Under the pieces are notes generated by a model, which saw nothing but the letters and a program-made list of their open reading frames with translations, made no database searches and was not told the origin of the DNA. A DNA stretch of 64,000 nucleotides from Bartonella rattimassiliensis 15908 (GTDB lineage: Bacteria; Pseudomonadota; Alphaproteobacteria; Rhizobiales; Rhizobiaceae). The DNA lies in the NCBI RefSeq assembly GCF_000278215.1, contig NZ_JH725064.1, positions 367,587 to 431,586 of the forward strand, given 5' to 3'. A program made the position numbers and the translations under genes. This document shows positions 1 through 64,000 of this stretch, in pieces. The stretch's first letter is position 1. Every line of letters begins with the position of its first letter.

Positions 1-1
1 T

Positions 2-271
2 AAAGAGCGTGATATCCAAAGTTGGCTTTTGTCAGAAGCTATTGCGGTTTTATGCCATAGCGGGCAGTTGTGGGGCTTAACACATTTGAGTGCCCCGCGG
101 GATGTCCAGATTGAACCGATTATCTCTGCGGCGATTAAGCAGCGTGGTGTGTCGATCAGTGTGGTGGAATGGCACCAAGATTTATATCATTTGGGAAAAG
201 ATATTTTTGCTGATGCGGGACAACTCAAGGCTGGGTTGATTTATTTAGACAATGAGGTGGGGGGACAATGA
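2..271 (+). CDS. Phage protein, 5'-truncated by window start
   Basis: The reading frame is open from the first complete codon and ends with TGA just before the baseplate spike gene, so the start lies outside the window. The visible 89 residues contain no motif I recognise. Position directly upstream of gpV fits a small tail-completion or connector gene, but that is inference from position only. An internal TTG at 29 could act as a start, but the frame continues upstream without a stop, so a truncated longer gene is the simpler reading. Confidence 0.6.
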   Translation, partial: KERDIQSWLLSEAIAVLCHSGQLWGLTHLSAPRDVQIEPIISAAIKQRGVSISVVEWHQDLYHLGKDIFADAGQLKAGLIYLDNEVGGQ

Positions 272-280
272 GGTGGGGGC

Positions 281-874
281 ATGAATGATGCACATCTGTT
301 AAGTGATACTTTTCGGCAAATCATGAAGCGTCTTGATGCGCTTGAACGCTGTCTTGCCAACCAGCACATGATCGGGCGGGTTGTGCAAGTTGATGGCCAT
401 AGGGTGCGGGTGAAACTTTTTTCTGAGAGTGCCAATGGGCAGGCGGTTTTATCGCCTTGGCTGCAAGCGCAAGAAGCGGCGGGGGCTGTTTCCAGCAATA
501 TGCCTTTCAATGTTGGTGATCCGGTGCGGTTGTTAAACCCCCATGGTGAAATTGGCTCTGCCTCTCTGGTTGTGCGCGATAGCTATAGTGAGGATATGCC
601 TAACCCCGCACGCTCTTTCCAAGAGTTGGCGCTATGTTATGCTGGGGGCGCTTTGCGGATGACAAAAGATGAACTTATTCTCTCCCATGGAGAAAACCAA
701 ATTCGTTTGAGTGCACAAGGTCTTGTGCTTTCTCATCAATCAACCCGTGTTGAATTAACGGGCAGTGTGCAGATTCAAGCAGAAGATTTACAGCACAATC
801 AAAAATCTGTTGGCGCAAGCCATAAACACGGTGGGGTCAAAATCGGTCCTTCCACAACCTCTTCCCCCCTTTAA
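281..874 (+). CDS. Phage baseplate assembly protein V (gpV-like spike)
   Basis: A 197-residue protein of the P2 gpV / Phage_base_V family, the trimeric central spike that pierces the outer membrane when the sheath contracts. Residues 33-105 form the OB-fold-like part (GRVVQVDGHRVRVKL, later NVGDPVRLLNPHG). The C-terminus has SHKHGG near residue 180; an H-x-H motif here coordinates the iron at the spike tip in the gpV family. The start is ATG 281 behind a G-rich ribosome site. Gene W-type and J-type baseplate genes follow, as in P2. Confidence 0.9.
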   Translation: MNDAHLLSDTFRQIMKRLDALERCLANQHMIGRVVQVDGHRVRVKLFSESANGQAVLSPWLQAQEAAGAVSSNMPFNVGDPVRLLNPHGEIGSASLVVRDSYSEDMPNPARSFQELALCYAGGALRMTKDELILSHGENQIRLSAQGLVLSHQSTRVELTGSVQIQAEDLQHNQKSVGASHKHGGVKIGPSTTSSPL

Positions 875-886
875 AGGAGTTTTATC

Positions 887-1087
887 ATGCGTGAGAACAC
901 TTATGTTATTTTAACCAATGCCGATTTTGTTGCAGGCAAGCGTTCACCGGGGAAGGGTGAGGAAATTTGTTTAAGTGCAGAGGCAGCAAAATACCCTTTG
1001 CTGCTTGGTCAGATTGCTGAAAAAACAGCCCCTGTTGTTTCTGCGGCCCCAACCGTTTCTTCAGGAAAAGCAACCAAAGGTTCTTAA
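887..1087 (+). CDS. Small uncharacterised phage protein between gpV and gpW
   Basis: A 66-residue product with a well-placed AAGGAG about 8 bases before ATG 887. It sits 12 bases after the spike gene and 3 bases before the gpW-type gene, so it is very likely translated. The first 45 residues look folded (TYVILTNADFVAGKRSPGKG), while the last 20 are Ala/Ser/Thr/Lys-rich and probably disordered. I recognise no family. P2 itself has no gene between V and W, so this is an addition to the module. Confidence 0.7.
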   Translation: MRENTYVILTNADFVAGKRSPGKGEEICLSAEAAKYPLLLGQIAEKTAPVVSAAPTVSSGKATKGS

Positions 1088-1090
1088 ATC

Positions 1091-1477
1091 ATGCGTTGCG
1101 GGATCAGCGAAAAGGATGGCTCTCTCTTATATGATTGGGACCATTGCCAACAATCACTCCATAAATGCTTAATGACAAGGATAGGAACACGGGTTTTGCG
1201 TCGCCATTATGGGTGTGATGTCAGAGAATTCCAAGACGCTAATGCTGATCCTGCAACAATCTTACGTCTTTATCAAGCCATTGCTTGCGCGCTCGATGAT
1301 CCAGAATGCGGAGAGCCTGGATTCTCATTGCAAAGGATTGATCTGACCAAAGCAACGCGTGAGGGGACATTCCACTTTGTTTTAAGGGGTGTTTTTTATC
1401 CCGATGGGCATTTGGGGGATTGGTCTCATGGGCAAGAGAGGCAATTTCCTTTAGAGGTTTTTTATGGCAGAGCTTGA
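1091..1477 (+). CDS. Phage baseplate wedge protein W (gpW / gp25-like)
   Basis: A 128-residue member of the gpW/gp25 family, the lysozyme-like wedge protein that links the central hub to the sheath base. The typical opening is visible: a short lead, GSLLYDWDHC, then I-x-T-R-x-L-R-R-x-Y-G-C around residues 31-43. Cysteine and histidine content is higher than usual for the family. The gene overlaps the following gpJ gene by 14 bases, suggesting coupled translation. Confidence 0.88.
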   Translation: MRCGISEKDGSLLYDWDHCQQSLHKCLMTRIGTRVLRRHYGCDVREFQDANADPATILRLYQAIACALDDPECGEPGFSLQRIDLTKATREGTFHFVLRGVFYPDGHLGDWSHGQERQFPLEVFYGRA

Positions 1478-2330
1478 ACATTTACCACTTCCACAACTCC
1501 CTTTGCCACAAATTATTGAAGAGCTTTCTGTTGAAGCAATTTTAGAGCAAAAGATTGCGCGTTTGGTGGATGTTTTTGCAGCCCATCATATTCCTTATAA
1601 TGTGGAAAACACCGCCTATGACCCCGTGGTCATACAATTACAAGCGGCTGCTTATGAAGAGTTGCTGTTGCGCCAACGGATCAATGAAGTGGCACGGGAT
1701 AATTTGCTTGAATTTGCGCGTGGGACAAGTTTAGACCATTTGGGGGATTTTCATGGGGTCACGCGCCTTTTGGATGAAGATGATGAGCGTTTGCGCCGCC
1801 GCATTCGCTTGAATAGACAAGGACATTCCACAGGTGGCACAGCGCCACGTTACCAATATTTTGCTCTCTCAAGCGATATCCATGTCAAAGATGCTTTTGT
1901 TTATCGTGTGGGGAAAAGCCCGCTTATCCATGTTGCGCTTTTTAGCGACGCTCCTTCAGGGGTGGCTGATGAGGCTTTAATTGCCAAGGTGCAAGCAGCT
2001 CTTGATGAGCCTCATGTTAAAATGACCAATGACCACATCTTTGTGAAAAGCGCGGTACAGCGGATAATCAATGTTTCTGCTGATTTTTGGTTATTACCGG
2101 ATGAAGGCTCCTTTGTTTTGGAAAGAGCGGAGCAGAATTTAAGAGCAGAATGGGCGCGTGCGCAAAAGCTTGGGCGTGATCTCTCTTTAAGTTGGATACT
2201 CAGTCGCCTGATGGTTGAGGGTGTGCATCATGTGGAAATAACGCAACCGTGCAAGGATATTCTGGTCGCCCCTCATGAGGCGATAGCACTAGGGGAAATT
2301 GCCTTATCATTACGGGGGCACGCTTATTGA
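1464..2330 (+). CDS. Phage baseplate protein J
   Basis: A 288-residue member of the Baseplate_J / P2 gpJ family, forming the outer wedge of the baseplate. Family signs are the N-terminal DPVVIQLQAAAYEELLLRQR segment (about residues 54-73), followed by LLEFARGTSLDHLG, and the later GGTAPRYQYFA segment, where Baseplate_J proteins carry a conserved G-T-x-x-x-Y motif. It overlaps gpW upstream, and its stop codon overlaps the gpI start (TGATG). Length is close to P2 gpJ (302). Confidence 0.9.
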   Translation: MAELEHLPLPQLPLPQIIEELSVEAILEQKIARLVDVFAAHHIPYNVENTAYDPVVIQLQAAAYEELLLRQRINEVARDNLLEFARGTSLDHLGDFHGVTRLLDEDDERLRRRIRLNRQGHSTGGTAPRYQYFALSSDIHVKDAFVYRVGKSPLIHVALFSDAPSGVADEALIAKVQAALDEPHVKMTNDHIFVKSAVQRIINVSADFWLLPDEGSFVLERAEQNLRAEWARAQKLGRDLSLSWILSRLMVEGVHHVEITQPCKDILVAPHEAIALGEIALSLRGHAY

Positions 2331-3436
2331 TGGTCTCGTTGTTATTGCCCCCAAATTCAAGCTTGTTTGAACGCTGCCTTGCTGATGCAATGGCTGTTGA
2401 TGTTCAAGTAAAAAGGGCACTCGAAGATATTTCTCGTGCCAAATTAATCACGCGCCCCCCATCTTGGTTGCCTTTCTTAATTGATGAATATGGTTTACAA
2501 GAATTAAGCCCTTATTTTTTAAATCCTTATGATTTAATTGATCAGGGGCTTGCATGGCAAAATATTCGCGGCTCCCTTGCGGCAATAGAGATGGGTTTGA
2601 GATGGTTAGAGCTTTCTGCGCGTTTTAAGCCCGCATGGTCAGGGCGTGCATGGTGGAATTCCTTTCAACTTGATTTTGACCGGTTGCCTGAACGAGGTAA
2701 TCTTGAGGCGATTGAAGCCATTGTCGACCTTTCCAAAAGCTTGCGCTCTGATTTTCGTCGTGGGACCTATGGTTATGATGTGGGAGCCACAGAAGGCAAT
2801 ATGTCACGCCTTGATGACAGTATGCTGGATTTTGAGAGTGGCGTGCACTTAACAGCTCTTGGCACTCTGTTTTCCTTTGGACGCACAACACAAATCAATC
2901 ACACGCTCACAAAAGAAGAAGGCAAACTTATTGGCAACTGGATTGATGACCTTGACGAGGAGTTAAGCTGGAACCAAATTGATTATCCTTGGGATTTGGC
3001 AAATTTTCCCTGGTGTTCTGTTAAAAAGCATGAGCGTGACATGTTGATGGCAGAATGGTTCCAAAACCGCACGCTTTATTTGGCTTTAAGAGACGCAAAC
3101 AATGCTCTGATTGGGTATCGAAGATGCAGTAGCGTACAGCCTGTTGAACAAGCTTTAGAGGGTGTTTACAGCCATTGTGGCAACAGATTTAACCCTTCCC
3201 CAACTGGCACCATGCTGTTTCTTGCTGCCCGCACAAATTTTGAGGATGTTGAGGACAAACAAGCCGCCTCTGTTTCCCTTCTCGTTCATGGATCCCTTGC
3301 AGAACAGACACCCCCTGGTAAACTTTGGTTAGGGGCTGATGAACTGCGTGGCGGTGTGGAAATTCTCAAAACACCGATCAACATTCCTTTGCGAGCAGAT
3401 GTTCGCGAACAATTCAAAATTTTATTGAGGTTTTAA
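2330..3436 (+). CDS. Phage tail protein I
   Basis: A 368-residue protein of the P2 gpI type, which joins the baseplate to the tail fibres. The first 120 residues carry the family pattern: LLPPNSSLFERCLADAM, then a tryptophan-rich stretch near PSWLPFLIDEYG and IRGSLAAIEMGLRWL. The protein is about twice the length of P2 gpI (176); the extra C-terminal half is probably an added domain I cannot name. ATG 2330 overlaps the gpJ stop; an in-frame TTG lies one codon upstream. Confidence 0.85.
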   Translation: MVSLLLPPNSSLFERCLADAMAVDVQVKRALEDISRAKLITRPPSWLPFLIDEYGLQELSPYFLNPYDLIDQGLAWQNIRGSLAAIEMGLRWLELSARFKPAWSGRAWWNSFQLDFDRLPERGNLEAIEAIVDLSKSLRSDFRRGTYGYDVGATEGNMSRLDDSMLDFESGVHLTALGTLFSFGRTTQINHTLTKEEGKLIGNWIDDLDEELSWNQIDYPWDLANFPWCSVKKHERDMLMAEWFQNRTLYLALRDANNALIGYRRCSSVQPVEQALEGVYSHCGNRFNPSPTGTMLFLAARTNFEDVEDKQAASVSLLVHGSLAEQTPPGKLWLGADELRGGVEILKTPINIPLRADVREQFKILLRF

Positions 3437-3437
3437 C

Positions 3438-6400
3438 ATGAAGCATGAAAGTGGTTTACCCTTTGCAATTGACAGATCTGTTGGCAAAGATGAACAACAA
3501 AGCGTGGTGTTTTATGGCAGACGTCCTTTTCTTCAAGCGGGTGAACTCAATGAAGTTCAAACCATCATCAGAGGGCGTCATGACCGTTTGGGGCGCCTTG
3601 TGGCAAAAGAAGGGGACCGCGTTGAACGCGCCGATGCTTTTGTCAACAAAGATAATCAAAGCATCACCTTAACGGAGGGAAAGATTTATATTGCAGGCGA
3701 CATCTTTCCCGTCTCTGATGCTGTCTTGGAGAATATTTCCATGATTGGGCGGGTGGAAATCGGTGTGAAGCTTCAAAAAAGCTGGCTAACCCATGAGGAT
3801 GATCCAGAGCTATTGGGACAAGTTCCTGGCAGCTTGGCAGAAGGAGAACCCGGAGCGGCACGCGAGATCGCAAAACTTGTCTGGGCTCTCAAAGATGATG
3901 ACCAGCAAGGTGTTTTCTTTCCGGTCTATATCTTACAAGATGGCGTTTTGATTGACCAGAAATCACCCTCTCTGCTTGAACCCGCTATGCAAGCCATTGC
4001 GACGTATGACCGCGCCCATGGACATTATATCGTGGGGGGCTGCCGTGTCACAGCTTTGGGACAAGAGGGACAAAAGCAAGTATTCAGTATTCAAGAGGGA
4101 GAAGCCAATATCAATGGTTTCAAACGCAAACGCCTTGCTGCTTTGCGCCATGAAGAGGTGGAAGACTTTTCGACAAGTGCTATTCCTAGTGAAACCCATA
4201 TTTTTGCCCCTCAAAAAGGAAAAACAAGCTTTACCTTTAAAACTTATTATGCGCCCATTGCTGATATTCAGTCTCTTTTGTTGACAAAAGAAAAAACCGT
4301 CACAGTCACCCGCGGTGCAGTTGCCTCAGGGCGTGATGGCGTTCCTGACAAAAGCATCACCGCTTTTATCAAAATTGTTCAAGGTGGCAAAGAATTTAAA
4401 GAAGGCACAGACTTCAAAAAAACCGGAGACACCATTGATTGGGCGCCGGTGGGTGACGAACCCTTACCAGGAAGCAGCTATAAAGTGACTTACCGCTACC
4501 GTGCACGCATAAGCGCTGATAAAATCACAGAGCAAGAAATCATCGTCTCAGGGGGTGCTGAAGGCGGTGATATTATTGTCAGTTACACTTACAAACTCCC
4601 CCGCATTGACCGTATTGGTTTCAATACGAAAGGCAATGTCGTCTATATCAAAGGCATCTCGGCAGACCACCCTATGGCCCCCAGTGTCCCTGATGATGTG
4701 TTATCCCTTGCCACCATTACCAACAATTGGCTTAGTACCCCCCTTGTGGTTAATGATGGGACACGTGTTGCTCCTTATGATGAGATGTGGCGTTATTTTC
4801 AACGGGTGCTCTCCCTTGATCGGCTGATGCAATTAGAACGCATTAAAAGCAATGTTGACTCTAAAGAACCCATTGCCAAAAAAGGCATGTTTGCAGACCC
4901 TTTTCTGGATGACAGTTTGAGAGATGAAGGTTTTCCGCAAACAGGGGCTATCGGCAATGGTCTTTTGCAGCTGGCCATTGATCCAACCTTTTATACCGCT
5001 CGCTTAACCGCACCCGTTACGCTTGACTGGACAAATGAAGTGATTATTGCGCAAGAATTGACAACCGCTTGCGAAAAGATCAATCCTTATCAAAATTTTG
5101 CGCCCTTACCTGGAACAGTCACCCTTACCCCCGCAACAGATTTTTGGCATGAACAGCGTACCGATTGGCTCTCTGGTGTCACCAATCAACTCACTATGGG
5201 CTGGAACCGTGGAAGAAGAATCGTTAAAACAGAAGTGCGTGATAATTTGGTCAATGCAACCCAAGAACAAATCGATTTTTTAAGACAAATTACGTTGAAT
5301 TTTAAAATTGAAGGCTTTGCTAAAGGCGAAAGACTAGAGACCCTCACCTTTGATGGTGTCAATATTTTACCCAATAGTTCCCTTTTTGCCAATTCCTATG
5401 GCATCCTTGAAGGCACCTTTAAGATTCCTAAAAACATTACTGCGGGCACAAAAAATGTTGTGGCACGAGGAAAAGGTGGAACGATTGCAACAGGGCTTTT
5501 TACCGGTCAAGGTGTGATTGATGTAAAGGTAATGCGACGCACCACAACGGTAAAAATATGGACTGCCTATGATCCACAAGCCCAAGTCTTTACCCCTGAT
5601 GAAACACGGCAAATCACCGGTATTGACTTCCACCTTTGTAAAATTGGCAATCAGAACCATGATCTGGTGATTGATTTGGTCACCACTGAAAACGGTTATC
5701 CCACTGCCGATATTCAAGCGCAAACATCCTATTCTATGAAGGGAGCAAAGAAAGGATGGGCAGGAGCACGCTATGATGTGCCACTCCTTGTGCCTGATGA
5801 TCGTCTCACCGCCTTTGTCATTAAAACCGATGATGCTGATCATGCCGTCTCCTTGGCTAAACTTGGTGATTTTGATGAGGAACACCAGAGATATGTCTCA
5901 AGTCACCCTTATGTGACGGGTCCTCGTTTTTCCTCGGTTAATGCCAAGAGCTGGACAGCTCATCAAGATGAGGCTTTAGCCTTTCGGGTGCTTGCTGCCC
6001 GCTATACACAAACAGAAAAGACGGTTGATTTAGGCACCTTTGATCTTGTGGACTGCTCTGATTTGCAAGTACGTGCAGCCGTTGAACTTCCTTCAAGCGA
6101 TTGTTCTGTTCTCTTTGAAATTGAAAGAAACAATGGCACGATTTATCAACTGTTGCCCTTTCAATTGCTGAGCCTTAGCGAATATATCAGTGAAAAGGTA
6201 AGGCTTCGCGCCATTCTTAAAGGCACAAAGAAACTCTCGCCTGTCTTATTTGCTTCTGTGCAATTGATTGCAGGAAAAATCCATCAAACAGCAACCTATG
6301 TCACAAGGGCTTTTGCTTTTGGGGAAAAGGCAAGATTGACGAGCTATATCAAAACATTTTTACCAGGCGGTGCAACCTTTTCACTGGAGATGCAACTGGA

Positions 6401-6581
6401 TGATGGTACCTTTGTCCCTTTAAAACTGGATGAGACAGAACAGTTATCGGAGCCTCTCTGGACAGAGCGAAAATTTATCAGTGGTGACAAAACAGCCAAA
6501 CAAGCGCGCTTAAAATTGACCCTTACCGGTGGACCAGCCGCACGGTCCATGGTGAGCGATTTTGGCGCCGGTATATTATGA
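3438..6581 (+). CDS. Large phage tail protein, DUF4815 family
   Basis: A 1047-residue protein in the slot of the P2 fibre gene H. The N-terminal 150 residues match my knowledge of DUF4815 (FYGRRPFLQAGELNEVQTI, R-x-D-R-L-G-R-L, KEGDRVERADAF). The rest is rich in beta-strand and Thr/Asp, including an ITAFIKIVQGGKEFKEG repeat-like region about residues 300-400. It has no signal peptide or membrane segment. I infer a baseplate-attached fibre or needle-surround protein. It starts one base after the gpI stop, so it belongs to the same transcript. Confidence 0.8.
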   Translation: MKHESGLPFAIDRSVGKDEQQSVVFYGRRPFLQAGELNEVQTIIRGRHDRLGRLVAKEGDRVERADAFVNKDNQSITLTEGKIYIAGDIFPVSDAVLENISMIGRVEIGVKLQKSWLTHEDDPELLGQVPGSLAEGEPGAAREIAKLVWALKDDDQQGVFFPVYILQDGVLIDQKSPSLLEPAMQAIATYDRAHGHYIVGGCRVTALGQEGQKQVFSIQEGEANINGFKRKRLAALRHEEVEDFSTSAIPSETHIFAPQKGKTSFTFKTYYAPIADIQSLLLTKEKTVTVTRGAVASGRDGVPDKSITAFIKIVQGGKEFKEGTDFKKTGDTIDWAPVGDEPLPGSSYKVTYRYRARISADKITEQEIIVSGGAEGGDIIVSYTYKLPRIDRIGFNTKGNVVYIKGISADHPMAPSVPDDVLSLATITNNWLSTPLVVNDGTRVAPYDEMWRYFQRVLSLDRLMQLERIKSNVDSKEPIAKKGMFADPFLDDSLRDEGFPQTGAIGNGLLQLAIDPTFYTARLTAPVTLDWTNEVIIAQELTTACEKINPYQNFAPLPGTVTLTPATDFWHEQRTDWLSGVTNQLTMGWNRGRRIVKTEVRDNLVNATQEQIDFLRQITLNFKIEGFAKGERLETLTFDGVNILPNSSLFANSYGILEGTFKIPKNITAGTKNVVARGKGGTIATGLFTGQGVIDVKVMRRTTTVKIWTAYDPQAQVFTPDETRQITGIDFHLCKIGNQNHDLVIDLVTTENGYPTADIQAQTSYSMKGAKKGWAGARYDVPLLVPDDRLTAFVIKTDDADHAVSLAKLGDFDEEHQRYVSSHPYVTGPRFSSVNAKSWTAHQDEALAFRVLAARYTQTEKTVDLGTFDLVDCSDLQVRAAVELPSSDCSVLFEIERNNGTIYQLLPFQLLSLSEYISEKVRLRAILKGTKKLSPVLFASVQLIAGKIHQTATYVTRAFAFGEKARLTSYIKTFLPGGATFSLEMQLDDGTFVPLKLDETEQLSEPLWTERKFISGDKTAKQARLKLTLTGGPAARSMVSDFGAGIL

Positions 6582-6595
6582 GGGGAGAATGAGAG

Positions 6596-7957
6596 ATGAC
6601 CAAAACCAAAAATCTCGACATGGAATTGCCACAAGAAGGACGTTTTATCAGTTCTGAATTTCCAATCTTGCGTGAAAACCTCAACAAACTTGATCAAGCT
6701 CTTTCCGATGTTGAGGAAAAGGCGAAGGGAAAAGCGCCCACAAAACACACGCATACGATCAGCGAAGTCAGTGGTCTTGAAACAGCCCTTAAAAGCAAGA
6801 TGGCAGCGGATAAAACCTTCACTTTTGCCGATTTAAGCGATATCGAGGGAGCAAAAGATGCCGCCAACAATTATGTTCTCTATAAATCAAGCAACAATAA
6901 TTTTACCTTTGGCAGTGCTGTCTCATTGTTAGGTGCACATCAACATAAAACCGAAGATATCGTAGGGCTTGATGATTTTAGAGCTAAGATCAATCAAGAT
7001 CTGACCAGCTATGGGCGCTTAGCCAGCCCAAATGAATGGAAAAATTACAATAAATTTACCAGCAAAGTCACAATGAGTGGTGGCTTAGAACTTTTGGGTA
7101 ATTCGCTGTTTAGCCTTATTCAGAATGGTGAAGTGGTCACCCATCTAAGCGCAAGCGGAAGCTTGCTTAAAGGACCTTTGAAAATCGATGGTGATCTTGT
7201 TTATACGAAAGCGCAAGTAGATGCAGCTATCTTGGCAGAAAGAGAAAAAATTAAAAAAGATTTGATTGAGAATATCATTAACTGGCCTGCACTTGCTGAT
7301 GCTGAACTGCTGTATACACAAAATGGAAAAATTCAATGGCCAGCTTGGGTAACGAACCAAACCAAGGTTGAGATCCAAGCTTGGGGTGGTGGGGGTAGTG
7401 GCGGTGGATCGGATACTCCATATTTGGGAGGCGGTGGCGGCGGTGGCGGTTGCAGCGTGTGGTATGGCTATAAAACAAGTTTAAACGGTCATGAAGATAT
7501 CACAATTGGTAAGGGAGGAGCTTCTGTTTCAGGGCGGGGTGTACAAGGTAAATCTGGAGAAACAACAATCATTGGCAAAAATTTTATTACCGCTACAGGA
7601 GGATGTAATGGAACTGCTGCTTATTATAACACATCATCAAGAACGGGTTACTCAGGCTCTGGTGGCGCTGGAGGAGTTGGTGGAAATTTGGGTTTAGCAA
7701 CAGACGAACATCCAGGACTTGCCAAAGGCGGCAATGGTTATGCTGGAACGAATGGAAGAAGCGGTATAAGTGGTAACGGTGGTGATGCTGGAGGCGATAC
7801 ATCAAGAGGTGGCTCTGGTGGGATGGGACAAGGTTCCTATAGTTCAGGAAAAGCAGGGCGTGGTTTTGGAGGTGGCGGTGCTGGTGCTCACTCTGATTCT
7901 TCTCCAAGTGGTGCTGGAGCCGATGGCGCTGTTCTCATAAGATTGTGGAAAGATTAA
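6596..7957 (+). CDS. Phage tail fibre with glycine-rich C-terminal domain
   Basis: A 453-residue probable host-binding fibre. Residues 1-60 are acidic and helical (IlE-type lead with LRENLNKLDQALSDVEEKAKG), followed by HTHTISEVSGLETAL, a repeat type common in fibres. Residues about 262-450 are extremely glycine-rich (AWGGGGSGGG, GGGGGGGGCSVW and many GG-turns) and end in ADGAVLIRLWKD, as in fibre tips that form a polyglycine-helix sandwich with variable loops. It has a strong ribosome site (GGGGAGA) and a terminator-like hairpin downstream. Confidence 0.85.
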   Translation: MTKTKNLDMELPQEGRFISSEFPILRENLNKLDQALSDVEEKAKGKAPTKHTHTISEVSGLETALKSKMAADKTFTFADLSDIEGAKDAANNYVLYKSSNNNFTFGSAVSLLGAHQHKTEDIVGLDDFRAKINQDLTSYGRLASPNEWKNYNKFTSKVTMSGGLELLGNSLFSLIQNGEVVTHLSASGSLLKGPLKIDGDLVYTKAQVDAAILAEREKIKKDLIENIINWPALADAELLYTQNGKIQWPAWVTNQTKVEIQAWGGGGSGGGSDTPYLGGGGGGGGCSVWYGYKTSLNGHEDITIGKGGASVSGRGVQGKSGETTIIGKNFITATGGCNGTAAYYNTSSRTGYSGSGGAGGVGGNLGLATDEHPGLAKGGNGYAGTNGRSGISGNGGDAGGDTSRGGSGGMGQGSYSSGKAGRGFGGGGAGAHSDSSPSGAGADGAVLIRLWKD

Positions 7958-8052
7958 TTACATAACCAAAGAGAGCACATTTCAAATGGTGCTTATTGTA
8001 TAAACGAGCTTATATGATTTTCTTTCTTTAAAGTCTTTTTTAAAGATCTTTC

Positions 8053-8075
8053 AAAGCCCTTTTAAAGGGCTTTTT
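8053..8075 (+). terminator. Intrinsic terminator after the fibre gene
   Basis: AAAGCCC and GGGCTTT form a perfect 7-bp stem around TTTTAAA, continuing into a run of five T. It lies in the 188-base gap between the fibre and sheath genes, the only long gap in the tail module, so the sheath-to-gpD genes may form a separate transcript. Confidence 0.65.
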
Positions 8076-8145
8076 GACTGACAGTGTCAGACTTATGAAA
8101 GGGAGCTCTTGTTGTTATGGTCTCTTCATTGATTTGGAGAGCAAA

Positions 8146-9435
8146 ATGGCAATAGAATTTAATCATGGTATCCGCCTCATTGAGGATGGTCAAGCTTCTC
8201 GACCTTTAGAGATGTTTAGCCAAACTGCCATAGGGGCGGTTGTGACAGCCCCTGATGCGGATGCACAAACCTATCCCCTTAATGAGCCCGTGTTGGTCTT
8301 CACCCATGAGACAGAGAAAATCCAAAAGCTTGGGCGAAGGGGCACCGCCCTTGATGTCATTAACGCCGTGTGTGCGCAAGGAATTGAGGCACAAATTATC
8401 CTTGTGCGGGTGGAAGAAAAGTCAACTATTGCTGAAACGCAAGCTGAAATGGTGGGCTCTCATGCTCACCTGACCGGTGTACATGCTTTGACCCATGCGC
8501 GGGGGCATTTGGGTGTGGAACCTGGAATTCTCTTAGCGCCGGCTTATAGTGCAGGGCGGATTGATAATGGCAAAAACCCGCTAGCAGACGCTTTAGAACA
8601 GGTTGCTGAAAAGCTACAAGCCATTGCTGTGTTTGATACGGGGGGTAAAAATACGCAAGAAAGCCTTGCCTATCGTGCAGATTTCTCCTCACGCTTTTGT
8701 TATCTGATTGATCCCTTTGTACGGGTGGCAAATGGTGATGGGGGTGTGAGTATAAAACCCGCAAGTCCTTTTGCTGCGGCGATGTTTATCAAACGTGATA
8801 AGCAAAGGGGCGGTGTTTTTTGGTCTCCTTCCAACCAAGAAGTGAAAGGTATTTTAGGGACAGCGCGCCCGATTAGCTACTTTGATGGGGAAATTGATCA
8901 TGAGGCAAACCGTCTCAATCAAGCCGATATTGCGACCTTTATTCCCGCACGGCTTAGCCAAAATGCGCAAGAAAACATGGCTGCCAATGGACGCATTTTA
9001 TGGGGCAATCATACCACCTCCAGTGATCCGCTTTGGCGTTTTGTCAATGTGGTGCGCACCCGTGCGGCCTTGGAAAAAACTATCATTAACAATTTACGCC
9101 CTTGGGCGAATGATGAAAACTTGACCGGTCAACATGTTATTGCCATTACCCGCAGCCTCACACAGTTTCTTGATGATATGATTGCCCGTGGTGCACTGCT
9201 TGGTGGGCGGGTTTGGTTTGATCGTGATTTAAATTCAAACAGCAATTTACAACTGGGCAAGTTGCGGGTGGAATTTGATGCAGAAGAAGTGCTTCCTCTA
9301 GAAGATTTAAGCTTTGGCAGCCGGCGCAATGGTGCTTACTTTAATCGGCTGGCGCAAGATATCCAAAAGAAAATGACGTATGCCTTTGGCGATACGCTTG
9401 AGGGTTATCGCAAAGCAGCAAGGAGCAACATATGA
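8146..9435 (+). CDS. Phage tail sheath protein (FI-like)
   Basis: A 429-residue contractile sheath subunit of the P2 FI family. The family opening (FNHGIRLIEDGQASRPLEMFSQTAIGAVVTAPDAD) and the C-terminal core (LWRFVNVVRTRAALEKTI, residues about 305-330) are both clear. I chose ATG 8146 because GGAGA lies 5 bases upstream and the protein then begins MAIEFNHG; longer in-frame starts cross the terminator region. The TGA stop overlaps the ATG of the tube gene (ATGA). Confidence 0.95.
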   Translation: MAIEFNHGIRLIEDGQASRPLEMFSQTAIGAVVTAPDADAQTYPLNEPVLVFTHETEKIQKLGRRGTALDVINAVCAQGIEAQIILVRVEEKSTIAETQAEMVGSHAHLTGVHALTHARGHLGVEPGILLAPAYSAGRIDNGKNPLADALEQVAEKLQAIAVFDTGGKNTQESLAYRADFSSRFCYLIDPFVRVANGDGGVSIKPASPFAAAMFIKRDKQRGGVFWSPSNQEVKGILGTARPISYFDGEIDHEANRLNQADIATFIPARLSQNAQENMAANGRILWGNHTTSSDPLWRFVNVVRTRAALEKTIINNLRPWANDENLTGQHVIAITRSLTQFLDDMIARGALLGGRVWFDRDLNSNSNLQLGKLRVEFDAEEVLPLEDLSFGSRRNGAYFNRLAQDIQKKMTYAFGDTLEGYRKAARSNI

Positions 9436-9950
9436 CTTTAAGAATTGTTCGTGGTTTTACCCTGATTGTTGATGATGATGTCAATCTCCATCTTGATCTT
9501 GAAACCCTCAAATTGCCTACGTTGGAAGAAATCACAGAAACCTATCAACCAGGGGGCTCTGATATGCAAATTGATGTTGCTGGTCTTGGTGTCAAAGCTT
9601 TGAGCATGCAAATGAAAATCCGCAGTCACACTCCAGAAGTGATTGGTATCTTTGGTGGTTCTCCTGGGCTTCGTCATAAATTTACCGGTAAAAAGCATGT
9701 GGTGTCTGAAGAAGACGGGCGCGAGCATGAACATTCCATTGATGTGACAGGGCGTCTGGTCAAGGTGGATAGCGAAGGCTTAACGGCTGGAAAGGCCACA
9801 GGCTATGATTGCGAGATCAAAAATATTTGGGACTATACGGAATTTTGGGATGGTTCTGTTTTGCACCGCTTTTCTTTTAAACGGGGTGGTTGGCTTGTGC
9901 GCAACGGGCAAGAGATCGGTGAACGGCGCCGCTCTATTCTCAATTTATAG
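9432..9950 (+). CDS. Phage major tail tube protein (FII-like)
   Basis: A 172-residue protein of the P2 FII family that polymerises into the inner tube through which DNA passes. Family signs are the N-terminal TLIVDDDVNLHLDLETLKLP, PGGSDMQIDVAGLGVKAL at about residue 40, and a central REHEHSIDVTGRL strand. Length is essentially that of P2 FII (172). Its start overlaps the sheath stop by four bases, typical of this pair. Confidence 0.93.
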   Translation: MTLRIVRGFTLIVDDDVNLHLDLETLKLPTLEEITETYQPGGSDMQIDVAGLGVKALSMQMKIRSHTPEVIGIFGGSPGLRHKFTGKKHVVSEEDGREHEHSIDVTGRLVKVDSEGLTAGKATGYDCEIKNIWDYTEFWDGSVLHRFSFKRGGWLVRNGQEIGERRRSILNL

Positions 9951-9959
9951 GAATTGATC

Positions 9960-10373
9960 ATGACAAGTTTACAAACCAGCCTTGATATAGAGCTCCAAGT
10001 GCCCCTTGTTTATAAGGAGAGTGATGGCAAAGAAGTGATACGGCAAAAATTGACCTTTTATCGCCCAAACTTCAAGCAAGCACGCCAATTAGCCGTGTTG
10101 ATTGGACCGCAGTTGGCAAAGCTTGTTCTGCCTAGCTTAGAAGAGGATAAAACAACATTGAGCAATGATGTTCTCATTCTCAAGCTTTGTGAGGCATTGC
10201 TTACCCATGAGGCGATGGAAGGAATAGCCGTGCTTTTAGCCGATATGTCTCATGAATCTGTTGAACTCATTAATCGTCTTGATGTTATCGATATTGTTGC
10301 GGTGTTGAAGGCTTTTTTTGCTTTTTTTCCCACACGCCAATCCTCTCTGCCAGACGATTTGGAGCAGAACTAG
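9960..10373 (+). CDS. Phage tail assembly chaperone (gpE-like), unshifted product
   Basis: A 137-residue protein in the position of P2 gpE, which with its frameshifted form helps load the tape measure protein during tail assembly. The N-terminus is beta-rich (IELQVPLVYKESDG), then helical. I chose ATG 9960 over the upstream TTG 9954. The final 60 bases carry two consecutive T-TTT-TTT slippery heptamers in frame, so this is the shorter of two expected products. Confidence 0.8.
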   Translation: MTSLQTSLDIELQVPLVYKESDGKEVIRQKLTFYRPNFKQARQLAVLIGPQLAKLVLPSLEEDKTTLSNDVLILKLCEALLTHEAMEGIAVLLADMSHESVELINRLDVIDIVAVLKAFFAFFPTRQSSLPDDLEQN

Positions 10374-10495
10374 CCCTTTATTATCACTGGGCGCCTTCAG
10401 AGATTAATCAGATGGATTGGCTTGATGTGATTGCTTATCGAGAAGAACTCGCGCGCTTAAAAGCCCAAGAATATGAAAGCCAAATGTTAGGATAA
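9960..10495 (+). CDS. Tail assembly chaperone frameshift fusion (gpE+E'-like)
   Basis: If ribosomes slip back by one base on the second T-run (10322-10328), reading continues without a stop to TAA 10493-10495, giving about 178 residues. The added 55-residue tail contains YYHWAPSEINQM and ELARLKAQEYE, resembling the short E' segment of P2-type phages (tryptophan, then P-x-E-I, then a charged helix). The frame is exactly -1 relative to gpE, as known for P2 E+E'. The reading is supported by sequence; the slip itself is inferred. Confidence 0.75.
10313..10328 (+). promoter_or_regulatory. Tandem -1 ribosomal frameshift slippery sites
   Basis: In the gpE frame the codons GCT TTT TTT GCT TTT TTT CCC create two canonical X-XXY-YYZ heptamers (T-TTT-TTT), at 10313-10319 and 10322-10328. 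Both allow a one-base backward slip into the open E' frame. Having two sites nine bases apart is unusual. Confidence 0.7.
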
Positions 10496-10504
10496 GATGC
10501 GATC

Positions 10505-12841
10505 ATGGATGTTTCTCTTGTTGTACGTTTTGTCAATCATCTGCAAGAGGGGATCGCTTCTGCCAAACGAGACTTAAGAGCCTTTAGTGCCGATGTTGCG
10601 CATTTCCAACAACAAACACGAAAACATTTTAAAGGGTGGTTTGACCCTGAGCATCTTGCCGAAGCAACAGCCAATGCAGAAAATGCTTTTAACCATGCGC
10701 GTGGGCGCATGGTGGGGGCGATTGCGCAAACCGCCACCTTGATTGCCCCTCTTTATAAAGCCATGCAATTTGACCAATCGATGAAGGGCTTGGAAAAAGT
10801 TCTGGATGCCTCTCTTGATCGCTTAAAAGAATTGCGTCGTTTTGCCCTTGAGACCTCCACAAAAATCCCCTTGGCTGCGCGTGAAGTCTTAGAATTGATG
10901 ACCAGTGCTAGCCAAGCAGGCATTGGTGAACAAGATCTCGAGGCTTTTAGCATTTATGCTGCCAAAGCGGCCGTGGCTTTTGATATGACTGGGGAGCAGA
11001 TTGGTGAGCGCTTTGCCAAATTGCGCAATGTCTTTAAGCTTAATCAAGCAGGCATTGAAGATTTAGGGGATGCTATCAATCATCTCTCTAATCACATGGC
11101 AGCAAAGGCCAGTGAAGTTTCTGATTTTACCAATCGTGCCACCGGTGCGGCAACCATGTTTAAACTGACAGCTCGCGAAACTGCAGCTTTTGGTACAGCG
11201 ATGATTTCTGCTGGGATTGTTCCAGAGAGTGCTGCACGTGGTTTCAATGCGATGAGTGCCCGTATTCAGGCAGGAGGTAAGCATATTGAGGATGCTTTTA
11301 CCAATATTGGGCTTTCCCGCCAGAAATTCATGGAAGATTTGGAGAAAGATGCCACCGGTACTTTGGTGCGCTTTTTTAATGTATTGGGTCAATCCGAACA
11401 AGGGATGCGTTCCCTGATTGCCATTGCGGGGCGGGATTTTACCGGCGATTTTGCCAAATTGGTGGGGAACCCCGAATTGTTAGGGCAAGCTTTAGAGTTT
11501 GTAAAAGATCCACAAGTCTTTAAAGGCTCTGTAGAACAAGAAGCCGACAAACAAGCAACCGGTGCCATGCGGCAATTTGAACTGTTGCAAAACCGTATTG
11601 TGGCTTTAGGCGTCACCATTGGTGAAGTGCTCTTGCCCCATGTGAACAGTCTCATGGACAGTGTTGGTGGTTTTGTCAATGGGCTAATGGCGTGGGCCAA
11701 TGCGCACCCAACTTTAACGGCTGTCATTCTCAAAACCATTGCCGCCCTGATGGCTTTTAATATTGCTCTGCGTGTGTTGCGTTTTACTCTTGCTGGGACG
11801 CGCCTTGGGCTTCTTCAATTAATTAGCTCTTTTATTAAACTTGGTGGTGTGAGCCGCACGCTGAAGGCAAGTTGGCGGGGCTTAGCAGCTTCAGGGCGTT
11901 CCTTGAAGTTATTGATGGCAGGGCTTGGGGCAAGTTCATTCAAACTCTTACGCCCCATGACTTTACTGGTGGCTGCGTTTCGGGGAGTAGCCGTCTCAGG
12001 TGCAGCATTGGTGAGTAGCTTTGGTTTTGTTGGAACAGCAATAGAAATGGTTGGGGCCGGTATTGCCGCCGTTGTGGGGGCTGTTTTTAGCCCAATAGGG
12101 GCTTTGGTTGCAGCTGTTGTGGCTGTCATTATGGCGGCTGGCTTTGCTTTGTGGAAATATTGGGATCGTTTCTCTTCTTTTGTTAAAGGTTTTGCACGGG
12201 GGATCATGCGGGCTTTTGGGCGTGCCTTTGAAGCCGTTATGCGTTTTTTTGGTGCTGATCCCACTACCATCACCCAATGGAAAAACATCATTGCTGCTGC
12301 TTTTGATTTTTCTCAAGCTTGGCAAAAGTTTAAACAAGGGCTTGCCTCTGTTTCCCAAAGCTTTGCAAGCTTATGGGAGGGTTTTAAACAAAGGCTTTCT
12401 GATTTTTGGGGATGGTTGAGTGGCTTTTTTGCCCGCGAAAAACTCTCTGAAGATGCCAAGGCTGGTATGGAACAAGCTGGCGAAGATCTGGCCCATTGGA
12501 TTGTCGATGGCTTTATGTCATCCATCTCACAATTGACAGATTTTTGTAAATCGTTGCCCAGCCGCATTAAGGGGTGGATTGGATCCATTGATGTAAGAGA
12601 GCTTTTGCCAAGTTTTTTGGGGGGCAAAACGTCAATCCAGCCTATAGCACAATTTGCGGGGGCGGGGCGTGCAAATGTTCCTTTCATAGAAGCAAAAAAC
12701 AAAGACCGCTCCCCCATCACCCACAATCAAAATGTCACAGTGCATGTTAATGGGGCGCGTGATCCCATTGCCACCGGTCGTGCGGTTGCCCATGCTTTAC
12801 AACGGGCACGCGCCAATGCGCTGCATGGCGGGACAGAATAA
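10505..12841 (+). CDS. Phage tail tape measure protein (gpT-like)
   Basis: A 778-residue protein that sets tail length and is ejected during infection. The N-terminal half is helical, and the TIGR01760-type core is visible at residues about 80-330 (ETSTKIPLAAREVLELMTSASQAG, F-G-T-A-M-I-S-A-G). Hydrophobic, probably membrane-inserting segments lie at about 395-430 and 495-550 (AIEMVGAGIAAVVGAV). The C-terminus ends in a polar tail (HVNGARDPIATGRAV). P2 gpT is 815 residues, so the tail should be of similar length. It starts 9 bases after the E' stop. Confidence 0.92.
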   Translation: MDVSLVVRFVNHLQEGIASAKRDLRAFSADVAHFQQQTRKHFKGWFDPEHLAEATANAENAFNHARGRMVGAIAQTATLIAPLYKAMQFDQSMKGLEKVLDASLDRLKELRRFALETSTKIPLAAREVLELMTSASQAGIGEQDLEAFSIYAAKAAVAFDMTGEQIGERFAKLRNVFKLNQAGIEDLGDAINHLSNHMAAKASEVSDFTNRATGAATMFKLTARETAAFGTAMISAGIVPESAARGFNAMSARIQAGGKHIEDAFTNIGLSRQKFMEDLEKDATGTLVRFFNVLGQSEQGMRSLIAIAGRDFTGDFAKLVGNPELLGQALEFVKDPQVFKGSVEQEADKQATGAMRQFELLQNRIVALGVTIGEVLLPHVNSLMDSVGGFVNGLMAWANAHPTLTAVILKTIAALMAFNIALRVLRFTLAGTRLGLLQLISSFIKLGGVSRTLKASWRGLAASGRSLKLLMAGLGASSFKLLRPMTLLVAAFRGVAVSGAALVSSFGFVGTAIEMVGAGIAAVVGAVFSPIGALVAAVVAVIMAAGFALWKYWDRFSSFVKGFARGIMRAFGRAFEAVMRFFGADPTTITQWKNIIAAAFDFSQAWQKFKQGLASVSQSFASLWEGFKQRLSDFWGWLSGFFAREKLSEDAKAGMEQAGEDLAHWIVDGFMSSISQLTDFCKSLPSRIKGWIGSIDVRELLPSFLGGKTSIQPIAQFAGAGRANVPFIEAKNKDRSPITHNQNVTVHVNGARDPIATGRAVAHALQRARANALHGGTE

Positions 12842-12865
12842 TGACAAAATGAGGGGAGGGAGCTT

Positions 12866-13327
12866 ATGAGAGATCCTTTGATGATGTTAGGTCCCCATCT
12901 CTTTTATGTGGACTGGCTGAATTTCCAATCCTTTGAGGAAGAGTTCTCTGCCTCATGGGTTTGCCTAGAGCGTTTTGGCAGGCCGCCCGGTTTGCAATTT
13001 ACTGGTTATGGTAATGATCCCAAAACCATCCACGGGGTATTGTTTCCAGAAGAATTTGGAGACCGTGCAGCTCTTGATGCCATCACCAGAACCATTCATG
13101 CCGCCAGGCCCGTTCAGATGATTCGTTGGCTGAGTGATAATGGCTATAGTGCTATTCTCCATGGATCTGTGGTGATCACCAGTATCACGAAAGACCACGA
13201 CTATATTAGCCGCTCCGGTCAATCACAACGCATTCGCTATGCGATCAGTCTCTTGCCCTTTTTTGATGGCGGAAAACCGCAAGGGCAATTCCAAGTGGGC
13301 TATGATCAAAGGGGGCAAACGCTATGA
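12866..13327 (+). CDS. Phage tail protein U (tail terminator family)
   Basis: A 153-residue P2 gpU-type protein, thought to cap the tail tube and sheath. Recognisable parts are the MLGPHLFYVDWLNFQSF lead (P2 gpU proteins open with M-x-x-L-G-x-F-x-F) and the Y-x-G-x-D-P-x-x-I-x-G segment near residues 51-60. It has a strong GGGGAGGGAG ribosome site. The stop overlaps the gpX start by four bases. Confidence 0.88.
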   Translation: MRDPLMMLGPHLFYVDWLNFQSFEEEFSASWVCLERFGRPPGLQFTGYGNDPKTIHGVLFPEEFGDRAALDAITRTIHAARPVQMIRWLSDNGYSAILHGSVVITSITKDHDYISRSGQSQRIRYAISLLPFFDGGKPQGQFQVGYDQRGQTL

Positions 13328-13578
13328 AGATACCAGAAAAGCACCTTGTTGTAACACTAGAGGATATGAGTCTTGATCTCCTCTGCTTTCAACATGCCAT
13401 GGCTGTGTTAGGAGCTAAATCTCAAGTTGGTTTCCTTAAAGGGTATTTAGAAGCTACACTTGAAACCAATCCGGGTATTGCAGGATATGGAGCTCTTTTG
13501 CCACGAGGCTTAAAAGTCATTCTGCCTGAGTTTGTCTGCCAAGAAAAGAACAGCGTGGTGAAAAGGCTATGGGACTAA
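13324..13578 (+). CDS. Phage tail protein X (LysM-like)
   Basis: An 84-residue P2 gpX-type protein, a small LysM-like subunit near the tail tip. The family signature G-x-x-L-P-x-G-x-x-I-x-L-P is present as YGALLPRGLKVILPE near residues 57-71, preceded by a long helix ending in LEATLETNPGIA. It overlaps gpU by four bases, and its stop overlaps the start of gpD. Confidence 0.85.
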   Translation: MKIPEKHLVVTLEDMSLDLLCFQHAMAVLGAKSQVGFLKGYLEATLETNPGIAGYGALLPRGLKVILPEFVCQEKNSVVKRLWD

Positions 13579-14579
13579 TGCGTACACATCCCTTTATTGA
13601 GGTGAGGGTGGGGGAGAGGCTTGTTCATGAGGTTTTTTACCAGCGTCTTTTAACGGCAACCATCACCGATCATGCAGGCAATGAAACCGATACATTTGAA
13701 GCCGAGTTTGATGATAGTGGCCATGATTTAGAAGTTCCTGCAAGCAACAGTACTCTACAGGTTATCTTTGGCTATGAGAACAGTATTCGTGCCTTTATGG
13801 GGCGTTTTGTTGTTGAGGCGGTTATCAGTTTTGGTGGGAGTGATGGAGAGATTTTACGCCTTTGTGGCAAAAGCGCTTCGATGCAGAAAGAACTCAAAGA
13901 ACAGGCGAGTGAACATTTTGACCACCAAACCATTAGCGAGATCGTCGAGACACTTGCCAAACGCCATGGCTATCAAGCAAAGGTCAGTCCCCAATTTACC
14001 AAACAAATTCTTCCTTATGTGGTGCGCACCGATCAATCGGCGGTTGACTTTTTAACCCGTCTTGCGGACCGCATGCGTGCGCGTTTTTTAATCAAAGACC
14101 ATAAGTTTTTATTTTTAAGCGGGGACAATTTACCAGACCTCACCCTCCATAAACATGACTGTTCAAGCTGGGAATTCACATTAGAGCCACGCACGCAATA
14201 CGGCATCATTGAAGCTTCTTATTTTGATCGTTCAAAAGGGCAACAGTGCCAAGTCAAGCATCAAACAGGTTTTAGCGGTCCTGTGCGTCGTCTGCGGACT
14301 TGCTACCCTTGTGAAGAGGAAGCACGAGCTGCCGCTGCCTCTGAGTCGGATAGGCTTTGCCATGCAGTGGGCAGTGGTTCTTTGACCCTTCCCGGACGCC
14401 CTGAAATCATGGCTGATCAACCTCTGCTCCTACAAGGGTTTCGTGGAGAAATCAATGGACCATGGAAAGCCGCAACCGTTACCCACAGCTATGAAAAACA
14501 AAGCGGATACACAACAGAAATCACCTTTGAGGCACCAATCGAAGGAAAGGAAACAGGAGAAAAGAAAACTCTTCAGTGA
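13569..14579 (+). CDS. Phage tail hub / late control protein D (gpD-like)
   Basis: A 336-residue member of the Phage_GPD family, forming the baseplate hub onto which the gpV spike is mounted. Family features are HPFIEVRVGERLV at the start, an early TDTFEAEFDD strand, the central AKRHGYQAKVSP and VVRTDQSAVDFLTRLADRM, and the GRPEIMADQPLLLQGF segment near the C-terminus. ATG 13569 overlaps gpX by 10 bases; ATG 13578 (TAATG with the gpX stop) is an equally good start. It is the last recognisable phage gene. Confidence 0.92.
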   Translation: MGLMRTHPFIEVRVGERLVHEVFYQRLLTATITDHAGNETDTFEAEFDDSGHDLEVPASNSTLQVIFGYENSIRAFMGRFVVEAVISFGGSDGEILRLCGKSASMQKELKEQASEHFDHQTISEIVETLAKRHGYQAKVSPQFTKQILPYVVRTDQSAVDFLTRLADRMRARFLIKDHKFLFLSGDNLPDLTLHKHDCSSWEFTLEPRTQYGIIEASYFDRSKGQQCQVKHQTGFSGPVRRLRTCYPCEEEARAAAASESDRLCHAVGSGSLTLPGRPEIMADQPLLLQGFRGEINGPWKAATVTHSYEKQSGYTTEITFEAPIEGKETGEKKTLQ

Positions 14580-14586
14580 CAGAAAA

Positions 14587-14730
14587 TCAAAGGGACAAGT
14601 TGACCCTTTGATCGATGATAAAGGGCATTTAGAGGAATAGGTGCAAGTTGCACCAATTGCTGAAAGAAGCAATAGTGCAAACATTGCACAATTGTAGACT
14701 GAAGAACAATTGGGTCAAGTTGACCGAATT
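14587..14730. repeat. Four spaced palindromes with CAAGTTG/TTGCAC cores
   Basis: TCAAAGGG/CCCTTTGA arms flank CAAGTTG at 14587-14611; GGTGCAAGTTGCACC lies at 14640-14654; GTGCAA-ACA-TTGCAC at 14675-14689; GGTCAAGTTGACC at 14713-14725 with flanking AATT arms. Centres are 48, 35 and 37 bases apart. Three of the four share the exact core CAAGTTG with different compensating flanks, so symmetry rather than sequence is conserved. Confidence 0.7.
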
Positions 14731-14864
14731 CCTTAAACGCTTCTCTTTTTAATAATATCCTTGAATAATGTGCTTAGGATACAGAAAAATCATCAGTCAA
14801 TTTGATTGATCATCTCAAATTGCGATTTTGAGCAGAAAAGAAAAGAGGCTTTAAAGGATCTTTG

Positions 14865-14885
14865 AAAGGTCTTTGAAGACCCTTT
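14865..14885. terminator. Possible weak terminator hairpin between prophage and tRNA-Ser
   Basis: AAAGGTCTT pairs with AAGACCCTTT around a two-base gap, with one bulged G. There is no strong T-run on either side, so termination is only possible, not shown. Confidence 0.3.
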
Positions 14886-15009
14886 GAGAACACCTTAAAA
14901 ACTTTTTGAGAAAAAATAAATTGGTACAAAACCTAGTGGCAAAATATACAAAACCTGGCGTCAAGCTACAACAAGCTACAGACAAGTTACAAGCATGATA
15001 AAAGTGCTG

Positions 15010-15099
15010 TGGCGGAGGGGGTGGGATTCGAACCCACGGTACAGTCTCCTGCACGCCGGTTTTCAAGACCGGTGCCTTAAACCGCTCGGCCACCCCTCC
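15010..15099 (-). tRNA. tRNA-Ser (anticodon UGA)
   Basis: A full cloverleaf of 90 bases on the minus strand with the long variable arm expected for serine. The acceptor stem starts GGAGGGG, the anticodon loop reads CTTGAAA with UGA, the T-loop contains GGTTCGAATCC, and the 3' CCA is encoded. Its 3' end faces the prophage, a common geometry for phage attachment at tRNA genes. Confidence 0.95.
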
Positions 15100-15979
15100 A
15101 AATCAGATATGCTTTTTGACAAACTTCTTGCAAAAGGTCAATCATTTTAATACACATTCTAAAGCGTTTTTTTATAAAATTATTTAAGTTTTAAGCAAAA
15201 TAATTTTTGATAAATTAATTCTTTTAGTGTCTTATCTAATAACTTTGCTTTTAAACATAATAACTCTTTCTGAAAAAATGAACGGCAAATATGGTATTTA
15301 TCATTTCATTTTTCTGTCTAAAAATTTTTGACAAAGCAATATTTTTAAAATTTCTGAAAATCATTTTCGTACAGAAAATGTTATTGTTCTGGCAGTTTAT
15401 GGGAGATAAACTTGCGAGAATTGTATGCATTCTCAAGAATATTCAAGGTAATTTTGTGTTGAGGCTAAAATTTGAAAGGTTTTAATTTTTTAATAAAAAA
15501 TATTTAGATGTCTAGTACAGCTAAAGGATAGCTTGAAAAGAATGGCTGATTTGCAGACATAGAAAAAACTGAAAAATCCAGCTAGAATTACGATGAAATA
15601 TCTGTTAGCTAGTAATATTTTGCGCTATTTAGATAATGCACTATTTAGCTAAAATGAGTAAAATTTGTATCAACAGTTTAAAATCTCTTATAGAGGTGAT
15701 TAGAAATTAGATATATTAATAACGCTTTTTTTGTTGAAAAAACTTTACAACTAAATCTTCCTAATTTATTGAGCCGTAAAACTGTTAGCACATTGTTTAG
15801 AGCAATAGTATCTTATCCAAGCGTTAGCAAACCTAAAAGAAATATTATAAACAACTCCATGAAGTGTGCCCTTTGTAGAAGCATGTCACAAAATCCTATT
15901 CCCAAACTTTTATTTACAAATCCCTTAACTTCAAAGAACATATGAAGAATCAATAAATTAATAAAGACATAAAATTGAA
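15100..15979. other. AT-rich intergenic region between tRNA-Ser and tRNA-Val
   Basis: I see no supportable gene in 880 bases. Two plus-strand hairpins stand out: CATTTTC/GAAAATG at 15362-15380 with a 5-base loop, and CTTGCGAGAAT/ATTCTCAAG at 15411-15437 with a small bulge. Short open frames (for example 15291-15485) lack a ribosome site and look like chance. Several fragments may be decayed coding sequence, but none is identifiable. Confidence 0.6.
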
Positions 15980-16055
15980 TGGTGGGCGATGAGAGACTCG
16001 AACTCCCGACATCCTCGGTGTAAACGAGGCGCTCTACCAGCTGAGCTAATCGCCC
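15980..16055 (-). tRNA. tRNA-Val (anticodon UAC)
   Basis: A 76-base cloverleaf on the minus strand. The acceptor stem is GGGCGAT/ATCGCCC, the D-arm TAGCTCAGCTGGTAGAGC, the anticodon loop TTTACAC (UAC), the T-arm GGAGTTCGAGTCT, and CCA is encoded. Confidence 0.95.
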
Positions 16056-16162
16056 AATGTCATGATTAGCAATCGAATGAATCCTCTTTAAGGAATAATT
16101 TTTCTAAACGCAAGGATAAAGATGATATTTGATAATTTTTTTAAAATAATGCATAATCCTTC

Positions 16163-16191
16163 TTGACATAAACAAATGAACGCCTTACACG
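16163..16191 (+). promoter_or_regulatory. Possible promoter of tRNA-Asp
   Basis: TTGACA at 16163-16168 is a perfect -35 box; 17 bases later TACACG could be a weak -10 box, followed 35 bases on by the tRNA. The -10 match is poor, so confidence rests on the -35 box and position. Confidence 0.4.
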
Positions 16192-16226
16192 ACCGTTTGT
16201 AAAAATAAATTGGTTCAAAAGATTGC

Positions 16227-16303
16227 GCGGGTGTAGCTCAGTTGGTTAGAGTGCTGGCCTGTCACGCCGGAGGTCGCGGGTTCGAGCCCCGTCACTCGCG
16301 CCA
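16227..16303 (+). tRNA. tRNA-Asp (anticodon GUC)
   Basis: A 77-base cloverleaf. The acceptor stem GCGGGTG pairs with CACTCGC (one G-U), the D-arm is TAGCTCAGTTGGTTAGAGT, the anticodon loop CTGTCAC (GUC), the T-arm GCGGGTTCGAGCCCCG-like, and CCA is encoded. Confidence 0.95.
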
Positions 16304-16461
16304 TTTCATTTTTTCTTCTAGAATTTTTTAAGATATCCGTGTGTTGTGAGTTGCATGCAGGAGAGGGGGTAAATTATGTTTTTTTCCTTTTTATATGTGG
16401 TTTATGATAATAAGGCTTGCGTCTTTCTTTGCTCTGCATTACCTAAACCAGTAAGAGGAAT

Positions 16462-16512
16462 ATCGCTCTATATATGCCTTTGAAGCAGTATGGGCAGGAT
16501 TAATAGAGCGAT
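16462..16512 (+). promoter_or_regulatory. Long inverted repeat in the nuo leader
   Basis: ATCGCTCTAT (16462-16471) and ATAGAGCGAT (16503-16512) are perfect 10-base inverted arms, with TGCC/GGCA able to extend pairing inside the 31-base loop. It ends 79 bases before the nuoA start. It could be an RNA stem in the leader or a spaced protein-binding site; the sequence alone does not decide. Confidence 0.45.
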
Positions 16513-16591
16513 TATTAAATTTTTCTGTTTGATTTCGCAATATCGAGTAATTGTGTTAAACTCAGGCATTTTTTTACGAGGGAAGAGGGTT

Positions 16592-16957
16592 ATGGCTTAT
16601 TTATTGAGCTCTTATTTACCAGTTTTGATTTTTATTATTGTTTCAGCAATTATTGCTGGAGTTTTATTGATTATACCTTACATTGTAGCATATCGCTCTC
16701 CTGACCCTGAAAAGTTATCCGCTTATGAATGTGGGTTTAATTCATTTAGTGATGCGCGTATGAAGTTTGATATTCGTTTCTATTTGGTATCAATTTTATT
16801 TATTATTTTTGATATTGAAGTTGCTTTTCTTTTCCCTTGGGCTGTTTCATTCGAATCGATAGGTATGTTTGGCTTTTGGTCGATGATTATTTTTTTAGCG
16901 ATTTTGACTATTGGGTTCATATATGAATGGAAAAAAGGAGCTCTTGAATGGAATTAA
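16592..16957 (+). CDS. nuoA: NADH-quinone oxidoreductase subunit A
   Basis: A 121-residue membrane subunit of proton-pumping complex I, with three transmembrane helices. It contains the conserved [41 protein letters not shown] block, including the ECG loop and the acidic residues of the second helix. I chose ATG 16592 ([10 protein letters not shown]) because AAGAGGG lies just upstream and the length matches the family; the frame is open further upstream but unlike NuoA. It is the first gene of the 14-gene nuo operon and overlaps nuoB by 10 bases. Confidence 0.96.
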
Positions 16958-17529
16958 GATCTAATAATTCAACGATTATAGCTCCAAAACCAAAAGGAGT
17001 CATCGATCCCAATACTGGTAAGTTGATAGGATCTGATGATGAGTTTTTTCGTGATATTAATGCTGAATTATCAGATAAGGGTTTTTTAATTACTTCGGCA
17101 GATGCGTTAATTACTTGGGCACGTACCGGTTCTTTAATGTGGATGAGTTTTGGTTTGGCTTGTTGTGCTATCGAAATGATGCAATGTTCAATGCCTCATT
17201 ATGATAATGAGCGTTTTGGATATGCACCACGAGCTTCACCCCGTCAGTCAGATGTGATGGTGGTGGCAGGTACTCTAACAAATAAGATGGCGCCTGCTTT
17301 AAGAAAAGTATACGATCAGATGCCAGAGCCTCGTTATGTGATTTCTATGGGATCGTGTGCAAATGGTGGAGGGTATTATCATTATTCTTATTCAGTGGTA
17401 CGTGGGTGTGATCGTATTGTGCCTGTCGATATTTATGTTCCAGGATGCCCCCCTACAGCTGAGGCATTATTATACGGCATATTATTGTTACAGAAGAAAA
17501 TCCGTCGTACCGGATCCATAGAACGATAG
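16948..17529 (+). CDS. nuoB: NADH-quinone oxidoreductase subunit B
   Basis: A 193-residue peripheral-arm subunit that holds the terminal N2 [4Fe-4S] cluster, which hands electrons to quinone. The four ligands are visible: adjacent C72-C73 (ACCAIEMM), C137 (GSCANGG) and C167 ([13 protein letters not shown]). The quinone-site segment [20 protein letters not shown] is intact. The N-terminal 45 residues form the usual variable extension. It overlaps nuoA; nuoC follows after 14 bases. Confidence 0.97.
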
Positions 17530-17543
17530 AGAGTGTTCTTGTC

Positions 17544-18155
17544 ATGATGGATGAATCATTAGTTGAGCTTGCTGCTTATTTGGAAAATAAGTTAGGAAAT
17601 AAACTTGAAGAGACTGTTCTGGCTTTTGGTGAATTGACCATTGTGGCACGTCTTGATGCAATTACCGATGTCTTAATGTTTGTTCGTGATGATTCTCGTT
17701 GTCAATTTATTAGTCTTACAGACATTAGCGGTGTAGATTATCCTTCTCGCGATAAGCGTTTTGATGTTTCTTACCAGTTGTTATCTCCTCGCGAAAATCT
17801 ACGTTTACGTGTTAAAGTTCGTACTGACGAAAATACTCCTGTTGCTTCAGCTTGTGCGGTTTATCCTGGAGCAGAGTGGTATGAACGCGAAACGTATGAT
17901 ATGTATGGGATTTTGTTTTCAAATCATCCGGATTTGAGACGGATTCTAACAGATTATGGATTTGAAGGATATCCTTTGCGCAAAGATTTTCCTGTAACAG
18001 GATTTGTTGAATGCCGTTATGATAATGAAGCAAAGAGGGTGATTTATGAACCTGTAGTTTTGCGGCAAGAGATGCGTAATTTTGATTTTCTTTCTCCTTG
18101 GGAAGGTGGGCAATATATTTTACCAGGTGATGGAAAAACAGATGAGAAAAAATAA
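17544..18155 (+). CDS. nuoC: NADH-quinone oxidoreductase subunit C
   Basis: A 203-residue subunit of the 30-kDa family in the quinone-module arm. The signature E-R-E[24 protein letters not shown] is intact at about residues 113-140, followed by G-Y-P-L-R-K-D-F-P. It is separate from nuoD, as in other alphaproteobacteria, rather than fused as in enterobacteria. The second codon is also ATG, so the start could be 17547. Confidence 0.96.
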
Positions 18156-18272
18156 TATTGGTTTTGATAAGGTATTATATTAGAATAGTGTACTTCTTAA
18201 TAATTAAATATTTTGAATATGATAAAGATTTTTTATATTTGATATAAAGTTTTTTTAAGCAAGGGGTTGAGT

Positions 18273-19463
18273 GTGGCTGAGGTCAATGTTCGAAACTTTA
18301 ATATCAATTTTGGTCCGCAGCATCCTGCAGCGCATGGAGTTTTGCGCATGGTTCTGGAGTTGGACGGTGAAGTTGTTGAACGTGTAGATCCACATATTGG
18401 GTTATTGCACCGAGGCACAGAAAAATTAATGGAAACAAAAACCTATCTTCAAGCGGGTCCTTATCTAGATCGTTTAGATTATGTTGCTCCTATGAATCAA
18501 GAACATGCTTTTGTTCTTGCAATTGAAAAGTTATTGGATATTGAAGTTCCTAAAAAAGGGCAATTAATACGTGTTTTGTTTTCTGAAATTGGGCGTATTC
18601 TTAATCATTTGCTGAATGTAACGACACAGGCAATGGATGTTGGTGCTTTGACGCCTCCGCTTTGGGGATTTGAACAACGTGAGAAATTGATGATTTTTTA
18701 TGAGCGCGCTTGTGGTGCTCGTCTTCATGCAAATTATTTTCGTCCTGGTGGTGTACACCAAGACTTACCAGAATCTTTAGTTGAGGACATTGGTGATTTT
18801 ATTGATCCATTTCTTGTTTCTCTTGGTAAGCTTGATGCGCTTGTGACACCAAATCGGATTTTTAAGCAGCGTAATGTAGATATTGGTGTTGTAAGTATTG
18901 ATGAGGCTTGGGCCCGTGGTTTTTCTGGCGTTATGATCCGTGGAGCTGGTGTGTCATGGGATTTACGTAAAAGTCAGCCTTATGAATGTTACGATGAAAT
19001 GGAATTTGATATTCCTATAGGTAAAAATAGTGATTGTTATGATCGCTATCTTATTCGTATGGAAGAAATGCGTCAATCGGCGAAAATTATGCGTCAATGC
19101 GTAGAACGATTACTTGGTGTTGAAAAGAATGGACCCGTTTCAAGTTTGGATCGTAAAATTGTACCACCGAAGCGGAGCGAAATGAAAAGCTCAATGGAAG
19201 CGTTGATTCATCACTTTAAACTCTATACGGAGGGTTTTCATACCCCTCCTGGAGAAGTGTATGTTGCTGTGGAAGCTCCAAAGGGTGAGTTTGGTGTTTA
19301 TCTTGTTTCTGATGGAACCAATAAGCCTTATCGTATCAAGTTGCGTGCTCCTGGGTTTGCTCATCTGCAAGCTATGGATTTTTTAACCCGAGGCCATATG
19401 TTGGCGGATGCTACAGCTATTTTGGGTTCGATTGATATTGTTTTTGGGGAGGTTGATCGCTAA
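18273..19463 (+). CDS. nuoD: NADH-quinone oxidoreductase subunit D
   Basis: A 396-residue 49-kDa-family subunit lining the quinone cavity with Nuo[14 protein letters not shown] near residue 12 carries the quinone-site histidine, and the C-terminal DIVFGEVDR ending is typical. I chose GTG 18273 because AAGGGG lies 6 bases upstream and the protein then begins (M)AEVNVRN; TTG 18267 directly abuts the ribosome site. The 117-base gap before it is AT-rich. Its TAA overlaps the nuoE ATG by one base. Confidence 0.96.
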
Positions 19464-20134
19464 TGTCCGTACGCCGTCTTGCAGATGATGTTTATCAGCC
19501 CGCAGAGTTTTCTTTTACAAAAGAAAATCAGATATGGGTAAAAAATACTATAGAAAAATATCCTGTAGGACGTGAGCAATCGGCTGTTATTCCGTTATTA
19601 ATGCGTGCGCAAGAGCAAGATGGTTGGGTGACGCGTGCTGCAATTGAACATATCGCTCAAATTCTTTCTATGGCGTATATTCGTGTTTTAGAAGTTGCTA
19701 CTTTTTATACTCAGTTTCAACTTAAGCCGGTTGGAACAAAAGCGCATATTCAAGTTTGTGGTACAACACCTTGTATGTTACGTGGTTCTGATGAATTGAT
19801 TAAAGTTTGTCAGAAAAAAATTCATCATGAACCTTTTGCAACCAATCAGGCTGGAACATTGTCATGGGAAGAGGTAGAGTGCCTTGGGGCCTGTGTTAAT
19901 GCTCCCATGGTTATGATTTTTAAAGATACTTATGAAGATCTCACAGCAGAACGTCTTGAAGAAATTATTGATGCATTTGAAGCGGGAAAAGGTTCTGAGA
20001 TAGCTGTTGGTCCGCAAAATAGTCGTAAATCGTCAGAGCCAATTAGTGGTTTAACATCTCTTATTGATGATGAAGAAAAAAGGACATCTCTCAGGTCTTT
20101 AAAAAAAAATAATAATAAGGAAATGGAATCTTAG
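19463..20134 (+). CDS. nuoE: NADH-quinone oxidoreductase subunit E
   Basis: A 223-residue 24-kDa-family subunit of the NADH-oxidising module carrying the N1a [2Fe-2S] cluster. Ligands are in CGTTPC (about residues 99-104) and CLGAC (about 140-144). Residues after about 185 form a polar, lysine- and serine-rich tail (EEKRTSLRSLKKNNNKEMES), a variable extension seen in alphaproteobacterial NuoE. A 147-base gap separates it from nuoF. Confidence 0.96.
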   Translation: MSVRRLADDVYQPAEFSFTKENQIWVKNTIEKYPVGREQSAVIPLLMRAQEQDGWVTRAAIEHIAQILSMAYIRVLEVATFYTQFQLKPVGTKAHIQVCGTTPCMLRGSDELIKVCQKKIHHEPFATNQAGTLSWEEVECLGACVNAPMVMIFKDTYEDLTAERLEEIIDAFEAGKGSEIAVGPQNSRKSSEPISGLTSLIDDEEKRTSLRSLKKNNNKEMES

Positions 20135-20281
20135 TTAAGTTTTTTTTTGAAAAGATATTTAATAATTTCAGTCATATTATAACAACATTTAATTAAAAAT
20201 AGAAAGTTTTAAGAAATTTTTTAAAGACTGCATTTGAGGAAAAGCTAAAAATGCTACAGGCAATAGAAAAAAAGGTAGGGT

Positions 20282-21589
20282 ATGCTAGCTGATAAAGATC
20301 GTATCTTCACCAATATTTATGGTTTGAAAGACAAATCATTAAAGGCTGCAATGTTGCGTGGGCATTGGAGTGGTCTGAAAGAGATTATTGATAAAGGTCG
20401 TGATTGGATCATTGATGAGGTGAAGGCTTCAGGTTTACGCGGTCGTGGTGGTGCTGGTTTTCCTACCGGAATGAAATGGTCTTTTATGCCAAAGCAAAAT
20501 GATGGTCGGCCTCATTATCTGGTTGTCAATGCTGATGAATCAGAGCCTGGGACATGTAAAGATCGCGATATTTTACGGCATGATCCCCATACTTTGATTG
20601 AAGGATGTGCGCTTGCTACTTTTGCAATGGGAGCGAATGTCGCTTTTATTTATATTCGTGGTGAATATATTCGTGAGCGTGAAGCGCTTCAAACTGCTGT
20701 GGATGAATGCTATGAAGCGGGTTTGCTTGGCAAAAAAACGAAATATGGTCATGCTTGCGATATTATTATTCATCATGGAGCTGGTGCTTATATTTGTGGG
20801 GAAGAAACAGCTCTTCTCGAAAGTCTTGAAGGGAAAAAAGGGCAACCTCGTCTCAAACCTCCATTTCCTGCAAATATGGGGGTTTATGGGTGTCCAACAA
20901 CAGTAAACAATGTAGAATCTATAGCGGTTGTTCCAACGATTTTACGTCGAGGTGCTTCGTGGTTTTCATCAATTGGGCGGACAAATAATGTTGGAACGAA
21001 ATTGTTTATGGTTTCTGGTCATGTTAATGCTCCTTGTACCTTTGAAGAAGCTCTTGGTATTTCTTTCCGTGAATTAATTGAAAAACATACAGGGGGTATT
21101 CGTGGTGGATGGAATAATCTTTTAGCTGTTATTCCAGGTGGCGCTTCTTGTCCAGTTGTTCGTGGAGAGGATATGGTTGATGCAGTTATGGACTTTGATG
21201 GAATGCGAGATGTTGGATCTTCTTTTGGTACAGGTGGTGTGATTGTTATGGATAAATCAACGGATATTATAAAGGCAATTTGGCGTATAGCTGCTTTCTT
21301 TAAACATGAAAGTTGTGGTCAATGTACACCGTGTCGTGAAGGTACGGGGTGGATGATGCGCCTTTTAGGACGTATGGTTGAGGGAAGAGCGCAAAGGCGT
21401 GAGATTGATCTTTTATTTGAGGTTTCCAAACAGGTTGAAGGGCATACTATCTGCGCTCTTGGGGATGCTGCAGCGTGGCCTGTGCAAGGGTTAATACGTA
21501 ATTTTCGTCCAGAAATCGAGCGTAGAATTGATGAATATACGCGAAATGTCGTGCAGAGAAAAAATATTGCTTTGGAAGTAGTGGGATAA
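20282..21589 (+). CDS. nuoF: NADH-quinone oxidoreductase subunit F (NADH-binding)
   Basis: A 435-residue 51-kDa-family subunit that oxidises NADH through FMN and the N3 [4Fe-4S] cluster. [16 protein letters not shown] (about residue 55) binds NADH and [21 protein letters not shown] is the second nucleotide segment, and the cluster ligands are in [12 protein letters not shown] with a fourth cysteine in [18 protein letters not shown] precedes ATG 20282. All catalytic residues I can check are present. Confidence 0.97.
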
Positions 21590-21652
21590 AAGATTTTTTT
21601 AAGAGCAACCAAATGCAAATTTTAAGTGGATTGTCCGCAGGTTGGATGGCTG

Positions 21653-23722
21653 ATGATAAATATCAAAGTTGATGGAAAAGAGATTGAGGTTCCCGATTAT
21701 TATACGTTGCTTCAGGCTGCTGAGGCAGCTGGAGCAGAAATACCGCGTTTTTGTTTTCATGAATTTTTATCAATTGCTGGAAATTGTCGCATGTGTTTGG
21801 TTGAAGTTAAGGGTGGTCCTCCCAAACCTCAAGCTTCTTGTGCTATGGGAGTTCGTGATTTACGTTTAGGGCCTAACGGTGAAGCGCCTGAGATTTTTAC
21901 CAATACGGAGATGGTAAAAAAAGCACGTGAAGGTGTTATGGAATTTCTTCTCATTAATCATCCTTTGGATTGTCCTGTGTGTGATCAAGGGGGAGAATGT
22001 GATCTTCAAGATCAAGCAATGCTTTATGGGCGGGATTGTTCTCGTTATACAGAAAATAAACGTGCTGTAGAAGATAAATATATTGGGCCTCTTGTTAAAA
22101 CTGTTATGACACGGTGTATCCATTGTACACGATGTGTTCGTTTTACAACAGAGGTTGCAGGTATTTCTGAGCTCGGTTTAATCGGTCGTGGTGAAGATGC
22201 TGAAATTACAACATATCTTGAAAAAGCTATGACTTCTGAATTACAAGGAAATGTTATTGATCTTTGCCCAGTGGGGGCTTTAACTTCAAAACCTTATGCG
22301 TTTCATGCTCGTCCGTGGGAATTGGTAAAAACGGAATCAATTGATGTAATGGATGCGCTTGGCAGTGCTATTCGTATTGATAGCCGCGGTCGTGAAGTTA
22401 TGCGAATTATGCCTCGTACCAATGAAGATGTAAATGAGGAATGGATCTCTGATAAAACGCGTTTTATTTGGGATGGATTACGTACTCAGCGGCTTGATAA
22501 ACCATATGTGCGCAAAAATGGAAAGCTTCAACCTGTTAGCTGGACAGAAGCTTTTACAAAAATTAAAATGGTGATCTCTCAATTTTCGCCAGAAAAAATT
22601 GGAGCAATTGCTGGGGATCTTGCTTCTGTTGAAGAAATGTATGCCCTTAAAACATTACTGATTTCATTGGGTTCAACGCTCTTTGATTGTCGTCAAAGAG
22701 GGGTTGCTTTATCGCCTGAATTTGGACGTTCAAGTTATATTTTTAATCCTACAATTGCGGGTATTGAACAGGCTGATGCACTACTTATCGTGGGGTCTAA
22801 TCCACGTTATGAAGCTGCTGTTTTAAATGCCCGTATTTTAAAGCGTCAACGGATGGGAAATTTTCCTATTGCATTAATCGGAGAGGAAGCCGATTTACGT
22901 TATCCTTATTCTTATCTTGGATCTGGTAGTGATGCATTAACTGCGCTTATTCGTGGAGAGAATGCTTTCTTAAATGTCTTAAAAGACGCAAGGAGGCCTC
23001 TTATTCTTATTGGAGAAGGGGCTATTTCAGGAAATGAAGGTTTATCTGTTTTACAAAGCCTCGCTAAATTAGCTGATAATATTGGTGCTCTTAGTGAGAA
23101 TTGGAATGGATTTGGGGTTCTTCATAATGCAGCATCGGTTGTTGGAGGATTAGACATAGGCTTTATTTCTAAGTTTGGGGTTGCAAATATCATTAAAACC
23201 TGTGAAATTTTATTTTTGCTTGGTGCTGATGAAATAGAATTAGCCAATACGAAAACTTTTATAGTTTATATTGGTAGTCATGGTGATAATGGTGCACATG
23301 CTGCCGATGTTATTTTACCTGCATCTGCTTACACTGAAAAGTCAGGGCTTTATGTGAATACAGAAGGGCGTGTTCAAATGACAAATCGAGCTGGTTTTGC
23401 GCCAGGTGAAGCGAAAGAAGATTGGGCTATTTTGCGTGCTTTATCAGATATTTTAGGAAAAAGACTACCTTTTGATTCTCTTTCTCAATTAAGACAATGC
23501 TTGTTTAATGATTATCCACATCTTTGTGCTGTTGATGATATAGCGCCTTCTAATATAAATGATCTTAAGGCACTTGGTTCAAAGACAGCCTCTCTCGAGA
23601 GTCAAACATTTACGTCTATGATTAAAGACTTTTATTTGACAAATCCGATAGCACGTGCTTCTGCCGTTATGGCTGAATGTTCATCTCTTGCAAAAAACCG
23701 TGCTACACAAACTGTAAAGTAA
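21653..23722 (+). CDS. nuoG: NADH-quinone oxidoreductase subunit G
   Basis: A 689-residue 75-kDa-family subunit carrying three iron-sulfur clusters. The N-terminal [2Fe-2S] ligands are in [21 protein letters not shown], the [4Fe-4S] ligands in [18 protein letters not shown] and [10 protein letters not shown] ... DLCPVGAL. The rest is the molybdopterin-oxidoreductase-like domain without metal. I chose ATG 21653 ([13 protein letters not shown]), the usual family start; an in-frame GTG at 21626 would add nine unlike residues. Confidence 0.96.
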
Positions 23723-23741
23723 GGGCAAAGGGAAAGGAATA

Positions 23742-24791
23742 ATGATGGATGATTTCTTTATGACTTGGCTGTTACCATTACTTGTTATTGTCGGAAAAAC
23801 ACTTCTTCTTTTGGTTGGTCTTTTGATCTTGGTTGCTTATCTTCTTTACGCAGATAGGAAGATTTGGGCAGCGGTACAATTGCGGCGTGGTCCGAATGTT
23901 GTTGGTCCGTGGGGATTGTTACAGTCTTTCGCAGATTTAATTAAGTTTGTTGTTAAGGAGCCTATTATCCCTGCAGGCGCCAATAAGGGGGTTTTTCTTT
24001 TGGCTCCTTTTGTTTCTGCAACACTTGCACTATCAACTTGGGCTGTTATTCCCGTCAATGAAGGCTGGGAGATTGCGAAGATTAATGTTGGCTTGCTTTA
24101 CATCTTAGCTGTTTCATCTCTTGAAGTTTATGGTGTTATTATGGGAGGATGGGCATCAAATTCAAAATATCCTTTCTTAGGAGCTTTGCGTTCAGCGGCA
24201 CAGATGGTTTCTTATGAAGTTTCTATTGGTTTTGTACTTGTGACCGTCATTTTAGTAAGTGGTTCGTTAGATCTCACAACAATTGTTCTTAAACAAAGTC
24301 ATGGTTTTGGTACAACCATTGGTCTTCCTTTTAACAGTTTTCTCGATTGGAATTGGCTCGTTCTTTTTCCAATGTTTATTATATTTTTTATTTCCGCTCT
24401 CGCAGAAACAAATCGTCCTCCATTTGATTTGGTGGAAGCGGAGTCTGAGCTTGTAGCTGGCCATATGGTAGAATATTCTTCAACGCCTTACATGCTTTTC
24501 TTTCTTGGTGAGTATGTTGCTATTGTTTTAATGTGTGCATTAACAACCATTCTATTTTTAGGTGGTTGGCTTCCTCCCTTGGATGTTTGGTGGCTTAATT
24601 GGATTCCTGGTATCATTTGGTTTGTTTTAAAAGTCTGCTTTGTGTTTTTTTGGTTTGCTATAGTTAAAGCATTTGTGCCACGTTATCGCTATGATCAGCT
24701 CATGCGGCTTGGTTGGAAAGTTTTTCTTCCTCTTTCATTAGCAATGGTTGTGATAACTGCGATTTTTTTAAAGTTTACGAATTTCGTTTAA
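23742..24791 (+). CDS. nuoH: NADH-quinone oxidoreductase subunit H
   Basis: A 349-residue membrane subunit at the base of the quinone channel, with about eight transmembrane helices. Conserved loops are [33 protein letters not shown] and [19 protein letters not shown], the last containing acidic residues of the proton entry path. It begins with two methionines after GGGAAAGGAA. nuoI follows after 14 bases. Confidence 0.96.
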
Positions 24792-24805
24792 GAGGAGATT
24801 TTACG

Positions 24806-25297
24806 ATGTCAGGTTTTATGCAAGCGGCAAAATCACTCCTTCTATTGGAATTTTTGAGTGCTTTTTTCTTAGCTATGCGTCAATTTTTTTCACCAAAGCC
24901 TACAATTAATTATCCTTATGAAAAAGGAGTTGTTTCGGAGCGTTTTCGTGGTGAACATGCACTACGTCGCTATCCAAATGGTGAGGAGCGGTGTATTGCT
25001 TGTAAATTATGTGAAGCAATTTGCCCTGCGCAAGCAATTACAATTGAGGCAGGTCCGCGACGTAATGATGGTACCCGTAGAACAGTGCGGTATGATATCG
25101 ATATGGTTAAGTGTATTTACTGCGGTTTTTGTCAAGAAGCTTGTCCAGTAGAAGCTATTGTTGAGGGGCCAAATTTTGAATTTGCAACAGAAACGCGTGA
25201 GGAACTCTATTATGATAAAGAAAAGCTTTTAATGAATGGAGATCGTTGGGAGCGAGAAATTGCTCGAAATATATTGATGGATGCACCTTATCGTTAA
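24806..25297 (+). CDS. nuoI: NADH-quinone oxidoreductase subunit I
   Basis: A 163-residue 23-kDa-family ferredoxin-like subunit carrying clusters N6a and N6b. Both CxxCxxCxxxCP motifs are complete: C63, C66, C69, C73 and C103, C106, C109, C113. ATG 24806 is preceded by AGAGGAGA and gives the family length; the frame is open upstream into nuoH. The final codons TATCGTTAA are duplicated just after the stop. Confidence 0.97.
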
Positions 25298-25391
25298 GTG
25301 TATCGTTAAATGAGGTGTCGGATAGTTTTCCGATAAATTGTAATCTGGTATTAAAGTTATACCAATTGTTCGGATGATTAAGGAGAAGCCT
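25298..25391 (+). other. nuoI-nuoJ spacer with two small hairpins
   Basis: TATCGTTAAGTG at the end of nuoI is followed at once by TATCGTTAAATG, a near-exact 12-base duplication of the stop region. Then come TCGGA/TCCGA (25318-25333) and GGTAT/ATACC stem-loops. They might stabilise or divide the operon message; no T-run suggests full termination. Confidence 0.4.
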
Positions 25392-26012
25392 ATGCTAACA
25401 GATCTAGCGGCGGCGTTTTTCTATTTGTTTGCTTTTATTATGCTAGCAAGCGCAGTTATTGTTATTACAGTACGCAATCCTGTGCATTCTGTCTTGTTTT
25501 TAATCCTCGCATTTTTTAACGCTGCAGCTTTATTTTTACTTGCAGGAGCAGAGTTTTTAGGTCTTATTTTGCTTGTTGTTTATGTTGGAGCTGTGGCTGT
25601 TTTATTTTTATTTGTCGTTATGATGCTTGATGTTGATTTTGCTGAATTGAAGAGTGGAACCCTTCGGTATGCTCCTATTGGAGCTCTTATTGGCGTTATT
25701 ATCGCTGTAGAATTGATTGTTGTTTTTGTAGGTAGTTATTTTTCTCCAGTCTTGAGAATACATGTTACGCAACCAATGCCAGATTTAGCGCAGCGAACAA
25801 ATACACAGGCGTTAGGTGATATTCTCTATACGGATTACGTTTTTTATTTTCAAATTGCTGGAATAATTTTATTAGTTGCAATGATTGGTGCTATTGTTTT
25901 AACACTTCGTCATAAATTGGGAGTAAAGCGACAATCTATTGCGGAGCAAGTTTCTAGAACAGTAGAAAGTGCCATTGAAATCAAGCAAGTTGAATCAGGT
26001 AAAGGTATTTAA
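25392..26012 (+). CDS. nuoJ: NADH-quinone oxidoreductase subunit J
   Basis: A 206-residue membrane subunit with five predicted transmembrane helices, including the conserved third helix [17 protein letters not shown] that changes shape during coupling. ATG 25392 ([11 protein letters not shown]) is preceded by AGGAGAAG, so I prefer it to the ATG 18 bases upstream. The C-terminus is a polar helix. nuoK follows after a short GC-rich ribosome site. Confidence 0.95.
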
Positions 26013-26026
26013 GGGGGGCTATGAAT

Positions 26027-26335
26027 ATGTATATTGGTATTACGCATTATCTCACTGTTTCTGCTTTGATGTTTACAATTGGTATTGCTGGAATTTTTCT
26101 CAACAGAAAAAATGTGATTATTATCTTGATGTCCATTGAGCTTATATTACTCTCAGTTAATATTAATTTTATTGCATTTTCAGCATTTCTTCATGATCTC
26201 GTTGGTCAGATATTCGCTTTATTTATTTTAACTGTAGCAGCTGCTGAAGCTGCAATTGGTTTAGCAATTCTTGTCGTCTTTTTCCGTAATCGTGGTTCCA
26301 TTGCAGTTGAAGATGTTAACGTGATGAAAGGCTAA
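26027..26335 (+). CDS. nuoK: NADH-quinone oxidoreductase subunit K
   Basis: A 102-residue MnhC-like membrane subunit with three helices. The two membrane glutamates used in proton transfer are present, in [14 protein letters not shown] and in the [13 protein letters not shown] helix. ATG 26027 gives the exact family length of 102 and better spacing from AAGGGGGG than ATG 26021. nuoL begins six bases later. Confidence 0.95.
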
Positions 26336-26341
26336 CCAGTG

Positions 26342-28309
26342 ATGTATTATACGATTGTCTTTCTTCCGCTTTTGGGTTTTCTTATTGCTGCGCTAGGTGG
26401 AAAAACAATAGGAGATCGTGCAAGTGAATTGATAACATGTAGCTTTATGGTGATTGTTGCCATATTGTCGTGGGTAGCATTTTTCAATCTTGCACTTGGT
26501 CATACTTCAGCGATTGATATATTAATATTACATTGGCTCAATGTTGGTGATTTAAGTTTTAATTGGGCTTTACATGTTGATACATTAACAACTGTCATGC
26601 TTATTGTTGTAAATAGTGTTTCGGCATTGGTACATATTTATTCAATTGGTTATATGCACCATGACCCTTCAAGATCCCGTTTTTTTTCTTATCTCTCTTT
26701 GTTTACATTTATGATGCTTATGTTGGTGACTTCCGATAATTTAATCCAGATGTTTTTTGGATGGGAAGGTGTTGGACTTGCTTCTTATCTTTTAATTGGT
26801 TTTTGGTTTCAGCGCGATTCTGCTAATAGAGCTGCAATGAAAGCTTTTGTCGTTAATCGTGTTGGAGACTTTGGTTTTCTCCTAGGAATATTTAGTATTT
26901 TTGTTTTATTCCAATCAGTTGATTTTGCCTCTATTTTTGCAAAAGCTGCAGACAATAGCTTTATACAAAATATGACATTTTTAGGTGGGCAGTTTGATGG
27001 TCAGACGGCAATTACTGTTACATGTCTTTTGTTATTTATTGGCGCGATGGGAAAATCAGCACAGTTTCTTTTACATACTTGGCTCCCTGATGCAATGGAA
27101 GGACCTACGCCTGTATCAGCACTTATTCATGCTGCAACAATGGTAACGGCTGGTGTTTTTATGGTTGCCCGTATGTCGCCAATTTTTGAACTTTCTTCGA
27201 CTGCGCTGACCGTGATTATTGTTGTTGGAGCAACAACAGCATTTTTTGCAGCAACTGTGGGATTGGTACAGAATGATATTAAACGTGTTATTGCTTATTC
27301 TACCTGTTCTCAACTTGGTTATATGTTTGTGGCATTAGGTGTTGGAGCATATGGAGCTGCTGTTTTCCATCTTTTTACGCATGCTTTTTTTAAAGCCTTA
27401 TTGTTTCTTGGTGCGGGCTCTGTCATTCATGCTGTATCTGATGAACAAGATATGCGAAAAATGGGCGGATTACGCAAACATATAAAGCTCACCTATTGGA
27501 TGATGATGATAGGAACTATCGCTTTGACCGGTGTTGGAATTCCAGGAACATTTTTCGGGACTGCGGGTTTTTTCTCAAAAGATGCAATTATAGAGTCTGC
27601 TTTTGCATCCCATAATATTGCTTCAGGATATGCATTTTATCTTCTTGTTTTTGCAGCTTTATTAACAAGCTTTTATTCATGGCGGCTTATCTTTATGACA
27701 TTTCATGGGAAACCACGGGCAACCGTTGATGTTATGCATCATGTTCATGAATCGCCTCCAGTGATGTTGATCCCACTCTTTATTTTATCTATCGGAGCAA
27801 TATTTTCTGGTGTTATTTTTCAACCTTACTTTTTTGGTGATTTATACGATACTTTTTGGAAGGGAGCATTGTTTACAAGCAGCCACAATCACATTCTGCA
27901 TGATGCCCACCATGTCTTTAATTGGGTAAAATGGTCTCCCTTTATAGCAATGATTCTTGGATTTATGTTGGCCTATTTATTTTATATTTCTTTTCCATCT
28001 CTTCCCAAGAGAATGGCTCGTATTATGCCGAGAGTATATCACTTTTTTTACCAAAAATGGTATTTCGATCAACTATATAACTTTCTATTTGTTCGTCCTA
28101 CCTTTAGAATTGGTTATTTTCTTTGGAAAATAGGAGACGGTAAAATTATTGATGGTCTAGGTCCGAATGGTATTGCAGCACGTGTTGTTGATATTACAAA
28201 TAGAGTTGTTCGAATACAGACAGGCTATCTTTATCATTATGCATTTGCGATGCTTATAGGCGTTGCATTGCTCATCACATGGATGATGATCGGGGGCGTA
28301 AACCAATGA
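26342..28309 (+). CDS. nuoL: NADH-quinone oxidoreductase subunit L
   Basis: A 655-residue antiporter-like proton-pumping subunit with about 16 transmembrane helices and the long lateral helix at the C-terminus. Landmarks are [18 protein letters not shown] (key glutamate), [38 protein letters not shown] (key lysine) and [17 protein letters not shown]. The codon before ATG 26342 is GTG and could also start. The stop overlaps the nuoM start (ATGA). Confidence 0.96.
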
Positions 28310-29775
28310 TCGATTGGCCTATTCTTTCTACGGTTACATTTTTGCCGCTTGTTGGTGTGCTTCTAATTTTATTTATCAAAGATGATAGTGAAGTTGCGCG
28401 TCATAATATACGTAATGTCGCATTTTTTACAACGATATTTGTTTTTATTATTTCTTTAATTATTTGGATAGGATTTGATTCTACTAATCCCAATTTTCAA
28501 ATGGTTGAAAAATTCAGTTGGTTAGGAAATGGTATTAGCTATCATATGGGGGTTGATGGTATTTCTATTCTTTTTGTTGTTCTCTCAGCGTTTCTTTTGC
28601 CTTTCTGTATTTTAGCAAGTTGGGAGAATGTTAAAGAAAAATTAAAAGCTTATATGATTGCTTTTCTTCTTCTTGAAGTTGCGATTATTGGTGTTTTTTG
28701 TGCTCTTGACGCAATATTATTCTATGTCTTTTTTGAAGGCAGCCTTATTCCAATGTTTATCATTATAGGAGTGTGGGGTGGAGCACGTCGTGTTTACGCA
28801 AGCATCAAGTTTTTCTTATATACTTTACTTGGTTCAGTGCTTATGTTGGTTGCTCTTATGGCTATGTATTGGGATGCAGGAACACTTGATCTACCTACTT
28901 TACTCAATCATCCGTTTCCTGTACATATGCAAATATGGTTGTGGCTTGCATTTTTTGCTTCTTTTGCTGTTAAAATGCCGATGTGGCCAGTTCATACATG
29001 GCTTCCTGATGCTCATGTAGAAGCACCGACAGCCGGCTCAGTTATTTTAGCTGGTGTCTTACTTAAATTAGGTGGGTATGGTTTTCTTCGTTTTTCTTTA
29101 CCCATGTTTCCTATCGCTTCAGCAGATTTTGCCCCTTTAGTTTTTATATTATCGCTTATCGCTATTATTTATACGTCGTTGGTTGCACTTGTTCAAAATG
29201 ATATAAAAAAGCTTATTGCTTATTCCTCGATAGCACATATGGGGTATGTGACAATGGGAATTTTTGCTGCGAATGAACAAGGTATTCAAGGAGCTATTTA
29301 TCAGATGCTATCCCATGGAATTGTTTCAGCAGCTTTGTTTCTTTGTGTTGGAGTTATCTATGATCGTTTGCATACACGTGAAATTGCAGCATTTGGTGGT
29401 TTAGTGAATAATATGCCCAAATATGCTGTTGTTTTCTTGATCTTCACCATGGCGAATGTTGGTTTACCTGGAAGTTCAGGTTTTTTAGGTGAATTTTTAA
29501 CTTTAATAGGTGTTTTTCAAGTAAATAAATTGGTTGTTATTTTGGCTACAACTGGTGTTATTTTATCAGCTGCTTATGCACTTTATCTTTATCGACGTGT
29601 GGTTTTTGGTTCTTTGGATAAAGAGAATTTAAAAGTCCTTATAGATCTCTCTTCAAGAGAAAAATTCATTCTTTATCCAATGGTTGTTCTGACAATATTT
29701 TTTGGTATCTATCCAACGCCTATTCTTAAAGTAATGGCGTTTTCTGTAGAAGCCCTCATCAATAAACTGCACTAG
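28306..29775 (+). CDS. nuoM: NADH-quinone oxidoreductase subunit M
   Basis: A 489-residue antiporter-like subunit with about 14 helices. Typical segments are [21 protein letters not shown] (membrane glutamate), [45 protein letters not shown], and [14 protein letters not shown] 28306 overlaps the nuoL stop by four bases, which fixes the start and implies coupled translation. Confidence 0.96.
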
Positions 29776-29792
29776 ATAAGGGAAGAATGCAC

Positions 29793-31247
29793 ATGCAAAA
29801 TGAAATAATAACGCAATTAGTCTTAATTCTTCCAGAGATTTTAATAGCATTAGGGGGAATAGTATTGCTTTTGGTTGGTGTTTATTCCAATGTATGTTCC
29901 TCTTTATCTGTAACGGGGCTAGCCATTGCTCTTTTTGTGGCAACCATTGTTATGATTATTATTTTTCCAAAGACTGGCTTATTTCAAACCAATGCACTCA
30001 TTATTGATTCTTTTGGTCGTTATATGAAAATCTTAACGCTTATTGGTGCACTTTTTGCTCTTATTATGTCTGTTGGTTTTAATAGTTCTCAAAAGTCTGA
30101 TATATTTGAATTTCCTGTGCTTGTTCTTTTAGCAACTCTTGGCATGATGCTGATGATTTCAGCGGGTAATATGCTGTCACTTTATATGGGGTTGGAATTA
30201 CAATCTTTAGCTTTATATGTCCTTGCTGCAATTAATCGTGATAATGTAAAATCTTCTGAGGCTGGTATAAAATATTTTGTTTTAGGGGCGTTGTCTTCAG
30301 GATTATTGCTTTATGGTATTTCCTTGCTTTATGGCTTTACTGGTCAAATTGGTTTTCACGAAATTGCCATTGCTTTGAAAGGTGAAAATTTACAATTGGG
30401 GGTTATTTTTTCAATTGTTTTTATTTTAGCTGGTTTGGCTTTCAAAATTTCTGCAGTTCCATTTCATATGTGGACTCCTGATGTTTATGAAGGAGCCCCA
30501 ACACCTATTACAGCATTTTTTGCTGGTGCTCCTAAAATTGCTGCGATGGCACTCATTATTCGTCTTATGGTTATGACCTTTATTCCACTCAGTAGTTTTG
30601 ATGGTTCTATGCCTGCATGGCAGCAAATTTTGGTGTTTATGGCGTTGACATCAATGATACTTGGTGCATTTGCTGCAATTGGTCAGAGCAATATTAAGCG
30701 TTTGATGGCTTATTCATCAATTGGTCACATGGGATATGCGCTTGTTGGTTTAGCTGCTGGAGATATGCTTGGAATAAAAAGTGTTATTCTTTATATGACT
30801 ATTTATCTTGGCATGACAATCGGTTCATTTGCTTTTATTCTTGGAATGCGGTCTAGGAGTGGTAATGTTGAAAATATTTATGACCTTTCAGGGTTAGCAA
30901 AGACAAATCCGTTTATGGCCGTTGTGATGACAATACAATTTTTCTCGCTAGCAAGCATACCACCTATGGCCGGTTTTTTTGGGAAATGGTATACATTTTC
31001 TGCTGCTGTCCATGCTGGTCTTACTCCGCTCGCTGTCATTGGGATGATAGCATCTGTTATTGGAGCTTTTTACTATTTGCGAGTCATTAAAATTATGTGG
31101 TTTGATGATGCAAAAGCGCATTTTGTCGCTTTATCAAATGAACTTCGAGTTTGTCTTGGTCTTTCTGCGTTATTTATTTTATTTTATATACTTTTGGGAG
31201 TTTGGTTCGCTGAGTTAGCAGAAAAAGCAGCAGCAGCACTGTTTTAA
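29793..31247 (+). CDS. nuoN: NADH-quinone oxidoreductase subunit N
   Basis: A 484-residue antiporter-like subunit with 14 helices, last of the nuo operon. [18 protein letters not shown] contains the functional glutamate, and [39 protein letters not shown] the lysine helix. ATG 29793 is better spaced from GGAAG than ATG 29787 two codons upstream. birA starts four bases after its stop, so the operon probably continues. Confidence 0.95.
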
Positions 31248-31251
31248 TGAT

Positions 31252-32055
31252 ATGGTTTATATTTTATCAGATTTTGCACAAAAACAAGGATACACTGTTG
31301 AATCGCATAGAATTGTTGATTCAACCAATCTTATTGCACAACGAAAAGCACAAACTGGACATCAAGGTTACCTTTGGATTGTTGCACAAGAACAATTACA
31401 GGGAAGAGCGAGAAGAGGGAGGACTTGGTCTAGTCCAAAAGGGAATCTTTATTCTAGTCTTTTGTTAATTGATGATATTGTCCATCAAACTGCTGCCCAA
31501 CTTGGTTTTGTTGCTGGCGTAAGTGTGGCAGAGGCAATAAAACAATTTATAAAAGATGAAAAGCAAGCAAATGATATTGTGAGTTTAAAATGGCCAAATG
31601 ATATTTTGCTCAAAGGAATGAAAAGCTCTGGAGTTTTGCTCGAAATTTTTAAATTGTCATCACAACAATATGCGTTGGTTATTGGTATTGGAATAAATGT
31701 GAAATATAATTATGAAGAAGCACCCTATCCCACTTCAAGCTTAAAGAATATTGGTTTGCATATTGAAGCAGAACAGTTATTTACGGTTTTGACAGAGTGT
31801 TTTTCTAAAAATTACCTTCTTTGGAAACAAACAGGAGGAAGCGATGTAATTCGCGAAAAATGGCTTTTATACTCTGCTCATCTTGGGCAGAATGTCAAAA
31901 TAATCAATGATGAGAAAGTTATCGAGGGTATTTTTGATGGTCTTGATAGTAATTTTAACTGCATCATAAAACAAAGAAATGGTCAGATAGCCATTATAAC
32001 AGCTGGAGATGTTCATTTTGGTTCGGCTGCTTCTATTAATGCAGGCCGTTATTAA
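31252..32055 (+). CDS. birA: Biotin--[acetyl-CoA-carboxylase] ligase
   Basis: A 267-residue biotin protein ligase that attaches biotin to the carboxylase carrier protein. The biotinyl-AMP loop is GRARRGRTWSSPKGN (about residues 52-66), and the lysine motif is KWPNDILLKG. It lacks the N-terminal winged helix found in repressor-type BirA, so it should be an enzyme only. Its position directly after nuoN follows a common alphaproteobacterial order. Confidence 0.93.
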   Translation: MVYILSDFAQKQGYTVESHRIVDSTNLIAQRKAQTGHQGYLWIVAQEQLQGRARRGRTWSSPKGNLYSSLLLIDDIVHQTAAQLGFVAGVSVAEAIKQFIKDEKQANDIVSLKWPNDILLKGMKSSGVLLEIFKLSSQQYALVIGIGINVKYNYEEAPYPTSSLKNIGLHIEAEQLFTVLTECFSKNYLLWKQTGGSDVIREKWLLYSAHLGQNVKIINDEKVIEGIFDGLDSNFNCIIKQRNGQIAIITAGDVHFGSAASINAGRY

Positions 32056-32101
32056 AAAATTATTTCACCATCAGATTATCTTAATGATTTGGGAGATGTT
32101 T

Positions 32102-33778
32102 ATGGCCGTAGCCAATGAGAATGAATTTGTTTTTTTACCTCTGGGAGGCGTAGGTGAAATAGGGATGAATCTAGCTGCTTACGGATTTGGGCCACAAAAT
32201 CTTCGTGAATGGCTGCTTGTTGATATGGGGGTGAGTTTTGCTGGTCCTGAATTACCAGGAGCAGATCTTGTGTTACCTGATATCCGTTTTCTGGAAGATG
32301 AAAAACATAATGTGCGCGGTCTTATTTTGACTCATGCTCATGAAGATCATTATGGGGCGGTTCTTGATTTATGGCCAAAATTACAAGTTCCAATTTACTG
32401 TACACCTTTTACGGCAGGATTATTGGAAATTAAAAAACAAGCAGATTTTGAATCTCACAAAATATCACTTACTATTTTTCAAGCTGGTGATTGTTTTCAG
32501 GTAGGTTCCTTTTCTGTAGAGGCGATAGCTGTTAACCATTCAATACCAGAATCTGTCTCTTTGGCAATTACAACGTCTTTAGGGACAGTGGTTCATACTG
32601 GCGATTGGAAAATTGATCATACCCCTTCATTCGGGGATTTAACGAATGAAAAAAGATTTCGTGCTTTAGGCAATAAGGGTGTTTTAGCCTTGCTTTGTGA
32701 TTCTACAAATGCGTGTCGGGATGGTATCTCTCCATCAGAGCAGCAGGTTCAAACCAGTCTTTCAGAGATTATTTCGAAAGCTGAAGGGCGCGTTGCGGTA
32801 GCAACTTTTGCTTCTAATATTGGTCGGATACGTTCTATTGCACTTGCATCTGAAGCTTCTGGGCGTAAAGTGCTTGTCATTGGACGTTCCCTTAAGCGAA
32901 GTATTATGGTTGCACAAGAGCTTGGTTATATGCATGGTTTAGCGCCATTTGTAACGGAAGATGATTATGGTTACATCCCACGTAGAGAACTTGTTTTAAT
33001 TGTCACAGGAAGCCAAGGTGAACCATGTGCTGCTTTGGCTAAACTGTCACGTGATGGAATGAAGAATATTGCACTTTCCGCTGGTGATATAGTTATTTAT
33101 TCATCACGAAGTATTCCAGGAAACGAAAAGGCGATTATTGAGGTACAAAATCGTTTTATTAGTTTGGGTATTGGAATTATTACGAATGAAGATGCACTGG
33201 TTCATGTTTCAGGTCATCCCCGTCGTTCGGAACTTTTACAAATGTATGATTGGGTAAAACCACAGATCCTTGTTCCTGTTCATGGAGAAGCAATGCATCT
33301 TAAAGCTCAGGCAACTTTAGCACGTCAAGCAGGTATTAAAACTGTTATGGATATCAGAAATGGCCATATGTTACGTCTTGCACCAGAGCCTATAAAAGTT
33401 GTTGATCAAGTTCCTGTTGGGCGCATTTATAAGGATGGCTGCTTAATTGGGGATGAAGATGAATTAGGGATTCGTGAACGACGAAAACTAAGTTACGCTG
33501 GTCATGTTACTATTTCTCTTCTTATAAATAATAAGTATGAATTATTAGGGGATATAGGTCTAACAACATTTGGGTTACCTCAAAGTAATGAAGAGGGGGA
33601 AAGTTTGAAAGACATTCTTTTAGATATTGTTGAAAATACAATTTATAGTATTCCACGTATGAAACGGAAAAATAATGAACTTGTGCGGGAAGCAATACGA
33701 CGTGCAGTGAGAGCAGCTATTTATGAAATTTGGCAAAAAAAACCCATCTGTACAGTTTTTTTACATCAGTCAAAATAA
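32102..33778 (+). CDS. rnj: Ribonuclease J
   Basis: A 558-residue metallo-beta-lactamase/beta-CASP nuclease for RNA processing and decay. The metal motif HAHEDH is at residues 78-83 (H78, H80, D82, H83), HTGDWKIDHTP follows, and the beta-CASP part contains FASNIGRIRSIALAS and GHPRRSELLQMYDW. ATG 32102 has GGGAG six bases upstream; earlier in-frame codons would run into birA. Downstream are about 200 bases of AT-rich spacer. Confidence 0.94.
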   Translation: MAVANENEFVFLPLGGVGEIGMNLAAYGFGPQNLREWLLVDMGVSFAGPELPGADLVLPDIRFLEDEKHNVRGLILTHAHEDHYGAVLDLWPKLQVPIYCTPFTAGLLEIKKQADFESHKISLTIFQAGDCFQVGSFSVEAIAVNHSIPESVSLAITTSLGTVVHTGDWKIDHTPSFGDLTNEKRFRALGNKGVLALLCDSTNACRDGISPSEQQVQTSLSEIISKAEGRVAVATFASNIGRIRSIALASEASGRKVLVIGRSLKRSIMVAQELGYMHGLAPFVTEDDYGYIPRRELVLIVTGSQGEPCAALAKLSRDGMKNIALSAGDIVIYSSRSIPGNEKAIIEVQNRFISLGIGIITNEDALVHVSGHPRRSELLQMYDWVKPQILVPVHGEAMHLKAQATLARQAGIKTVMDIRNGHMLRLAPEPIKVVDQVPVGRIYKDGCLIGDEDELGIRERRKLSYAGHVTISLLINNKYELLGDIGLTTFGLPQSNEEGESLKDILLDIVENTIYSIPRMKRKNNELVREAIRRAVRAAIYEIWQKKPICTVFLHQSK

Positions 33779-33981
33779 AAAGTTTTCATATTATGTTGTT
33801 TTAAAAGAGAAAAGAAGGTTTTTATTTTACTGCTCAATTAAGAAAATAGAGAATAGAGCACATAAATTTTTAAACAATAAGATCGTAATATTTGCAAGTA
33901 TTCAGAATGCAGCTATAGATGAATAGAGGGTGTGTTAAATTGTTCCAATATGATAGATCTAATTAGGAGTTAATTATTTCA
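33779..33981. other. AT-rich spacer between rnj and proS
   Basis: No gene is supported. TGCTC and GAGCA arms (about 33828-33859) could pair around a 20-base loop. The only ribosome-site-like element is TTAGGAGTTA just before proS. Confidence 0.5.
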
Positions 33982-35307
33982 ATGCGTCTTTCTCAATATT
34001 TCCTTCCACTTTTAAAAGAGAATCCTAAAGAAGCAGAAATTGTTTCTCATCGCTTTATGTTGCGTGCTGGGATGATTAAACAACAAACATCAGGGATTTA
34101 TTCTTGGCTTCCTTTAGGAAAAAAAGTACTTGATAAAGTGTGTAGAATTATTCGTGAAGAGCAAGAACGTGCTGGTGCAATAGAAATATTGATGCCTATA
34201 ATTCAATCCGCTGATCTTTGGCGTGAAAGTGGTCGTTATGATGATTATGGCTTGGAAATGCTTCGCATTAAAGATCGCCAAAAGCGTGATTTACTTTATG
34301 GTCCCACCAATGAAGAGATGGTAACAGATATTTTTCGCTCATATATTCGTTCTTATAAAGATCTTCCACTTAATTTGTATCATATTCAATGGAAGTTTCG
34401 TGATGAGATTCGCCCACGTTTTGGTGTGATGCGGGCAAGAGAATTTTTAATGAAAGATGCCTATTCTTTTGATCTTGATTATGAAGGCTCTAAAACATCA
34501 TATAATCGTATGTTTGTTGCTTATTTACGTACTTTTTCTCGCCTTGGTTTAAAAGCAATTCCCATGCGTGCTGATACAGGTCCAATTGGGGGGGAACTTA
34601 GTCATGAGTTTATCATTTTGGCTGAAACAGGAGAGAGCACTATTTTCTGTGATAGACAATTTCTTGAACTCACCGTTCCTCATCATTCAATCGATTTTAG
34701 TGATAAAGCTATTTTAGATGATACTGTCAAACAGTGGACATCTTTTTATGCAGCGACAGAAGAAATGCATAATGAAAAAGAATGGGTTAAAATTTCTGAG
34801 AAAAATCGTCTTTCAGCGCGTGGTATTGAAGTTGGACATATTTTCCACTTTGGCACTAAATATTCTGCTCCCATGGGAGCAAAAGTTATGGGGCAAGATG
34901 GAAAAGAACATGTGGTTTCTATGGGATCTTATGGTATTGGACCTTCACGTCTTGTTGCAGCAGCTATTGAGGCTTCTCATGATGAAAATGGTATTATTTG
35001 GCCAAAATCGATGGCACCGTTCGATTTCGGGATTATCAATATGAAACCCAATGATGAAAAATGTACACATACATGTGAATTTCTTTATCAGGGATTAAAG
35101 GATGCAGGTTTTGATCCATTATTAGATGATAGAAATGAACGTCCTGGAGCAAAATTTGCAACAATGGATTTGATTGGCTTACCAACGCAAATCATTGTTG
35201 GTCCTCACAGTATTGCACAAAATGAAGTTGAAATTAAAGATCGAAAAACAGGTGTAAAAAAAATTTTAAAGGTTGAAGATATCCCCAGCCAGCTTTCTAT
35301 AATTTAA
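33982..35307 (+). CDS. proS: Proline--tRNA ligase
   Basis: A 441-residue class II synthetase of the short alphaproteobacterial type, which lacks the editing (YbaK-like) insertion of the ~570-residue bacterial enzyme. Motif 2 appears in [28 protein letters not shown], motif 3 in [15 protein letters not shown], and the anticodon-binding domain occupies the last ~100 residues. TTAGGAG lies 10-16 bases before ATG 33982. The ABC transporter pair follows after 11 bases. Confidence 0.95.
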
Positions 35308-35318
35308 TAGGAAATATT

Positions 35319-36587
35319 ATGAAAAGGCTGAAAAATAAAAGTTTTTCATCTTATGAGTGGATGGTTGCTTTTCGTTATATGATTCCCAATAAGAAACATG
35401 TCGTTGCATCTGTAATTTCAATTATTTCTCTTATTGGGATTATGTTAGGCGTATTTGCTTTGGTTGTTGTTATGGCAGTGATGAATGGCTTTCGTACAGA
35501 ACTTCTCAATCGTATTCTTGGTATGAATGGACATCTTATTGTTCAAACAATTGATTCTGGTTTTTCTGATTATAAAACTCTTATTTCTTCTTTAGAATCT
35601 ACAAAGGGTGTGAAATTTGCTTTGCCTGTTATTGAAGCTCAAGCGCTTGTTCAAGGTGAGATTCAAGGAGGTTCTGGCGCTTTAGTTCGCGGTATGCGCA
35701 AGCAAGATCTAGAAAAGCTCAAAATAGTCTCTCAAAATATTAAATTAGGATCGATTACTCAATTTGATAAGGAAGAAGGTGTTGCAATTGGAAGTGGTTT
35801 AGCAGAAAAATTGGGACTTACAATTGGAAGAGATATTCGTATTATCACTCCAGATGGTGATGAGACTCCTTTTGGCGTTACCCCGCGTGTGAAAGCTTAT
35901 AAAGTCGTTGCTATTTTTGAAGTTGGTATGTCTGAATATGATTCAATATTCATCTTTATGCCCCTTCATGAAGCACAAATGTTTTTTAATTTAGGAGATA
36001 AGGTTCAGTCTTTAGAGCTATTTCTAAATGATCCTGATACCGTTGATCAAATAAAACCTGTTGTAGAAAAAACGATTGATGAGCAGGTCTACTTAATTGA
36101 TTGGCGTACACGCAATCAGGCTTTTTTTTCAGCCTTACAGATTGAACGAAATGTTATGTTTTTCATTCTTTCCTTGATCATTCTTGTTGCTGCTTTAAAT
36201 ATTATTTCAGGCCTGATTATGCTTGTAAAAGATAAAAGTCATGATATTGCCATTTTACGCACGATGGGTGCCCAACAGAGCGCAATTTTGCGTATATTTA
36301 TCATCACAGGAATGATGATTGGTTTTATTGGAACGATATTAGGCTTAATTTTAGGTGTTATCGCGACTGCAAATATTAATCGTATTCAAGAGTTTATATC
36401 TTGGTTATTTAATGTCGATGTTTTTAATCCTCAACTTTATTTTTTAACAAAATTGCCTGCACAAATTGATTGGAAACAGACTGTTTTGGTTGCTATAATG
36501 GCTTTATTCTTATCATTTCTTGCTGCTCTCATTCCGGCATGGCGTGCCGCTAAGCTAGATCCTGTCCAAGCTTTGAGGTATGAATAA
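35319..36587 (+). CDS. lolC: Lipoprotein-releasing ABC transporter permease (LolC/LolE family)
   Basis: A 422-residue inner-membrane permease that extracts outer-membrane lipoproteins and hands them to LolA. One transmembrane helix lies at about residues 25-50, a large periplasmic domain follows, and three helices at about 275-405 form the FtsX domain ([23 protein letters not shown]). A single permease gene suggests a LolC/E dimer of one polypeptide, as in many alphaproteobacteria. The stop overlaps the lolD start. Confidence 0.92.
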
Positions 36588-37267
36588 TGACAGCTATTTT
36601 AGAGCTTGTAGAGATTGAAAGACACTTTTTCGAAAATCATAAGCCGCTCATTGTTTTAAATAAAGCAAATTTTATTCTTAATCGTGGTGAACTTGTCGCA
36701 CTTGTTGCACCATCTGGAGCTGGAAAATCAACACTTCTTCATATTGCTGGGTTATTAGAAAAACCAACGGCTGGTGATGTGAAGTTACGGGGCGTTTCTT
36801 GTGCAAAACGCTCTGATAGCGAGCGAACAGCTATAAGGCGAAATGATATTGGTTTTGTCTATCAATTTCATCATTTACTTCCAGAGTTTACAGCTTTAGA
36901 AAACGTCATGATACCACAAATGATAGCAGGCTTAAAAAAATCCATAGCAGAGGATCGTGCACGTAAATTATTAACGTATCTACGTGTTTCTCATCGTACG
37001 AACCATCGCCCCTCAGAGTTATCAGGAGGAGAACAGCAACGTGTTGCTATTGCACGTGCAGTTGCAAATGCTCCTTCAGTTCTCTTGGCTGATGAACCTA
37101 CAGGAAATCTTGATCCTGTAACATCAGCTTATGTCTTTCAAGCTTTATCTATCCTGGTTCGTCAGTCTGGTCTTGCTGCTCTTATTGCAACACATAATTA
37201 CGCTTTGGCTAAGCAAATGCACCGTAGAATTACACTTAAAGAACAAAAGATTATAGAACTTCCTTAA
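36587..37267 (+). CDS. lolD: Lipoprotein-releasing ABC transporter ATP-binding protein
   Basis: A 226-residue ATPase that powers lipoprotein release with the permease upstream. Walker A is APSGAGKST (the first Gly of the consensus is Ala), the Q-loop is [17 protein letters not shown] (LolD-type), the signature [14 protein letters not shown], and Walker [16 protein letters not shown] 36587 overlaps the lolC stop by one base. Confidence 0.94.
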
Positions 37268-37335
37268 AGGAAAGGTACAGATTTTATATTACAAATTGAA
37301 TAATTTATATTACTTTAATTCAAGGAGATTTTTTT

Positions 37336-37623
37336 ATGACAGTTTTTGTCGACGACAAAAATCAATTGAATGTGCGTCGTCGCCGATTGATTTTTCGTGC
37401 ATGGCATCGCGGTATTCGTGAAATGGATCTCATTTTTGGCCATTATGTAGAAGCTCATATTACTGAGATGAATGATAAAATGCTCTCTGAACTTGAATAT
37501 ATTATGTCTTTTGATGATCGTGATTTACTCACATGGATTACCGGAGAAATTTCACCACCCTCTAAAATTGATAGTCCACTTTTTCGTGATATTGTCAATT
37601 ATCGTAATTGCTTAAGTTATTGA
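37336..37623 (+). CDS. sdhE: FAD assembly factor SdhE (succinate dehydrogenase)
   Basis: A 95-residue DUF339/Sdh5-family protein that assists covalent flavinylation of succinate dehydrogenase. The hallmark R-G-x-x-E is at residues 25-29 (HRGIREMDL), followed by the usual acidic helical bundle ending in DLLTWITG. CAAGGAGA precedes ATG 37336. mfd starts six bases after its stop, a pairing common in Rhizobiales. Confidence 0.92.
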   Translation: MTVFVDDKNQLNVRRRRLIFRAWHRGIREMDLIFGHYVEAHITEMNDKMLSELEYIMSFDDRDLLTWITGEISPPSKIDSPLFRDIVNYRNCLSY

Positions 37624-37628
37624 TTCTG

Positions 37629-40600
37629 ATGCCTATATTTAAAAAAAATGTTATTCCCCAAAACAGTTCTGTTCATATGATATTTGATGGAGTTACTGAT
37701 GGATTTGAGGCTTTTGCGCTTGCTAAATTAAGTTCAGAAATTGCACAAGGTAGAGCGCTCATTTATGTTGTTCGCGACGGAACAAAAATTGCGCATTTAC
37801 AACAAGTTTTAAATTTTATTGAGCCCAATTTGCCCGTACTTCAATTTCCTGCATGGGATTGTTTGCCTTATGATCGCGTATCGCCAGGAATTGCTGTTAT
37901 GGCCCGTCGCCTCTCTGCATTGGCTCGCATAGCAAATTTACGTCAAAATCCACATCCTGCAATTATATTAACAACAGCAAATGCAATTATGCAAAAGCTG
38001 CCTCCTCGTGAAATGATAGAAGCTCAACTTATTCATTTACATGTTGGCCAATGCAATAATATGGAGAACTTAATTCAATTCCTAGGAATCAATGGTTTTG
38101 AGCGCGTTGCGGTTGTCCGTGATGTCGGTGAATTTGCTGTAAGAGGAGGAATACTTGATATCTTTTCTCCTATGGATGTTGAGCCTTTACGTCTTGATTT
38201 TTTTGGAGATATCCTAGAAAGCATCCGCGTATTTGATCCAGAAAGTCAAAGGACAACAAGGCAAAAAACTGAACTTTTATTACATGCAATGAATGAGATT
38301 GTTTTGACACCAGAATGCATCAGCCGTTTTAAAAGCAATTATACTCGTACATTTGGTATATCACAAAAAAATAACATGCTTTATGAAGCAATTGCTCAAG
38401 GTCGGCGTTTTGCTGGTATGGAACATTGGCTTCCATTTTTTTATGAAAACCTTGATACTTTTTTTGATCATTGTGGTAAGTTACCACTTGTTTTTGAGCA
38501 TCTCATAGAAGAAGTTTTCATTGAGCGCTATCGCCTTATTGAAGACTATTATAATGCGCGCAAAGAACGTGAAAATGATAAAGAAAATTCTACTTCTTAT
38601 CATCCAATAGACCCTAGTCTTCTCTACTTAACGTCAGAGCGTGTTTTAGAATGTGTGCAACAATCTTCACAACGTATTGATTTCTCGCCTTTTAATATTC
38701 CACAAAGTTTGGATCAAACAGTTATTCATACCAATGTTAAAAAAGGACATGATTTTGTAAAAGAGCGTCATGCGCAGGAAAAAAATGTTTTTTTAAGTGT
38801 TATTGATCATATCTCATCTTTACGTGCTGCTGGCAAAAAAGTGCTTTTAGCATGTTGGAGTGAAGGTTCTCTTAATCGTTTGATCCAAGTTCTCGATGAG
38901 TATGGATTAAAAAAAATAGATATTGCAAAATCTTTGCAGACTGTCAAAGCAACACCACGAGATCGCATATTGGCAGCTGTTATTATGATAGAACATGGTT
39001 TTGAGATTGAAGACTTGGCAATTATAGCAGAACAAGATATCCTTGGTGATCGCTTTATAAGATCGCCAAAACGGCATAAGAATAATACAAATTTTATTTC
39101 TGAAGTTTCTGCTCTGAATTCTGGCGATATTGTTGTGCATATCGACCACGGTATTGGCCAATTTGTTGGTCTAAAAACTATCACAACCACTGGAATTTTA
39201 CGAGATTGCCTTGAAATTAAATATGCTGGAGGTGATCGACTTTTTTTACCTGTCGAAAATATTGAACTTCTCTCACGTTATGGCTCAGAAGGAACAGAGG
39301 TAACTTTAGATAAATTAGGAAGTGTTGCTTGGCAAGTACGTAAAGCGCGACTTAAAAAACATTTATTAGAAATGGCAGGACAATTAATCCGTATAGCTGC
39401 AGAGCGCGTGACACGTGCCGCACCTGCTTTATTTCCACCAGTTGGACTGTTTGATGAGTTTGTTGCTTGCTTTCCCTATGAAGAAACGGAAGATCAAATA
39501 AATGCAATTGATGCTGTTTTAGACGATTTAGCTTCAGGCAAGCCGATGGATCGTTTGATATGCGGTGATGTTGGTTTTGGAAAAACCGAAGTAGCCATTC
39601 GAAGTGCTTTTGTTGCAGCATTAAATGGATATCAAGTTGCTGTTGTTGTGCCGACAACTTTGCTTTCACGTCAACATTACAAGACTTTTATTTCGCGTTT
39701 TCAAGGATTACCGGTTAAAATTGGTCATGCTTCAAGGCTTGTAAAAACAAAAGAACTTGCACAAGTTAAAAAAAGTATTTCAGATGGTACAATTGATATT
39801 GTTATTGGAACTCATGCATTATTAAGTGATGCAGTTAATTTTTTACGATTAGGCCTTCTTATCATTGATGAGGAGCAACATTTTGGGGTAAAACATAAAG
39901 AGCGTTTAAAAGAGCTTAAAAGCGATATTCATGTTCTCACACTTTCAGCAACCCCTATACCACGAACTTTAGGGTTGGCATTATCGGGGGTCCGTGAACT
40001 TTCATTAATAACAACTCCACCTATTGATAGAATGGCGGTTCGTACTTTTATCTCACCATTTGATGCACTTGTTGTGCGCGAAACATTGCTTCGAGAATAT
40101 TATCGTGGTGGGCAAAGCTTCTATGTTTGTCCCCGTATTTCTGATCTGGCTTTTGTAGAAGAATATCTCAAAACACATGTACCAGAACTCAAATTTGTTG
40201 TTGCTCATGGACAAATGCCAGCTGGACAACTTGATGATATTATGAATGCATTTTACGATGGGCAATATGATGTTTTGCTATCGACAACCATTATTGAATC
40301 GGGCATTGATATTCCAACAGCCAATACATTAATTGTGCATCGTGCTGAGATGTTTGGTCTTTCTGCTCTCTATCAGTTACGAGGAAGGGTAGGGCGTTCA
40401 AAACAGCGTGCTTATGCGCTCTTTACATTTCCAGCGAGTAAAGTTTTAACGGCTGCAGCTGATCGTCGTCTTAAAGTCTTACAATCTCTTGATACATTAG
40501 GGGCAGGCTTTCAATTAGCAAGCCATGATATGGATATTCGTGGTTCAGGTAATTTTTTAGGTGAGGAACAATCAGGACATATCAAAGAAGTTGGATTTGA

Positions 40601-41114
40601 ACTCTATCAAAAAATGCTTGAAGAAGCTGTTGCTGAATTAAAAGATGGAGAGCTAAGTGAGCATAAGCAATGGTCACCTCAAATTTCACTTGGTACAACC
40701 GTGATGATCCCAGAAAGTTTTGTACCTGATTTATCATTACGGATGGGGCTTTACCGACGCTTGACAGAACTTGAAAATTTAGACCAGATTAATGAATTCG
40801 CGGCAGAGTTAATTGATCGCTTTGGTCCTTTACCCCTTGAAGTTCAACATATCCTTAAAGTTTTTCATATCAAAATATTGTGTCGAAAAGCACATGTAGA
40901 AAAATTAGATGCTGGCCCCAGAGGCATTGTTATACAGTTTCGCAATAACTATTTTGCCAATAGTATTGCTCTTGTTCAGTGGGTGGGAAAACAAGGTTCA
41001 ATGGCAAAAATTCGTCCAGATCAAAGTATCGCTCTTATTCGAGATTGGGCTACCGTTGATGACAGACTTATTGATGCAACAATGATTATGACACAAATTG
41101 TAGAAATGATATAA
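37629..41114 (+). CDS. mfd: Transcription-repair coupling factor
   Basis: A 1161-residue SF2 translocase that removes RNA polymerase stalled at lesions and recruits UvrA. It has an N-terminal UvrB-like module (FPAWDCLPYDRVSP), an RNA-polymerase-binding domain (GDIVVHIDHGIGQFVGL), then helicase motifs: Walker A GDVGFGKTEVA, DEEQ in LLIIDEEQHFGVKH, and the TRG-region QLRGRVGRSKQRAYA. Length is near the usual 1150-1170. I start at ATG 37629 because the upstream frame overlaps sdhE with no methionine. Confidence 0.96.
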   Translation: MPIFKKNVIPQNSSVHMIFDGVTDGFEAFALAKLSSEIAQGRALIYVVRDGTKIAHLQQVLNFIEPNLPVLQFPAWDCLPYDRVSPGIAVMARRLSALARIANLRQNPHPAIILTTANAIMQKLPPREMIEAQLIHLHVGQCNNMENLIQFLGINGFERVAVVRDVGEFAVRGGILDIFSPMDVEPLRLDFFGDILESIRVFDPESQRTTRQKTELLLHAMNEIVLTPECISRFKSNYTRTFGISQKNNMLYEAIAQGRRFAGMEHWLPFFYENLDTFFDHCGKLPLVFEHLIEEVFIERYRLIEDYYNARKERENDKENSTSYHPIDPSLLYLTSERVLECVQQSSQRIDFSPFNIPQSLDQTVIHTNVKKGHDFVKERHAQEKNVFLSVIDHISSLRAAGKKVLLACWSEGSLNRLIQVLDEYGLKKIDIAKSLQTVKATPRDRILAAVIMIEHGFEIEDLAIIAEQDILGDRFIRSPKRHKNNTNFISEVSALNSGDIVVHIDHGIGQFVGLKTITTTGILRDCLEIKYAGGDRLFLPVENIELLSRYGSEGTEVTLDKLGSVAWQVRKARLKKHLLEMAGQLIRIAAERVTRAAPALFPPVGLFDEFVACFPYEETEDQINAIDAVLDDLASGKPMDRLICGDVGFGKTEVAIRSAFVAALNGYQVAVVVPTTLLSRQHYKTFISRFQGLPVKIGHASRLVKTKELAQVKKSISDGTIDIVIGTHALLSDAVNFLRLGLLIIDEEQHFGVKHKERLKELKSDIHVLTLSATPIPRTLGLALSGVRELSLITTPPIDRMAVRTFISPFDALVVRETLLREYYRGGQSFYVCPRISDLAFVEEYLKTHVPELKFVVAHGQMPAGQLDDIMNAFYDGQYDVLLSTTIIESGIDIPTANTLIVHRAEMFGLSALYQLRGRVGRSKQRAYALFTFPASKVLTAAADRRLKVLQSLDTLGAGFQLASHDMDIRGSGNFLGEEQSGHIKEVGFELYQKMLEEAVAELKDGELSEHKQWSPQISLGTTVMIPESFVPDLSLRMGLYRRLTELENLDQINEFAAELIDRFGPLPLEVQHILKVFHIKILCRKAHVEKLDAGPRGIVIQFRNNYFANSIALVQWVGKQGSMAKIRPDQSIALIRDWATVDDRLIDATMIMTQIVEMI

Positions 41115-41378
41115 CAACATTTTGTTTTAAAGCAGTTTTTCTACTTTTCAGAACTATTTTTTATTTTTATAAAATTATTCTGTTAAAATAATCTATTATT
41201 GATTTTTTATAAGAATAAAATTTAAGTTTATAATGAAATAATACCTTACATAATATTTGTTGATAGGTCTTTATTATATACGTATTGATATAATGAAGAG
41301 AATAATTTAAATGACATAAGCGCGATAAATAGAATTTGTATATAAGAATTTTCTAAAAAATTTAGGTTAAAGTAACAC

Positions 41379-42245
41379 ATGCTTTCTTCATTACAAAAGT
41401 TACTAACGATAATTTTGTTATTACTCCCTTTAATATATGGCGTAAAAAACGTTCATGCTGAGTTTAACTTAACCGAGTTATCGCTTTCTGGTTTAACGCT
41501 TGATGAGCAATATAAGCGTATTAAAGAAAGACTACAAGTTATTGAAAAAAGGATAAAATTTCTTGAAAAGACACTCGCTGATTTAACGCTTTCGCAAATA
41601 CGCGCTCATAATATAGAGCATGATAGGCTTCTACAAGAACAAGGAGATCTTAATGATGAGCGTTATAAGCTTAGTTTAAAATTAGGTGATTTAGCGAACA
41701 AAAAAACGGAATTAGCATATAGAGCGCATAAAGCAAGAGAGTATAGAGTAGGAGAGTATGAAAAAAAATTAAGTAAAACAAAAGAATATCTAAAATCTCG
41801 AAGCGCTTTTGAATTAGGATATAGTGATACAGCAAATGGAGAGATTCCTACAGATCATGATATTGATGAAATGGTGCAATTGTATCCCGTTTTTGTTCTT
41901 GGTTGTAAAATTGAAGAGAATCTATTAGACAGTGATATAGGGGATTTATTACGGAAAGATTTTGGTTGGAAGCGAGAAGATTTTAGTTGGGCGAAAAATG
42001 CAATCAATTCAATAGATCCTAAATTAATCGGGCACTTTGAAGAAATAATGGTGTTTAGTGTTTCAGATTTTGAAGAACATATAATTAGTGGTATAAAGGA
42101 TATGGTGATGCGCAATTCTTCAAATGTAAAAGTTGCACCTTTATTATGTAAAAGTACGAGACAAATATATAATATAATGCTGCCAGAAAAGAGAAAGAAT
42201 ATTATGGATCGTTTGCGTTTTTATGTTACAGAATGGTTCAAGTGA
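41379..42245 (+). CDS. Uncharacterised exported coiled-coil protein
   Basis: A 288-residue protein I do not recognise. Residues 1-27 look like a signal peptide (hydrophobic LLTIILLLLPLIYG, cleavage likely after VHA). Residues about 38-130 are a charged, heptad-rich coiled coil (YKRIKERLQVIEKRIKFLEKTLADL). The C-terminal 150 residues are globular, with two cysteines (GCK, LLCK) that could form a disulfide in the periplasm. It stands alone between AT-rich spacers. Exported and envelope-related is inference; a lineage-specific gene is likely. Confidence 0.75.
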   Translation: MLSSLQKLLTIILLLLPLIYGVKNVHAEFNLTELSLSGLTLDEQYKRIKERLQVIEKRIKFLEKTLADLTLSQIRAHNIEHDRLLQEQGDLNDERYKLSLKLGDLANKKTELAYRAHKAREYRVGEYEKKLSKTKEYLKSRSAFELGYSDTANGEIPTDHDIDEMVQLYPVFVLGCKIEENLLDSDIGDLLRKDFGWKREDFSWAKNAINSIDPKLIGHFEEIMVFSVSDFEEHIISGIKDMVMRNSSNVKVAPLLCKSTRQIYNIMLPEKRKNIMDRLRFYVTEWFK

Positions 42246-43080
42246 AATAATGACAAATTTTGAATTCTAGAAAAATTTTTGATTGATATATTCTATAAAA
42301 ATTTTAAAGGTCTTATAATAAACGGTCAGCAATCTTTTTTGTATCTAAAAAAATAATTGACTTTTTCTTGTATAATACTTGTATGACGACAATGTACTTA
42401 TTTATATTTTAAAGTTCAGGAAAATATAAGATAGAGTGTTGACTTAAGGTATTATAAAATAAGTATATTTCTTATAATAATGTAGTCTATAAAGATAGAA
42501 TGTATAAATGTTATTCAATTGAAAAATTGATACGTGAGTTTTTATAACAGTTTGGATTTTTCGTTATTATGAATAAGAGGAGATTTTTTATCTCTTTCCA
42601 GCATAGGAAGTGCGCGGCTTTATACACAAATGGATTATCATCAGTTAAAACAAATATTAGATGCTAAAAGAGTTAAATTTTTATTGTTTAAAATATAGGA
42701 CATGTTGGCTTATGGCTGAATCACCTGAAAATGAGAAAAAGCTTAAGGAATGAATAAGAAACAATTTGATTTAAAGAAGATGTAGCGTGATATTGATGAT
42801 CTTCTATAGGATTTAGAGCGAATTGAAGGAGACTTTTTTTATGAGCTTAGCGGAGTTGAGGCATAATCGTTAATTATGAAATTTATTTCATCTTCTTTTA
42901 GACAATTTTCTTTCTATTAAAAGAGATAGGTATTAGTATTTCTACTTGAGGGGTTTTAACACTGCGTGAAATATGTAAGTCATGTGGAGCAGTAGTGTGT
43001 ATAAAAAAAGTAGCAAAGATATTTTCACAATGTATTGCCTTGATAAGTAAAAAATATTTTTCATAAAGAAAGAAAAAAGA
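42246..43080. other. AT-rich gene-poor region, possible decayed coding fragments
   Basis: No intact gene is supported in 835 bases. Fragments with coding character appear around 42631-42700 (MDYHQLKQIL...) and 42749-42870 (MNKKQFDLKKM, then RDIDDLL, DLERIEGDFFYEL, interrupted by TAG stops). They look like the remains of a small charged protein. There is no clear promoter or terminator. Confidence 0.45.
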
Positions 43081-43770
43081 ATGGCAGTTTCTCCTATGAG
43101 TATTTTTCAATCTATTTTATCACGAAAATCAATTCGCGCTTTTACCAGCCAGCCAGTTAGTCTGGAAACAATCAAAGAGATCTTAAAACTTGCGGCACGT
43201 GCACCATCTGGAACAAATATTCAGCCATGGCAAGTGATCGTGCTTACAGGAAATGTATTACAGAAAGTAGGGCAAGAGCTTTCACAACTTGTGCTTTCAG
43301 GTGTAAAAGGAGAGCGTGAATATAATTATTATCCACGTCAGTGGCGTGAGCCTTATATTTCAAGGCGCCGAAAAGTTGGTTTAGAACTTTATCAGAGTCT
43401 TGGAATTCAAAAAGGAGATGAAGAAAAAGTACTTTATCAAAGGGCGCGAAATTTTTTATTTTTCGATGCACCCGTAGGACTCTTATTTACAATGGATCAC
43501 GACATGGAAATGGGGAGTTGGCTTGATTTGGGTATGTTTATGCAGACCATTATGTTAGCAGCACGTGGATTTGGGTTAGATACCTGTCCCCAAGCAGCTT
43601 TTGCTGATTATCATAAACAGATTCGTACACTTTTATCTGTCCCTTTGGATCGCCACATTATCTGCGGTATGGCGCTTGGTTACCGTGATATAAGTGCTCC
43701 AGAAAACAATTTTGAGACAGAACGAGAACCGTTAGAAAACTTTGTCCGCTTTATTGAAGCATATCCATAA
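43081..43770 (+). CDS. Nitroreductase family protein
   Basis: A 229-residue FMN-dependent NAD(P)H oxidoreductase of the nitroreductase superfamily. SRKSIRAFTSQPV (about residues 15-27) and ARAPSGTNIQPWQVIVLTG (about 40-60) bind FMN; the C-terminal ICGMALGYRD is the conserved glycine segment. The substrate cannot be told from sequence. The start could be ATG 43081 or ATG 43096 (MSIFQSIL); neither has a strong ribosome site, though AAAGAAAG-type purines precede 43081. No operon partner. Confidence 0.88.
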   Translation: MAVSPMSIFQSILSRKSIRAFTSQPVSLETIKEILKLAARAPSGTNIQPWQVIVLTGNVLQKVGQELSQLVLSGVKGEREYNYYPRQWREPYISRRRKVGLELYQSLGIQKGDEEKVLYQRARNFLFFDAPVGLLFTMDHDMEMGSWLDLGMFMQTIMLAARGFGLDTCPQAAFADYHKQIRTLLSVPLDRHIICGMALGYRDISAPENNFETEREPLENFVRFIEAYP

Positions 43771-44113
43771 AATATTTTATATAATTAAGCATATGCTTTG
43801 AAGAGCTTAGTGCATTATAAAGGAATATTTTCGGTAAGAATCTTTTATTTTTATTGAATTCTGATACTGTTATGTTAACATTCATTTTATTACGTTTAAA
43901 ATATTAAGAAAGTAATGGCTCTAGGGGCATTGTCCATTTTGAAGGTTGGTAATGGAAAGCGCTATAGAAAGAAAGTGTTGGATGGTGGCGAGACGAGCAA
44001 CATTCTTGTTTATTGCTGTCATTTTTTTAGTTTATCTCGTAATTTGATTTTAGACGAGGCAACTATTATAGAAAAGCGTGTGCTCAAACTATGCTAGAGT
44101 TTTGAGGTGGTGC
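43771..44113. other. Spacer upstream of the serine dehydratase gene
   Basis: 343 bases, AT-rich. It contains one candidate short membrane-peptide gene at 43952-44047. The other open frame (43915-44097) overlaps that candidate and has no family resemblance. Confidence 0.5.
43952..44047 (+). CDS. Candidate 31-residue single-helix membrane peptide
   Basis: ATG 43952 follows AAGG by about six bases and opens a 31-codon frame ending in TGA. The product has a positively charged N-terminus (MESAIERKCWMVARR) followed by one hydrophobic helix (FLFIAVIFLVYLVI), the layout of bacterial small membrane proteins. It ends 66 bases before the serine dehydratase start. It could equally be chance or the remnant of a larger gene. 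Confidence 0.35.
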   Translation: MESAIERKCWMVARRATFLFIAVIFLVYLVI

Positions 44114-45505
44114 GTGTTTTTATCTGTTTTTGAACTTTTTAAAATTGGTATTGGTCCTTCTAGCTCGCATACGATGGGGCCGATGACAGCTGCTAATATG
44201 TTTTTGCAAAAGATACGAGATTTTTCTCAGACGTCTGATATTCAAGTTTCTCGTATACGTGTTTATCTTTATGGTTCTTTGGCTTTCACGGGTATTGGTC
44301 ATGCGACAGATAGGGCCATCATATTAGGACTTTTAGGAGAAAAAGCTTCTACTGTTGATCCTGATAACGTGGGATTCCTGTTAAAAAAAGTTATACATGA
44401 AAAAAAAGTACAACCAGAAGGGCATCTCGCTTATCTGTTTGATTTGCAACGTGATCTTATTTTTGAACGAAAGGAAACTCTACCTGGACATACGAATGGA
44501 CTAGCATTTGAAGGACTTGATACTGATGGGGGTGTTGTTTTGCGGCAGATTTATTATTCTATCGGTGGTGGTTTTGTTGTGACTGAGGATGAATTAAGCC
44601 AGGTGAATGGTAATATAGAACCAGAAGCTTTTGAGGTGCCATATCCTTTTGATTCTGCTCGTACAATGTTATCAATGGCAGAAAAGTCAGGTCTTTCAAT
44701 TGCTGAAATGAAGCGCTTAAATGAGGAAATAAAGATAGAGCGTTCTTCTCTTGATGCAGGACTCGATGAGATTTTTTCAGCTATGACGAATTGTATTGAT
44801 AGAGGTCTTTCACAAGAAGGTGAGTTGCCTGGTGGCTTGCGTGTTCCAAGACGTGCTAAAAAATTGCATGAAACGCTTTTGGAAAATCAAAAGAAAAATT
44901 GTAATTATCCACTTTGGGCAAATGATTGGCTTTCGGTATATGCTATAGCAGTCAATGAAGAAAATGCAGCAGGTGGTCGTGTTGTTACAGCACCAACAAA
45001 TGGGGCTGCTGGTGTTATTCCAGCCGTTTTGCGTTACTATATTCAATTTAATGATGATCCAAATCGAAAGGGAATACATGATTTTCTATTAACAGCAGCA
45101 GCTATTGGTGGTGTTATCAAACATAATGCCTCTATTTCTGGTGCAGAAGTTGGGTGTCAAGGTGAAGTTGGAACGGCATCTTCAATGGCTGCAGCAGGAT
45201 TGACTGCAGCGTTAGGTGGGACACCAGCTCAAATTGAAAATGCAGCAGAGATTGCCCTTGAGCATCATTTGGGAATGACGTGTGATCCTGTTGCAGGTCT
45301 TGTCCAAGTTCCTTGTATTGAGCGTAATGCAATGGGAGCTGTTAAGGCGGTAACGGCTTCTTCTCTTGCATTATATGGTAATGGAGATCATTTTGTTTCT
45401 CTTGATGCTTGTATAGAAACAATGCGCCAAACTGGTCATGATATGAGTGAACGCTATAAAGAAACAAGTAAAGGTGGCCTTGCAGTCAATACAATATCTT
45501 GTTAA
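44114..45505 (+). CDS. sdaA: L-serine ammonia-lyase (L-serine dehydratase)
   Basis: A 463-residue iron-sulfur serine dehydratase converting L-serine to pyruvate and ammonia. The N-terminal beta domain opens with [17 protein letters not shown], and the alpha domain has the cluster cysteines in [11 protein letters not shown] and [19 protein letters not shown] chose GTG 44114 ((M)[11 protein letters not shown]) because GAGGTGG lies just upstream and homologues begin there; the frame is open further upstream. It feeds carbon from serine into the TCA cycle. Confidence 0.93.
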
Positions 45506-46534
45506 GAGCTAGAACGTTTGTCAATCCATAACAAGATTGTTTGGACTAAATTATTTGGAGAGGGATTATTTTGTCTTCCTGCTAGAGCTTATATTTTTTG
45601 TTACATATAAATCGGAATTCAAATTTAATTTAGCAACATGCATGAAATAAGTTTGAGGGGGGAGTGTCTCCTTAACGAGTAACTTTTGTGTGGGAAATTG
45701 AAGAAAGAGTCTTGCCTATATCTGTTTGAATTTGACTCTCAAATGCCAAAACAATTTAATTTGGAAAAAATAAAAAAGTACAAAGTAAAATTAGTGATCA
45801 ATCTGCTATTACTTTTTCTAGGTTTTATTGCGTTTAAAAGCTTGCCATAACAATATCCTTAAGTAAAAGAAGATATGAATCAGTATCTAAGAAAAATTTT
45901 TTTTAATTTGAATGATTATGACGAGGTGAGAGAAGATATTAAAGATTTTAAGTTTTTAGACGAGAAAATCTTTTGAGCATTTGGTATGATGAAAAAAATA
46001 CCTTAAAAAGAAAACTTTAAAGAGAAATATCTCTCAATCTTAAATTTATTTCACAATAACGCGCGCGAATAGTGCAAAATTTATTGAATAGTGACATTTT
46101 TATTGATGAAGATAGTAAATCAACACCAATTCTTCGTTTATCAGCTTTCAATTTATAATAAAAATTCTTGGCATTTAATATTTTTTATAAAACGAAGTTG
46201 CAAGGTAAATTTATGCGTTCTTAAGGCGAATTTTCTTTATTGAATTTTTATGATACTCTCTAACGTGATAGGTTTTCATCTAATTAAATCATTTATTTTG
46301 TATAGAGAAGTATCAAGGATAATTTTTGATCTTAAATCAAAAAGTAGAAAAATATGTGGTATTTTTTATATTCTAAAAAAATGATTTGATTGGAATCTTA
46401 AAGGTATTTACTGGGATAACTGGAAAAATCATTAAAGCAATTTCTACAATTTAAGAAAAAAAGTATGTCTATCAAAGTCTTGAACTTTAGATAATGGTGT
46501 TAATAGTGAAATAATTCTAGATAGTTTGTAGAAT
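45506..46534. other. One-kilobase AT-rich region without intact gene
   Basis: No gene is supported. A short frame at 45743-45850 would encode MPKQFNLEKIKKYKVK followed by a hydrophobic helix, with further fragments downstream (DMNQYLRKIFFNLNDYDEVREDIKDF at about 45873-45950) cut by stops. These resemble the fragments at 42749-42870. I read the region as decayed coding DNA. Confidence 0.45.
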
Positions 46535-46813
46535 TTAAATATTTGTTGCTCCTAGACGGATTTTAATAGGCACATTACCGGTTTGACTCGCAACGCGTAA
46601 ATGTATGCGTACAGGAGGCATTATGAGGCGATGATTGCGCATTGTCTGGCAAATGAGAAAATTAATGAGAGATTGTGTATCTAATGCAGTTGAATTATAT
46701 TTCAAACCAGTAAGTTTTACAGCAGCATCGTGAAGAGAACGCAATGAAAGGAGATATGATTGCTTCAATAAAATTTCTTTTTCATAGAATGAAGCAAAAG
46801 CATTATCTATCAT
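46535..46813 (-). CDS. Hypothetical protein downstream of the D,D-carboxypeptidase
   Basis: A 92-residue product I do not recognise. TAGGAT lies about eight bases before the ATG, and the gene starts 31 bases after the stop of the carboxypeptidase gene on the same strand, suggesting one transcript. The N-terminal half is helical (YEKEILLKQSYLLSLRSLHDAA); the second half is basic with a possible beta-hairpin (RLIMPPVRIHLRV). No signal peptide or membrane segment. It may be a soluble, lineage-restricted protein. Confidence 0.5.
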   Translation of the reverse strand: MIDNAFASFYEKEILLKQSYLLSLRSLHDAAVKLTGLKYNSTALDTQSLINFLICQTMRNHRLIMPPVRIHLRVASQTGNVPIKIRLGATNI

Positions 46814-46844
46814 AGTACTATCCTAACGCAGAATTCAAGAACTT

Positions 46845-48170
46845 TTAATAAGCTACAGTATAGCAGTTAAAATTTGCTTTCTTCAATGTAGAACAAGCAT
46901 CGAATGCAGCTTTTTTTGTTTGAAATCCTGTAAATCGCGCTCGATAATAATGCTGCCCATTTTTTTCAAATAGTTGCATCTGTGAAGATGCGTACTTTAA
47001 AGTGGGAAATGCTGTATTTTTTGCTTTTAAGAGCAGAGCTCTTGCTTGTTCTTTACTAGGAAGAGAACCAATTTGAACAGCCCATCCAGCATTTGTGGAA
47101 AAAGAGACAGTTACCATTTTATCATTTTTAACTAGTATAGCTTTTTGAGGATTAGGTATTGGTATAATTATTTTATTAACAGCAGTTATTGCGATATTAG
47201 AATTTTTAGGTTGTTCTGCAAATGCTGTCAACATAGTCGAAATTTCATCATCAAAATTGCTTGAATCAGCTTTAATAGTTGGTATAGGAGTGTTTGCACC
47301 AGTGGGTAAGTGATAATGTACAGAGGCCATTAAATGTCCATCATTTTTCATTTGACTTGCTTTTGGTAAATATTGATTTAATAAGCTAGCCATATGCTTG
47401 TCACGTGCGGTAGATGATTTACCTCCCATAACAACAGCGACAACAGAGCGTCCCTCAAGACGTATCGAAGTTGCTAAATTAGAACCTGACATTTGTGTGT
47501 ATCCCGTTTTAATTCCATCAACACCTTTCATCATTTTTACGAGTTTGTTGTGGTTATTAATCGTATGTCCACGGAAATTAAAACTTTTTATTTTGAATAA
47601 CTTATATTGTTTTGGAAAATGTTTACGCAAAGCTAATGACAAAGTAGCTATATCTCGCGCCGTAGAATAATTGCGCACATCCGGAAGTCCTGAAGCGTTT
47701 GCAAAATGTGTATGCTTCATACCAAGTTTATGAGCCTTTGCTGTCATCATTTGAGCAAATTTTTTCTCATTACCTCCAAGATATTCTGCAATGGCAGCAG
47801 CAACATCATTTGCGGATCTTGTAATGAGTGCTTTAGCAGCTGCTTCTGCAGAGATCGTTTGGCCTGCTTTAAATCCAATTTTGGTTGGTGGACGCATTGC
47901 AGCATCATGTGAAACAGGAATTGGTGTATTTGGTGTCACACGACGCATCTGTATAGCTTCAAAGAGTAGATACAGTGTCATCATTTTTGTTAAAGAAGCA
48001 GGATAACGTTTCAGTGTCGCATTAGCTTGAAATAGAGTTTTTCCTGTAATAGCATCTATGACAATAGCAGCATACTTATCAGGATATGCTTCTTGAGGTG
48101 TAGCTAATGCCCAACAACAAGAAAAAACTAACATAACAAAAGAAATTGCTATTTTTTTATAGCAGCGCAT
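46845..48170 (-). CDS. D-alanyl-D-alanine carboxypeptidase with SPOR domain
   Basis: A 441-residue periplasmic penicillin-binding protein of the S11 family that trims the terminal D-Ala of peptidoglycan stems. A signal peptide spans residues 1-23 (FVMLVFSCCWALA). The catalytic motifs are SLTK (residues 59-62), SAN (about 123) and KTG (about 228). The last 80 residues form a SPOR domain (AVQIGSLPSKEQARALL ... YRARFTGF), which should target it to septal glycan. An in-frame GTG at 48194 would add eight residues; ATG 48170 fits the signal peptide. Confidence 0.92.
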   Translation of the reverse strand: MRCYKKIAISFVMLVFSCCWALATPQEAYPDKYAAIVIDAITGKTLFQANATLKRYPASLTKMMTLYLLFEAIQMRRVTPNTPIPVSHDAAMRPPTKIGFKAGQTISAEAAAKALITRSANDVAAAIAEYLGGNEKKFAQMMTAKAHKLGMKHTHFANASGLPDVRNYSTARDIATLSLALRKHFPKQYKLFKIKSFNFRGHTINNHNKLVKMMKGVDGIKTGYTQMSGSNLATSIRLEGRSVVAVVMGGKSSTARDKHMASLLNQYLPKASQMKNDGHLMASVHYHLPTGANTPIPTIKADSSNFDDEISTMLTAFAEQPKNSNIAITAVNKIIIPIPNPQKAILVKNDKMVTVSFSTNAGWAVQIGSLPSKEQARALLLKAKNTAFPTLKYASSQMQLFEKNGQHYYRARFTGFQTKKAAFDACSTLKKANFNCYTVAY

Positions 48171-48194
48171 AATTTTTTTACAGTTAATATACAC

Positions 48195-48534
48195 TTGCAG
48201 TATCCTATTTCTCCATTTATTTTAAGGACCTATAAAGTTTCCTTTTTTGTAACTTGTTGATGCAGTTTAGACGAACGGTATTACTAATTTATTTACAGAA
48301 GTTATTTTATGAGCGACTTGAAGCCAATCATTAGGGGGAAAGCTTTTTTCTTATACTAACAGGTATTGCAATAGTTAAGAAAGAACTTAAAATTAATAAA
48401 ATATGTGCTGCATGGAACACTATAATGGAACAAACGCTCATAATAAGCTCTAGACTTCATGTTATGCATAATGAAGTATTATGCATAATGAAAAGGGCAA
48501 GAATTAGAACGAAGGGAGGCATGGTGCGGTTAGA
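48195..48534. other. Spacer upstream of the clpS remnant, with a tandem repeat
   Basis: 340 bases, AT-rich, between divergent transcription units. TTATGCATAATGAA occurs twice with a 17-base period (48462-48475 and 48479-48492). The frame at 48425-48634 crosses into clpS in the wrong phase, although part of it (GGMVRLECLRLEQ) might descend from an original ClpS N-terminus. Confidence 0.5.
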
Positions 48535-48813
48535 ATGTCTAAGGCTAGAGCAAAACTCAAAAAAACTAGATTATATCAAGTTCTTTTACTCAATGATAAT
48601 TATGCATCTATGGATTTTTTTGTTTTCATTTTGAAAAACTTTTTTAAAAAAGTTTCGAAGAAGAAACACGGATTATGTTAAATGCTTATCACAAGGGGAT
48701 AGGTGAATGTGGAGCTTATACTTAGTGAAGTTGCTGAAATGAAAATAGTACAAGTGAGGGAGTGTGCGCGTCAAAATAAACAACCGTTACAATGTGTAAT
48801 GGAATGGAAGTGA
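48535..48813 (+). pseudogene. clpS: ATP-dependent Clp protease adaptor ClpS, frameshifted remnant
   Basis: Three segments of a ClpS protein are readable in order but in two frames. From ATG 48535: RLYQVLLLNDNYASMDFFVFILKNFF equivalents up to the T6/A6 run at 48640-48651. Then, one base out of frame, FEEETRIMLN and KGIGECGAYT. After an extra G near 48725, the original frame returns with EVAEMKIVQVRECARQN and QPLQCVMEWK, ending TGA 48811-48813. One-base deletion plus one-base insertion leave internal stops. ClpS delivers N-end-rule substrates to ClpA; here the substrate-pocket motif NDDYTPM has also drifted (NDNYASM). clpA starts 6 bases later. Confidence 0.85.
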
Positions 48814-48819
48814 GGAATT

Positions 48820-51171
48820 ATGCCATCTTTTACACCTAGTCTTGAAGAGGTTTTGCATCGTGCATTAACAATTGCCACTCAAGCGCGGCATGAATATGCA
48901 ACATTAGAGCATCTTCTCCTTGCACTATTAGATGATGCCGATGCAAATTCCGTTATTCAGGCATGCCAAGTAGATGTGGAAGAATTGCGAGAGCGCTTAA
49001 CCAATTATCTTCGCTCAGAGTTAGATGAGCAGATTAAAGCTGATGAGGATACAAAACCTACAGCTTTTTTCCAACGTGTTATTCAACGTGCGATGATTCA
49101 TGCACAATCTGTTGGAAAAGATGAAGTATCAGGGGCAAATGTTCTTGTTGCGATTTTTTCTGAACATGAAAGCCATGCAGCATATTTTCTTCAAGAAATG
49201 GGAATGACGCGTTATGATGCTGTACGTTTTATTTCACATGGTATCACGCATGAGGATGGATTATCCATGTTGCTTGAAGGACTTGAAGAGCAATTAGATC
49301 AGCAGATTTTGGACAATGGCGAAAGGGTAACAAGTGTTCTAACGAGCTATTGTGTTAATCTCAATTGTAAAGCACGTAATGGAAAAATTGATTTATTAAT
49401 CGGCCGTGAAATCGAAATTTCACGCATAGTTCAGATTTTATGTCGGAGGTCAAAGAACAATCCGCTTTTGGTTGGTGATCCTGGCGTAGGAAAAACCGCT
49501 ATAATTGAGGGATTGGCAAAGCGCATTGTTGATGGACAGGTGCCTGAAGCTTTATCAAATGCAACGATATTTTCTCTTGATATGGGGGGGCTTGTTGCTG
49601 GTACACGTTATCGCGGTGATTTTGAAGAACGATTAAAGCAAGTTATTAAAGAGTTTGAGCTGTATCCAGATGCTATTTTATTTATTGATGAAATTCATAC
49701 CTTAATTGGAGCAGGGGCGACATTAGGAGGAAATATGGATGCAGCAAATCTTTTAAAACCAGCATTATCTTCTGGAACTGTGCGGTGTATTGGTTCAACA
49801 ACTTACAGAGAATATCGCAAATTCTTTGAACAAGATCGTGCTTTAGAGCGCCGTTTTCAAAAGATTGATATTAATGAACCTTCTGTTACCGATACCATTA
49901 AAATTTTACAGGGGATGAAGCCTTACTTTGAAGATTTTCATCAGATTAAATATACAAATCAAGCGATGAAGGCATCTGTAGAACTATCTTCACGTTATAT
50001 GATTGATCGTAGATTACCTGACAAAGCAATTGATATTATTGATGAAAGTGGCGCAGCACAAAAGCTTTTACCACAAAAACAGCGCAAAAAGAGTATAGGG
50101 ATTAAAGAAATTGAAGCTACTGTTGCTACAATTGCAAGGATTCCACCAAAAACAGTTTCGCGGAATGATCAGAAGATACTGAGTAAGCTTGAAAGAGAGC
50201 TCAAGCATGTTATTTATGGGCAAGATCAGGCAATTTCCGTATTAGTGTCATCAATTAAGTTGTCGCGAGCAGGTTTACGTGAACCAGATAAACCAATAGG
50301 AAGTTATTTATTTTCAGGGCCAACAGGTGTAGGAAAAACTGAAGTTGCAAAACAGCTTGCATCGTCTTTAGGCATTAAGCTATTGCGTTTTGATATGTCA
50401 GAATATATGGAGCGGCATACGGTAGCACGCTTAATCGGAGCACCTCCAGGTTATATAGGGTTTGACCAAGGAGGTCTCCTTACAGATGCAGTTGATCAAA
50501 AACCTCACGCAGTCCTATTGCTCGATGAGATTGAGAAAGCGCATCCAGAGTTACTTAATATTTTATTGCAGATCATGGATTATGGTAGATTAACAGACAA
50601 TAATGGTAAGAAAATTGATTTTCGCAATATTATTTTGATTATGACAACCAATGCTGGTGCTTCAGATATGGCAAAATCAGCTATTGGATTTGGAAAAATA
50701 CAGCGTGATAGTGAGGATGTCGAAGCAATCAATCGACTATTTACACCAGAATTTCGTAATCGATTAGATGCAATTATTCCGTTTGCACCTTTATCTCCAT
50801 TAATCATTAATCAGATAGTGCAAAAATTTATTTTTCAACTTGAAGCACAATTAGCTGATCGGGGGATTTCGTTTGAATTAAGCCCTTCTGCAACTTTATG
50901 GCTTTCTAATAAGGGATATGATTTCCATATGGGAGCACGCACATTAGGACGTGTTATACAAGAATACATTAAAAAGCCATTAGCTGATGAAATTTTATTT
51001 GGAAAATTACGCAATGGTGGCATTGTTCACGTATTGACGCAAAAGTCAGATGGCGAAAAAGAAAAATTACAGTTAAAAATTTCCTCTCCCGATATAGCTG
51101 TTAGCGCAAAGAAAAATAAAATGAAAAATTTTACAAAAAAACGTGTAGGAAAGAAAAGCACAACATCTTAA
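48820..51171 (+). CDS. clpA: ATP-dependent Clp protease ATP-binding subunit ClpA
   Basis: A 783-residue AAA+ unfoldase that feeds substrates to ClpP. The N-domain (residues 1-150) begins PSFTPSLEEVLHRAL; D1 has Walker A GDPGVGKT and Walker B LFIDEIHTLIG; D2 has GPTGVGKTE and LLLDEIEKAHPE. The ClpP-contact loop region IGFGK (I-G-F/L) is present after DMAKSA. The C-terminus is a lysine-rich tail. Its usual partner clpS, immediately upstream, is broken. Confidence 0.95.
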   Translation: MPSFTPSLEEVLHRALTIATQARHEYATLEHLLLALLDDADANSVIQACQVDVEELRERLTNYLRSELDEQIKADEDTKPTAFFQRVIQRAMIHAQSVGKDEVSGANVLVAIFSEHESHAAYFLQEMGMTRYDAVRFISHGITHEDGLSMLLEGLEEQLDQQILDNGERVTSVLTSYCVNLNCKARNGKIDLLIGREIEISRIVQILCRRSKNNPLLVGDPGVGKTAIIEGLAKRIVDGQVPEALSNATIFSLDMGGLVAGTRYRGDFEERLKQVIKEFELYPDAILFIDEIHTLIGAGATLGGNMDAANLLKPALSSGTVRCIGSTTYREYRKFFEQDRALERRFQKIDINEPSVTDTIKILQGMKPYFEDFHQIKYTNQAMKASVELSSRYMIDRRLPDKAIDIIDESGAAQKLLPQKQRKKSIGIKEIEATVATIARIPPKTVSRNDQKILSKLERELKHVIYGQDQAISVLVSSIKLSRAGLREPDKPIGSYLFSGPTGVGKTEVAKQLASSLGIKLLRFDMSEYMERHTVARLIGAPPGYIGFDQGGLLTDAVDQKPHAVLLLDEIEKAHPELLNILLQIMDYGRLTDNNGKKIDFRNIILIMTTNAGASDMAKSAIGFGKIQRDSEDVEAINRLFTPEFRNRLDAIIPFAPLSPLIINQIVQKFIFQLEAQLADRGISFELSPSATLWLSNKGYDFHMGARTLGRVIQEYIKKPLADEILFGKLRNGGIVHVLTQKSDGEKEKLQLKISSPDIAVSAKKNKMKNFTKKRVGKKSTTS

Positions 51172-51178
51172 AAGCATG

Positions 51179-51601
51179 TTACAAAGCAGCGCGGATTCTT
51201 TTTGCATTTTCTTCAAGTATTTCTGTAGGTGTTACCATCTCATTGTGAGGAGTAAGTTCTATTCCTTCCGTACGTGGTATAATATGGAAATGGAGATGAT
51301 AAACGGTTTGTTGACTAGCTGCTTCATTAAATTGCATGATGGTTATGCCATCTGCGTGAAAGGCTTTTTTGACAGCAATTGCAATTTTTTGAACAGCTGT
51401 AATAACAGGAAATAATGTTTCAGTATCTGCATCAAGTAAGTTTCTAGAGCCTTTTTTAGGAATGACCAACGTATGACCTGGTGCTTGTGGCATGATATCC
51501 ATGAAACCGATAACATCATTATCTTCGTAGACACGAATAGAAGGAATTTCATTGCGAATCAATTTAGCAAAAATATTATTATTGTCATAGGTTTGTTTCA
51601 T
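51179..51601 (-). CDS. HIT family protein (histidine triad hydrolase)
   Basis: A 140-residue nucleotide-binding protein of the HIT superfamily, typically a purine nucleoside phosphoramidase. The triad YHLHFHIIPR gives H102, H104 and H106. Upstream are the family segments DIMPQAPGHTLVIPKK and NEAASQQTVYH. It is convergent with clpA, whose stop lies only seven bases away. AAGGAAA precedes the start. Confidence 0.92.
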   Translation of the reverse strand: MKQTYDNNNIFAKLIRNEIPSIRVYEDNDVIGFMDIMPQAPGHTLVIPKKGSRNLLDADTETLFPVITAVQKIAIAVKKAFHADGITIMQFNEAASQQTVYHLHFHIIPRTEGIELTPHNEMVTPTEILEENAKRIRAAL

Positions 51602-51737
51602 ATAAATATTTCCTTATTATTAGGTTTAGAATTTTAATTTCAAAACGGAAAAATACAAAGTTTATTAGAGTTTAAGATAAAGAGGTATTTTGATCTAAAT
51701 TATATTTAGGGCGATGCATTGCCTTTAATATAAAGAT

Positions 51738-52199
51738 CTAGATTTCTACGATGGCTTCAACTTCTACAGGAACATCCATAGGAAGAGAGGCAACACCAAC
51801 AGCAGAACGGGCGTGTTTCCCAATTTCCCCAAGAATATTGACAAATAAATCGGAAGCTCCATCGGCAACAAAAGGGATATCGGTAAAATCAGAATTTACA
51901 GCTACAAAAACAGTAATTTTTACTACGCGTTTTATTTTATTTAAGTCTCCCAAAATTGCTTTAAGTTGAGCGAGAATACTGATAGCACAAGTTTCGGATG
52001 CTTTTTTGGCTTGTTCAGTATTTACGATTGCGCCAACTTTACCGATAGCTACTGGTTTTCCATCAATAAGAGGGAGCTGTCCAGAAATAAAAAGTTGATT
52101 GCCACTTTGTGAAGTGGTGATGTAATTGGCAAGTGGGGTTGTTGCTTCAGGAAGAATGATACCGAACTTTTCTAAGTTTTTTTCAATCACATTGGTCAT
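51738..52199 (-). CDS. RidA family protein (YjgF/YER057c/UK114)
   Basis: A 153-residue RidA-superfamily protein; family members hydrolyse reactive imine/enamine intermediates. LFISGQLPLIDGKP and the C-terminal RSAVGVASLPMDVPVEVEAIVEI are typical, the last containing the conserved R-x-A-V/x-x-x-x-L-P pattern. It is longer than E. coli RidA (128), matching a Rhizobiales subgroup with an N-terminal lead (EKNLEKFGIILPEATTP). The exact substrate is unknown. Divergent from eipB. Confidence 0.9.
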   Translation of the reverse strand: MTNVIEKNLEKFGIILPEATTPLANYITTSQSGNQLFISGQLPLIDGKPVAIGKVGAIVNTEQAKKASETCAISILAQLKAILGDLNKIKRVVKITVFVAVNSDFTDIPFVADGASDLFVNILGEIGKHARSAVGVASLPMDVPVEVEAIVEI

Positions 52200-52343
52200 A
52201 ATTTAAACTCCATAGCTGTTCTATAATATATTTATTGCATAACCTATTTTTTGATTTAAGGAAATGTGTGGTTAATTGAGCAATTAGCCTTTTTTGCTTT
52301 ATTTTATGATGTTATGCAACAGGGTAAAATTTGGAAGTTGGGC

Positions 52344-53177
52344 ATGATTAGATCATTATTTATAGTAATTTTATATAGTGTTTTTTTATGTACTGTGAAA
52401 GCTGAAGAGCCTATTTTTATTGTACCTCATCGAGCAATTTATGATTTTCATCTGGATAGTGTTTCTCATGAAATGACAATTTCTGGGATGTCAGGGCGAA
52501 TGGTTTATGAACTTACTGGTTCAGCATGCCAAGGATATAGCACACGTTTTCGTTTTATTAGCCGTATTCACATTGAAGATATGCCAGTACGTTTAACGGA
52601 TCAACAAACGACAAGTTATGAAACGGGGGATGGGCGGACATTTCATTTTAATATTACAGATCAAGAGGGAGAAGAGATTGCGCATCGTGCCGAAGGTATC
52701 GCTGAGCGTACTCAAGATGGCCTTACAGTTATATTGAAAAAGCCAAAGGAAAAAACGTATAAGCTTGCAATGGCTGAGTTTCCAATGATGCAACTAAAAA
52801 ATATTATTCGTAATGCAAAAGCAGGGCATCACTTCTATAATGTTACCGTATTTGATGGGACAAATAAAGCGGATAAAGTTATAAAAGAAAGTATCGTCAT
52901 AGGAGAAAAGAAAACACTTTTATCCGATAGCGAAACAGAAGAAATGAGAAAGTTGGATGAAGAAGAATATTGGCCTGTTATAATCTCTTATTTTGATGAT
53001 GGAGAAAATAAAGATGGTTTGCCGATTTATCGCAGCAGTTTTCTCTTACATGAGAATGGTGTTATGCGTGATCTTCATATAGATTATGGAACTTTTTCAG
53101 TGCGTGCAAAATTGAGCAGTCTCGAATTCCTTGAACTTGGAAAGGATCTTGGTCGATGTGAAAATACAAAATATTAA
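52344..53177 (+). CDS. eipB: EipB/DUF1849 periplasmic envelope integrity protein
   Basis: A 277-residue DUF1849 protein. Its Brucella homologue EipB is a periplasmic spiral beta-barrel needed for envelope integrity. Residues 1-20 form a signal peptide (SLFIVILYSVFLCTVKA). The two cysteines expected to form the family disulfide are present, in GSACQGYSTRF and in the C-terminal GRCEN. ATG 52344 puts the signal peptide at the N-terminus; longer in-frame starts upstream would bury it. Confidence 0.88.
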   Translation: MIRSLFIVILYSVFLCTVKAEEPIFIVPHRAIYDFHLDSVSHEMTISGMSGRMVYELTGSACQGYSTRFRFISRIHIEDMPVRLTDQQTTSYETGDGRTFHFNITDQEGEEIAHRAEGIAERTQDGLTVILKKPKEKTYKLAMAEFPMMQLKNIIRNAKAGHHFYNVTVFDGTNKADKVIKESIVIGEKKTLLSDSETEEMRKLDEEEYWPVIISYFDDGENKDGLPIYRSSFLLHENGVMRDLHIDYGTFSVRAKLSSLEFLELGKDLGRCENTKY

Positions 53178-53232
53178 ATGATTGAAGAAAATGACTTGAA
53201 AAAGAATCAAATATTAGTATGTTTGCGCTATT

Positions 53233-53347
53233 CCACACGCGGAGTTTGGGTGTTTGCGAATAATTTGTGAGGTGAAACTAGCAAACATCCGCCGGTAGTA
53301 GGTTTTCCTGCTTTTTCCGCGGAGGTTGAACCGGAAAGGATAAGATT
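53233..53347 (+). promoter_or_regulatory. Structured rpsB leader, likely autoregulatory
   Basis: GGGTGTTTGC (53248-53257) and GCAAACATCC (53281-53290) form a 10-bp stem with one G-U and a 23-base loop. CCGGT (53292-53296) pairs with ACCGG (53330-53334), enclosing a second hairpin AGTAGG/CCTGCT (53297-53312). The outer structure ends just before GGAAAGGA, the rpsB ribosome site. Ribosomal protein S2 represses its own mRNA in other bacteria, so a similar role is likely. Confidence 0.65.
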
Positions 53348-54124
53348 ATGGCACTACCCGATTTTACTATGCACCAACTTTTAGAAGCAGGTGTGCATTT
53401 TGGTCATCAGACGCATCGCTGGAATCCAAAAATGACTCCCTATATTTATGGTCAGCGTAATAATATTCATATTATTGACCTTTCTCAGACCGTTCCGCTT
53501 TTACACCAAGCACTTAAGCTTGTTTCAGATACTGTTGCACGTGGGGGACGTATTCTCTTTGTTGGTACGAAACGGCAAGCATCTGATATTATTGCTGATG
53601 CAGCGAATCGTTCGGCTCAATATTATGTGAATGCGCGTTGGCTTGGCGGCATGCTTACGAACTGGAAGACGATTTCTAATTCAATACATCGTTTGCGTAA
53701 GCTTGACAAAATTCTTGCTGCTGAAGCGCAAGGCTTTACCAAAAAAGAACGTTTAAATCTTGAACGTGATCGTGAAAAGCTTAATCGTGCGCTTGGTGGT
53801 ATTAAAGATATGGGATCTATTCCAGATCTTATATTTGTGATCGATACAAATAAAGAAAAGATTGCACTCCAAGAAGCAAAGCGTTTAGGTATTCCTGTAA
53901 TTGCTATTATTGATACCAATTGTGATCCTGATGATGTCACCCATCCGATACCAGGTAATGATGATGCTTCACGTGCAATTTCTCTTTATTGCGATCTTTT
54001 TGCTCGTGCTGCTCTTGATGGTATCGCACGCCAGCAAGGTGCGATGGATATCGATTTGGGGGCTCAAGTCGATGCGCCTGTGGAGCCTATTTTGGAAAAT
54101 ACGGTTCCACCAGTTTCTGAGTAA
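53348..54124 (+). CDS. rpsB: 30S ribosomal protein S2
   Basis: A 258-residue S2 protein. [25 protein letters not shown] at the N-terminus and the C-terminal [28 protein letters not shown] are classic signatures. A helical coiled-coil protrusion ([20 protein letters not shown]) is intact. The strong GGAAAGGA ribosome site lies in a folded leader. tsf follows after 103 bases, the usual order. Confidence 0.98.
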
Positions 54125-54227
54125 TATAAAATGCCTAATTAAGGTACTTTATATTTTCTAAAGAAGAGATTATGGGCGTGCAGAGAAAATTTGCGCGTTT
54201 TCACAGTTATCGAATAAAGAGGCAAAT

Positions 54228-55148
54228 ATGAGCATTACTGCTGCACAAGTAAAAAAACTTAGAGAACTATCTGGCGCTGGTATGATGGACTGTAAAGTCG
54301 CTTTAGCAGAAACTAATGGTGATATGAAAGCTGCTGTTGATTGGCTTCGTAAAAAAGGGATAGCTAAAGCAGATAAAAAGGCTGGTCGTACGGCAGCTGA
54401 AGGATTAATCGGAGTCGTATCAAAAGATTTAAATGCAGTTTTGGTTGAGATTAATTCTGAAACAGATTTTGTTGCACGCAATGATGGATTTCAAGATATT
54501 GTGCGCAATGTAGCAACTGCTGCCTTGGATACGCCAGGTGATGTTGAATCTGTCTCTATTTCTCTTTATCCTGGTTCTGAGAAGACTGTAGAGCTTACAA
54601 TTAAAGATGCAATTGGTACAATTGGTGAAAATATGACGCTTCGTCGTTCTGCTAAATTGTCGGTTGAGAATGGTGTTATTGCAACTTATATACATAATAG
54701 TGTGGCTGATGGTCTTGGTAAGCTTGGTGTCTTAGTTGCAATTAAAACGACAGGAAATAAAGAAGCTGCTCTTGCTTTTGGTCGGCAGGTTGCAATGCAT
54801 ATTGCGGCAACCAATCCGTTAGCACTTACAGCACAAGATGTGGATGTTGGTGCTGTTGAACGAGAAAAGGCAATTTTTTCAGATCAGGCACGTCAGTCTG
54901 GAAAGCCTGAAAATATCATTGAAAAAATGGTAGAAGGGCGTATGCGTAAATTTTTTGAAGAGGTTGTTTTGCTTTCTCAGGCTTTTGTTATGAATCCGGA
55001 TATAACTGTTGAGGCAGCTTTAAAGGATGCTGAGAAATCAATAGGTGCTCCAGCAAAAATTACGGGTTTTATTCGTTTCGCCCTAGGTGAAGGTGTAGAA
55101 AAAGAGGAATCTGATTTTGCTTCAGAGGTTGCTGCTGCTAGAGGCTAG
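54228..55148 (+). CDS. tsf: Elongation factor Ts
   Basis: A 306-residue guanine-nucleotide exchange factor for EF-Tu. The N-terminal [19 protein letters not shown] is a UBA-like domain with the first EF-Ts signature, and [13 protein letters not shown] is the second, contacting EF-Tu. AAGAGGCAAAT precedes ATG 54228. Length is normal. Confidence 0.98.
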
Positions 55149-55228
55149 TTATTAAGAACTCTTGATCAGAGATTTAAAATCATATTGTTGGTTGTAGAAT
55201 CTCAGAGAAAAATAATATAACTGTTGAG

Positions 55229-55256
55229 AGGGCGTCACGTAAAAAAGTGGTGCCCT
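55229..55256 (+). terminator. Hairpin between tsf and pyrH
   Basis: AGGGCGTCAC and GTGGTGCCCT pair over 10 bp (two G-U pairs) around GTAAAAAA. It lacks a T-run, so it is more likely an attenuating or RNA-processing element than a full terminator; it ends 49 bases before pyrH. Confidence 0.45.
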
Positions 55257-55305
55257 TCGTGGTGTCAAAAGCAAAAAATAAAGATCCTTTTTGGGGAGAT
55301 TATTA

Positions 55306-56025
55306 ATGGCATTATCACTTCCGTATAAACGTATTCTGTTAAAGGCTTCTGGTGAATCTCTTATGGGGGGGCAGAATTTTGGCATTGATGTTTCTGTTGT
55401 AGACCGCATTGCCGCTGATATTGCGGAAGTTCGCGCAATGGGAATAGAAGTTGCGATTGTTATCGGTGGGGGAAATATTTTTCGTGGTGTTGCTGTTGCT
55501 TCGCATGGTGGGGATCGAGTGACAGGCGATCATATGGGAATGCTTGCAACCGCTATTAACTCTTTAGCACTACGAACATCGTTGACAAAATTAGGGGTTG
55601 AAACTGTTGTACTTTCTGCGATCACTATGCCACAAATTTGTGAAAGTTTTTCGCAGCGTAAAGCAATAGCTTATATGAATCAAGGAAAAGTTGTTATTTT
55701 TGCGGGCGGTACAGGAAATCCATTTTTTACTACTGATTCTGCGGCTACTTTACGTGCAGCAGAAATTGGTGCGGACGTCCTTCTTAAAGGAACACAAGTC
55801 GATGGTATTTATTCGGCTGATCCAAAGATTGATCCCACTGCTAAGCGTTTTGATCAATTAACACATGTTGAAATTTTGCAATGGGGATTATCTGTTATGG
55901 ATTCAACAGCGGTTACTTTAGCCCGTGAGAACAATGTGCCGATTATTGTGTATTCCATTCATGAAAAAGGCGGCTTAGCTAAGGTATTGAATGGAACAGG
56001 ACGCTTTACAATAGTATCGGAATAA
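55306..56025 (+). CDS. pyrH: Uridylate kinase (UMP kinase)
   Basis: A 239-residue hexameric UMP kinase of the amino-acid-kinase fold, making UDP for nucleic acids and cell-wall precursors. [25 protein letters not shown] and [29 protein letters not shown] are the nucleotide and substrate loops. ATG 55306 has GGGGAGA upstream; the longer in-frame start at 55291 lacks homology. frr follows after 38 bases. Confidence 0.97.
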
Positions 56026-56063
56026 GGATAAGCTTTAAAGGACAATTGAAGGAGACAAGAAAT

Positions 56064-56624
56064 ATGAATGTTACATCAATTATGGATGATCTTAAACGTC
56101 GCATGGATGGTGCTATTACGGCTTTTAAACATGAATTAGGTGGTTTGCGGACTGGACGAGCATCAGCCAGTTTATTAGAATCGTTGACCGTTGAATCTTA
56201 TGGTTCTATCGTGCACATCAATCAGGTTGCGAATATTTCTGTTCCAGAACCTCGGATGCTTTTTGTTTCTGTATGGGATAAAACGATGGTAGGAGCCGTA
56301 GAGCGTGCTATTCGTGATTCTGGTCTTGGTTTAAATCCCATAACTGATGGTACAAATTTACGTATTCCTTTGCCTGAGTTGAATGAAGAGCGCCGTAAAG
56401 AGCTTGTAAAAATTGCGCATCAATATGCAGAGCAAGCGCGCGTTGCTACACGTCATGTTCGTCGAGATGGCATGGATAATTTAAAAAAGTTAGAAAAAGA
56501 TGGTGAATTTGGACAAGATGAAGCCCATAGTTTATCTGAGAAAATTCAAAAACTCACGGATGAAACGATTGCTAATATCGATAAGATTTTAGCCATAAAA
56601 GAATCTGAAATTATGCACGTTTAA
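56064..56624 (+). CDS. frr: Ribosome recycling factor
   Basis: A 186-residue factor that splits post-termination ribosomes with EF-G. The L-shaped fold is recognisable: a helical stem starting [25 protein letters not shown] and an end [11 protein letters not shown]-type helix; [10 protein letters not shown] and [18 protein letters not shown] are family motifs. AAGGAGA lies about nine bases before ATG 56064, which gives exactly the family length. Confidence 0.97.
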
Positions 56625-57765
56625 GAAGATTTTGTTGCTAAAAAAGATGTTATATTCGCAGCATATTCATTGTCTCTGTAGATGAATAATAGGAAGTGAT
56701 GTGCGCTGTAATAGGATTACATTCTTCACGTAAAACAAAATACCGCCGTATTGCACATTTGCGTACTTTTTAACACATGTCTTAAAGTGATTCACAATTA
56801 TTTAGTGATATCATCTGTAAAGAGTGTAACGATAAAGCTTTCATGAATAATATAAAATTTATAAAATACTCCCATTTTTATACATAATACACGAAATTAA
56901 GTAGGTGCCATTAGACGATTTGCCAGCTTTTGGGAGAGCCTATAGTTTTTAATGCTTGAGAGCTTTCATAAAAGGCGTTTTTGTATAGTTTTATCCACAC
57001 GTCTGCTCCGCGTGTTGATGTCTAAGCAAGTAATTTTAACTGATTCAATCTAAAATAGGTTTAAAATGAGAGAGTTTTAGGATATTTAGAAATCTAATTT
57101 ATCTTGATAAAAACGCTTAATTATCGCTATGAATCAATATCTTCTCTATACTGGCAAAGTGTGAGACAAGAAGATATTTCATCGTTTTATTATCTTAATA
57201 TGGGAGAGATTAATTGGAAAGGCCTAATATTCTTTAAATTTGTGTGGTGCGTCGTGTTTTTTGCTGTAAAATATTCTTTAATAGCCATGATAAAGGTTTG
57301 TGTTCAGCGTGTCTTGGTTAAATTGCATAATAAAAAAGCATTATTAGAGGTTATCCAAATATTCTAAGATAGGCATTGGAGAAAGAGTATAACGCAAAAT
57401 ATAAGCTTTAATCTTTCTCTCACTTTCCACTATAAAATATTTTAGTGGAATCAATCAAGTAGACGTTATGTAGTATAATTCGTTTTTAAATGATAGATAG
57501 TTGATAGATAAAGTATTTTTATACAAAATCTAGATTAGTTAATTTATTTTATAGGACAGAGATGATCTCTTTTTCATTATAGGGGAGATTTTTGAAGCTG
57601 TTTTCATTGATTATTCGTCTTATAAGCGTTATTTTGGTGGACTATTTTATTTATAAAAAATATAAGAGGAATTTGTATCAGTGTGAAATAAGAATACTGC
57701 GTAGAGAAGTTTTTTGCATCAATTTTGATGCTTGTATTTTCTATTTTTATTGTTTGGATGTTGTT
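56625..57765. other. 1.1 kb frr-cdsA gap: uppS slot without intact uppS
   Basis: In Rhizobiales relatives this position holds uppS (undecaprenyl diphosphate synthase). None of the UppS motifs (MDGNGRWA, the NYGGR region, WPDF) is readable here. The best open stretch is an 87-codon frame at 57104-57367 whose start (MIKT ... SISSLYWQS) weakly recalls the UppS R-T-G-G-E-x-R-L-S-N-F-L-L-W-Q segment. The region is otherwise AT-rich and full of stops. A second long frame at 57592 runs into cdsA and may be an upstream extension. Confidence 0.5.
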
Positions 57766-58581
57766 TTGTCTAATTTGGCTTATCGTGTTCTGACTGCTTT
57801 TGTTTTTGGTATTATTGCATTGTATTTAACGTGGTTGGGAGGAACCTTATTTTTTTTGTTTGTATGGTGTATTGGTGGTTTTATTCTTTATGAGTGGATG
57901 AATATTACTAAAGAGAAATGGTGTGTTCTACAAAAAATATTAGCAAGTGTTTTTTATTTACTTTTTGGTTTGTTTTTAGTGTTGAGAGTATCTGCTTCAT
58001 CGAATTTTTGTGTTTTAATGGTTTGGGCTGCAGTGTTGGCTATCATAGCCATAAAAAAGAGTGGTTGGGTTTTTTGTGGTTTTTTATATGCCTCTTTCCC
58101 TGTTGTTGCTTTATGCTTTTTACGGGGGCATGAGATATTGGGATTCCAAGTTATTATTTTCTTATTTGCGATAGTATGGGGAACAGATATTGGTGGATAC
58201 TTTATCGGACGTGCATTGGGGGGAGCTAAATTAGCACCACAGCTTTCTCCTAATAAAACGTGGTCAGGAGCGTTAGGGGGGACATTTATTGGAGTTTTCA
58301 GTGGTATATGGGTTGCTTTTGGATTTTTTGATATAAATTTAGCAAATTTTTTTGTGCTACTCCTTACACTTGTTTTATCAATTGTTTCACAATTGAGTGA
58401 TTTAGGACAATCATGGCTAAAAAGGTGTTTTTCCGTTAAAGATTCTAGTTCTTTATTGCCTGGACATGGAGGCTTTATGGATCGTATGGACGGATTGGTA
58501 GGGGCAGCTTTCTTCCTTTATTTAATTGGTGCAATTATATCTGATATGGATGCACCTTTTAATCTTTTTAGTATGATTTAA
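57766..58581 (+). CDS. cdsA: Phosphatidate cytidylyltransferase (CDP-diglyceride synthase)
   Basis: A 271-residue membrane enzyme making CDP-diacylglycerol for phospholipid synthesis, with about eight helices. The CDS signature is near the C-terminus: SQLSDLGQSWLKRCFSVKDSSSLLPGHGGFMDRMDGL. I chose TTG 57766, giving (M)SNLAYRVLTAF, the usual Bartonella-type start; the frame is open upstream to ATG/TTG near 57592 with about 58 extra residues unlike the family. rseP follows after 15 bases. Confidence 0.85.
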   Translation: MSNLAYRVLTAFVFGIIALYLTWLGGTLFFLFVWCIGGFILYEWMNITKEKWCVLQKILASVFYLLFGLFLVLRVSASSNFCVLMVWAAVLAIIAIKKSGWVFCGFLYASFPVVALCFLRGHEILGFQVIIFLFAIVWGTDIGGYFIGRALGGAKLAPQLSPNKTWSGALGGTFIGVFSGIWVAFGFFDINLANFFVLLLTLVLSIVSQLSDLGQSWLKRCFSVKDSSSLLPGHGGFMDRMDGLVGAAFFLYLIGAIISDMDAPFNLFSMI

Positions 58582-58596
58582 TTTGGAGAAGATAGT

Positions 58597-59745
58597 TTGG
58601 GACTTTTAAATCATATTGTCACTATGGGTGATTTTCTTTTAAGAAGTTTGAGTATTCTTTTTATCATTATAATTATTATTTTTGTACACGAACTTGGGCA
58701 TTATCTCATTGGTCGGTGGTGTGGTATTAAGGCGTTAGTTTTTTCACTTGGATTTGGACCACAGATCGCCAGTTATACAGATAAGCATGGCACAAAGTGG
58801 CGTTTAGCACTTATCCCTTTAGGGGGTTACGTGAAATTTTTTGGGGATGAGGAAAAAAACGATACGCTATCATCCCCATCATCTCCGATTGTTGATGGTT
58901 CGTTTGCCAGTGCTCATGCTTGGAAAAAAGCAGCAACTGTTTTTGCTGGTCCCTTTTTCAATGCTCTTTTTACTGTTGTTATTCTAACATTTTTTTTCTT
59001 TATTTATGGTCGTGTTGCCATTGAACCCGTTATTGGATCTTTGGTAAAAGACAGTCCTGCTGTTCAGTCCGGTTTGGAATTAGGGGACCGTTTTATTGAA
59101 ATGGACGGTCGTCGGGTTGAAAGTTTTGAAGATTTAATGAATTACGTAGCTTTTCATGGAAGAGAACCGATAGAGTTTAAAATAGAACGCATGGGGCGAG
59201 TATTTACAACAGTTATTATCCCGAAAGTCATTGAGCGAGATGATGGATTTGGTAATCGAACACAAAGTACTATAATCGGTGTAGGTGTTCCTGTTGATTT
59301 AAATCATCCTGCACGTTTAGATCCAACTTATATAAAACATATTCGCTATGGTTTTGTAACAGCTATAAGAGAAGCGTTAAACCGTACTATGTTTATTACC
59401 ACTCAAACTGTTCTTTTTATGAGTCGTTTAATTGGAGGCAAAGAAGATCGCTGTCGGCTTAGTGGACCTTCTAAAACCGTTAAAATTGCTTGGAAAGTGA
59501 GTGAGACAGGCTTTATCTCTTTGTTAAATTTGGCTGCTTTTCTCTCAATAAGTGTTGGGCTTGTTAATCTTTTTCCGATTCTACCACTTGATGGTGGGCA
59601 TCTTTTATTTCATGTCATTGAGGTCATTACTGGCAGAAGAATACCCGCTAAAATTCAGGGAGTTTTTTTTCGGTTAGGTTTTTCTCTTCTTCTCCTTTTT
59701 ATGTTTTTTGTCTTTTTTAATGATTATTTTTGTTGGTTTAGCTAA
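58597..59745 (+). CDS. rseP: Site-2 intramembrane zinc metalloprotease (RseP/MmpA family)
   Basis: A 382-residue inner-membrane protease. The zinc motif HELGH is at residues 31-35 in the first helix; the second metal motif LDGGH lies near residue 333. A single PDZ domain covers about residues 130-210 (SLVKDSPAVQSGLELGDRFIEMDG). In Caulobacter the family member MmpA cleaves PodJ; in E. coli RseP cleaves RseA and signal-peptide remnants. TTG 58597 has GGAGAA six bases upstream. dxr, often between cdsA and rseP, is absent. Confidence 0.93.
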   Translation: MGLLNHIVTMGDFLLRSLSILFIIIIIIFVHELGHYLIGRWCGIKALVFSLGFGPQIASYTDKHGTKWRLALIPLGGYVKFFGDEEKNDTLSSPSSPIVDGSFASAHAWKKAATVFAGPFFNALFTVVILTFFFFIYGRVAIEPVIGSLVKDSPAVQSGLELGDRFIEMDGRRVESFEDLMNYVAFHGREPIEFKIERMGRVFTTVIIPKVIERDDGFGNRTQSTIIGVGVPVDLNHPARLDPTYIKHIRYGFVTAIREALNRTMFITTQTVLFMSRLIGGKEDRCRLSGPSKTVKIAWKVSETGFISLLNLAAFLSISVGLVNLFPILPLDGGHLLFHVIEVITGRRIPAKIQGVFFRLGFSLLLLFMFFVFFNDYFCWFS

Positions 59746-59949
59746 TTAAATTATGGAAAACGCTTTGTAAATTGGGTAATAATAGCGAGAATAAATTGAA
59801 GGTTGTTTACCATGTCTGCAAAATATTGTGGCGTCGTACATTATAATGAGTAATTAAGAGATGAAAAGTCTCGCTGTAAAAGGGTTGTTATGGCAGTTAG
59901 CTTTTTAAGTCATCGTGTCCAAAGAACAAGAGTAAGGTAAAAAAAGCCA

Positions 59950-62346
59950 ATGACTATGAATTCAAAGTTTTTAAATGCAGCATCTGTGTTGGTGTTAAAG
60001 ATGGGAATGATTGCCCCAGCAACGGTTTTTATGTCAATTGCTGCGGTTGGAGAAATACAAGCATCTGTAGTCCATTCTATAGAGGTTCGTGGAAATAAGT
60101 TTGTAAGTTCTCAGGCGATCCGAGATAACATGGGTATTAGAGCTGGACAAGGAATCTCCAGTGGTGATGTTGATAATGCTGTGAAGAACCTTTTTGAATT
60201 AGGTTTATTTTATGATGTTAAAATAAATCAGGTAGGTGGTAAATTGATTGTATTCGTAAAAGAATATGAGGTTGTCAATCAAATATTGTTTCAGGGAAAT
60301 AAATCTTTTAAGGATCCAGATCTTAAACGGTTTATTTCTTTAAAACCAAATGAGCCTTTTAACACTGCTAAGCTTTCTAATGATATAAATACAATTCGTG
60401 AAGCCTATAAAACTCTTGGTCGTAATAATATCACTGTGAACGTTCAAACAATTAATCTTGGAAAAGGGCGTGTAAATGTGGTATTTAATGTTGTTGAAGG
60501 GCAAAAGACAAAGATTAGTGATATCACTTTTAGAGGAAATAATGTCTTTGGAAGTCGTCGTTTGCGTGATGTGATTTCAACAAAGTCTTCAGGATTCTTT
60601 TCGAAATTGTTAGGGGGGGATGTTTACAGTGAAGAACGTCTCGCTGCTGATGAAGAAGCTTTGCGTCGCTTTTATTATAATCATGGTTATGCAGATTTTC
60701 GTGTAGTTTCTTCTAAAGCGACTTTTGATGCGGCAAGCAATACATATAAGATTTCTTTCGTTCTTGATGAAGGTGCGCGCTATAAAATTAGTGATATTCA
60801 GGTTGAAAGTGATGTTACTGGAATTGACGTTCAATCTGTAAAAAGAATGCTTAAAACCCAGCCAGGTGATATTTATAGTGCGGAAGATATTGAACAATCT
60901 ATTGCAATTATTAATAATAAGGTTGCTGATTCAGGATATGCTTTTGCTAAAGTTGAACCACGCGGAAACCGTGATTTAGCAAATCATACAATTTCAATTT
61001 TATATAATATTGAGCAAGGTACACGTGCTTATATTCAGCGTATTGATATACGTGGAAATGAGAAGACGCGTGATTACGTTATACGCCGTGAAATTGATTT
61101 GAACGAAGGAGATGCTTACAATCAAACTTTATTGCAACGAGCAAAACGTCGTTTAGAAAGTTTAGGTTTTTTCAAGGCCGTTAATATTTCAATGGTTCCC
61201 ACTGATCAGTCTGATCAGGTTGTTTTGGTGATAGATGTCGTTGAATCATCAACAGGGGATCTTTCTCTTTCTGGAGGATATACAACAGGTGGAACAAGTC
61301 CTGGTATGTCACTTGAAGTCTCTGTTACTGAGCGTAATCTTGGAGGACGTGGTCAGTATGTTCGTTTAGGATTAGGAGCGGGGCAAGAAAAATCCCGTAA
61401 TTATAACTTGTCATTTGTTGAACCTTATTTCTTGGGATATCGTTTATCTGCTGGCATTGATGTTTTTCGCAGTACTTACCGTGCTGATAAAGCTTATGAT
61501 GTACGACAGACAGGGGGATCATTACGGTTTTCGCTACCTATTAATAATAAATTATCTGCAAATGTCGCTTATTCTTATGTACAGGAAGAATATGATTTTG
61601 GTGGAGAGTATGATTTCAACAAAGAGAGTGATATAATAGAATTATATGGGAAATATTCTGGTGCGATTGTTCAAGCAGCAAAGCAAAGCCCTTGGAAACG
61701 TTCATCAATTAGTTACGGTTTAACCTATAATACGATTGACGATATGAGAAATCCTCATGATGGATGGTACATGCATCTTCTTCAGGAATATGCAGGACTT
61801 GGTGGGAGTGCAAAATTCTTGAAGACCACAGGTAAGGCGATGATGTACAAAACACTTTCAGAGCAGAAAGATATTGTTGGTTTGCTTTCCTTGGGGAGTG
61901 GTTATATCCACGAAATAGGCAAAGAGGGTGTTCGTATTTTCGATATGTTTAAAGGAAATACTGATATGATCCGAGGATTTAAATACAATGGGATAGGTCC
62001 ACGTCAGGTTTCCAATAAGGGTGAAGTTTATTTCTTAGGGGGAACGACATATATGAATGCGACTGCTGAAGTACAGTTTCCTATACCTGTTGTTCCTGAA
62101 GGGTTTGGATTGCGCGGTGCTTTATTTGCGGATATTGCTACACTCTATGGCAATAATTATAAAGCAGTTTTTCAGGGTGAGCCGCCTGTTACCAATACCA
62201 AAATTGCTTGGCGCTCATCTGCAGGTGTAAGTTTGATGTGGGATTCTCCATTTGGTCCTTTGCGTTTTGACTATGCTTGGCCAATAACGAAGCAGGAGGG
62301 TGATCGTTTGCAGCAATTGAATTTTGGTATTTCGACGAAGTTCTGA
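59950..62346 (+). CDS. bamA: Outer membrane protein assembly factor BamA
   Basis: A 798-residue outer-membrane protein that inserts beta-barrels. A signal peptide spans about residues 1-37 (ending near EIQASVVHS). Five POTRA domains follow (VHSIEVRGNKFVSSQAIR, VVNQILFQGNKSFKDPDL, KISDITFRGNNVFGSRRL, YKISDIQVESD, AYIQRIDIRGNEKTRDYVIRREI). The C-terminal barrel includes the conserved IRGF motif (DMIRGFKYNG) and ends in a phenylalanine. A 204-base spacer precedes it. Essential in all studied relatives. Confidence 0.96.
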   Translation: MTMNSKFLNAASVLVLKMGMIAPATVFMSIAAVGEIQASVVHSIEVRGNKFVSSQAIRDNMGIRAGQGISSGDVDNAVKNLFELGLFYDVKINQVGGKLIVFVKEYEVVNQILFQGNKSFKDPDLKRFISLKPNEPFNTAKLSNDINTIREAYKTLGRNNITVNVQTINLGKGRVNVVFNVVEGQKTKISDITFRGNNVFGSRRLRDVISTKSSGFFSKLLGGDVYSEERLAADEEALRRFYYNHGYADFRVVSSKATFDAASNTYKISFVLDEGARYKISDIQVESDVTGIDVQSVKRMLKTQPGDIYSAEDIEQSIAIINNKVADSGYAFAKVEPRGNRDLANHTISILYNIEQGTRAYIQRIDIRGNEKTRDYVIRREIDLNEGDAYNQTLLQRAKRRLESLGFFKAVNISMVPTDQSDQVVLVIDVVESSTGDLSLSGGYTTGGTSPGMSLEVSVTERNLGGRGQYVRLGLGAGQEKSRNYNLSFVEPYFLGYRLSAGIDVFRSTYRADKAYDVRQTGGSLRFSLPINNKLSANVAYSYVQEEYDFGGEYDFNKESDIIELYGKYSGAIVQAAKQSPWKRSSISYGLTYNTIDDMRNPHDGWYMHLLQEYAGLGGSAKFLKTTGKAMMYKTLSEQKDIVGLLSLGSGYIHEIGKEGVRIFDMFKGNTDMIRGFKYNGIGPRQVSNKGEVYFLGGTTYMNATAEVQFPIPVVPEGFGLRGALFADIATLYGNNYKAVFQGEPPVTNTKIAWRSSAGVSLMWDSPFGPLRFDYAWPITKQEGDRLQQLNFGISTKF

Positions 62347-62411
62347 TTTGAGTGGTTTTAGGAAGGAAAAATTTGCAGAGAATAGCTTAAGCTGGGAGAG
62401 AAAGTGTTTTG

Positions 62412-63458
62412 ATGGCGCATACATTTTTTTTTACGCCGTCCCGGCAATTGACAGTTGCAAATGTTGCTGAGTTGACGGGTGCAAAGCTTCTTAACCCGGA
62501 GTTTTCTCATAAAGTTATCAATACTCTTTCTTCACTTGAGAGCGGTGTGGAAGGTTCTCTTGTTTTTGTGGAGCATCGGAAGTTTTCTGATGCTTTACGA
62601 GATAGTTCTGCTTCTGCTGTTTTTTGCACGAATGAGATTATTTTTAAAGTTCCTGAAACTATGGCAATTTTGGTGACGTCCACACCGCAACGTGCCTTTG
62701 CTCATATTGGTCGTATTTTATTTCCTAATTCTGTCAAGCCAGTACCTTGGTTGGGGCAGAAGGGTATTTCATCACATGCGCATATTCATCCAACGGCTAA
62801 ATTTGCACATGATGTGTGTATTGAAGCAGGAGCTGTTATTGGTAAAAATGTTGAAATTGGTGCAGGAACTCTTGTTTCATCTACGGCTATCATCGGTGAA
62901 AATTGCCGTATTGGATGTGACTGCTATATTGCTCCTAAGGTAACAGTTCAGTATTCTATCATAGGTGATAAGGTCCAGCTTTATCCAGGCGTTTGCATTG
63001 GGCAAGATGGTTTTGGTTATGTTGGGGGAGGGGATGGAATTGAGAAAATTCCACAACTTGGACGTGTTATTATTGAGGATGACGTAGAAATTGGTGCAAA
63101 TACTACAATTGATCGTGGAACATTTCGAGATACTGTTATTGGTAAAGGAAGCAAGATTGATAATCTTGTACAAATTGCCCACAATGTAAAAATTGGCCGT
63201 TATTGCCTTATTGCTGCTCAATGTGGAATTGCCGGAAGTACATCTATAGGTGATATGTCTCAGCTTGGCGGGAGTGTTGGAGTTGCGGATCATATTGTAA
63301 TAGGTAAATGTGTTCAAATTGCTGCTCGTAGTGGTGTTATGAATGATATTCCTGATGGCGAAAAATGGGGAGGGAGTCCAGCGCGACCGTTTAAACAGTG
63401 GTTCCGTGAAGTAGCGACGTTGCGTAGTATGGGGAAAGCTAAAAAGGAGAAACGCTGA
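62412..63458 (+). CDS. lpxD: UDP-3-O-acylglucosamine N-acyltransferase
   Basis: A 348-residue third enzyme of lipid A synthesis, transferring an acyl chain to UDP-3-O-acylglucosamine. An N-terminal uridine-binding domain (residues 1-110) precedes a left-handed beta-helix of hexapeptide repeats ([20 protein letters not shown]). The catalytic histidine lies in [15 protein letters not shown] 62412 is one codon after an in-frame TTG. fabZ starts one base after its stop. Confidence 0.96.
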
Positions 63459-63459
63459 T

Positions 63460-63927
63460 ATGATCAGCTCTGAAGAGACTAAAAACTTAGAGGCTGTTGA
63501 TATTGAAAAATTATTATCAATATTACCGCATCGTTATCCGTTTCTATTAATCGATCGTATCGTTGGTATTGATGGTGAACAAGAAGCTATTGGTATTAAA
63601 AATATAACGATTAATGAGCCGCATTTTACGGGACATTTTCCGGTAAAACCAGTTATGCCTGGAGTTTTGATTTTAGAAGCTATGGCACAAACGGCAGGAG
63701 CAATAGCACTTTTAAATTTAGGTAATAAGCAGGCAAATTTAGTCTACCTTATGACGGTTGATAATGCGAAATTTCGTAAGCCGGTTGTGCCTGGTGATCA
63801 GCTAAAAATTCATGTTCAGCTTTTGAAAAAAAGGGCTAGTATGAGGCGTTTTTTATGTCTTGCAAAAGTGGAAGATGTTCGCGTCGCTGAAGCGGAAATT
63901 GCTGCAATGATTGTTGAAGAAAAATAA
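63460..63927 (+). CDS. fabZ: 3-hydroxyacyl-[acyl-carrier-protein] dehydratase FabZ
   Basis: A 155-residue hot-dog-fold dehydratase of fatty-acid elongation, supplying acyl chains to lipid A and phospholipids. The active-site block [23 protein letters not shown] contains the catalytic H59 and E73; [13 protein letters not shown] opens the fold. AAGGAGAAA precedes ATG 63460. It sits between lpxD and lpxA, the standard order. Confidence 0.97.
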
Positions 63928-63951
63928 ATGATATTTGATGGGAATTTGAAA

Positions 63952-64000
63952 ATGTCCGGTACGAAAATCCATCCAACTGCTCTTGTGGAAAAGGGAGCAC
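63952..64000 (+). CDS. lpxA: UDP-N-acetylglucosamine acyltransferase, 3'-truncated
   Basis: Only the first 16 codons are in the window (MSGTKIHPTALVEKGA), but the I-H-P-T-A-x-V-E-x-G-A opening is the first hexapeptide turn of LpxA. Its position after fabZ is the usual one. The enzyme catalyses the first step of lipid A synthesis. Confidence 0.88.
   Translation, partial: MSGTKIHPTALVEKGA

Follow-up and report, generated by a model that had tools for sequence, protein, structure and literature searches.

Decay of clpS beside an intact clpA in Bartonella rattimassiliensis, a probable instance of stepwise loss of the N-degron pathway

The clpS gene of Bartonella rattimassiliensis 15908 (G000 in our genome samples) is very probably a pseudogene and one instance of a stepwise loss of the N-degron pathway. 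The N-recognin ClpS brings proteins that begin with Leu, Phe, Tyr or Trp to ClpAP, and the pool of its substrates is widened by the transferases Aat and Ate, which attach Leu or Phe to other N-termini. The course of events proposed here would begin with the loss of Aat (the L/F-transferase) and of Ate/Bpt in the common ancestor of the host-restricted Bartonella, by parsimony a single loss. Selection on clpS would then have relaxed, the gene would have been broken on about eight separate branches, that of B. rattimassiliensis among them, and decay of clpA would have followed in one clade of five genomes and in a single further genome. Behind this reading stand the lesions in the gene, the failure to find a second copy or either transferase family in the genome, the separate losses of clpS elsewhere in the genus, a raised dN/dS and the remnants of clpA, all of them observed and described below.

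The clpS remnant and its lesions

The remnant lies on the forward strand at positions 48481-48813 of the window, that is, the whole stretch of 64,000 nucleotides that was analysed, in a frame that is conserved in relatives, and it was aligned with 18 relatives of the lineage. With stops read through, it matches the ClpS profile PF02617 at 50.3 bits (cut-off 23) over positions 48559-48795 (G000:C1:416145-416381); one TAG and one TAA fall inside this match, and no open reading frame runs through the ClpS domain. An earlier, sequence-only reading of the window had given the extent of the remnant as 48535-48813, of which the end stands and the start probably does not; as judged from the alignment, the gene is likely to begin at 48481. 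This start is favoured because the N-terminal extension (MHNEKGKNW... / MHNEKGKNWDEG...) is kept in relatives and because five of the eight that were aligned over this part have ATA in place of the ATG at 48535. Codon 9 of the extension is a TAG (48505-48507, forward strand) where seven of the eight aligned relatives have a Trp codon, a stop that counts as a lesion only if translation begins at 48481.

The first frameshift is found where a run of six T (48640-48645) meets a run of six A (48646-48651), the latter shorter than in all eight aligned relatives, which have at least one more A; the frame therefore runs into a TAA at 48679-48681. The second is an extra G at 48725, absent from all eight, which restores the original clpS frame, and this frame then continues to its normal stop at 48811-48813. 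The list of mechanically called reading frames accordingly holds a 48-aa frame from the internal ATG (48535-48681, forward strand), ending at the same TAA. The T/A run, the TAA and the G all lie exactly where the sequence-only reading had put them, and the alignment with relatives, which it had proposed as a check, agrees with it on both indels. Such a gene would yield no ClpS. Translation starting at 48481 would be stopped by the extension's TAG, and translation starting at the internal ATG by the TAA that ends at 48681, in either case short of the His66 region and of the domain's second half.

Six bases separate the clpS stop from the ATG of clpA, which is intact and encodes 783 aa (48820-51171, forward strand; reading-frame list and search of genomes). 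The GAGG at 48812-48815, a likely clpA ribosome-binding site judging by its placement, overlaps the clpS stop and is kept in all eight aligned relatives. On the other side lies a dacA-like gene (46845-48170, reverse strand), presumably encoding a D-Ala-D-Ala carboxypeptidase, which is located upstream of clpS/clpA or their remains in 71 of 71 genomes. The lesions, the alignment and the full-length clpA together bear out the claim that clpS is a frameshifted pseudogene directly upstream of an intact clpA. A second clpS, for which a search had also been suggested, was not found with PF02617 in this genome at E <= 10, since the sole other match (17.2 bits) falls within the same remnant. A search of the phage collection gave no match.

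The substrate pocket and the pattern of substitution

The nearest solved chain, 3dnj_A, which we take to be Caulobacter ClpS, belongs to the same family and is like the present gene in its place before clpA; the intact ClpS of a relative (G066) matches it at 2e-37. Compared with this chain, the B. rattimassiliensis frame is broken and carries D36N, T38A, P39S and H66Y in E. coli numbering, which by a gapless PDB alignment is the numbering of the present frame minus four. According to the accessible part of a published account, Asn47, Asp49 and His79 of Caulobacter ClpS bind the alpha-amino group of the peptide (PMC12493166). Through the shared NDDYTPM motif Asn47 was placed at position 38 of the present frame, Asp49 at 40 and His79 at 70. 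N38 is kept in B. rattimassiliensis and the other two amino-group contacts are replaced (D40N and H70Y), at positions where none of the 59 intact clpS genes in the genus varies. The motif DDYTPM served to pick these genes, and since each of the 59 genomes that have clpA and no listed lesion matched it, none was dropped. Pocket positions have changed more often than the rest, at 5 of 12 against 10 of 97 other codons considered (Fisher p=0.011), and the drift of the substrate-pocket motif that had been read from the sequence carries weight, D36 and H66 both being replaced. Elsewhere in the genus, Asp replaces the conserved pocket Asn (position 38; E. coli N34) in the open clpS of G007, G008 and G023, which occupy two separate places in the tree, the intact genes having 56 N and 3 D at this position.

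Changes private to B. rattimassiliensis with respect to 18 genomes of its lineage number 16 nonsynonymous (one of them a stop) to 2 synonymous in clpS, with no sign of purifying selection, as this is indistinguishable from the neutral 3.14 : 1 (binomial p=0.27). On the same branch clpA has 30 nonsynonymous to 25 synonymous changes and departs from neutrality (p=0.004), and the two genes differ from each other (Fisher p=0.011). The corresponding private counts in six relatives are 5:7, 8:5, 4:2, 2:5, 1:1 and 0:1 for clpS, and 38:45, 7:29, 11:29, 7:13, 2:9 and 3:8 for clpA, the 30:25 of B. rattimassiliensis being higher, so that clpA as a whole may be relaxed there. The other genes on its branch give a mixed picture, with high ratios in dacA (20:21), cdsA (17:15), ridA (11:6), hit (7:4) and frr (5:4), and ratios that are not high in rpsB (5:14), tsf (6:12), pyrH (3:16) and rseP (7:14). 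The ten neighbouring genes that were checked, clpA included, are all open.

Transferases and clpS losses in the genus and the order

In a sample of 71 Bartonella genomes, B. rattimassiliensis included, Aat (PF03588) and Ate (PF04377, ATE_C) score over cut-off in the same 14, and the other 57 are without either. B. rattimassiliensis is among the latter, its best Aat match (E 0.29) lying below cut-off and ATE_C giving no match. We infer that the 57 are the eubartonellae as described in the accessible part of PMC6519360, and the 14 the bee-gut and related bartonellae. As neither Aat, Ate nor a working ClpS was found, no branch of the N-degron pathway appears to remain in B. rattimassiliensis, a functional form of which would combine ClpS with at least one of the two transferases.

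The clpS gene is open from the motif to the end in 59 of the 71 genomes, survives as a remnant in seven (G000, G001, G006, G013, G024, G038, G047) and is unmatched at E <= 1 in five (G010, G015, G036, G041, G042). The lesions observed vary among the seven remnants, and the 12 genomes with a broken or undetectable clpS fall on eight branches of the tree with intact relatives between them. This tree was made from nine genes of the present locus in all 71 taxa and rooted with the 14 transferase-bearing genomes. Five of its nodes have support below 80; three of these are near B. rattimassiliensis and do not join loss branches, and two concern the order of deep lineages, which makes it less certain that the five-genome clade stands apart from G006, so that the losses may number seven. 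Loss of clpS is seen in 12 of the 57 transferase-less genomes as against none of the 14 that bear transferases, and the probability that all eight losses would fall in the transferase-less clade is P=0.026 if they fell by branch length. The remaining 45 of the 57 keep clpS with its pocket residues nearly all intact.

A wider sample, drawn from the order, has 247 genomes, two of them Bartonella; among the 245 others clpS is present in 243, Aat in 238 and Ate in 236. The two without clpS (G110 in 550 contigs, G120 in 150 contigs) are drafts in which both transferases are present. Of these 245 only five are without both transferases, all of genus g49 and of 1.3-1.6 Mb (G116, G147, G176, G217 and G236 of the order sample), and clpS is kept in all five. 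Transferase loss thus permits clpS loss and does not force it; taken with the 45 clade genomes that keep the gene, g49 indicates that it is not sufficient.

Relaxed selection on clpS before its loss

One-ratio codon models (GY+F3X4, fixed topology), from which genomes with a broken clpS were excluded, gave an omega for clpS of 0.121 in the 45 transferase-less genomes (0.069-0.208 in 30 codon bootstraps) and of 0.013 in the 14 transferase-bearing genomes (0.005-0.023, likewise in 30). In 18 close relatives, on short trees, omega was 0.129. The two sets differ by a ratio of 9.3 in clpS, by 1.3-3.2 in the seven control genes and by 2.7-3.0 in clpA, a contrast whose size is rough because the controls (13-14 and 44-45 genomes) all come from one locus and carry no bootstraps, and because the 14-genome trees are long (5-11). 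From the smaller to the larger set, omega rises from 0.030 to 0.039 in frr, 0.015 to 0.031 in pyrH, 0.025 to 0.066 in tsf, 0.019 to 0.035 in rpsB, 0.033 to 0.078 in hit, 0.041 to 0.132 in ridA and 0.084 to 0.124 in dacA, and clpA goes from 0.021 to 0.056 in its N-domain and from 0.025 to 0.076 in its core. Among the eight genes (clpS and the controls) clpS shows the strongest constraint in the smaller set, and in the larger one just two genes are less constrained.

The fate of clpA

Both parts of ClpAP are intact in B. rattimassiliensis, clpP being found on contig 2 at 1.3e-86 and without stops. Across the genus, at a threshold of E <= 1e-100, clpA goes undetected in exactly the five genomes that lack a clpS match. 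All five retain degraded pieces of its second half in an interval of about 1 kb between dacA and the gene hit, so that clpA was lost by decay and deletion. In G038 clpS is broken and clpA split. In G037 clpA is split and clpS open, contrary to the proposed order, and a loss of clpA before clpS was considered for this genome and set aside: its essential rpsB is split too, and the clpA split is therefore left out of the count of losses as a probable assembly error.

The essential gene rpsB is divided between two frames in both G037 and G040. These splits are probably sequencing errors, and counts of pseudogenes in the two genomes need care. Relaxation of the ClpA N-domain after loss of clpS was also looked for and not seen: six clpS-broken genomes show no excess of change, with a ratio of 0.75 where 44 others have 0.70 (p=0.37 by permutation).

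A proposed course of events and its alternatives

ClpS is described, in the accessible parts of two accounts, as binding N-termini with Leu, Phe, Tyr or Trp, docking on the ClpA N-domain and inhibiting the turnover of SsrA-tagged substrates (PMC9663308, PMC8138137). Once Aat and Ate were gone, ClpS would have been left with N-degrons made by cleavage only, and clpS, now less needed, would come under weaker selection; as the genome abounds in A/T runs, indels could then break it. The substrates remaining to ClpAP would be those that do not depend on ClpS, such as SsrA-tagged proteins; the altered choice of ClpAP substrates that the sequence-only reading foresaw would follow from ClpS biochemistry as given in part of PMC9663308. 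That the loss of the transferases caused the relaxation is the link in this chain that we hold with less assurance, as somewhat the better account of the cause: the transferases were lost only once, and the effect of that loss is confounded with those of host restriction and of generally weaker selection, the seven control genes having risen too.

Whether clpS is broken at all could be questioned on the ground that its first indel sits in a homopolymer and that the split rpsB genes of G037 and G040, in the same locus, suggest that errors of this kind probably exist in the collection. An intact clpS with indels that are artefacts of sequencing or assembly is nevertheless very improbable, given two indels and a stop within 221 bases, the 16:2 excess of nonsynonymous change, the two invariant residues replaced and the open state of the neighbouring genes in the same assembly; genuine decay, which the sequence-only reading had preferred to sequencing error, is borne out. 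It is harder still to credit that programmed frameshifting or transcriptional slippage yields a full-length ClpS here, for the slippery T/A run at the first shift has no counterpart at the second (48725), relatives are in frame and need no shift, and two of the three amino-group contacts would be lost regardless.

The remaining alternatives accept that clpS is a pseudogene and concern only the cause. Genome decay of a general kind, unconnected with the N-degron pathway, in which a dispensable clpS is lost at the background rate, would fit the rise of dN/dS in all seven control genes within the clade; it is unlikely, as clpS falls from first to sixth of eight genes in constraint and no control gene, albeit all are from one locus, is up by more than 3.2 times. 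An adaptive loss seems less likely again. By that account ClpS, with the transferases gone, mainly hinders the turnover of SsrA-tagged substrates by ClpAP, which accords with the inhibition reported in the accessible part of PMC9663308, with the eight loss branches and with the preferential alteration of pocket positions. Against it, the substitution pattern of B. rattimassiliensis fits neutral drift (p=0.27), 45 of the 57 genomes keep clpS, and so does g49. A stronger form of our own proposal, in which the pathway is dismantled across the mammal-restricted Bartonella in a fixed order (transferases, adaptor, unfoldase) and selection promotes the loss of ClpS, as ClpAP is then available to SsrA-tagged proteins, we regard as doubtful.

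Other observations in the window

Between frr and cdsA (56625-57897 of the window) there is no gene for the isoprenyl transferase UppS (undecaprenyl diphosphate synthase, PF01255), and PF01255 is unmatched in the whole B. rattimassiliensis genome at E <= 1, a search in which 14 of 14 control genomes match. The profile scores over cut-off in 15 of the 71 Bartonella genomes, namely 13 of the 14 that bear Aat and Ate and two of the 57 that do not (G006, G046). Among the 13 is G014, though a change of frame splits its uppS; the one of the 14 without a match over cut-off is G062, a draft in which the contig breaks off early. Recognisable degraded pieces of uppS lie at the locus in nine of the 55 other transferase-less genomes. 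The enzyme makes the lipid carrier of peptidoglycan and is called essential in the accessible part of PMC6339874, and no paper joining Bartonella, undecaprenyl and uppS was found. The absence of uppS may matter more than the loss of clpS, and it raises the question of how the lipid carrier is made, or whether a substitute exists.

At about 281-14579 of the window there are reading frames that look by eye like those of phage tails (for example 10505-12841, 778 aa). This run, ahead of an apparent nuo operon, is perhaps the end of a prophage.

Relation to known systems and implications

Gene loss and pseudogenes with small indels are commonplace in host-restricted bacteria. The present case is like them in its small lesions and in affecting several lineages, but here the losses appear to be ordered along one pathway. 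Set beside the bacterial N-degron pathway (ClpS-ClpAP with Aat/Bpt), B. rattimassiliensis is alike in keeping clpA and clpP and differs in that no Aat, Ate or working ClpS was found. The pseudogenization itself is thus ordinary, and what may be new is the recurrence of clpS loss, its order and the ninefold rise in clpS omega. No report of clpS loss in Bartonella was found in the open-licence literature, as judged by titles and the beginnings of abstracts, and the accessible parts of PMC12258705, PMC7966870 and PMC6519360 do not report the series of losses.

If the order of dismantling is indeed fixed, the genus would form a natural series of intermediates in the loss of the N-degron pathway. 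The case illustrates the way in which a degradation pathway may be dismantled, including the component that is lost first and the time until the adaptor can be dispensed with, and it bears on what ClpAP does without ClpS. Close genomes with and without clpS at one conserved locus would offer a natural comparison of what the adaptor does to the proteome, and the role of ClpS when no transferase makes its substrates would become directly testable.
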